From a virus, in the IMG/VR virus record IMGVR_UViG_3300020394_000061, positions 1-31,363 of that record: a stretch of DNA of 31,363 nucleotides; one strand, 5' to 3'. The first letter of the stretch is position 1. Each line of letters opens with the position of its first letter. The notes under the pieces were generated by a model. That model worked only from the letters and a program-made list of their open reading frames with translations. It was not told the DNA's origin and ran no database searches. Both the position numbers and the translations under genes were made by a program. This document shows positions 1 to 31,363 of the stretch, piece after piece.

Positions 1-539
1 CTGGAGGTACAAGAGTTAAGATTCTTAAGTCTGGTACTGCTAATACTGCTGCTGCTGTCGCTGCTGTAACTGGTGCTGATCTAGTAACTGCTCTTTGGAA
101 AGTTGCAGAAACATTTGATACAAACAACATTCCAGAAGACAATAGATATTTTGCTCTTGACCCAGCAAATTACTATAAGCTAGCTCAAACAACAGATGTT
201 CTTAACAGAGATTGGGGCGGTTCTGGAGCATATGCAGAAGGAACAGTTCTCAAGGTTGCTGGTATTAATATCATCAAATCTAACCACTTACCTAAGACAA
301 ATAGAACTGCGGTAACTGGTGAGAACAACACATATCACGCTAACTATACAGACAATATCGGTCTTGCATTTACTCCAGATGCAGTCGGTACTGTTAAGTT
401 AATGGACTTGAAGATGCAGCAAACAGGAAATGATGTTTCTGCATTATGGCAAGGTACATTTATGGTTGGTTCAATGGCTCATGGTACTGGTGTTTTAAGA
501 CCAGACTGTGCTATTGAGGTATATGCAAGCAACTCATAA
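1..539 (+). CDS. Major capsid protein, T7 gp10-like (5' end missing)
   Basis: This is the 3' part of the major capsid gene, open from the window edge (first full codon at base 3) to the TAA at 537-539, about 178 residues. It forms the icosahedral shell of the T7-type head. The translation has the gp10 C-terminal pattern: an ALDPANYYKLAQ segment, a later NTYHANYTDNIGLAFTPDAV segment, and the end SMAHGTGVLRPDCAIEVYA. Order also supports this, because gp11 and gp12 homologues follow directly. In T7 the scaffold gene precedes the capsid gene on the same strand, whereas here the scaffold lies at 21379-22155 on the opposite strand. No frameshift-type C-terminal extension (T7 gp10B) was seen. The identity is confident and the start lies outside the window. 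Confidence 0.93.
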   Translation, partial: GGTRVKILKSGTANTAAAVAAVTGADLVTALWKVAETFDTNNIPEDNRYFALDPANYYKLAQTTDVLNRDWGGSGAYAEGTVLKVAGINIIKSNHLPKTNRTAVTGENNTYHANYTDNIGLAFTPDAVGTVKLMDLKMQQTGNDVSALWQGTFMVGSMAHGTGVLRPDCAIEVYASNS

Positions 540-549
540 GTAGCTAATA

Positions 550-572
550 TAGGGGGGAAACTTACCCCCCTA
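550..572 (+). terminator. G/C-rich hairpin after the capsid gene, possible T-phi-like terminator
   Basis: A perfect stem pairs 550-557 (T, A, six G) with 565-572 (six C, T, A) around a 7-base loop, 10 bases after the capsid stop. It is the most GC-rich stretch of the neighbourhood. In T7 the main late terminator T-phi sits at exactly this place between genes 10 and 11, giving high capsid expression with partial read-through into the tail genes. No U-run follows, so it could instead be an mRNA-stabilising or processing hairpin. The structure is seen directly and the function is inferred from position. Confidence 0.6.
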
Positions 573-577
573 CTACT

Positions 578-640
578 ATGCCTAAAGGTAAAGGAACTTA
601 CGGAACCAAAAAAGGAAGACCACCAAAGAAAGGAAAGTAA
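578..640 (+). CDS. 20-residue basic microprotein with AT-hook-like GRP core
   Basis: A tiny ORF runs from the ATG at 578 to the TAA at 638-640, and the next gene's ATG follows immediately at 641. The product starts MPKGKGTYGTKKGRPPKK and is made almost wholly of Lys, Gly, Pro and Arg. The core KKGRPPKK looks like the AT-hook, a GRP tripeptide flanked by basic residues that binds the minor groove of AT-rich DNA. As far as I recall, very short proteins of this GTYGxKxGRPxKK type sit near the capsid gene in other marine phages, which argues for a real gene. The distal codons also supply the purine-rich ribosome binding site (AAAGGAAAG) of gp11, so part of the sequence may be kept for that reason. 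No clear ribosome binding site precedes it apart from the upstream hairpin region. Function unknown. Confidence 0.6.
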   Translation: MPKGKGTYGTKKGRPPKKGK

Positions 641-1249
641 ATGGTACTCGCTAGAACCACAAAACTTGAAGCAGTAAACAAAGCCTTACAGATGATGGGG
701 GAAGCACCTCTTAACTCTCTGCAAGGCTTGTTTGGTTTAGGTAACTTAGCTGAAACAACTATCAATAGCGTTAGCCGAAAAATACAAGTAGAAGGGTGGT
801 CATTTAATACAGACTATCAACAAAGTTTAGTTAGAGACTCTACAACTAACCACATATCAGTTGGTGATAATGTTAGCAGAATTGTTGTCGATCACTTTGA
901 CTATCCAGATATAGATGTAGTTCAACGTGGTAAAAAATTATATGATCGCAAAAACAATACCTATGAGTTTGAACAAAACATAAAGGCAGATATAACTTAC
1001 ATATTAGATTGGGAGGACTTACCAGAGCATGCAAGAAACTACATAATGGTTAAAACTGGTAGGGAACTACAGGAAAATATGATAGGTAGTAAAGATTTAA
1101 CAGAGATAAATATAATTTTAGAACAAGAAAGTAGGTCACAATTTTTAGAAGAAGAAACAACTCTTAGCGAACATAATATGATTAGAGGTCATGCCAATAG
1201 ATCGTATCCAGTTAAAACATATAAACCAATAAATATGCTTGAAAGATAA
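641..1249 (+). CDS. Tail tubular protein A (T7 gp11-like)
   Basis: At 202 residues this is close to T7 gp11 (196). The N-terminus (TTKLEAVNKALQMMGEAPLNS) and the following alpha-helical AETTINSVSRKIQVEGWSFN are the family signature. The protein forms the ring attaching the portal to the tubular tail and offers the docking surface for tail fibres. The ATG at 641 directly abuts the microprotein stop and has the purine-rich AAAGGAAAG sequence at good spacing. The stop overlaps the gp12 ATG by one base (TAATG), typical of translational coupling. There is nothing unusual in length or order. Confidence 0.93.
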   Translation: MVLARTTKLEAVNKALQMMGEAPLNSLQGLFGLGNLAETTINSVSRKIQVEGWSFNTDYQQSLVRDSTTNHISVGDNVSRIVVDHFDYPDIDVVQRGKKLYDRKNNTYEFEQNIKADITYILDWEDLPEHARNYIMVKTGRELQENMIGSKDLTEINIILEQESRSQFLEEETTLSEHNMIRGHANRSYPVKTYKPINMLER

Positions 1250-3939
1250 TGGGTTTAATCAGTAGCACTATACCCAATATGATTAATGGGGTTAGTCAGC
1301 AGCCCTCTGCATTGCGACTAGCTTCTCAAGCCGAATCAGTTATAAATTGCTTGTCATCACCAGTTGAAGGTTTAACTAAGCGACCACCTTTTAACCACAT
1401 AGCAAAATTAATATCAGGCTCTGCTGGTACAGGTAGACCCTTTGTAGAAGTTGTAGATAGAGATGGAACTATCCAATACTTAATAATGATTAGAGATGGA
1501 GCTATTGATGTATTTAATATAGATGGCTCTGCACAAACAGTTAATACTCCTGTCGGAACTGACTATTTAGATATATCTAATACAGCTGACCCTTCAGATA
1601 AGTTTAGGGTTGCTTCAGTTGCTGATTACACTTTTATAGTTAACAGAGAAAAAATAGTTACTATGGATTTTGCTGGTACTTACACGCAAAACGATGGAGC
1701 AACACCGCCAGCAGCTGGAACTATAATAGCTGTTAACTGTCCAAAACATGGTTTAGAAACAGGCGTAAAAATACAAATAGATTTTGAAACTGGTACTACT
1801 CCAGATGGAACTTATAACGTAACTAAAGTAGATGATAACAACTTCACGCTAGTTGGAGCTACAAGTTTAGATACTAGCGGAACTTGTAGGTTTAATGAAC
1901 TGTCTCCAGATGTATCACGCAAGGGAATTATTTTTATAAAAGCTGCTGACTATGACACAAGATATGAAGTAAAGATAAAAGATGCTGCTGGTACTACAAC
2001 TTTGGCTACGGCAACTCACCAAACTGCTTCAGCTGGAGGCACAGTACCTAACTCAAATACTATTGCATCTGATTTAACTAACCAGTTAATAAGTCAATTA
2101 TCTAGTGGTTGGACTTTTACTGTTGACCAGTACATTATAAGAATAGAAAAAAATGACGATACAGAATTTGTTATAGAAAGTACTGACTCAAAAGCTGGCA
2201 CTTACACAAAAGCTATTCGAGGAGCTATAGATACAATTAGCGATTTGCCAACCTTATGCGAGAAAGATTTTATTGTCAAAGTGCAAGGTACTAAGACAAC
2301 AGGACTAGACGATTACTACGTTAAATTTGAAACTAGCAACAATACAGCATTTGGTTTTGGCATTTGGAGAGAAACAGTTGGCCCACTACAGCCTTATAAA
2401 TTTAATAAATCAACTATGCCACATGTTTTAGTGCGTGATGCTACTACTGGCGTGTTTGAATTTAAAGAGTTTGATTGGTCGCCAAGAATAGCTGGAGACA
2501 TGTTAACTGCTCCTACTCCTACATTTGTAGGAACTAATATAAACAATATTAATACTTTTAGAAACAGGCTTATATTCTTAGCTGATGAAAATGTCTTAAT
2601 GAGTGCAGCTGATAGTTACGATAGGTTTTTCCCTGAGACAGTACAAACCATTGTAGATAGTGACCCGATTGATTTGGTTACAGGTGGTACGGAGATTCAC
2701 TTCTTAACATCCAGTTTGGCGTTTGCAAATACTTTGTTGCTATTTAGTCGGCATGGTCAATTTAGATTAGATGCTGGTGCTTCAACGATTGGTGGTGCTT
2801 TGACACCAAAAACCGCAACAATAACAGCTATCACTACTTATGAAACTGAACCAACTGTTGACCCTATTGCTGTAGGTCGTACTGTTTATTTCTCGATACC
2901 TAAAGGAGAGTTTAGTGGTTTGCGTGACTTTTACCTTCCAGATGTAACTGCATCAGTTCCAGTATCAGAAGAAGTATCTTCAGCTGTTCCTAGATATATT
3001 CCTAAAAACATAGTTAGTTTGATTAGTTCAGCATCAGAAGAAACTGTTATAGCTATCAGTAAAGATCAGCCTAAACGTATTTACTTTTATAAATTCTTTT
3101 ACGAAGAAGATCAAAAGCTACAGTCATCTTGGTCATTCTGGGAGGTCAAAGGAGATAAGACAGTACTTGGTGCATCAATAATAGATAGTGATGTTTTCTT
3201 TGTTATGCAATATGCAGATGGCGTTTACCTAGAAAAATGTTCCTTACGACCAGAATCAGTAGATGAAGGTAGTAACTTAGAAATATTATTAGATAGAAAA
3301 ATAGATGAAACTAAGTGTCATATTAATGTAATTAATCAGGGTGGTGCTGGTGTTCAGTCAATAATATCTTTGCCTTATCCAACAGCTACGGCTGGCATCC
3401 AAGTACTTGTTGGTAAGGATGCTGCTGGTAATACTATGCAGCATGGTCAAGTACAAGTTCCAAGTGCAGAAACTTTATCTGGAGCTACGCAATCAGGATT
3501 TACTGGTAACGGAACTATGACTGTATTAGGTGATTTATCAAACGCAAAATTCTTTGTAGGCGAAAGATATGACATGACTTATGAGTTTAGTACGCCATAT
3601 TTAAAAGAGCAGCCAACTGGCGGTGGTGTTGCTGTTGTTGCTAGTCCAAGACTACAAATTAGAACTTGGACATTTGTGTTTGATGATACGTCTGCATTTA
3701 AAATAAGAGTTACACCTAGAGGTAGAAATGCTTTTACTTATCCGTATAATGGGTTTATTGTTGGTCAAAATCCTCCAGCATTAGGTCAAGCACCTTTCTT
3801 AACTGGAAAATTTAAAGTGCCAGTCATGGCACATAACAACGACACTAAAGTCGAAATCTTAAGCGATAGTCCACTACCCTGTCGTATTCAATCATCAGAA
3901 TGGGAAGGATGGCTACACACAAGAGCAAGACGGCTATAG
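1249..3939 (+). CDS. Tail tubular protein B, nozzle (T7 gp12-like)
   Basis: This 896-residue protein is about 100 residues longer than T7 gp12 (794). The N-terminal ISSTIPNMINGVSQQPSALR and the nearby CLSSPVEGLTKRPP are diagnostic of the family. It forms the hexameric tail nozzle through which DNA leaves the particle and to which fibres bind. The extra length seems to lie in the first half, around residues 145-310, which is rich in Thr, Gly and Asp and looks like inserted beta-sandwich material. The gene starts on the last base of gp11 and its end overlaps the next gene by 40 bp. Identity is confident; placing the insertion is inference without an alignment. Confidence 0.92.
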   Translation: MGLISSTIPNMINGVSQQPSALRLASQAESVINCLSSPVEGLTKRPPFNHIAKLISGSAGTGRPFVEVVDRDGTIQYLIMIRDGAIDVFNIDGSAQTVNTPVGTDYLDISNTADPSDKFRVASVADYTFIVNREKIVTMDFAGTYTQNDGATPPAAGTIIAVNCPKHGLETGVKIQIDFETGTTPDGTYNVTKVDDNNFTLVGATSLDTSGTCRFNELSPDVSRKGIIFIKAADYDTRYEVKIKDAAGTTTLATATHQTASAGGTVPNSNTIASDLTNQLISQLSSGWTFTVDQYIIRIEKNDDTEFVIESTDSKAGTYTKAIRGAIDTISDLPTLCEKDFIVKVQGTKTTGLDDYYVKFETSNNTAFGFGIWRETVGPLQPYKFNKSTMPHVLVRDATTGVFEFKEFDWSPRIAGDMLTAPTPTFVGTNINNINTFRNRLIFLADENVLMSAADSYDRFFPETVQTIVDSDPIDLVTGGTEIHFLTSSLAFANTLLLFSRHGQFRLDAGASTIGGALTPKTATITAITTYETEPTVDPIAVGRTVYFSIPKGEFSGLRDFYLPDVTASVPVSEEVSSAVPRYIPKNIVSLISSASEETVIAISKDQPKRIYFYKFFYEEDQKLQSSWSFWEVKGDKTVLGASIIDSDVFFVMQYADGVYLEKCSLRPESVDEGSNLEILLDRKIDETKCHINVINQGGAGVQSIISLPYPTATAGIQVLVGKDAAGNTMQHGQVQVPSAETLSGATQSGFTGNGTMTVLGDLSNAKFFVGERYDMTYEFSTPYLKEQPTGGGVAVVASPRLQIRTWTFVFDDTSAFKIRVTPRGRNAFTYPYNGFIVGQNPPALGQAPFLTGKFKVPVMAHNNDTKVEILSDSPLPCRIQSSEWEGWLHTRARRL

Positions 3940-4403
3940 GCAAGTTTCATTGGCGAAAGTCAATATTGTCTGACGTTGTAACAGTCGCAGCAAATATGCG
4001 GCAAGAGGATAAAGAAGAAGTATTAGCTTATTCTGGCTCATCACCACAAGAAGCTTTGTTTTATTGTTTCTTTGCAAGTCAGCCTTGTATGACTATGGTT
4101 GGCCGAAAAGGTAACATCATGGGTATGTATGGGGTAGTTCCCTGCTCACCAAAAGTAGGCAGAATCTGGATGTTAGGGCATGAGTCTATGACATCTGACT
4201 ATAGAGATGTAAGAGCTTTTTTGCGTAACTCACCTATAGAATTACAAAAATTTCATTGCAATTATCCTTTGTTGTACAACTATGTTGATGCAAGAAACGA
4301 AACTCATATAAAATGGATTAAGTGGATGGGTTTCTCAATCATTAAGAAACACGCTACATTTGGTGCAGAGGGTCGAACTTTTTACGAATTTGTAAAGAAC
4401 TAA
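3900..4403 (+). CDS. Gp13-like internal virion protein A, GNAT-like fold
   Basis: A 167-residue protein in the T7 gp13 position, between gp12 and gp14. The pattern of an N-terminal AANMRQEDKEEV helix, a central strand region (GRKGNIMGMYGVVP), and a C-terminal NETHIKWIKWMGF followed by a final strand resembles the Gcn5-type acetyltransferase fold that many marine T7-like phages carry here. I see no proof of catalytic activity, and a canonical acetyl-CoA loop (Q/RxxGxG/A) is not obvious, so a structural or assembly role like T7 gp13 is as likely. The listed start overlaps gp12 by 40 bp. A second ATG at 3909 is equally possible, and neither has a well-spaced ribosome binding site. Confidence 0.75.
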   Translation: MGRMATHKSKTAIGKFHWRKSILSDVVTVAANMRQEDKEEVLAYSGSSPQEALFYCFFASQPCMTMVGRKGNIMGMYGVVPCSPKVGRIWMLGHESMTSDYRDVRAFLRNSPIELQKFHCNYPLLYNYVDARNETHIKWIKWMGFSIIKKHATFGAEGRTFYEFVKN

Positions 4404-4405
4404 CT

Positions 4406-5086
4406 ATGTGTGGTGCAATTCCTATAGCTGTTATCTCAGGAGTCTTAGGTGTAGCTGGTAGCTATATGCAATACCAGCAAGCTAAGACAAATGTTGCATA
4501 TCAGAACGCCCAGCAAAATTTACAATATCAGAGCAGCATGTTACAGGCTCAGTCCAATCGGATGACTGAGGATGTAAAGAAACAGATGAATGAAGATGCT
4601 ATACAGCATGCAAATTATTTAGCAGATTTGCAATATGAAAGAGATAGCACCAGAATCACTATGAATCAGATGCAGCAACAAGAACAAGCAGCACAAGAGC
4701 AAACAGCAACTGGTCGGACATATTTACAAAAGAGAGGAGAAGTTGCAGCGATAAGAGGATTAGGAACAAACGCATGGACTTTGATTGCGGATATAAAACG
4801 CACACAAGCACAAGCAGACTTTATAACGAATCGAAATACTGCGTTTAGTTTGGCTGGTACTCAATCGCAGCGACTGGATGCTCAAGCTAATCGAGCCAGT
4901 AGGCGAGGCCAAACTGCAACGTATCTTAAGAAAACATTTCTTGACCCTGTTAAACCTTTGGAAATACCGAAGCCAAGCTTTGGGCCATATGCTCTTGGCA
5001 TGGCCAGTTCTGTCGTTGGCGGCTTTACTACTTATCATGGACTGAGAAGTGGAGACAACCCGATGCCTAATTGGGGATTTGGTTAA
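4406..5086 (+). CDS. Internal virion protein B (T7 gp14-like)
   Basis: 226 residues against 196 in T7 gp14. The N-terminus MCGAIPIAVISGVLGVAGSY is a short hydrophobic Gly/Ala-rich segment, followed by a long Gln/Ala-rich helical region, the usual gp14 design. In T7 gp14 is ejected first and makes the channel in the outer membrane. The C-terminus holds another Gly-rich hydrophobic stretch (ALGMASSVVGGFTTYHGL). It lies two bases after the previous stop, and its own stop is immediately followed by the gp15 ATG, so the ejection proteins are one translational unit. Assignment rests on order, N-terminal pattern and size. Confidence 0.85.
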   Translation: MCGAIPIAVISGVLGVAGSYMQYQQAKTNVAYQNAQQNLQYQSSMLQAQSNRMTEDVKKQMNEDAIQHANYLADLQYERDSTRITMNQMQQQEQAAQEQTATGRTYLQKRGEVAAIRGLGTNAWTLIADIKRTQAQADFITNRNTAFSLAGTQSQRLDAQANRASRRGQTATYLKKTFLDPVKPLEIPKPSFGPYALGMASSVVGGFTTYHGLRSGDNPMPNWGFG

Positions 5087-7747
5087 ATGGCAGCATCAAC
5101 TAAAGGGTTAAGTCTTGGTAAAAACGAAGACCCAAAAAGTAGAAGAGGCGAAGCAAAACAAGTTTCTTTAGATGGAATAAATGTTGCTCCTGTTACTGGC
5201 TCAACTCAAATTACAGAACCTAAAGTACAAAATGCTAGATGGTTTGGCGAAAGTGCTGTTCAGCCAGCTTCACTAACAAAAATACCCCAGCTTGAATTGC
5301 CAAGTATGGCTGGTGTTATTGAGCCTGCTACGCCAAAAGATGCTGGCAGAATGGGAGATTCTTTGGTTACTTTTGCACAGTCAGTAGCTGATTATGGTTC
5401 TTCTACAGCAAGTAGAAGAAAAAATTTAAGAGAAGAAAATGAAGCAATAGCAAACAAAATTATTACTACATGGGGTCAAAACCCTACTCAACCAGTAAAA
5501 GATTTAGATGTATATATACAATCTATAAAAAAATCTATAGCTAAGATACAGGCTAAAGAAAAATTAACCCAAGAAGATTTACAGACAATAAGAGATTATG
5601 AAAAGTTAATAGGGCAAATAAATAATAAAAGAAATTTAGGCGAAGTTTTACTTTCAAAAGACAGAGAAAGAGTTGTAAAAAATAGAGCACAAGGTTTTCA
5701 ATCTTATGCTGAGAATACAACAGTTGCAGATTTAAACTTAGCTGGTGGAATCACAGATAAAAATGGAGATCTAAAAGATAAAAAGATAAGCGAGCTTGAC
5801 CCTAACTCTGAACAATGGATAGCGGCATTTAATAACTATGTCTATGGAGACATGGATTTAAGCGGCTTTGAGTTAAAAAACGTAGAAGGTATAGTATCTA
5901 ACTCACAGTATCAAGCCAAAGTAACTCAATTAAAAAGTTATAACGCTAAAGAAAAAGATAGGATAATGAGTTCATCCTTGCAAAGCATAGAAACAAACTT
6001 AGAACTATTAGTCCAGAAGAACAATGCAACAACTGAAGTTACGTTTATTTCAGATCTGCAAGACGATGTTGAATTTTTAAAAAGCACACATTTATTTACT
6101 AATAAAGAAATAGATAATTTTGTACAGCAGTCAATAAGTATGATGGTTTATTTTATTGGCGAAAAAGGAGGAGAAATAGATGCAGAGGCAATAATAAATC
6201 GAATATTTTTAGGAGAAAACATTGGCAAAGAAGATCAAATTTTGCCATTAATGACAGGCAAGGTAAGCGATAGAGTGTTAAAGGATGGAACAATTAATAA
6301 AAAATTATTCTTAATTAATGCTATTGGAGGCGAAGCAAGATTAAATGAAATTATATCTGAGGTAACTAATAAAAATGTTAAAGCAAATAACAGTAAAACT
6401 AATGGACTTGAGCTTGCTTATGATACGTCATTCAATAATGTTTTAGAAAGTAAACCAGAAGGTAAAACTGAATCGTATCTATCTTTGTTAATAAAAGGAG
6501 ATAATGATGACATAACAGGTAACGTTCATGTAAATGCTGTTATTACAGAATTAAATTCAACAAGATTAGAACTTATAGAAAAAGCAAACGGAGATACAAA
6601 AAAAATAGCTGCAATAAATAAATCGTATACTGAAAAATTATCTAACATTAAAAATAATCTTTTAGTTTCAGATTTTAAAGAAGAACTAAAAGATCTTAAT
6701 GATAGAAGTCTAAAGGTTGCTTTAGGAGAGGCTACCGAAACTGAAATTGCAGATTTAAAAACAGATTTGTTTATGTTTAGAGATACCTATAAAGACCTAC
6801 CAAAGCTCGATGATGACTTAAGCCAAGTTATTGATAACCTAGAAAACTATGCAGATGCCAGTAATAAAACGAGTTTAAAGTTTGGAACAGATATTGTTAA
6901 TGATTTGTTTACGACTTATTCAAACAGTCAAGATTCAAATTTTGATAAAGATACTGTATGGAATAAGAACAAAGCTGCGATAGATGCAAGAGTAAAAGAA
7001 ATAGTACAACAGGCAATACAAGATCATCCAAACGATATTCAAGCAAGAAACGAGCAAATTAATAGAGTTATTACAAATGAATGGAATAACGGAGGATTTA
7101 TAGATGGTCGAGAAGTTAACACTACTCCGATTAACAATATGGGAAATCCTACTAAAGCAAGTAAAGATTATTTGAATAGTAATGGATTTAATAAAAAAGG
7201 AATGTTAGATGCTAATGGTTATTTTACTGATAATTCCATACAAACTTTTACGGCTCATGTACGAAATAAATATCAACCTATGTTCTCGAAAAACGCATTG
7301 TATCAATATAAAAAAGTAGGAGGCCAGTTCCAGCCAAATGGAGGCTTGATGTTGATGTGGATGTCTGGAGAAGACATGCCAGAAGGTTGGGATATTATTG
7401 AGAAAAATTTAGAGAAGATGGATAACATGAGTGTGACTAAGTTTTTTGAAGAACAGTTAATTAAAAATGGTCTTGACCCTAAAGTATTTCCGCTAGAAGT
7501 ATTAAAAAGTTTAGAGGGTAAAAATCAACAAGAAAGAAGAGAGGCGTGGGCTAAACTTACTGGTACTGAATTAAAAGAGGATGAAAACATAACTGGTGTT
7601 ATTAATAAAAAGAATTACGAAGCTGGTGCATTTGTAACTAATAACAACACATTTTATATAGGGCCATATGGTACAGCAGGGAAAGAGGTGCAAAGGTTAC
7701 TTAATGATAAAAATATGGGATGGTACAATCTTTGGGGTGCGATATAA
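5087..7747 (+). CDS. Internal virion protein C (T7 gp15-like)
   Basis: 886 residues against 747 in T7 gp15. It is a largely alpha-helical, charged protein with no signal peptide or clear membrane segment. The N-terminal 110 residues are disordered-looking (SLGKNEDPKSRRGEAKQVSL and similar). The region around 115-200 (RRKNLREENEAIANKI onward) is coiled-coil-like. The C-terminus (residues about 820-886) is more globular, with GAFVTNNNTFYIGPYGTAGK. In T7 gp15 builds the periplasmic tunnel with gp16 during DNA ejection. The name is based on its position between gp14 and gp16 and on size. The primary sequence alone is poorly diagnostic. Confidence 0.8.
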   Translation: MAASTKGLSLGKNEDPKSRRGEAKQVSLDGINVAPVTGSTQITEPKVQNARWFGESAVQPASLTKIPQLELPSMAGVIEPATPKDAGRMGDSLVTFAQSVADYGSSTASRRKNLREENEAIANKIITTWGQNPTQPVKDLDVYIQSIKKSIAKIQAKEKLTQEDLQTIRDYEKLIGQINNKRNLGEVLLSKDRERVVKNRAQGFQSYAENTTVADLNLAGGITDKNGDLKDKKISELDPNSEQWIAAFNNYVYGDMDLSGFELKNVEGIVSNSQYQAKVTQLKSYNAKEKDRIMSSSLQSIETNLELLVQKNNATTEVTFISDLQDDVEFLKSTHLFTNKEIDNFVQQSISMMVYFIGEKGGEIDAEAIINRIFLGENIGKEDQILPLMTGKVSDRVLKDGTINKKLFLINAIGGEARLNEIISEVTNKNVKANNSKTNGLELAYDTSFNNVLESKPEGKTESYLSLLIKGDNDDITGNVHVNAVITELNSTRLELIEKANGDTKKIAAINKSYTEKLSNIKNNLLVSDFKEELKDLNDRSLKVALGEATETEIADLKTDLFMFRDTYKDLPKLDDDLSQVIDNLENYADASNKTSLKFGTDIVNDLFTTYSNSQDSNFDKDTVWNKNKAAIDARVKEIVQQAIQDHPNDIQARNEQINRVITNEWNNGGFIDGREVNTTPINNMGNPTKASKDYLNSNGFNKKGMLDANGYFTDNSIQTFTAHVRNKYQPMFSKNALYQYKKVGGQFQPNGGLMLMWMSGEDMPEGWDIIEKNLEKMDNMSVTKFFEEQLIKNGLDPKVFPLEVLKSLEGKNQQERREAWAKLTGTELKEDENITGVINKKNYEAGAFVTNNNTFYIGPYGTAGKEVQRLLNDKNMGWYNLWGAI

Positions 7748-7763
7748 TATGGAGAAACTATAA

Positions 7764-10700
7764 ATGGAAGAAAATCAAGTTATCGAGTCAAATGTAATCT
7801 CCAAAGAGGATGAGGATGAAGAGGAAGAAGGTGGCTTTGATTTTGGTGGATATATCCCAAGCTATAAAAAACAAAATACTGATACAAATGTAGAAAAAGA
7901 AAAAAAGAAAGAAGTAATTAATAACGACAATAATGTAGAAGAATTTAGTCCAGAGGTCGTTAATGATGAGTCGGATGACACTCTTATAACTAGAGAAACA
8001 AATAAAGAACAATATCTAAAAGGTCTAGAGACAGGAAATGTAGATACTAAAAAACATTTCTTTTTTACCAACATTGAATACGCTCCAGAACATTTAAAAG
8101 GACAAAAGCATTGGAGAAATAGTCTTGGTGATTTTTTAAGAATGACAGATAGGGCTGGTATGGCTGCTGCACAGAATTTAACCAATACAGCACAAGATCT
8201 ATTAAGAATGGATATGCCAGCATCTATGGCTGAAGTTTTATCTGGCGACCCATTATCAGCTGGAATGATGCTTTTTAAAGGAATTAAGTCTGGTATACAA
8301 AATAAAAGTTGGGTTGATTTTTTCGATGAACTAGGTTACAGGGCAGGGTCAAACAAGATGAGCTTATTAGATGCTCTTGGTAGTTCTGGAGGAGAAGTTA
8401 AAAACTATCAAATGTTTGACGCAATATCAGCAGAAGATCGAATGAAAGGCATTGATTATGGTTTATTCGGCATGCCTTCTTTAACCGAATTAAGTGGTGG
8501 CTATCCAGTACGAGATACAGGTAGACCATTTGCAGATGGTGTAACTAACTTCTTAGGGGATGGTATTCCATTTTTTGCAATAGTAGCAGGGATAATGGCT
8601 GAACCTACGCCAGCTGGTGAAATTGTTTTTGCTAAAAAATCTTTGGCAACGCTTAAAGCTAAAAGTCCAGCATTTAAAACTTTTTACAATATGGTGTCAA
8701 GAGATTTGCTTGGCAAAGGAATGAAAGGAATAGGTGGTCAAACAATTAAAAACGTCACAAAATTTACTGTTAAAGAAGGCTTAAAAGGTTCTACAGCTGG
8801 TGCTATAGCTGAAGCATTTGTAGGTAATCCATATCAAGATTTAGGTTTAGACCCTATCTTGCCTGATTTTTTAGATGTTGGTAACAGGGTAGACGACACT
8901 TATATAGAGGCAAAAATTAAGTCAATGATTATATCTGAAGTATTTTTAGGGCCACTATTTGGTATTGGTATGGGTGGATTAGGCGTAGCAGCCAGACCAA
9001 TAACAGAACCTATAGGAAGAGTTTTTACAGCATTTAAAGGACATCAAAATAAAAAACAAGCATTAAACGATGCTATGAAATATATTTCTGGCATTAATAA
9101 AAAAGCTAACCAGTTTAAAGGAGAAAGAAGAAATCACTTAGCCGTTGCATATAAGTTAGACATGCTTAAGCAAGTACTTGATGAAGGAGAAAAAAAGATT
9201 GTTGAGCCAGCTTTAAACTATATAGTTGACAGTACAATCGTAAGAAAGGCAGCTGAAAGTCTTGGTTTTGTTTATAGAGAAATAGATGAAGTACAAAGAG
9301 AAATTGACAATATTAAGGTTAAAAACAATACAGTTACTACAGAACAAGTTACTAGAGATACGCAACTTAACTTAGAAAAAAATAAAATAAGAGATGAAGT
9401 TCGTGCGACTAATAAAGAAGGTAGAAAGAAAACTAAACTATACGAAGAGTTAGCTAGCGAAAAAGCTAGGATAAAAGAGCTAGAGGAAAGGTTATTAGAA
9501 TTAGAAAAGAAATTAGAAAATGGCAAAAATAATTTTGTAAAAGGTATTAATAAGGCTGAGAAATCAGAAAAAGATTTAATCACTTCGATGATTCTTGACA
9601 ATCAAGTTAGAACTACGCAAGAGATTTCTGCATACGAGAAGTTAGGTGTAGGGTCTGGAGCTAGACCAAAAACTCCACTAGAAGTGCAAAGAATTAATCC
9701 TAATGAAATTGATATTAGGCCAGAGCTATTTCAAATAAAAGAATCAGGTAGGTATAACCCTAAAGGCGTAAGTGGGTCTTTAGCTGACCAAAAAGAATTT
9801 GACTCTAGATTTGCTGGTGTAATTAGTGTTTGGAAAGATGAGACTGGTGAAATTGGACAGGCTGGAAAGCTATATGTAATTGATGGCCACAACAGATTAG
9901 ATTTAGCTAAACGATCTCAAGTACCAGAAATAAATGCACAAATAATACAAGCACCTGATAAAGATGCCGCTATTGTTGAAGCTGCAATTATTAATATTAA
10001 CTCATATAACTACGAGCAAAAGGGTGCAGTCGCAGCTATTGATGTGGCTAAAATTATAAGAATACAAGGTATAAGACCTTTGATGGAGTCAGGTCTTGGA
10101 GCTAAAAAGAAAATTGTTTTAGAAGGGTTGCAGCTGTCAAGATTACCAGATTTTTTATTTAATAAATTACTTAGAGGAGAGATTGGCCAGCCAAAAGGTT
10201 TAGCTTATGGCTCTGCTGAAATACCACAGCAATCCATAACAGATGTATATAAAGCAATAGAAAAGAGCAATCCTTCTATAGATAAGATTAAACAAGCCGT
10301 ATTAATGGCAAGTGAAGCTACAGAGGTAAATGACGATGCACAAGGCGTTATTCCAGCATTTGCAGATTATTTAAAAACAACTAACGCAAAAGAATTATTA
10401 GAAATTAGAACACAAATTGCAAGTCAGTTAAGGAAAAAACTTACAAGGTTAAGAGCGGTAGGTACTAAGGATAAAAAAGCTGGTGTTGAGCAAGTTGCTG
10501 GTAATAAAATTAATTTACAAAACACTCAAGACGCTTTATTAATTGCACAAAAAACAGTTGATTTATTTAATGCTGTTGCTGCATCTGGAGGTAGAACTAC
10601 AGAAATAATAAAAGAACTAGCAGCACAAGTTAAAGGTAAAAATGCCAGTCGTTTAGTCTCTGACAACTTAGAAAGAATACAAGATGCTTTGCAATTAGAA

Positions 10701-13700
10701 AACAAACCTTTATTTAAAGGGTCTGAAGTTGTTAGACATCAACAAGAGATTGATAAAACCAGATTAGAGACTTTAGAAAATATGCAATCTGAAACTCAAC
10801 AGAAAACATATAACAACGAAGAGCTCGAAGCATTATCAAATGAACCAGCATTTAAAGAGCAAGTAGAAAACTTAGGAGATGGTCAAAGAGATAGTATAGA
10901 AAATCAGCTAAAAACTAAGGGTGTTGTTACAAATAACCCTAGCAATATAGAAGGTAGGTCTTTATCTCCTTTAGTTACAAATCCCAAAGCAAGAGTATTT
11001 CCAGAATATTTTGAAGGTTCTGACCAAAACTTATTAAAAAATGCCATAGACATGGCTGGGAATGTACAGAAATTTAGTAATTTTGAATTACAAGATGCAG
11101 TCGAAAGAACAAAAAGATTTAAGCTTACAAGCAAACAAATTAAAAACATACAGGCAAAGAAAGCAAAGTTTGAAAAAGCAAATGCAGTATACGAAGAATT
11201 AGATAAACAGATACAGGATTTACTTGAAGGCAAAGGCAAGCAAGGTAATCTTATCGAGCTAGACCCAGACAAGGCTGAAACAGAGCTAGACAAGTTAATG
11301 GCTGCAAGGGAAGCCGCTGATAAGGAACGTGCAAAGTTTGTAGATGAAAGACTTTCAATGCACTCTGACCATATGAAGTTAGTGTCAGAATTAGAGACTA
11401 GAAAGAAAGACCCACAGTTAAATAGAGTATCTAATGCTAGAGAAGAATCACTAGCTAGAAAAACAGAAAGAGAGAAAAACAAAGAGATAGTAGATCTTAA
11501 AAAGGCTATTGATTTCAAAAAGAATAGAGGAGACTACAAAACTAAAAAAGGCTATAACCTTGATGAAGCACAAAAAATAGATAATTTTACTTTTGCCCAA
11601 TATGGTGCAGAGTTAGAAGGTAAGGTCGATAATCAAGGTAAAGCTTATGGAAGATTTTATTTTGGCAAACCAGCACCTAGATTTAATAATGAAGTTATTA
11701 ATTTTGTAAATGATTTAGATATAGCTATATATACAGTTGGAAAACAAATAGCAAATGGTACATCAAGAGCTAGTAAGTCGCATTATAAATATGTTGAATT
11801 ATTATCAGATCTAGGATTAACCAACAATCAAATACTTACAAGATACAGGGAAATTGTAGAAGAATTAAGATCTGGAATATTTGATATAGAACCTTCACAA
11901 AACTATTACTCAAGCAAACTGTTAAGAGTAATTAGCGATATGGACAAAGGTATGACAGATATAGCTGGCCGCTATGATTACAATATTGACCCAGAAGATA
12001 TAATTACAGGCAGAGTTAACAAAGCTAAGAAAGAATTAGACGAGAAAATACTAAAAGAATACAAAGACGTTACTAACCCTAAACGACCAGATGAATTAGG
12101 CCCAAGAGAGAATAATGATTTTTATGAATTAATAGAGTATGAAGGGGGAGAGCTAGGTACGGAAGAAATATATTTAAGTTTGGCTGGTACTAGCAGAGCA
12201 GAAATACAAGGCTTAATGCAAGAAGTTGAAAAAATATCTGGTATTGATTTTAAATTAGTATCTGACCCTATAATTACTAAGCATAATGCTAAGAGTGCCG
12301 CAGCCTATGGAGTTCCAGTAGGTACAAAAATAGCTGCTAGAGGTTTCTATAGAGCAGGGCAAGACCCACTTAAAGACTTAATAGTTGTATCTATGATACA
12401 TGGTCAGGATTTTGCTAACTTTAGTGCTATATCTCAGACTGCATATCACGAATCATTCCATAGATTATTCCAAAGATATTTTACTAAGCAAGAACATGCG
12501 TTACTTAAGGGTGCTGAAAAACAATTAAGAGAGTTAGCTGCTTTAGTTAAACCTAAGATGCACGATAAGATTATGGGAATTAATGGATACAAGCCATTAT
12601 CTTTCGAGGAAGTTGTTACTACAGCTGCATCTGGTTACAAAGAGGCATTAACTGTATACGACAAGAAAGTTGGTAAATGGGGCAAGGTATTAGATAAAGT
12701 GTATGACATGGTAGTAAGAGTTAAAAACTTCTTACAGGGCAAAGGATTTAGAACTTGGCAAGATTTATTTGACGATTCTTACTCAGGCAAAATTGCCGCT
12801 AGAGGTATGACTCCAGAAGGAGCAAAGCTAGGTACTGTAGGAACAGATGAAACAATGTTTGAAATAGATGCAGATGAATTAAATAATTTATTTACTGACA
12901 ACTTAGAAGGATTAGCTGACGGCTCGTTATCTATAGAAGAAGTAATGAGTAATGTAAGACGACCATTAATTAATAGAAAGTGGCAAACAAAGGGAGCTAA
13001 GTTTTATATTCCTACATCAAACAAGAATTTTATAACAGCAAATAAAACCATTAACCAAGCTATGGATAACATGGTCGATGCAATCATGCAGCCCAACCAA
13101 GAGTTTCCAGAACTACCAGCAATAAATACACAGCAGCTTATTAACGAAGGTATGGCTTTGATAGAGGATATAGATGGAAATGTAGATGAAGTAATGAAAA
13201 TCTTTAGAAAAGTAACTAAGGGAGATCAATTTGCACAGCAAGACTTAGCAACATTTATGGCAGTCAAGATGATGAGAGATGGCAATAATGAAATGTTTAG
13301 TGTGGCAGCTTTAAATTATATGCAAGATAAAAGCCCACAAAATGCACAACTATTGCTAGCAACTTTTGAAGATGCAACAAAATTAAATCAAGCATACGCA
13401 AAATGGGGTAGAGCATCAGGTCAAAGATTATCTCTGATGGGTAAAGATGTAAGACTAAATGAAGCTCAAGTATCTATAGAGTTTATGTCGAAACAAAGAA
13501 ATGTTCGATTAACTGGTGAAATAAAATCTATAGAAGATGCTTTAGAAAATGGAATTAAGCCTACAGATCAAGGTTTAGGAGAAGGAGCATATTTTACATC
13601 AAGCGAAGTACCAGTTACTGGCGACCCTTCGATAGAGAAAACACTTATAGGTACTACTGAAAGAACTAACATTATTGATGCAGCTGAAGCTGGAGTAAAT

Positions 13701-16700
13701 ATCAGACAAATTTTAAGCGATATGCAAGTTAATACAATAATTGGAGGAAAAGGTTTAAATGCTAAACAACGTAAAGCTATTGAAACTTTTATCAGAAATA
13801 ATGCAGCTGATGGAATAAGGATAAGAGGTGAAGAGATTGGACTCGAAGGCGATATTATTTACATTCCAGATGTACAAAGAGCAAATGATATTATTGGTTC
13901 AAAGGTTGCACCAGCACCAGAAGCCGAGCAAAAAGTTACATATAACAGAGAGACATTCCAAGCAGCTTTAGCTGATGGCAAAAACGTATTAGCTGAAGCT
14001 TTAGATAAAGAAACTTATGACAGCATATTGAATGGAACTCCTAATGATGAAGCAAGAAGAATTTTGCAAGCATTATCCGAAATAAATCCATATTTAACAG
14101 ACCCTGACAATGGGGCAAGAATAATGAGGCATATCAATAAATATTTACAAGAAGCACCAAAACCAATGAAAGCTAGCAGTATTGTTGCTGCATTTAGAAA
14201 TTTCATATTTTTAGGAATAAAAACATTTACTAAGGTTGCAGTTGGTAGTAACTATCGAGCAGTCATGCTTCCTTTTAATAAACAGATTGGAGCAGGGATT
14301 TCAGCCTTACCAGCAATGGGAGGCAAGATGAATGACGATATATTTATGGCACAACAAAGACAGGCATTGCAAGGTTTAAATGGCTACATAAGATCGCAAA
14401 AACATTTATTCCAGTCTTTATATTTGGCGATGAACGCTTTTAAGCATGACACTAACTTTGGAAATATAGGTAGAGGTCAGTATGAAAAAGGCTTGGCAGA
14501 AGGAAAAATGAAATTATTTGAGGTCGAAAATCAAACAGACCTACCAGCTAATGTCGAGTTAGAGCCAAGACAAAAAATAATAGAGAAAGCAAAAGGTGAT
14601 GAATGGTGGTTAAGTCCAGATAGTGGTGCATTGCAAATATTTACTAAAAGAGTTTTAAATACATTTGGAACAGCAAGTAGCCGTATGTTCTCAGCACTTG
14701 ATACTCTCATCACCTCTGGTTCAGCTATAGCCCAAGAAGAAATAAGACATATAGAAATGATTATGTTTGATTATGTAAAAAGAGGAATAGATATTACTGA
14801 CCCCAAAGTATTTAGAGAGATTGAATTAAGAGCAGAAGAGCTAACTAGAAAATCTATGCTAGACGTTGAGATGGCCAATGGAGATATTGTTAGAGGCGGC
14901 TTCTTTAATTCTGATAGCATGCAAAAAACATCTGATTATATAGCTTTTACTGACGATATAGTTGTTAAAAAAGATAAGAGAACAAGAGAATACGCTATTA
15001 GAAGAGCTAGGGAAAAAGGTATAACTGACCCTATGGAACTGCATCGTTTTGTAGAAGAGTACATGCAACTAGCCGACCCAGCTAGTGGAAGTGTAGATAC
15101 AACAGCAGCTAACGAATTATTACCTGATGTAGCCAGAGAAAGAATGTTACCTTTTACTGGTAACAATTCAATGGGTGGTATAGATGCTTTTCCCTCTAAA
15201 GCTTTAAATGCCATACCTTATGGTATTCAGAAAACACAACAATACATTCCTTTAACTGGGCTTATGTTCCCTGTAAACAGAACTCCAACAAACATTATTA
15301 AGGGTTTGCTTAGACAGTTACCTATAACTGCTCCTATAGTTGACAGTTTTTGGAGAGATATAAATTCAGAAGATTTATTTGTAAGAGAAAATGCTATTGG
15401 AGAAATGGTTACTGGTACAGTCATAACAGGTCTTGGAGCATCTCTTATAGCATCTGGACAAATACAAGTAACTGGTGGATATGGTTTTAACAGGCAAAGA
15501 AGAGAAATGATGATGGAGCAAAGACGACCAGCATGGAGTATAAGGTTTAGAAAGGGTGACGGCACATATAGTGAGTGGTTTAGTCTTGAAGCTTTTGACG
15601 TACTTGGTAGTTTGCTTTCTATCTCAGCAACTTATAAAGATATGCTTGAGCAAATGCCAATAGAAGATTATATGCCAATAGATTATGACTCGACTAGAGG
15701 TTTATCTGGTCAGAAACTGGATAATGAAATACAAAGATTGCAAGACGTATCAATCGTAGCTGCTGCTCATTTTCTTAGATACTACAAAGCTGCTGAAAAG
15801 ACAGTAACAAGTGTAGTAGGTGGTCAGCTAGATAAAGCATTATTCCAAAACTTAAATAAACTTTTAAAAATACTTAGGGATTTAAGTAAGGGTAATACTG
15901 ATATGACTAACTATTATTCTGGAGCTAGAAGACCTGAGAGTGATTATGCCAGACAAATTGGTACTGGCTTATTAATACCGCAATTCTTAAAAGCATTTAG
16001 ACGAGGTGTTGATAATAAAAGAAGAGTTTACGAAGACAGCGATTTACCAAGTATGTTTGGTTTTATAGATAATACATTTAAGGAAATAGGTACACAGTTA
16101 CCATTTTTAAGCTACTTGTTTGACCCTGCAATAGATGAAATTACTGGTATGCCTATGACTTATTCAAGTTCTTATGATTGGTATAGAGTATCAAATCCAT
16201 TGCATAGAGGTATATTATCTATGCTTAATCCAATGGAAGCATTTACACCAACACAAGAAAAAGATTCTGGTATGGCTGGTGTTATTTATAAAGAATTAAA
16301 TAGACTACATGGCAAAGGTGCGTATCCACGATTTATCTCCAGAAATATATTAAGTAATATTGGCGACCCATTAGATGATAAAGAATTTAATAATTTCAAA
16401 CGAATATTTACATCTGAAAAACTTGACTTCTTTGGTATTGGCCAGCCTATGACATTCCAAGAAGCATTGTATTACTTAATTACACAAGATGAGAAGTATT
16501 CTTTAATGCGTGACGTTAACCCTGCTTTAGTCGCTACTTCACAAAATGTTACTGAATTTGGCCAAGTAGCTAGAAAATTCCCAGAGCGTATATCGAATGA
16601 AAGAGAGCTAACTAAATTATCTAGAATAAAAGAAATAGCGAAATTTTATAAAGAACATGCTATAAAGGTTTATACACAAAATACACAAGGAAGCGGCAAG

Positions 16701-16823
16701 CAAATTAGTAACTCAATTAAATACATGGAAGATAAGGAGAAGAGATTAGCCAACAGAGATAGCTTACCAACTTACGGAGTTGATGTTAGTCTTAATGAAT
16801 GGAGGGAAATTATTAATTCCTAG
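7764..16823 (+). CDS. Giant internal/ejection protein (gp16 position) with polyvalent-protein domains
   Basis: At 3019 residues (roughly 330 kDa) it is over twice T7 gp16 (1318) and fills 29% of the window. Visible parts in order: an acidic low-complexity head (residues 1-75); helical and Gly/Ala-rich segments; a coiled coil at about 490-620; a ParB/DdrB-like domain at about 640-960 with VIDGHNRLDLAKR (D707-GHNR-711); a second coiled coil at about 1120-1260; an HExxH zincin-like motif H1562-E-S-F-H1566 followed by the QGKGFRTWQDLFDDSYSGKI tail that accompanies such peptidases; a possible ADP-ribosyltransferase-like GEGAYFTSS at 1939-1947; and a gp16-like C-terminal third with NRTPTNIIKG and a hydrophobic segment near 2535-2565. 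The lytic transglycosylase domain at the T7 gp16 N-terminus is not seen. It is most likely packaged inside the head and ejected. GGAG stands 10 bases before the start. Gp16 role: position and C-terminus; effector activities: inference from motifs. Confidence 0.85.
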   Translation: MEENQVIESNVISKEDEDEEEEGGFDFGGYIPSYKKQNTDTNVEKEKKKEVINNDNNVEEFSPEVVNDESDDTLITRETNKEQYLKGLETGNVDTKKHFFFTNIEYAPEHLKGQKHWRNSLGDFLRMTDRAGMAAAQNLTNTAQDLLRMDMPASMAEVLSGDPLSAGMMLFKGIKSGIQNKSWVDFFDELGYRAGSNKMSLLDALGSSGGEVKNYQMFDAISAEDRMKGIDYGLFGMPSLTELSGGYPVRDTGRPFADGVTNFLGDGIPFFAIVAGIMAEPTPAGEIVFAKKSLATLKAKSPAFKTFYNMVSRDLLGKGMKGIGGQTIKNVTKFTVKEGLKGSTAGAIAEAFVGNPYQDLGLDPILPDFLDVGNRVDDTYIEAKIKSMIISEVFLGPLFGIGMGGLGVAARPITEPIGRVFTAFKGHQNKKQALNDAMKYISGINKKANQFKGERRNHLAVAYKLDMLKQVLDEGEKKIVEPALNYIVDSTIVRKAAESLGFVYREIDEVQREIDNIKVKNNTVTTEQVTRDTQLNLEKNKIRDEVRATNKEGRKKTKLYEELASEKARIKELEERLLELEKKLENGKNNFVKGINKAEKSEKDLITSMILDNQVRTTQEISAYEKLGVGSGARPKTPLEVQRINPNEIDIRPELFQIKESGRYNPKGVSGSLADQKEFDSRFAGVISVWKDETGEIGQAGKLYVIDGHNRLDLAKRSQVPEINAQIIQAPDKDAAIVEAAIININSYNYEQKGAVAAIDVAKIIRIQGIRPLMESGLGAKKKIVLEGLQLSRLPDFLFNKLLRGEIGQPKGLAYGSAEIPQQSITDVYKAIEKSNPSIDKIKQAVLMASEATEVNDDAQGVIPAFADYLKTTNAKELLEIRTQIASQLRKKLTRLRAVGTKDKKAGVEQVAGNKINLQNTQDALLIAQKTVDLFNAVAASGGRTTEIIKELAAQVKGKNASRLVSDNLERIQDALQLENKPLFKGSEVVRHQQEIDKTRLETLENMQSETQQKTYNNEELEALSNEPAFKEQVENLGDGQRDSIENQLKTKGVVTNNPSNIEGRSLSPLVTNPKARVFPEYFEGSDQNLLKNAIDMAGNVQKFSNFELQDAVERTKRFKLTSKQIKNIQAKKAKFEKANAVYEELDKQIQDLLEGKGKQGNLIELDPDKAETELDKLMAAREAADKERAKFVDERLSMHSDHMKLVSELETRKKDPQLNRVSNAREESLARKTEREKNKEIVDLKKAIDFKKNRGDYKTKKGYNLDEAQKIDNFTFAQYGAELEGKVDNQGKAYGRFYFGKPAPRFNNEVINFVNDLDIAIYTVGKQIANGTSRASKSHYKYVELLSDLGLTNNQILTRYREIVEELRSGIFDIEPSQNYYSSKLLRVISDMDKGMTDIAGRYDYNIDPEDIITGRVNKAKKELDEKILKEYKDVTNPKRPDELGPRENNDFYELIEYEGGELGTEEIYLSLAGTSRAEIQGLMQEVEKISGIDFKLVSDPIITKHNAKSAAAYGVPVGTKIAARGFYRAGQDPLKDLIVVSMIHGQDFANFSAISQTAYHESFHRLFQRYFTKQEHALLKGAEKQLRELAALVKPKMHDKIMGINGYKPLSFEEVVTTAASGYKEALTVYDKKVGKWGKVLDKVYDMVVRVKNFLQGKGFRTWQDLFDDSYSGKIAARGMTPEGAKLGTVGTDETMFEIDADELNNLFTDNLEGLADGSLSIEEVMSNVRRPLINRKWQTKGAKFYIPTSNKNFITANKTINQAMDNMVDAIMQPNQEFPELPAINTQQLINEGMALIEDIDGNVDEVMKIFRKVTKGDQFAQQDLATFMAVKMMRDGNNEMFSVAALNYMQDKSPQNAQLLLATFEDATKLNQAYAKWGRASGQRLSLMGKDVRLNEAQVSIEFMSKQRNVRLTGEIKSIEDALENGIKPTDQGLGEGAYFTSSEVPVTGDPSIEKTLIGTTERTNIIDAAEAGVNIRQILSDMQVNTIIGGKGLNAKQRKAIETFIRNNAADGIRIRGEEIGLEGDIIYIPDVQRANDIIGSKVAPAPEAEQKVTYNRETFQAALADGKNVLAEALDKETYDSILNGTPNDEARRILQALSEINPYLTDPDNGARIMRHINKYLQEAPKPMKASSIVAAFRNFIFLGIKTFTKVAVGSNYRAVMLPFNKQIGAGISALPAMGGKMNDDIFMAQQRQALQGLNGYIRSQKHLFQSLYLAMNAFKHDTNFGNIGRGQYEKGLAEGKMKLFEVENQTDLPANVELEPRQKIIEKAKGDEWWLSPDSGALQIFTKRVLNTFGTASSRMFSALDTLITSGSAIAQEEIRHIEMIMFDYVKRGIDITDPKVFREIELRAEELTRKSMLDVEMANGDIVRGGFFNSDSMQKTSDYIAFTDDIVVKKDKRTREYAIRRAREKGITDPMELHRFVEEYMQLADPASGSVDTTAANELLPDVARERMLPFTGNNSMGGIDAFPSKALNAIPYGIQKTQQYIPLTGLMFPVNRTPTNIIKGLLRQLPITAPIVDSFWRDINSEDLFVRENAIGEMVTGTVITGLGASLIASGQIQVTGGYGFNRQRREMMMEQRRPAWSIRFRKGDGTYSEWFSLEAFDVLGSLLSISATYKDMLEQMPIEDYMPIDYDSTRGLSGQKLDNEIQRLQDVSIVAAAHFLRYYKAAEKTVTSVVGGQLDKALFQNLNKLLKILRDLSKGNTDMTNYYSGARRPESDYARQIGTGLLIPQFLKAFRRGVDNKRRVYEDSDLPSMFGFIDNTFKEIGTQLPFLSYLFDPAIDEITGMPMTYSSSYDWYRVSNPLHRGILSMLNPMEAFTPTQEKDSGMAGVIYKELNRLHGKGAYPRFISRNILSNIGDPLDDKEFNNFKRIFTSEKLDFFGIGQPMTFQEALYYLITQDEKYSLMRDVNPALVATSQNVTEFGQVARKFPERISNERELTKLSRIKEIAKFYKEHAIKVYTQNTQGSGKQISNSIKYMEDKEKRLANRDSLPTYGVDVSLNEWREIINS

Positions 16824-16825
16824 CT

Positions 16826-17812
16826 ATGCCTTTTGCTCAATTTAAAGGTACTGGTGACAGTACAACAGTACAATTCCAGATACCATTTCCTTACGTCAAA
16901 AAAGACCACATTATCGTATCGCTCGATCAGGTAGCCAACACAAACTTTACCTATATCAATGATACGACTATTGTTTTTTCTCCTTTAAATTCAGTAGCTA
17001 CAGCTACGCAAGAAACATCTGGAGCTCCAAAAACAGGAGTAGAAATAATTATTAGTAGAGAAACGCCATTGCTTAATGCGTTGGTTGATTTTGTTGACGG
17101 CTCTACTCTTACAGCTGCTGACCTCGATACAGCTGTATTGCAGTTGCTATATGGATTACAAGAGGCAAAAGACGATACAGACGCTGGTATTAACTTCACA
17201 CCTGTAGGACTAGATGCAAGTAATAACCCAATAATTAATGTTCAAGACCCTACAAATCCACAAGACGCTACAACTAAAAAATATGTAGATGACAATATTG
17301 CTGGTTTTCTTAAGACAGATGGCTCTGTACCTATGGTCGGAGACTTTAATGCTGGTGGTAAAAAAATAACTAATGTACAAACAGCGACACAAGATACAGA
17401 CGCAGTTAATTTATTACAACTTAATCAAGGTATATCTACAGCAAATACGGCTCAAAATGCAGCAGCCCAATCAGCAGATGAGGCTGAAGATTTTAGGGAT
17501 GAAACTAAAGTCTTTAGGGATGAAGCTGAAACCTTTAAAGATAGTGCAGCAGCTTCGGCTGTTACGGCAGTTAATTTAGCTCGTAGGTCAGTATTTGTAG
17601 GTTTTAAAAAGCTAAGTGACGGAACATTGCAAATGACATATAATGAGGCCAGCGATACAACTGTTTACAAAGCAGAAGACTTCGTGCAAAATGGGGCTAG
17701 TCATGCCTACTTTTTAGGCGAAGATGTATTATCTACTACTGCTCCAAACGCCCCTAAGTTTTCGATTTCAAATTATCAAATGCTTAGAGGACATTTAGTT
17801 CTTGACATTTAA
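16826..17812 (+). CDS. Tail fibre protein with T7 gp17 N-terminal domain
   Basis: 328 residues; T7 gp17 has 553. Residues 1-120 match the T7 tail-fibre N-terminal domain that anchors fibres to gp11/gp12: FAQFKGTGDSTTVQFQIPFPYV at the start, then PLLNALVDFVDGSTLTAADLDTA and LQLLYGLQEAKD. Next is a phage-fibre repeat region (ATTKKYVDDNI, DGSVPMVGDFNAGGKKITNV, QDTDAVNLLQL), then a heptad-like Ala/Glu-rich coiled coil (about 205-250) with near-repeats DFRDE, VFRDE, TFKD. The short C-terminal part (255-328) is probably not the receptor-binding tip, since a 1084-residue fibre follows two bases later. It likely serves as the adaptor that carries the larger fibre. Confidence 0.88.
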   Translation: MPFAQFKGTGDSTTVQFQIPFPYVKKDHIIVSLDQVANTNFTYINDTTIVFSPLNSVATATQETSGAPKTGVEIIISRETPLLNALVDFVDGSTLTAADLDTAVLQLLYGLQEAKDDTDAGINFTPVGLDASNNPIINVQDPTNPQDATTKKYVDDNIAGFLKTDGSVPMVGDFNAGGKKITNVQTATQDTDAVNLLQLNQGISTANTAQNAAAQSADEAEDFRDETKVFRDEAETFKDSAAASAVTAVNLARRSVFVGFKKLSDGTLQMTYNEASDTTVYKAEDFVQNGASHAYFLGEDVLSTTAPNAPKFSISNYQMLRGHLVLDI

Positions 17813-17814
17813 TT

Positions 17815-20800
17815 ATGGCACAAATTGATTTAGGAAAACTCAAGTTTACTTGGAAGGGTACTTGGACTACGCAAACTGCATACGAAGTTGATGACGTTGT
17901 TGAGTATGATGGCTCAACTTTTATATGTATTGCAGATTTAAACGCTTCTAATACTTCGACTCCAAAAGATGCTACAGCGTCTTTTCAATATATGCAGACA
18001 GGACTAGCGTTTAAGAGTGGATTTAGTGCGACAGTTACTTATTACAAAGGAGATGTAATTACATATAATAGCCAGACATTTGTATGTACAGCAGGGGGAG
18101 GGAACTATAACCAGACAATACAGCAGAAGCCAGCACCATATGATGGCTCATCTGATTGGATGTTGTTAACACCAGCACCAGCTAACAATGTTTTAACTAC
18201 ATCTGGAGATCTAGTAGTAAGAGATAAAGATAACGCAACAAATACTAGATTACCTGTCGGAACTAAAGGCCAAGTTTTAAGAGTTGCGGAAGCACCAAAC
18301 CACGATATTCCAAATGATACAGTTCTGTTTTATAGCAGATTAGTCGTAAGCAATAGCCATACTGCTACTCTTTTGCATGGTACAGATTTTCCTCCATATG
18401 AAACTAAAACTTATGTGGTTACTGTGGCTGCTGCATCTAGTGGAGGTGGAAATAAATTTTACTTAGATGGTGTTGAAGCACCTTATCTATATTTAAGAGC
18501 TAACTCTGTTTATGTCTTTGACGTATCTGACGCTTCTAACCAGACACATGAATTGGATTTTGCGGTCAGCATACATACTGGCACAGTAAAACTATCTGAC
18601 CAAGATGGTGGTTACGTTACAAGGTCTGGAAACGTAGGAACTGCTAACGCAACTGTAACTCTTAAGATGCCTCCTTACGCAGAAATGGTAACTGGATATT
18701 ACTGTACTGCTCATAGTGCTATGGGTAGTACTATTGACTCAGGGCATGGTGGAAGTAGTGGATATGGAAATTACTCAGGTAATGTCGATCTACCAACTAT
18801 TTATACTAACATCACTAATAGTGGGCCAACAGCTAGAAAACTTGTTAAAGGTAAAAGCTATACATTCCAGTTTTCTCCTACTGCTGCTCAAAGAAACTAC
18901 GCTGTCAAAGATACAAATGATTCAGCTTATAACCAATACACTATTGGAGGAGCAGTTACAGATGGTGTAAGTCCAAGCCAAGTAAACACCACAACTACAG
19001 CTGGTGGATTCTTTACCTTTACTGTTCCAGAAACAGTAGCAACAAGTCTAGTAATAGAAGACTTTAGTGGCGGTACAGATGGACTACCTTTACAGATTAT
19101 TGACAGAACATTCTTACCTACATATACAGGTGGAGATTTTGCAGAAAAGAATGTTTTAACTTCGATTAAAGATAACTATAGAGAAAGAACATCTAACATA
19201 CTTCAGTTTAATAATTACCCCTGTATGTTTACCAATACATATACAGAGTCTATTAAGCCTTTACCAGAGTACTTGAAGAAAGCTGGTCGAGGATTAGGCT
19301 ATGGAGGGTTTAGTGGTCTTTATAGGCAATATGGATTTTTAGCCCAGAGGGAATATATGGGCGGTGGTAATATGTGGCAAAACGGAAGTTATGATTATAC
19401 CTATGGTGGCGGTATGGGATATGACGGACAAGACTGTGCTAGTGGAACTAGATGGTATCCTTCAGCTGGAAGTAGAGTACAGGGCTATAAGTTAAGACAA
19501 GCACTTGCTGGTAATCCTGATTATGCCCACCTTCTTACAGACTTAAATGGTAACGATTGTGGGATGTTAGACGCAAACGGAAACATCAGACATAGATTCC
19601 CAAGAATTATGCAAGTGCATGGCAATAGAAGTATTAAATATTTCTTATACGAAAATGGTATGGTTTGGTTTGCTGGATATAACGGATATGGATTAATGGG
19701 TGATGGAGGCACTAGGGATAGATGCCCTGCTCAAAGTCCTATGAAATGGTATGACGAAAGTACATCCGAATTAAAAGGTACGAACTATCCAAAAATTAAA
19801 CAGTTAGTAACTACTCATGGTCATACTCAAGATACTAGCAGTTACGATTATGGTTCAACTTATGCAGTAGATACGGAAGGCTATCTATATAGTTGGGGTT
19901 ACAATGGATATGGACAGTTAGGGGATGGAACTACTAACGGAAATTACTACGCAAAGAGAGTACCAAAGAGTGTATTTAATGATGAAAAAATATTATATGT
20001 AATGTGTAGTGGCTATAGATATACACATACTATGGTTATTACTGAATCAGGTAAGTGTTGGTCAACAGGCTATGGAGATCAAGGCCAGCTAGGTTTAAAC
20101 AATACATCCTCCAGAAGTGACTTTGCTGAAGTAACAGCAGTTAATGGTTCACCTTTAAATGGTAAGAAAATAATTCATATATTAATGAATCAGGATGGCG
20201 ATGCTGAAGGTAGAACATGGTGGCTTACTGAAGATGGTGAGGTTTATTACGCTGGATACTTCAGAGACTATGGACAGCAGACAGGTGTATATGACTCTAA
20301 TGGTTCTGGTGGTAATGGTATGCCTAGAATACTTACTAACTCCAGCACCCTATGGAATAGCGATAACCAAAAAGTTATTTATATGGCAAGTACTAATAAT
20401 AGATATTCAACTTTATGGTTTATTACAGATGGTGGAACTACAGGGTTAAGTCAAAAAATATACGCAACAGCATCTAACTATCATGGAGTTGCAGGGCATA
20501 ACATACAGCCTAATAATCATACTAACGACCCTGCACAGGGGGCTGGTTGGTTCGGTGGAGAAATACTGTTCTCTGACTTTGGAGATTACGAAGATGGTGG
20601 AGATAACAATAGACCAAACGAAGCTATAGGTAACTGGTCTAGTTTCCAAGATGGTGGTAGCAATGAAAAGAAAATGAAGATAGGAAAGATAGTAGAGATT
20701 ATTCCTAGAGGTACACCAGAGAATACATATAACTCTGTTGTTTTAGTAGATGAACATGGCTCATTGTTTATCTGTGGCTATTGGAACTACACACCAAGTA

Positions 20801-21069
20801 GGGCTTCTGAAAATGATAATCAGCACTACATAAGATACCAAGATCATTGGGTTCCATACTTTATTCATTGGCCAGATCAGCCAGCACAAATCTTAGAAGG
20901 TGGCTTTACTCATACTGGTAATGGCACAGAGAATGGTTGGTTTATTATGACTAAGGATGGTAACGTCTTACAAGGTGGAGATAACTCTTGGTATCAAAGA
21001 GGTAACTATAATGATTCTGGTTATAGCTCTACTCCTCCAACTTGGGCTACACTAGATACAAACGGATAG
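17815..21069 (+). CDS. Large tail fibre / receptor-binding protein with RCC1-like propeller
   Basis: 1084 residues with no T7 counterpart in this form. Residues about 8-120 hold two WxxG...YxxGDVV-type modules (KGTWTTQTAYEVDDVVEYDG, then VTYYKGDVITYNSQTFVC), resembling small carbohydrate-binding modules. Residues about 180-310 form a cupredoxin-like beta domain ending in Y295-Y-C-T-A-H-S-A-M-G304, common in marine phage fibres, and a related beta domain follows at 330-425. From about 560 to the end are RCC1-like blades: VWFAGYNGYGLMGDGGT (near 617), YLYSWGYNGYGQLGDGTT (near 690), KCWSTGYGDQGQLG (near 747), EVYYAGYFRDYG (near 809), SLFICGYW (near 983), NVLQGGDNSWYQRG (near 1050). This is probably the host-recognition protein, attached through the preceding gp17-like adaptor. 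Domain calls come from repeat pattern; the receptor is unknown. Confidence 0.82.
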   Translation: MAQIDLGKLKFTWKGTWTTQTAYEVDDVVEYDGSTFICIADLNASNTSTPKDATASFQYMQTGLAFKSGFSATVTYYKGDVITYNSQTFVCTAGGGNYNQTIQQKPAPYDGSSDWMLLTPAPANNVLTTSGDLVVRDKDNATNTRLPVGTKGQVLRVAEAPNHDIPNDTVLFYSRLVVSNSHTATLLHGTDFPPYETKTYVVTVAAASSGGGNKFYLDGVEAPYLYLRANSVYVFDVSDASNQTHELDFAVSIHTGTVKLSDQDGGYVTRSGNVGTANATVTLKMPPYAEMVTGYYCTAHSAMGSTIDSGHGGSSGYGNYSGNVDLPTIYTNITNSGPTARKLVKGKSYTFQFSPTAAQRNYAVKDTNDSAYNQYTIGGAVTDGVSPSQVNTTTTAGGFFTFTVPETVATSLVIEDFSGGTDGLPLQIIDRTFLPTYTGGDFAEKNVLTSIKDNYRERTSNILQFNNYPCMFTNTYTESIKPLPEYLKKAGRGLGYGGFSGLYRQYGFLAQREYMGGGNMWQNGSYDYTYGGGMGYDGQDCASGTRWYPSAGSRVQGYKLRQALAGNPDYAHLLTDLNGNDCGMLDANGNIRHRFPRIMQVHGNRSIKYFLYENGMVWFAGYNGYGLMGDGGTRDRCPAQSPMKWYDESTSELKGTNYPKIKQLVTTHGHTQDTSSYDYGSTYAVDTEGYLYSWGYNGYGQLGDGTTNGNYYAKRVPKSVFNDEKILYVMCSGYRYTHTMVITESGKCWSTGYGDQGQLGLNNTSSRSDFAEVTAVNGSPLNGKKIIHILMNQDGDAEGRTWWLTEDGEVYYAGYFRDYGQQTGVYDSNGSGGNGMPRILTNSSTLWNSDNQKVIYMASTNNRYSTLWFITDGGTTGLSQKIYATASNYHGVAGHNIQPNNHTNDPAQGAGWFGGEILFSDFGDYEDGGDNNRPNEAIGNWSSFQDGGSNEKKMKIGKIVEIIPRGTPENTYNSVVLVDEHGSLFICGYWNYTPSRASENDNQHYIRYQDHWVPYFIHWPDQPAQILEGGFTHTGNGTENGWFIMTKDGNVLQGGDNSWYQRGNYNDSGYSSTPPTWATLDTNG

Positions 21070-21073
21070 TACT

Positions 21074-21382
21074 ATGAATCACAGAAAACCTTTCTTAGAA
21101 AACAAATCATTATTTACGAAATGGTTTAAGCATGAACTAACTGGCAAGACAGCAGCCAATGGAGTAGGCATGATGGAGAAGGTCGCCAATGATAAAAAGG
21201 ATGATAACTGGATGAAATTAACTGACCCATATAAGGATGATACGACTGATTTAAAATATGGGATAGTCGTTGCTGAAGCAAACTTCGACCCTACTAACTG
21301 GACTAACGATACTGTCACACTAACAGAAATGACTGCTGACGAGCAGACAGCAGCCAAGAAGTTAGTTAATTGGGATAGTTAA
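21074..21382 (+). CDS. Hypothetical 102-residue protein at the end of the tail module
   Basis: I do not recognise this protein. It is soluble-looking and rich in Lys, Asp, Thr and Trp, with no membrane segment or signal peptide. The first 45 residues are basic (RKPFLENKSLFTKWFKHEL) and the rest is acidic and Thr/Asn-rich, ending EQTAAKKLVNWDS. It starts four bases after the RCC1 fibre stop with only a weak purine stretch ahead, and its TAA overlaps the scaffold stop on the other strand by four bases. Last place in the tail operon suggests a small fibre-associated or assembly protein, but this is only positional. Confidence 0.7.
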   Translation: MNHRKPFLENKSLFTKWFKHELTGKTAANGVGMMEKVANDKKDDNWMKLTDPYKDDTTDLKYGIVVAEANFDPTNWTNDTVTLTEMTADEQTAAKKLVNWDS

Positions 21383-22155
21383 AATATATTAGAACGACTT
21401 AGTTTGTCTTCTACTCTTGCACGATAGGCTTCATCCTTTGCGTATCGAGGGTCATTCATAGCAACTTCTAATTGAGCTACGCTTTCAAACTTATCAGCTG
21501 AACCAGATACAGGTCGGCCAGATAATAGATCAGGCTCATTGCCTACAGCTGCAACATATCTAGCATGGAGTCCAGCTACTGTTAGCTTGACTTGTTCTAT
21601 ATTCTTAGAGTTAATACCAGATGAGTAAGCGGCTTTCTCTGCATCTGTTAAGTTACTAGCAGCCCACTCTTGCATGTTGGCAAAGTTATCCTCGCCATAG
21701 CTATCTCTTATAGCGTAGATCTCTCTTTCAGTTACAGCGAAATCTTCTTTCAATCCTTTAAGGTGAGCATCTACTAAGTCTCTAGGTAGTCCAGCTTGTT
21801 CTAGTTCCTTGTAATGAGCATCAGTAATCTCTCCCTTCTCTTGCCAATATTCATTCATTGATTTGTAATCAACATTAGCTTGTTCGAGAATGTTACCGAC
21901 TGCTTCGCCATATATCTCTTGAGCAGTACCCATTGGCTCTGGAGCTTCTTGGGTTCTTGCTGCTTTCAATTCGTTGTAAGCGTTAAGCAAGTCCTCTTGA
22001 GTCTCGAACTCTCCACCTATAAGCTCTTGCTCTTGTGGTAAGTTGCCTTCTTTCTCTAGTTCAGCTGCGGCTTGCTCTAAGCTTTCAACCGCTGCTTGAT
22101 TCTGTTCGTCTACTGAACCAGTAGGCTGTTGGCTAATTGTAATTTCGTCTGGCAT
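21379..22155 (-). CDS. Scaffolding / capsid assembly protein (T7 gp9-like)
   Basis: 258 residues, shorter than T7 gp9 (307). The design is typical: an acidic Gln/Glu-rich N-terminal half, the motif GGEFETQEDLLNAYNELKAA near residue 47, a helical middle, DSYGEDNFANMQEWAASNL near 150, and the C-terminal DPRYAKDEAYRARVEDKLSRS ending SNIF, the basic helical tail that contacts the capsid protein. It directs head assembly and leaves the prohead. A very strong ribosome binding site, GGAGG, precedes the ATG, and its GGAGGTAA also contains the stop of the overlapping 63-codon frame upstream. Unlike T7, the capsid gene does not follow: the stop meets the tail module head-on. Confidence 0.93.
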   Translation of the reverse strand: MPDEITISQQPTGSVDEQNQAAVESLEQAAAELEKEGNLPQEQELIGGEFETQEDLLNAYNELKAARTQEAPEPMGTAQEIYGEAVGNILEQANVDYKSMNEYWQEKGEITDAHYKELEQAGLPRDLVDAHLKGLKEDFAVTEREIYAIRDSYGEDNFANMQEWAASNLTDAEKAAYSSGINSKNIEQVKLTVAGLHARYVAAVGNEPDLLSGRPVSGSADKFESVAQLEVAMNDPRYAKDEAYRARVEDKLSRSNIF

Positions 22156-22158
22156 AAG

Positions 22159-22350
22159 TTACCTCCTTCCATTTCTATTAGTAAGTTCTTCCACCATTTG
22201 TGGGGTAATGACAATCTCTTTAACCTTTGCTTCAGGGTCAGGCGGCTGGGAGTCCACTTGCATCGATGGCTGGAAGCTGCTGGTTTGTTCCATCTGTGGG
22301 GAGGGGTTCTCCTGTTTCGGGGTTGATTCCTTCTTTGAATTGGGGGCCAT
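22159..22350 (-). CDS. Possible 63-residue protein overlapping the portal 3' end
   Basis: A 63-codon frame begins inside the portal gene (+1 relative to it), overlaps its last 113 bp, and continues 79 bp to a TAA lying inside the scaffold's ribosome binding site. In favour: the ATG is preceded by AAGGAG at 6-base spacing; it fills an 82-bp gap that would otherwise be exceptional in this gene-dense block; and stop and downstream ribosome binding site are fused as in coupled genes. The product is Pro/Gln/Ser-rich for 40 residues and then ends in a helix-like VKEIVITPQMVEELTNR. It could also be the end of an extended portal made by frameshifting, or chance. I recognise no homologue. Confidence 0.4.
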   Translation of the reverse strand: MAPNSKKESTPKQENPSPQMEQTSSFQPSMQVDSQPPDPEAKVKEIVITPQMVEELTNRNGRR

Positions 22351-23992
22351 AAGGTGCTCCTTGTTTTGTAAAATTGTCCGCTAACTTTGCAGCTGCTGGA
22401 CTTGCTATCATCTTACCCATCATCTCTTGTTCTTGCATAGTCTTTTGACTGTTAGCTAGATCTTCTGCTTCCTTCTGTAATTGCTCTGGAGTCTTAACTA
22501 GGTTGGCTGTATCAATAGAACTACTTGCTGCTAACCTTCTTAATGCTTCTTCCATATTTATATATTGAGTCATAACTTCTGGGCCAAGTGCTTCTTTGGC
22601 CGCACCAATAAATTCTAATAACTTGTTCCTGTCATCACCTCTACCTATAGCTTCCATACCAGTAATAGGCTTGGGATGTATTAATGTTTCACCGCCTTCA
22701 CCCTTTGGAAACTCAGGTATCTTTCTAGTTTTTTGTAATATAAATATAAGTCTCTTAACTAAAGGTAGCTGTAGTTCTTGAGTCAGCTGTGAGTACAAGC
22801 CACCAAGACTGGCTTCTAACTCTTGACTTGAATATCTTATCTCTTCTGCTGTAACTCTTTCAGCTGGTCTTTGTACTGCACTATTAAGTAGGAAAGCAAA
22901 CTGTAATCTATTCTCAATCCTATCAATAGTATTGTTAGCTAGAGATAAATCATTTAGTTTACCTTGAGCTTGTAGTACTGTTACATCATTTGCTGACCCT
23001 TGTATAACTGCTCCATTTTCAGCCTGTACTAAAGTGCGTGGTCTTGTTGTTCCAGATGGAGACACCATAAACAAAACCTTCGAGAGCATAGCACTTGCTT
23101 CGAGGATGCTTTGATACAAATTTTCTAATGCAGTAAGGTCGCCATACCATTGCTCAATATAAGAACGACCATAATGTTCTCCTTCAATCTGACTCCAGCG
23201 AAGAGGAATAAAAGGAGAGCAATCTGCTGGTGACATACCATAAGTGTTTGGTACTGCTTTACCTTTTACTTCCTGATACCACATACACTTACCTTCCTTA
23301 TACTTCACGCATGTATATATCTTGATAGCTTTCTCTTTATTGTTGTAATCGTTTTTATCTTGCATATCTTTAGGCAAGAAATCTTTAGGCAATACACTTG
23401 GACTTACTTCTTCTTCAATAATAATTTCATTCACATTGCCCATTGGGTCACGATGAATAGTGTAGTTCTCTAAGTGTATGACTCTTATACCTGTTGGGTT
23501 TATATAAAGTAAAACATTGCCAGCAATAATTAATTGCTTGAAGGCTTCGTGCATACTAGCTCTGAAACTCATAGTCTCAAGCATGTTGCTAACCTGTTGC
23601 TCTACTTTTACAAGGGCTGTATCAAGTTGCGTCTTAGCTTCTGGGCCTTGTTCTGCGACTATCATTGCTAGCCCATCTATCTCAAGCTTGAAGAAGCCTG
23701 TATTGATAGGGAACAAATTTATGCCAAGCTTGTTTGCAATATTTAAAACTCCCCTTGCTCCCATACTTTGGTGCGGTGTATCTACCTTACCTTTCTCGCC
23801 ATAATAATCCTCTGGAAATTCAAACGGAATAGTAACCTTTGCATTTTTTCTTGCACGTTCACTATATGGTTGTCTGTTTGATTTCGCTTGACTGTACTTA
23901 GATGCAACAGTAACGCCTTTCTTCTGCTCCATAGCAGATTTATAAGCGTTAGTTTTATCTACGCTACTGGTTAAGGTTACTTCATTATTCAT
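22238..23992 (-). CDS. Portal protein, head-tail connector (T7 gp8-like)
   Basis: 584 residues (T7 gp8: 536). Family features: N-terminal SKYSQAKSNRQPYSERARKN, TIPFEFPEDYYGEKGKVDTP, the GARGVLNIANKLGINLFPIN stretch, FRASMHEAFKQLIIAGNVLLY, RWSQIEGEHYGRSYIEQWYG, and GLYSQLTQELQLPLVKRLIF in the C-terminal half. It forms the dodecameric ring at one vertex that starts head assembly, passes DNA during packaging and binds the tail. The last 30 residues are Pro/Gly-rich and disordered-looking, and are overlapped by another possible frame. It starts 5 bases after the gp7.3-like gene. The start was chosen as the first ATG in the frame. Confidence 0.93.
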   Translation of the reverse strand: MNNEVTLTSSVDKTNAYKSAMEQKKGVTVASKYSQAKSNRQPYSERARKNAKVTIPFEFPEDYYGEKGKVDTPHQSMGARGVLNIANKLGINLFPINTGFFKLEIDGLAMIVAEQGPEAKTQLDTALVKVEQQVSNMLETMSFRASMHEAFKQLIIAGNVLLYINPTGIRVIHLENYTIHRDPMGNVNEIIIEEEVSPSVLPKDFLPKDMQDKNDYNNKEKAIKIYTCVKYKEGKCMWYQEVKGKAVPNTYGMSPADCSPFIPLRWSQIEGEHYGRSYIEQWYGDLTALENLYQSILEASAMLSKVLFMVSPSGTTRPRTLVQAENGAVIQGSANDVTVLQAQGKLNDLSLANNTIDRIENRLQFAFLLNSAVQRPAERVTAEEIRYSSQELEASLGGLYSQLTQELQLPLVKRLIFILQKTRKIPEFPKGEGGETLIHPKPITGMEAIGRGDDRNKLLEFIGAAKEALGPEVMTQYINMEEALRRLAASSSIDTANLVKTPEQLQKEAEDLANSQKTMQEQEMMGKMIASPAAAKLADNFTKQGAPYGPQFKEGINPETGEPLPTDGTNQQLPAIDASGLPAA

Positions 23993-23997
23993 TTAGT

Positions 23998-24309
23998 TTA
24001 TGGGATTTGTAGGCCAGAACCCTTCAGTAAATCTGTTCTTAATCTTTTTCTACCAAACCCTCTTTGCTTCTGGGCTGTACCTAAACCAATATCTCCAGCT
24101 GGTATTTCCAATGCTGCGGCTGGTGCTTTAGCAGTTGCAGCTGGTGGTGGTGCGGATGGAGCGTTAGCTATTTTCTTCTGCTCTTCTTGACGAGCTAAGT
24201 TATCTGCTCTTGTCTCTTCGTACTGTCTCTTCTGTTCAGCTATCTGCTCACGCTGTACGGCTAACATTTCGTCAGTCCGATCTGGTGGTCTTCGGTTGCC
24301 GCCGCACAT
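23998..24309 (-). CDS. Small virion/tail-assembly protein, T7 gp7.3-like
   Basis: 103 residues with three zones: a charged helical, coiled-coil-like first half (EMLAVQREQIAEQKRQYEET, DNLARQEEQKK), an Ala/Pro-rich linker (SAPPPAATAKAPAAALEIPA), and a basic C-terminus GFGRKRLRTDLL-KGSGLQIP. T7 gp7.3 (99 residues) has the same order, an Ala/Pro/Glu-rich middle and a GRKKAR...SSGGGINI end, and lies just ahead of the portal gene as here. T7 gp7.3 is a virion protein needed for tail assembly and adsorption. The link rests on C-terminal pattern and position, so it is likely but unproven. AGAGGT stands 5 bases before the ATG, in the 9-bp gap after the previous stop. Confidence 0.6.
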   Translation of the reverse strand: MCGGNRRPPDRTDEMLAVQREQIAEQKRQYEETRADNLARQEEQKKIANAPSAPPPAATAKAPAAALEIPAGDIGLGTAQKQRGFGRKRLRTDLLKGSGLQIP

Positions 24310-24318
24310 AGTTACCTC

Positions 24319-24501
24319 TTAGTTTTGTGTGTTTTGCTCATTGTAAACTGATTCGAGCATTTTTACCACGCTTCGCTGACCAGAATAAAACCAAATGTTT
24401 CTATCAGTTGTGTCAATGTCTGGGCATTTCTCAGGATACATTTCATTTAAACGTCTAATCAATGCTTCATCAACTGGTGGAAACTGGTCGTCAATAGCCA
24501 T
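24319..24501 (-). CDS. Conserved small protein of marine T7-like phages, unknown function
   Basis: 60 residues, acidic and soluble-looking: FPPVDEALIRRLNEMYPEKC, then PDIDTTDRNIWFYSGQRSVV, then KMLESVYNEQN. The pattern of LxxLxxxxPxxxPDxxxxDRxIWxxxGQRSVVxxL is one I recall from small proteins between the exonuclease and portal genes of marine T7-like phages, with no assigned role that I know of. It has no membrane segment. Its start lies 38 bp from the start of the oppositely oriented 51-residue gene, the only divergent pair in the window. Function unknown; gene call confident. Confidence 0.78.
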   Translation of the reverse strand: MAIDDQFPPVDEALIRRLNEMYPEKCPDIDTTDRNIWFYSGQRSVVKMLESVYNEQNTQN

Positions 24502-24539
24502 AAGTAATGGTAAGTTATATACATAATACTTTAATTACT

Positions 24540-24695
24540 ATGGCTAGAAAAGGATTGTATTACAACATAAATAAAAGAAAGAAGGCTGGTACAAGTAGAA
24601 GTAAAAAAGATAGCACTATAACACCACAAGCTTACGCTAATATGAAAGCTGGTTTCCCTAAGAAAAAGAAAAAGAATCCACTAGATATTGCTTAA
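24540..24695 (+). CDS. Small basic MARKGLY-type protein, opposite strand to its neighbours
   Basis: 51 residues beginning MARKGLYYNINKRKKAGTSR and ending KKKKKNPLDIA, about one third Lys/Arg. Short basic proteins starting MARKGLYxNI with a KKAGTSR core and PxAYxNMKAGFPKK end occur, from memory, in marine T7-like and T4-like phages; their function is unknown, and DNA or RNA binding is a guess from charge. I chose the ATG at 24540 because the conserved MARKGLY start lies there; an in-frame ATG at 24507 would add 11 unconserved residues. No Shine-Dalgarno sequence precedes it, and a CATAAT hexamer at 24522-24527 would allow a nearly leaderless transcript. Its TAA overlaps the exonuclease stop by two bases more than adjacency (shared TTAA). 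It is the only + strand gene in the replication half. Confidence 0.72.
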   Translation: MARKGLYYNINKRKKAGTSRSKKDSTITPQAYANMKAGFPKKKKKNPLDIA

Positions 24696-25423
24696 GGTTT
24701 CCATAGTTTAACCTTACCTGTTTTATTGTTATAGTCTTCTGCTCTTAGTATCCTAGCCAACCTTGCTGTAAGCAATGCTTCTTTATGTCCACCTGATTTC
24801 TTCTCGTATTCTTTAACGACTATATCCCACATCTCTTCTAATGTTTTACTGTCGCCTAGTATCTTGTTAGCTGTTACTGTACCCACGCCAGTTATACCTT
24901 TATAGTTGTCAGTCATATCTCCAGTTAGTGCCATAATCATCCAGTTCCTATCCGCTTGCCTTCTTGTTATAAGTTCCAAGTCATCTCCAGCTAGTAGCTT
25001 GCAGGGTATGGTTCGCATGTCTTTATCTGGACTAACAATTATAGGGTCATCTAACTCTTTGCTTGTAGCAAGTATGCCAAGTACGTCATCGCCTTCGAGG
25101 TTGTCATACCTAACACACTTGTATCTATTTGTAAGTGCATCCATCACGCCTTTAAGTGCTAATGGTTTTCTTCTGCTCTTGCGGTTGGCTTTGTAATCCT
25201 GATACAAGTCATGCCTAAAGGTAGGGTAGGAAGTAAAGCACATAATAACTTCACCTTCATCTTCGGATACTTCTTTGTATCCCTTGATGTATGTCTCGAT
25301 AAGATCTAACGCCCAACTAGGTCGTGAGTACAATACATGCAAGTTGTCATCGAACTTGTCATCGCTCTCTACTGCATAGCAGCAATGGTAACAAAGCCAG
25401 TCGGCATCAATTAATAAAGTCAT
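24692..25423 (-). CDS. 5'-3' exonuclease (T7 gp6-like, FEN/PIN fold)
   Basis: 243 residues (T7 gp6: 300). The metal-binding acidic residues of the flap/5' nuclease family are in place: LLIDADW (D6, D8), the NLEGDDVLG segment (E110, D112, D113), SPDKDM (D133, D135) and LTGDMTDN (D169, D172), followed by the helix-hairpin-helix-type DNA-binding GITGVGTVTANKIL (176-189). It removes RNA primers and degrades host DNA to nucleotides for phage synthesis. Its ATG shares one base with the primase-helicase stop (TAATG), so no room remains for the DNA polymerase gene that separates gp4 and gp6 homologues in T7. Confidence 0.9.
   Translation of the reverse strand: MTLLIDADWLCYHCCYAVESDDKFDDNLHVLYSRPSWALDLIETYIKGYKEVSEDEGEVIMCFTSYPTFRHDLYQDYKANRKSRRKPLALKGVMDALTNRYKCVRYDNLEGDDVLGILATSKELDDPIIVSPDKDMRTIPCKLLAGDDLELITRRQADRNWMIMALTGDMTDNYKGITGVGTVTANKILGDSKTLEEMWDIVVKEYEKKSGGHKEALLTARLARILRAEDYNNKTGKVKLWKP
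24693..24716. terminator. Weak hairpin at the convergent end of the 51-residue gene
   Basis: TAAGGTT (24693-24699) can pair with AACCTTA (24710-24716) around a 10-base loop. It begins at the stop codon of the + strand gene and lies in the last codons of the exonuclease gene on the other strand. A T-rich stretch (TTTTATTGTT) follows at 24721 on the + strand. It might end the short + strand transcript. The stem is mostly A-T, so chance is quite possible. Confidence 0.25.
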
Positions 25424-27021
25424 TAGAAGTTTGTAAGTGAAGGTGTAAGGCGGCCAGTAGATTCGTTGTATTGCAACTTATCTGCTTTGCCCAAGCATCC
25501 GTTATGTCTATTCTTTAGTACCTTTAGCTGTAGTTCATTGCTTCCTTCTTCTGATTGCTGCGATCTAATGCCACACATAACAAGGTCACTTAACTGGGCT
25601 ATGGACTGCGACCCTCTTAAGGCGGCCAAGTTTATGTCGCCTCCCTCTTCAGCTGGTTTGCCATCTGTTCTACGCAAGTGACTGACCATAACTAAACCTA
25701 CGCCTGTCTTCTCTACTACCTGTCTTAGCTTGGTGCAGCATACATCTATTTGTTTTCTTTCATCTCCATCGCTTAGTCCAGATACCACAAGACTAAGGTG
25801 ATCTAGGAATATTACATCGCACTCTTCACCAGTAGCCATATATGTTATCTGATCTATTAATCGATCAGGGTCTAGTGAACCAAAGTGTTGCAGCAATACA
25901 AACCTATTGTCACTAAATAAATAATCAAATGCTTGTCGTAACTCTTTCTCATCAACAGCCTTCTCATCTATATGCAATGGTTTGTTTAAGGCAATGGATA
26001 GGATGCCTTGCATACTTCTCTTACTGCTCTCTTCGAGGCCAATCCACCCCACCTTAAGATTATGGTTAAGGAAATGATAAGCCATCTCCCTACAAAGTAG
26101 GCTCTTCCCCACGCCAGTACCAGCACAGATTGTAGTCAGCGACTGCTTTCTATATCCTTGCACCATCTTGTTTAGTTCTGGAAAAGGATAGCTACATATC
26201 TGTGAGTTATCTTCTTTAACTAGATCTTCCCATAGATCGTAGGCAGAGAATATGTTGTCGGGTCTGACAGGACTTGCTTTGAAGAGGAGATCTCTGAGTA
26301 GCTCGCCCTCCCCTGCGAGGAGCATTTCATTAGCATCCTTTCTTGGTAGGTGAGCGATAGCTGCTTTACCAGTAGGTAAGATTTTTGCAACCTTTTCGGC
26401 AGCATGAACACCAGCTGGGTCGGAGTCAAAACAAATAACGATACGAACAAACTGAGATAACCATTTTAAATTTGCAGCTACATACTTGGTAGCAGATTGA
26501 GCACCTGATGGCAAACTTACAACTGGAAAGTAATTGCCTGTATTAGATCTTGTACATTGAGCTATGCTGAGACAGTCGATCTCGCCCTCTGTAATTGTTA
26601 CAAAAGAACTACCAGTATTAAACTGTCTCCATAACTCTTGACCCCATAGCTTTATATCCGACAAGTCTCCCTTCCATATAAATCTTTTATCTTTAAACCT
26701 TATATGTTGAGCAGCAACTAATCCACTTTGATCTCTGTAAGTTGCCACCTGACAATCAGTTCCGTTTAATTTAGATACTCCATAGTTAAAAAACTTACAA
26801 GTCTCTTCTGTTATGCCACGTTTTGGTAGGGCACAAGGGATTGGAGTTAGTGGATTCCATTCTTTTTTCATTGGTACAAACGTGGGTTTCTTCAAAATTT
26901 TTTTGGGCTGAAATTGCCAACCACATCCAAAGCAATGCTTATGTCCATCATCGTAAACAGCTACATTATCTTTGCTGTTACATTCTGGGCAAGGTTCTTT
27001 GCTTATGTATTTACTCGGCAT
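25423..27021 (-). CDS. DNA primase-helicase (T7 gp4-like)
   Basis: 532 residues (T7 gp4A: 566). The N-terminal zinc ribbon is present (C11, C14, C30, C33), so this is the primase-competent form. The TOPRIM primase core has EGEIDCLS (145) and FDSDPAG (198-204). The C-terminal hexameric helicase has Walker A AGTGVGKS (300-307), Walker B VIFLDHLS (403-410), the SHLRR motif (447-451) and the nucleotide-sensing LRGSQSIAQLSD (468-479). It unwinds the fork and lays down primers. T7 gp4 ends in an acidic tail with a terminal Phe that binds the polymerase; here the end is SLTNF, keeping the Phe without an acidic run. It overlaps endonuclease I by 11 bp. Confidence 0.95.
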   Translation of the reverse strand: MPSKYISKEPCPECNSKDNVAVYDDGHKHCFGCGWQFQPKKILKKPTFVPMKKEWNPLTPIPCALPKRGITEETCKFFNYGVSKLNGTDCQVATYRDQSGLVAAQHIRFKDKRFIWKGDLSDIKLWGQELWRQFNTGSSFVTITEGEIDCLSIAQCTRSNTGNYFPVVSLPSGAQSATKYVAANLKWLSQFVRIVICFDSDPAGVHAAEKVAKILPTGKAAIAHLPRKDANEMLLAGEGELLRDLLFKASPVRPDNIFSAYDLWEDLVKEDNSQICSYPFPELNKMVQGYRKQSLTTICAGTGVGKSLLCREMAYHFLNHNLKVGWIGLEESSKRSMQGILSIALNKPLHIDEKAVDEKELRQAFDYLFSDNRFVLLQHFGSLDPDRLIDQITYMATGEECDVIFLDHLSLVVSGLSDGDERKQIDVCCTKLRQVVEKTGVGLVMVSHLRRTDGKPAEEGGDINLAALRGSQSIAQLSDLVMCGIRSQQSEEGSNELQLKVLKNRHNGCLGKADKLQYNESTGRLTPSLTNF

Positions 27022-27460
27022 ACCATTCTTTTGGGATAGTTTTGTTACACCAAAGAAAGCCGTGACGTTCAGCCCATTGCCAATACGTCAGGCTTCTCTT
27101 GGCTTTACTAAGTTTGTTGTTTGCGTTTTGAAAACAGAACCGCAAGCTTAGTGTGGGATGTTGCGTCTTGACTGCAATATATTTTTTTCTCTCTTCTTTA
27201 AGTAGCGTTCCTTTGAGTTCAACCACACATGAAGGAAGGATGATGTCAGGAGTGTAGCTACTGCTGATGATGTAATCATAGCTGACAGTTTCATAGCTGA
27301 ATTGTACATTCTTTTTGATTAAGTCAGAGGCAACTTGAGCCTCGAACTTTGATCTAAAATGTACTACCCCCGAAGGAGTTTTCAACGTTTGAGGGTGTGA
27401 GGTCTTGCGTTTCGTTTTTGCTTTGGAACTTGAACCCTGAGAGGTCTGTCGTTTTTTCAT
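27011..27460 (-). CDS. Endonuclease I, Holliday junction resolvase (T7 gp3-like)
   Basis: 149 residues, same as T7 endonuclease I. The family core is present: HFRSKFEAQVASDL (E40), SYTPDIILP (D72), VELKGTL (E81, K83), matching the T7 catalytic set E20, D55, E65, K67, and the C-terminal IPKEW. It resolves branched replication intermediates and helps break host DNA. Compared with T7 the conserved core starts about 20 residues later; the extra basic N-terminus (KKRQTSQGSSSKAKTKRKTS) is encoded out of frame over the SSB C-terminus, a 107-bp overlap. A TTG at codon 26 is a possible shorter start, but it has no ribosome binding site. Confidence 0.88.
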   Translation of the reverse strand: MKKRQTSQGSSSKAKTKRKTSHPQTLKTPSGVVHFRSKFEAQVASDLIKKNVQFSYETVSYDYIISSSYTPDIILPSCVVELKGTLLKEERKKYIAVKTQHPTLSLRFCFQNANNKLSKAKRSLTYWQWAERHGFLWCNKTIPKEWYAE

Positions 27461-27989
27461 ATGGAACGAATTTCATAATGACTATGGCTTCTGGTTGGAC
27501 TGTTAATCCAACACCATACTGCGGATGGTTGTAGCCTTGTACTCTTAGCTTGGCTTGTACTGTTGTTCCTCTACCTAGTCCTATGTACTTCTCTCTTTCC
27601 TCTCCTGTAATTGGAGTGCCATACTTATCGACTAATACTGGCGGTGTATTCTTAAATCTATTAGCACCTTGCCCAGCTTCAACAGGCTTTTTACATTTGA
27701 TTGACAATACTTTCTTGCCCTCGAAGTCAGTAAACTCATACCTTGAGTGTTCTCCTAATTTAAAAGTTGTATCTGGGAAGGCTGCTTTTAGCTGACCTTT
27801 CCATTGGTCAAGTCCATCTTCGAATTGTTGGAACACCATTGCTGTTTCTTTATCGTCTGTATCTAGCAATAAAGTTACGCTCCATTCTGGTGCTTTATTA
27901 AAAGCATCATCTGGTTTAACTAGATGACTCCATGCAACACCGCACTCTGGGGTGAAGATATAAAAAGGTTTTGCTTTGATCTGGCTCAT
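27354..27989 (-). CDS. Single-stranded DNA-binding protein (T7 gp2.5-like)
   Basis: 211 residues (T7 gp2.5: 232). The OB-fold pattern of the family is visible: GVAWSHLVKPDDAFNKAPEW, then SVTLLLD, SRYEFTDFEGKKVLSIKCKK, RGTTVQAKLRVQGY. It coats single strands and coordinates polymerase, helicase and annealing. T7 gp2.5 needs a strongly acidic C-terminal tail ending in Phe. Here the final Phe is kept (GGSTF) but the last 25 residues hold few acids, and this is exactly the region overlapped by the endonuclease frame (SSB residues 177-211). Its ATG overlaps the RNA polymerase stop (ATGA). Confidence 0.9.
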   Translation of the reverse strand: MSQIKAKPFYIFTPECGVAWSHLVKPDDAFNKAPEWSVTLLLDTDDKETAMVFQQFEDGLDQWKGQLKAAFPDTTFKLGEHSRYEFTDFEGKKVLSIKCKKPVEAGQGANRFKNTPPVLVDKYGTPITGEEREKYIGLGRGTTVQAKLRVQGYNHPQYGVGLTVQPEAIVIMKFVPYEKTTDLSGFKFQSKNETQDLTPSNVENSFGGSTF

Positions 27990-30361
27990 GTTATGAAATA
28001 GGTTGATGAACGTGTAAGTAAAACATCTAGCTCTCCATGAGTAGGCTCTGGAGGTAGTGCTTCTATTTGTTTGTCTGTTAATTGGGCTTTCAATTCTCCC
28101 TTTAGTTTTGACAGTTGATCTACTGAATACATATCAGCGAATGACTGTCTAACTGAGTTACGGAGTAGACTCATTTCAGACGGCGTAGTTACGAAACAAT
28201 CGTGGATGCCAGCGATATTTTCGACTCCCCTTATTGAAGCATGAATCGTAGAAAATGCCATATGACTTGCATCAAAACTATGTAATATATTTGCTGAGAT
28301 CGCATGCCCCATCTTCTTTGTATTAAAATCTGGGGTATCCTCGTTTGTTCTTATATCTAGATATACGTCAGATAAATAACGTAATTGTATTCTTATTTTT
28401 TTTGGGTCGTAATACTTCTGTTCAACATACAAACCAGTAGGGCTAGTCCAATGTACTGCTTTGTTTACTTTACCTAGCTCTCTACCTATAGCTCTAAACC
28501 ATTTCATTGCTACGCATGCTGGTTCGATAGCCTTTGCTGACTCCTGATACAGCACGTTAGCCATATAACTTACTGTACTCATAGCACCTTTACCTCTTGT
28601 CCAGTTATTCTTGCCTAGCATTGACCCACGCTCGATAGCCCAACTGTAGGCGTGGTGATAGAAAGCACTATTAGTTGCTGAGTATGGTGCTGTCATAACG
28701 CAAGGCTTAGTCAATGATCTATCCACGTTTAACATCAACCACTTGCTAGCTCTTGGGTCTTTAGCCTGTACTAATCTCTGGTTTACTTTGCTTGCAACTT
28801 CGCTGTATATATCTTGTGGTCTATCGCTATTAATTAAATTAACTTTCTCTCCCATTACTTTGTCACGGAGCAAACCTGAGAAGTGCTGAATAGAACTGCA
28901 AGTGCAATCAAGGTGGCAGGGAAGCTGACATAAATAGCTACTTGGTTCTTGTTGATAAAGATAGATTGCCCTGCAAAAAGCAAGAAAACTCCAAGCCTTA
29001 TCTGCTCGCAACCAAAAGTCAGGGGCTGTCCAACAATCTCTACCAATTCCATAAATAGTTTTTAAATTATTATTAACCCAATCTATCTTTGTTTGAAAGT
29101 CATGTTTGATTCCATACATATTTGCACCATGTATTTTTAACCACGACAAATCATCTTCCGTTTTGATTAGCTTGCCGTTTGTAAATTGCAGTAGTGCTCT
29201 TGATAAATCATTGCCTTGAGAATTAAGAAAAGGAACTCTATCATATACTCGACCTCTAAAATCTAGTTGCTTTGGAAAGTATAAGTTAGGTTCATCTTTA
29301 TATTTCTCAGCCATCCATAACATCTTGGCAATACCTATGCGACTACCTTTAGTTTGGTTATTCTTATCTATAATTCTCTTGCAGTTTATTCTCCATTTAA
29401 TAACAAGTGGGTCGTCTTCATCTAAATGTTTAGGGTATGGCGGTACTGCATATCCATCTCTTGGTAATAAGCAGCCTATCTCTAGGTTGTTATCGTAAGC
29501 ATGCAGCACCTGATCTAAAATATATTTATTAATACACCAGCTAACTTCCCCTTGTATGTTGGCTACTTTTAAAAAGGCTGTATCGTTGTATATTCTAGAG
29601 GCTATCTCTTTGTTATTACTTTTAAATAAATTAAATTTTATATTCTCATTGTAGTATCCACCATCATATGGGTTACTCCATCGCTTCGGTTTAATAAGCA
29701 TAGGTAAGAAGTTAGGGCTGGTTATTCTAACTTCAGTATCAATTTTTTTTACCCACTCCATACACTTGTCGGTTGCTCGAACCATTCGTCTTGCTGGCTT
29801 GCAAGATTTATCTAAAAAAATTTCTATTAATCCAGTATATTTTTGTATAAGTTCGACCATAAATAATCCACTTGCCATCCGCTGTCTTGGATTCCAGTAT
29901 TCTGTATTAGTCATATTGTTTATTAAAAATATTCTGTATCTTTTTTTATGCCTACCTTTCTTGTACTTAGATAACTCACTATCTGTAGCTCTATCGAGCA
30001 TTGTCTCTATCCATATCTTTTCGATAACACCAGCTGCTAGCTGATGCAGACTTGGTGTACTAGATAAGGTATCGACTACAGATCTAATGGATGCAGCTGC
30101 AATTTGTTGGGGTGGTAATTCTAGTAAGGGGGTAAGCATTGCATAGTTAGTGCCAGCTTTTCCCTGCTCTATTTTCCTCCTGATGGCTCGCAAGTGACTG
30201 ACAATTATATCCACATTAAAAGAGCATAGAGCCTCGCCATAAATGGTGAGAGACTCCATGCTCGCTGCTTGTTTTCGATTGTGTTGTGATCTTATTCTAT
30301 TCTGACCCATGTTTAACATCAGGTCTTCATTAGCTAGTTGATCGTCAAGGCTTCGCATCAC
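27986..30361 (-). CDS. Phage DNA-directed RNA polymerase, single subunit (T7 gp1-like)
   Basis: 791 residues if begun at the GTG at 30361; the ATG one codon later (30358) is the more likely start. T7 RNAP has 883, and the N-terminal domain is shorter here. Catalytic landmarks: DFRGR (367-371), motif A with D485 (LDCTCSSIQHFSG, T7 D537), motif B with K552 and Y560 (T7 K631, Y639), HSFDASH (694-700), and motif C IHDCF with D721 (T7 D812). It transcribes middle and late genes from phage promoters. The promoter-specificity segment (656-670) differs from T7 at the base-reading positions. The C-terminal foot is TYFIT, not T7's FAFA. A 58-residue ribbon-helix-helix gene overlaps its start by 17 bp and its stop overlaps the SSB ATG. 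Confidence 0.95.
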   Translation of the reverse strand: MMRSLDDQLANEDLMLNMGQNRIRSQHNRKQAASMESLTIYGEALCSFNVDIIVSHLRAIRRKIEQGKAGTNYAMLTPLLELPPQQIAAASIRSVVDTLSSTPSLHQLAAGVIEKIWIETMLDRATDSELSKYKKGRHKKRYRIFLINNMTNTEYWNPRQRMASGLFMVELIQKYTGLIEIFLDKSCKPARRMVRATDKCMEWVKKIDTEVRITSPNFLPMLIKPKRWSNPYDGGYYNENIKFNLFKSNNKEIASRIYNDTAFLKVANIQGEVSWCINKYILDQVLHAYDNNLEIGCLLPRDGYAVPPYPKHLDEDDPLVIKWRINCKRIIDKNNQTKGSRIGIAKMLWMAEKYKDEPNLYFPKQLDFRGRVYDRVPFLNSQGNDLSRALLQFTNGKLIKTEDDLSWLKIHGANMYGIKHDFQTKIDWVNNNLKTIYGIGRDCWTAPDFWLRADKAWSFLAFCRAIYLYQQEPSSYLCQLPCHLDCTCSSIQHFSGLLRDKVMGEKVNLINSDRPQDIYSEVASKVNQRLVQAKDPRASKWLMLNVDRSLTKPCVMTAPYSATNSAFYHHAYSWAIERGSMLGKNNWTRGKGAMSTVSYMANVLYQESAKAIEPACVAMKWFRAIGRELGKVNKAVHWTSPTGLYVEQKYYDPKKIRIQLRYLSDVYLDIRTNEDTPDFNTKKMGHAISANILHSFDASHMAFSTIHASIRGVENIAGIHDCFVTTPSEMSLLRNSVRQSFADMYSVDQLSKLKGELKAQLTDKQIEALPPEPTHGELDVLLTRSSTYFIT

Positions 30362-30521
30362 TCCAAAACTCTATAGTTTTGGCGTATTTACCTTCAAGCC
30401 ATTCAGTAATAATACGTTTAGCTAGCTCGGCTCTGGTAATGCCCATGTATTTAGCTAGATGATCTAGCCTATTGCATACTTGGGGTGGTAAAAAGGCTTG
30501 TAACTTTTTACTTTCTTCCAT
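30345..30521 (-). CDS. Small ribbon-helix-helix-type protein just upstream of the RNA polymerase
   Basis: 58 residues, from the ATG at 30519-30521 to the TGA at 30345. The fold pattern is a short strand (KLQAFLP), helix A (PQVCNRLDHLAKYMG), a turn, and helix B (TRAELAKRIITEWLEG), typical of Arc/CopG/MetJ-type dimeric DNA-binding proteins. GGAGG lies 7-8 bases before the ATG, the best ribosome binding site in the early region. It overlaps the upstream 111-residue gene by 14 bp and the RNA polymerase gene by 17 bp, so it is translated in the same unit. It could repress early host-type promoters or autoregulate polymerase expression; this is inference from fold and position. Confidence 0.75.
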   Translation of the reverse strand: MEESKKLQAFLPPQVCNRLDHLAKYMGITRAELAKRIITEWLEGKYAKTIEFWSDAKP

Positions 30522-30843
30522 TAAAAAACCTCCGTGCTGTATTCCATACTAATTTAACTGTCGAATACATAGCTACCCTATGCTCGACATTAGTAAAGGT
30601 TTGCTTAAGTAGTTCATTCATAGCCCTATCGCTAGCCTCATCTTCTGTCTCTATCTTCTCTGGATTATCAGGTAGCATAGTCCAATAGATAGCATTGGAT
30701 GGATAGTAGTTATATGAATAACTAATCCATTGTCCGTTAGGGGTAAAGTCATCACCCTTAGTGAAGTAGAGAATAAGCCCAGCATTATTAGAGTGGGCTT
30801 TGTTAGGTTTTTTCTTCGCTAGTTTGTATAGCTGGTAATCCAT
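30508..30843 (-). CDS. Hypothetical early protein, 111 residues
   Basis: I do not recognise it. The N-terminus is basic (YKLAKKKPNKAH), the middle is aromatic (NGQWISYSYNYYPSNAIYW), an acidic helix follows (NPEKIETEDEASDRAMNELL), and the end is basic (NTARRFFNGRK). No membrane segment or signal peptide. AAGGAG precedes the ATG by a single base, which is tight. It overlaps the 47-residue gene upstream by 41 bp and the ribbon-helix-helix gene downstream by 14 bp. Position before the RNA polymerase gene suggests an early protein acting on the host, as with T7 gp0.3-0.7, but no specific function can be read. Confidence 0.72.
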   Translation of the reverse strand: MDYQLYKLAKKKPNKAHSNNAGLILYFTKGDDFTPNGQWISYSYNYYPSNAIYWTMLPDNPEKIETEDEASDRAMNELLKQTFTNVEHRVAMYSTVKLVWNTARRFFNGRK

Positions 30844-30946
30844 GCTCCTTAAGTAGTAGGTTGTAATCAGGGTTAAATCCTATTTGGATTGTTAATGACA
30901 TGAATAAAAATGTCAACAGAATAATATTTAATTTTATGAGACTCAT
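30803..30946 (-). CDS. Small single-span membrane protein, early region
   Basis: 47 residues from the ATG at 30944-30946 to the TAA at 30803-30805. Residues 4-24 (IKLNIILLTFLFMSLTIQIGF) form one hydrophobic span with a Lys near the start; the rest (NPDYNLLLKEHGLP and a polar tail) is soluble. It could be a membrane anchor or an uncleaved or cleaved signal-type segment. It fits the packing exactly: its ATG lies one base after the preceding stop (TAG-T-ATG), with AAGG 9 bases ahead, and it closes what would otherwise be a 104-bp gap. No homologue recognised. Confidence 0.6.
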   Translation of the reverse strand: MSLIKLNIILLTFLFMSLTIQIGFNPDYNLLLKEHGLPAIQTSEEKT

Positions 30947-30947
30947 A

Positions 30948-31139
30948 CTAAGCTACCTTATTGTTCGCTTTGCATAACTTCACCTCATAAATATCGTTAT
31001 AAGGTATCTTGCTTCGCATAAAGCTAGTCAATGCCTCGTATAAATTAACTGCTTTTATATAGTAGGCCTCAACAAAATTTGTTGAAGCACTACTATAAAC
31101 AATTTCATACGTTTTCATTTCTTTATTAACTATCTGCAT
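30948..31139 (-). CDS. Hypothetical early protein, 63 residues
   Basis: A short soluble protein beginning MQIVNKEMKTYEIVYSS, with a central helix (YYIKAVNLYEALTSFMRS) and an end DIYEVKLCKANNKVA. The layout of strand, helix and strand (TYEIVY ... YIKAVNLYEAL ... DIYEVK) resembles small phage proteins of unknown function. The ATG at 31139 overlaps the upstream stop (TCATGCAGATAG), with GGAGG 10 bases before it, which favours this start over Met8. Its TAG is one base before the next ATG. Confidence 0.7.
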   Translation of the reverse strand: MQIVNKEMKTYEIVYSSASTNFVEAYYIKAVNLYEALTSFMRSKIPYNDIYEVKLCKANNKVA

Positions 31140-31363
31140 GAGTTCATCGCCTCCACTACGGGAATTAAATCCTCAATTATATGCTTAATTAATAAATTTC
31201 TAGCCTTACATGAATCATCTGGTAACACTATTAACTTATCCGTATTGCCTGAGAGATTATTAATAACTCCCAAGATATAAGTTAGTCGCTGTACTTGAGT
31301 ATGCCATAACGGATTTTCTTTTAATAACTTAAGAAGTTCGATGTCATTAGCACCGATCTCCCT
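31130..31363 (-). CDS. Early protein, partial (start beyond the right edge)
   Basis: An open frame runs from the right edge to the TAG at 31130-31132, giving 77 residues with no convincing internal start (the only Met is 5 residues from the end). It is helical and Leu/Ile/Lys/Asn-rich: NDIELLKLLKENPLWHTQVQ, then RLTYILGVINNLSGN, then NLLIKHIIEDLIPVVEAM. I do not recognise it. Its stop overlaps the next gene's ATG by 10 bp, as in the rest of this operon. With the four genes after it, it belongs to the early cluster ahead of the RNA polymerase. Confidence 0.6.
   Translation of the reverse strand, partial: REIGANDIELLKLLKENPLWHTQVQRLTYILGVINNLSGNTDKLIVLPDDSCKARNLLIKHIIEDLIPVVEAMNSCR

Follow-up and report, generated by a model that had tools for sequence, protein, structure and literature searches.

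A T7-like phage related to the MPP-C cyanopodoviruses: missing DNA polymerase gene, altered helicase tail and inverted late module

The DNA analysed here (the window) comprises the 31,363 nt of the metagenomic IMG/VR record IMGVR_UViG_3300020394_000061, is known from sequence and represents a fragment of a marine T7-like phage that begins within the capsid gene, without the terminase and most early genes. No DNA polymerase gene lies between its primase-helicase (gp4) and exonuclease (gp6) genes, where T7 has gp5, and by its gp4 the phage appears to belong to, or to be sister to, the MPP-C cyanopodoviruses. Polymerase-less phages of this kind have already been published, and cultured MPP-C isolates are described as growing without an identifiable polymerase (Cai et al., 2022, PMC9860041), so that the absence itself is not new; what is new here is the changed helicase tail and gene order. 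The present analysis adds a subclade marked by an inversion, the decay of the gp4 tail and a second polymerase-less group of T7-like phages. We consider it probable that gp5 was lost in the MPP-C ancestor and that a host polymerase does the synthesis, the Pol III holoenzyme being a better candidate than Pol I.

Twenty proteins of the window were scanned against Pfam and PHROGs (Table 1). On the minus strand the genes run in the order RNA polymerase, single-stranded DNA-binding protein (SSB), endonuclease I, primase-helicase, exonuclease, portal and scaffold, and on the plus strand in the order cut capsid, gp11, gp12, gp14-like protein, two large proteins, tail fibre and tail-tip-like protein. 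T7, P-SSP7, Syn5, HTVC031P and CRP-361 resemble the window in that T7-type RNA polymerase, gp2.5, endonuclease, gp4 and gp6 follow each other in the same order, but in each of the five gp5 stands between these last two genes, and the gp4 protein terminates in DF. Measured against the T7-type replisome, the window retains the gp4 primase-helicase and a gp2.5-type SSB, whereas gp5 between gp4 and gp6 and the negatively charged gp4 tail are absent. Among the minor features of the map, the genes for SSB and endonuclease I share 107 bases, read in different frames (27354-27460, minus strand), and this overlap recurs in relatives. A basic 62-aa ORF on the strand opposite to its neighbours (24507-24695, plus strand) overlaps the exonuclease end by 4 bases and matches phrog_25774, of unknown function (1.7e-20), and the 1084-aa tail-tip-like protein (17815-21069, plus strand) contains RCC1 repeats and a CBM_5_12 carbohydrate-binding match.

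Table 1. Positions of the main features; unless a locus or contig is named, positions are those of the window
Feature	Positions	Strand	Matches and remarks
late module: capsid C-terminal part, gp11, gp12, internal proteins, tail fibre, tail tip	3..21382	+	inverted relative to P-SCSP1
scaffold	21379..22155	-	Phage_T7_Capsid assembly family 5.8e-13; 3' end abuts inverted tail module
portal (head-tail connector)	22238..23992	-	Head-tail_con 2.8e-78
gp6-like 5'-3' exonuclease	24692..25423	-	243 aa; 5_3_exonuc_N 1.3e-14, phrog_107 1.7e-52
gp4-like primase-helicase	25423..27021	-	532 aa; Helic-prim_T7_N 1.2e-15, DnaB_C 8e-19, phrog_239 8.7e-166
T7 endonuclease I homologue	27011..27460	-	Phage_endo_I 2.4e-27
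gp2.5-like ssDNA-binding protein	27354..27989	-	phrog_112 9.1e-18; terminal phenylalanine retained
T7-type single-subunit RNA polymerase	27986..30361	-	RNA_pol 9.9e-79
beta-clamp-like protein	L590 982-1731	-	weak profile match
beta-clamp-like protein	G066 7819-8469	+	weak profile match

A sequence-only reading of the window had held that primase-helicase and exonuclease share one base and that no family A polymerase is encoded, and both statements stand. The TAA stop of the former and the ATG start of the latter meet at base 25423 (TAATG, minus strand), and a search of the window with PF00476 (DNA_pol_A) gave no match, the same search being positive in 5/5 polymerase-bearing control phages (P-SSP7, T7, Syn5, HTVC031P and CRP-361). 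Nor did the Pfam and PHROGs scan of the 20 window proteins return a DNA polymerase; the single match so named, phrog_906 'DNA polymerase/primase' (E 0.002), falls on the primase-helicase itself. PF00476 was likewise without a match in a set of 22 records (0/22: the window, P-SCSP1a, P-SCSP2 and 19 IMG/VR relatives) and in 33 further related records searched alongside the five controls; many records of both sets are fragments.

Conceivably, the gene could lie outside the window or have been lost in assembly, since the window is incomplete and begins within the capsid gene, and relocation was indeed one of the options of the earlier reading. A second IMG/VR contig, G001 (37,023 bp), matches the window at 99.93% over 1-19503 and at 99.86% over 21962-31363, and, as a contig of the same species, covers the rest at 99.9% identity. 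Its bases 19504-27621 are the ~8.1 kb (8,118) absent from the window and encode the remainder of the capsid protein, the two terminase subunits, early proteins and small proteins without an assigned function. The largest ORF there is a 576-aa terminase, and G001, this region included, gave no polymerase match. Moreover, gp4 abuts gp6 in all 34 loci whose gp4 is at least 80% identical to that of the window, so that close relatives do not keep gp5 in this place. Because 34/34 relatives share the junction and the gap region of G001 is without a polymerase match, the absence is not an assembly loss, and an assembly deletion was rejected. The P-SCSP1a and P-SCSP2 genomes, both recorded as complete, also have no PF00476 match and a gp4 that abuts gp6, and a polymerase gene outside the window is in our estimate extremely improbable. 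Within the locus set, L075 is alone among MPP-C-type loci in having gp4 and gp6 separated by an insert (694 bp); the 232-aa ORF there (L075 2153-2851) was no polymerase according to tblastn. In its early region, the window's own species also encodes an ArdA-like antirestriction protein (L085 5270-5869, equal to G001 25270-25869; PF07275 7.9e-14).

The phage might instead encode a very divergent DNA polymerase that profiles miss, an option kept open by Cai et al. (PMC9860041). Neither Pfam nor PHROGs returned a match for the 886-aa protein; for the 3019-aa protein (7764-16823, plus strand) Pfam was likewise empty, and PHROGs gave a single match, named 'portal protein' (9.3e-20). However, profile comparison with gp5-type polymerases gave a probability of 0.1 for each of the two, against 100 for T7 gp5; for the 886-aa protein the homologue alignment is poorly conserved, and a scan with the single protein returned only the same-species contig. 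The 886-aa protein is 21-46% identical among relatives whose gp4 is 72-92% identical, and both genes sit between the gp14-like gene and the tail fibre, the position at which T7 has its internal virion proteins. The only other ORFs of at least 300 aa in G001 are all identified. For want of a profile match, a polymerase hidden in either large protein was rejected, and we judge a divergent phage-encoded enzyme, perhaps of a wholly new fold, to be very unlikely. By eye, the 3019-aa protein shows VIDGHNR (residue 705, ParB/Srx-like), HESFH (1562, zinc-peptidase-like) and GAYFTS (near 1941); the three stretches bearing these motifs gave nothing significant against Pfam.

The closest cultured phages by gp4 are the Prochlorococcus phages P-SCSP1a-u (73% identity) and P-SCSP2 (51%), and in quick gp4 trees the window groups with the P-SCSP phages, apart from polymerase-bearing cyanopodoviruses (SH-aLRT 100). 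This comparison uses gp4 alone, whereas the published MPP-C clade rests on nine genes (PMC9860041). The nine cyanopodovirus core genes are all present, with exonuclease, primase-helicase, capsid, scaffold, portal and tail tubes A and B in the window and both terminase subunits in G001, and the window and G001 share the MPP-C feature 'no identifiable DNA polymerase gene' (0 matches). MPP-C phages are characterised by a lack of auxiliary metabolic genes; none was seen among the 20 window proteins and the scanned G001 proteins, which take in part of the small ORFs. By arithmetic the genome would measure ~39.5 kb (31,363 + 8,118), outside the 37.3-37.9 kb of MPP-C (PMC9860041), which is a range among published isolates and not a strict definition. 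P-SCSP1a-u and P-SCSP2 share with the window the order RNA polymerase, SSB, endonuclease, primase-helicase, exonuclease, portal and scaffold, except that the endonuclease is not annotated in P-SCSP2.

Unlike P-SCSP1 and P-SCSP2, and in departure from the T7-like gene order of MPP-C, the window's subclade carries its capsid-to-tail module in inverted orientation. In the window, bases 1-21382 are inverted relative to P-SCSP1, with the junction near 21380, where the scaffold gene and a 102-aa ORF converge tail to tail with a 4-base overlap. Seven contigs (L005, L006, L009, L020, L022, L027 and L032) align straight across this scaffold-tail junction. Where a locus includes late genes along with portal or scaffold, the late module runs opposite in 17 entries (16 contigs, L009 being part of G004) and in line in 54 (G013 and L043 belong to one contig), and mixed cases are absent; gp4 identity to the window is 80% or higher in every inverted locus and 73.3% or lower in every standard-orientation one. 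Since 16 other contigs share the orientation and seven cross the junction, the inversion is a real and conserved trait of the subclade. The earlier suggestion that the flip went together with a relocation of the polymerase fails, and the inversion was rejected as the cause of the loss, because relatives in both orientations are without the polymerase, among them P-SCSP1a, P-SCSP2 and G013 in the standard one. The words 'inversion' and 'inverted' are absent from PMC9860041, and PMC10575957 contains nothing starting with 'inver'; this concerns these two texts and is not a claim that the wider literature is silent.

What distinguishes the polymerase-less fork at the protein level? In T7, negatively charged gp4 tails contact positive patches on the polymerase, and removal of the tail cuts processivity threefold (PMC8472574). 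The gp4 of the window ends in TGRLTPSLTNF, a neutral tail instead of an acidic one, which is what one would predict if gp4 no longer meets a gp5-type partner. Loci were gathered around the gp4 of the window, P-SSP7, HTVC031P, CRP-361 and P-SCSP2, keeping the best 80 per scan and not deduplicating between scans. The gp4 end is visible in 397 loci, 280 of which also show the exonuclease start; the 117 with either gene end unseen were excluded from the tail counts. A polymerase follows gp4 in 122 of the 280 (gaps all >1 kb), gp4 and gp6 abut without a polymerase in 157, and one has a 694-bp insert without a polymerase (L075, which stands outside the 157 abutting loci and inside the 158 of the distinct-tail analysis below). 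Among these best 80 per scan, gp4 ends in phenylalanine in 118/122 polymerase-bearing loci versus 7/157 polymerase-less ones, the seven including the window and its nearest kin with their neutral tail, and it ends in [DE]F in 109/122 versus 0/157 abutting loci. The terminal phenylalanine of T7 gp2.5 serves the polymerase; wherever an SSB was found, this residue is present, in 107/107 polymerase-bearing and 128/128 polymerase-less loci.

When 79 gp4 cores, trimmed of their tail ends, were placed in a quick tree, the polymerase-less loci formed one group (SH-aLRT 100); like the quick tree of 135 rows described below, this tree carries SH-aLRT support and no bootstraps. The tail change in MPP-C therefore counts as one evolutionary event, not 157, and independent polymerase-less cases were sought for this reason. 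Of 2641 phage records matching a joined gp4-gp6 query, 23 covered 80% or more of it at a single place: 18 P-SCSP phages, S08-C159, three phages of MedDCM group G9 and Kolga. PF00476 is absent from all three G9 phages (Nohivirus S31C1, Krakvirus S39C11 and Oinezvirus S37C6). Two other candidates were rejected: Kolga, which has PF00476 despite its joined match, and the gut phage MT835557, which has a polymerase. Like the window, the G9 phages are T7-like, with gp4 near gp6 and no gp5 between; unlike in the window, small genes separate their gp4 from gp6, and gp4 itself, only ~30-34% identical across the joined query, falls in a separate tree group. In a midpoint-rooted gp4 tree of 135 rows, built after two more scans, G9-type gp4 stands apart from MPP-C, whose nearest neighbours are the polymerase-bearing L470 and L471 (SH-aLRT 89). 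Support is 100 for the MPP-C group and 84 for the G9 group, and the fewest changes amount to two; the strongly supported branches alone force one, and long branches meet within G9. It is likely, but not proven, on the basis of these gp4 sequences that the polymerase was lost twice among T7-like phages.

Distinct 15-residue gp4 tails were then compared by group, leaving out loci L574 and above as distant or false matches. A net charge of -2 or lower is found in 79/83 polymerase-bearing tails, 2/46 MPP-C, 0/8 further MPP-C-like, 1/18 Krak-type, 1/7 Nohi-type and 15/15 Oinez-type tails. Endings in [DE]F number 61/83 in polymerase-bearing phages versus 0/94 over all polymerase-less groups, and a plain terminal phenylalanine occurs in 72/83 polymerase-bearing, 2/46 MPP-C, 0/8 further MPP-C-like, 1/18 Krak-type, 5/7 Nohi-type and 2/15 Oinez-type tails. 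The acidic character is thus lost in MPP-C, in Krak-type and mostly in Nohi-type phages, and not in Oinez-type phages.

Two of 33 records searched, both of them polymerase-less contigs of G9 type, contain a gene for a beta-clamp-like protein: G055 (24249-24980), from which the sequence was taken, and G066 (67% identity). The protein matches TIGR00663 (E 0.0086) and PF02767 (E 0.006), both below the curated cut-offs, and phrog_947, 'DNA polymerase processivity factor' (1.6e-4), a RusA-named PHROG scoring better (4.5e-8); against the PDB, DnaN chains top the list at E 0.64 or worse. The assignment of this putative clamp is weak. A sliding clamp was also sought in the window and the searched MPP-C records and was not found. 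A 'DNA polymerase III beta subunit' is listed for the freshwater cyanophage S-SRP02, which has G9 phages among its tabulated best hits (PMC8790148).

We envision that a gp5-type DNA polymerase gene once separating gp4 and gp6 was lost in the MPP-C ancestor, which retained the T7-type RNA polymerase, SSB, endonuclease, primase-helicase and exonuclease. Fork opening and priming would then fall to the phage primase-helicase and SSB, and primer extension to a host polymerase, the Pol III holoenzyme more plausibly than Pol I. The sequence-only reading had offered a different or host polymerase as one explanation, and its host variant now emerges as the likely one: PF00476 is absent in 22/22 and 33 records, the 34 junctions abut, and cultured MPP-C isolates grow. 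Against this picture as a whole speak the single origin of the tail change within MPP-C, the acidic tails that the polymerase-less Oinez-type phages keep (all 15 distinct ones), the terminal phenylalanine kept in five of the seven Nohi-type gp4 tails and in every SSB found in the polymerase-less loci, the negative clamp search in the window and the searched MPP-C records, and the weakness of the clamp assignment. The enzyme recruited in place of Pol III might alternatively be host DNA polymerase I, which Cai et al. list first (PMC9860041); gp5 is of the Pol I family, so that a T7-type helicase and SSB may fit it, and the SSB phenylalanine persists in 128/128 polymerase-less loci. Yet the tail with which the T7 helicase meets its family A polymerase is decayed in MPP-C, and Pol I is mainly a repair enzyme (PMC9860041), and we regard its recruitment as unlikely. 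What tips the balance towards Pol III is the decay of the tail that would contact gp5 and, indirectly, the clamp-like protein of the two G9-type contigs.

From a broader perspective, T7-like phages may have lost their polymerase at least twice, rewiring the gp4-gp2.5 machinery onto the host replicase, with the acidic tail eroding in MPP-C and Krak-type phages and an own clamp steering host Pol III in some phages of the second lineage. This broader reading is tentative and somewhat doubtful, and we keep our confidence in it low because the well-supported branches alone do not force two losses. If it is true, such phages would naturally combine a T7-type fork with the replicase of a bacterium. 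The decayed tail, together with the possible clamp of a second polymerase-less group, makes it a concrete question whether the phage helicase works with host Pol III.

A further observation concerns an annotation in the G9 group. In L429 (5328-6059, equal to AP013546.1 20750-21481), a gene of a G9 phage annotated 'DNA polymerase I' encodes a 5'-3' exonuclease of 243 aa, and PF00476 finds no match in that record. The S-SRP02 paper names ORF34 DNA polymerase I from its match to the AP013546.1 phage (PMC8790148), and since the source gene is an exonuclease in a record without PF00476, this name may be a carried-over error.
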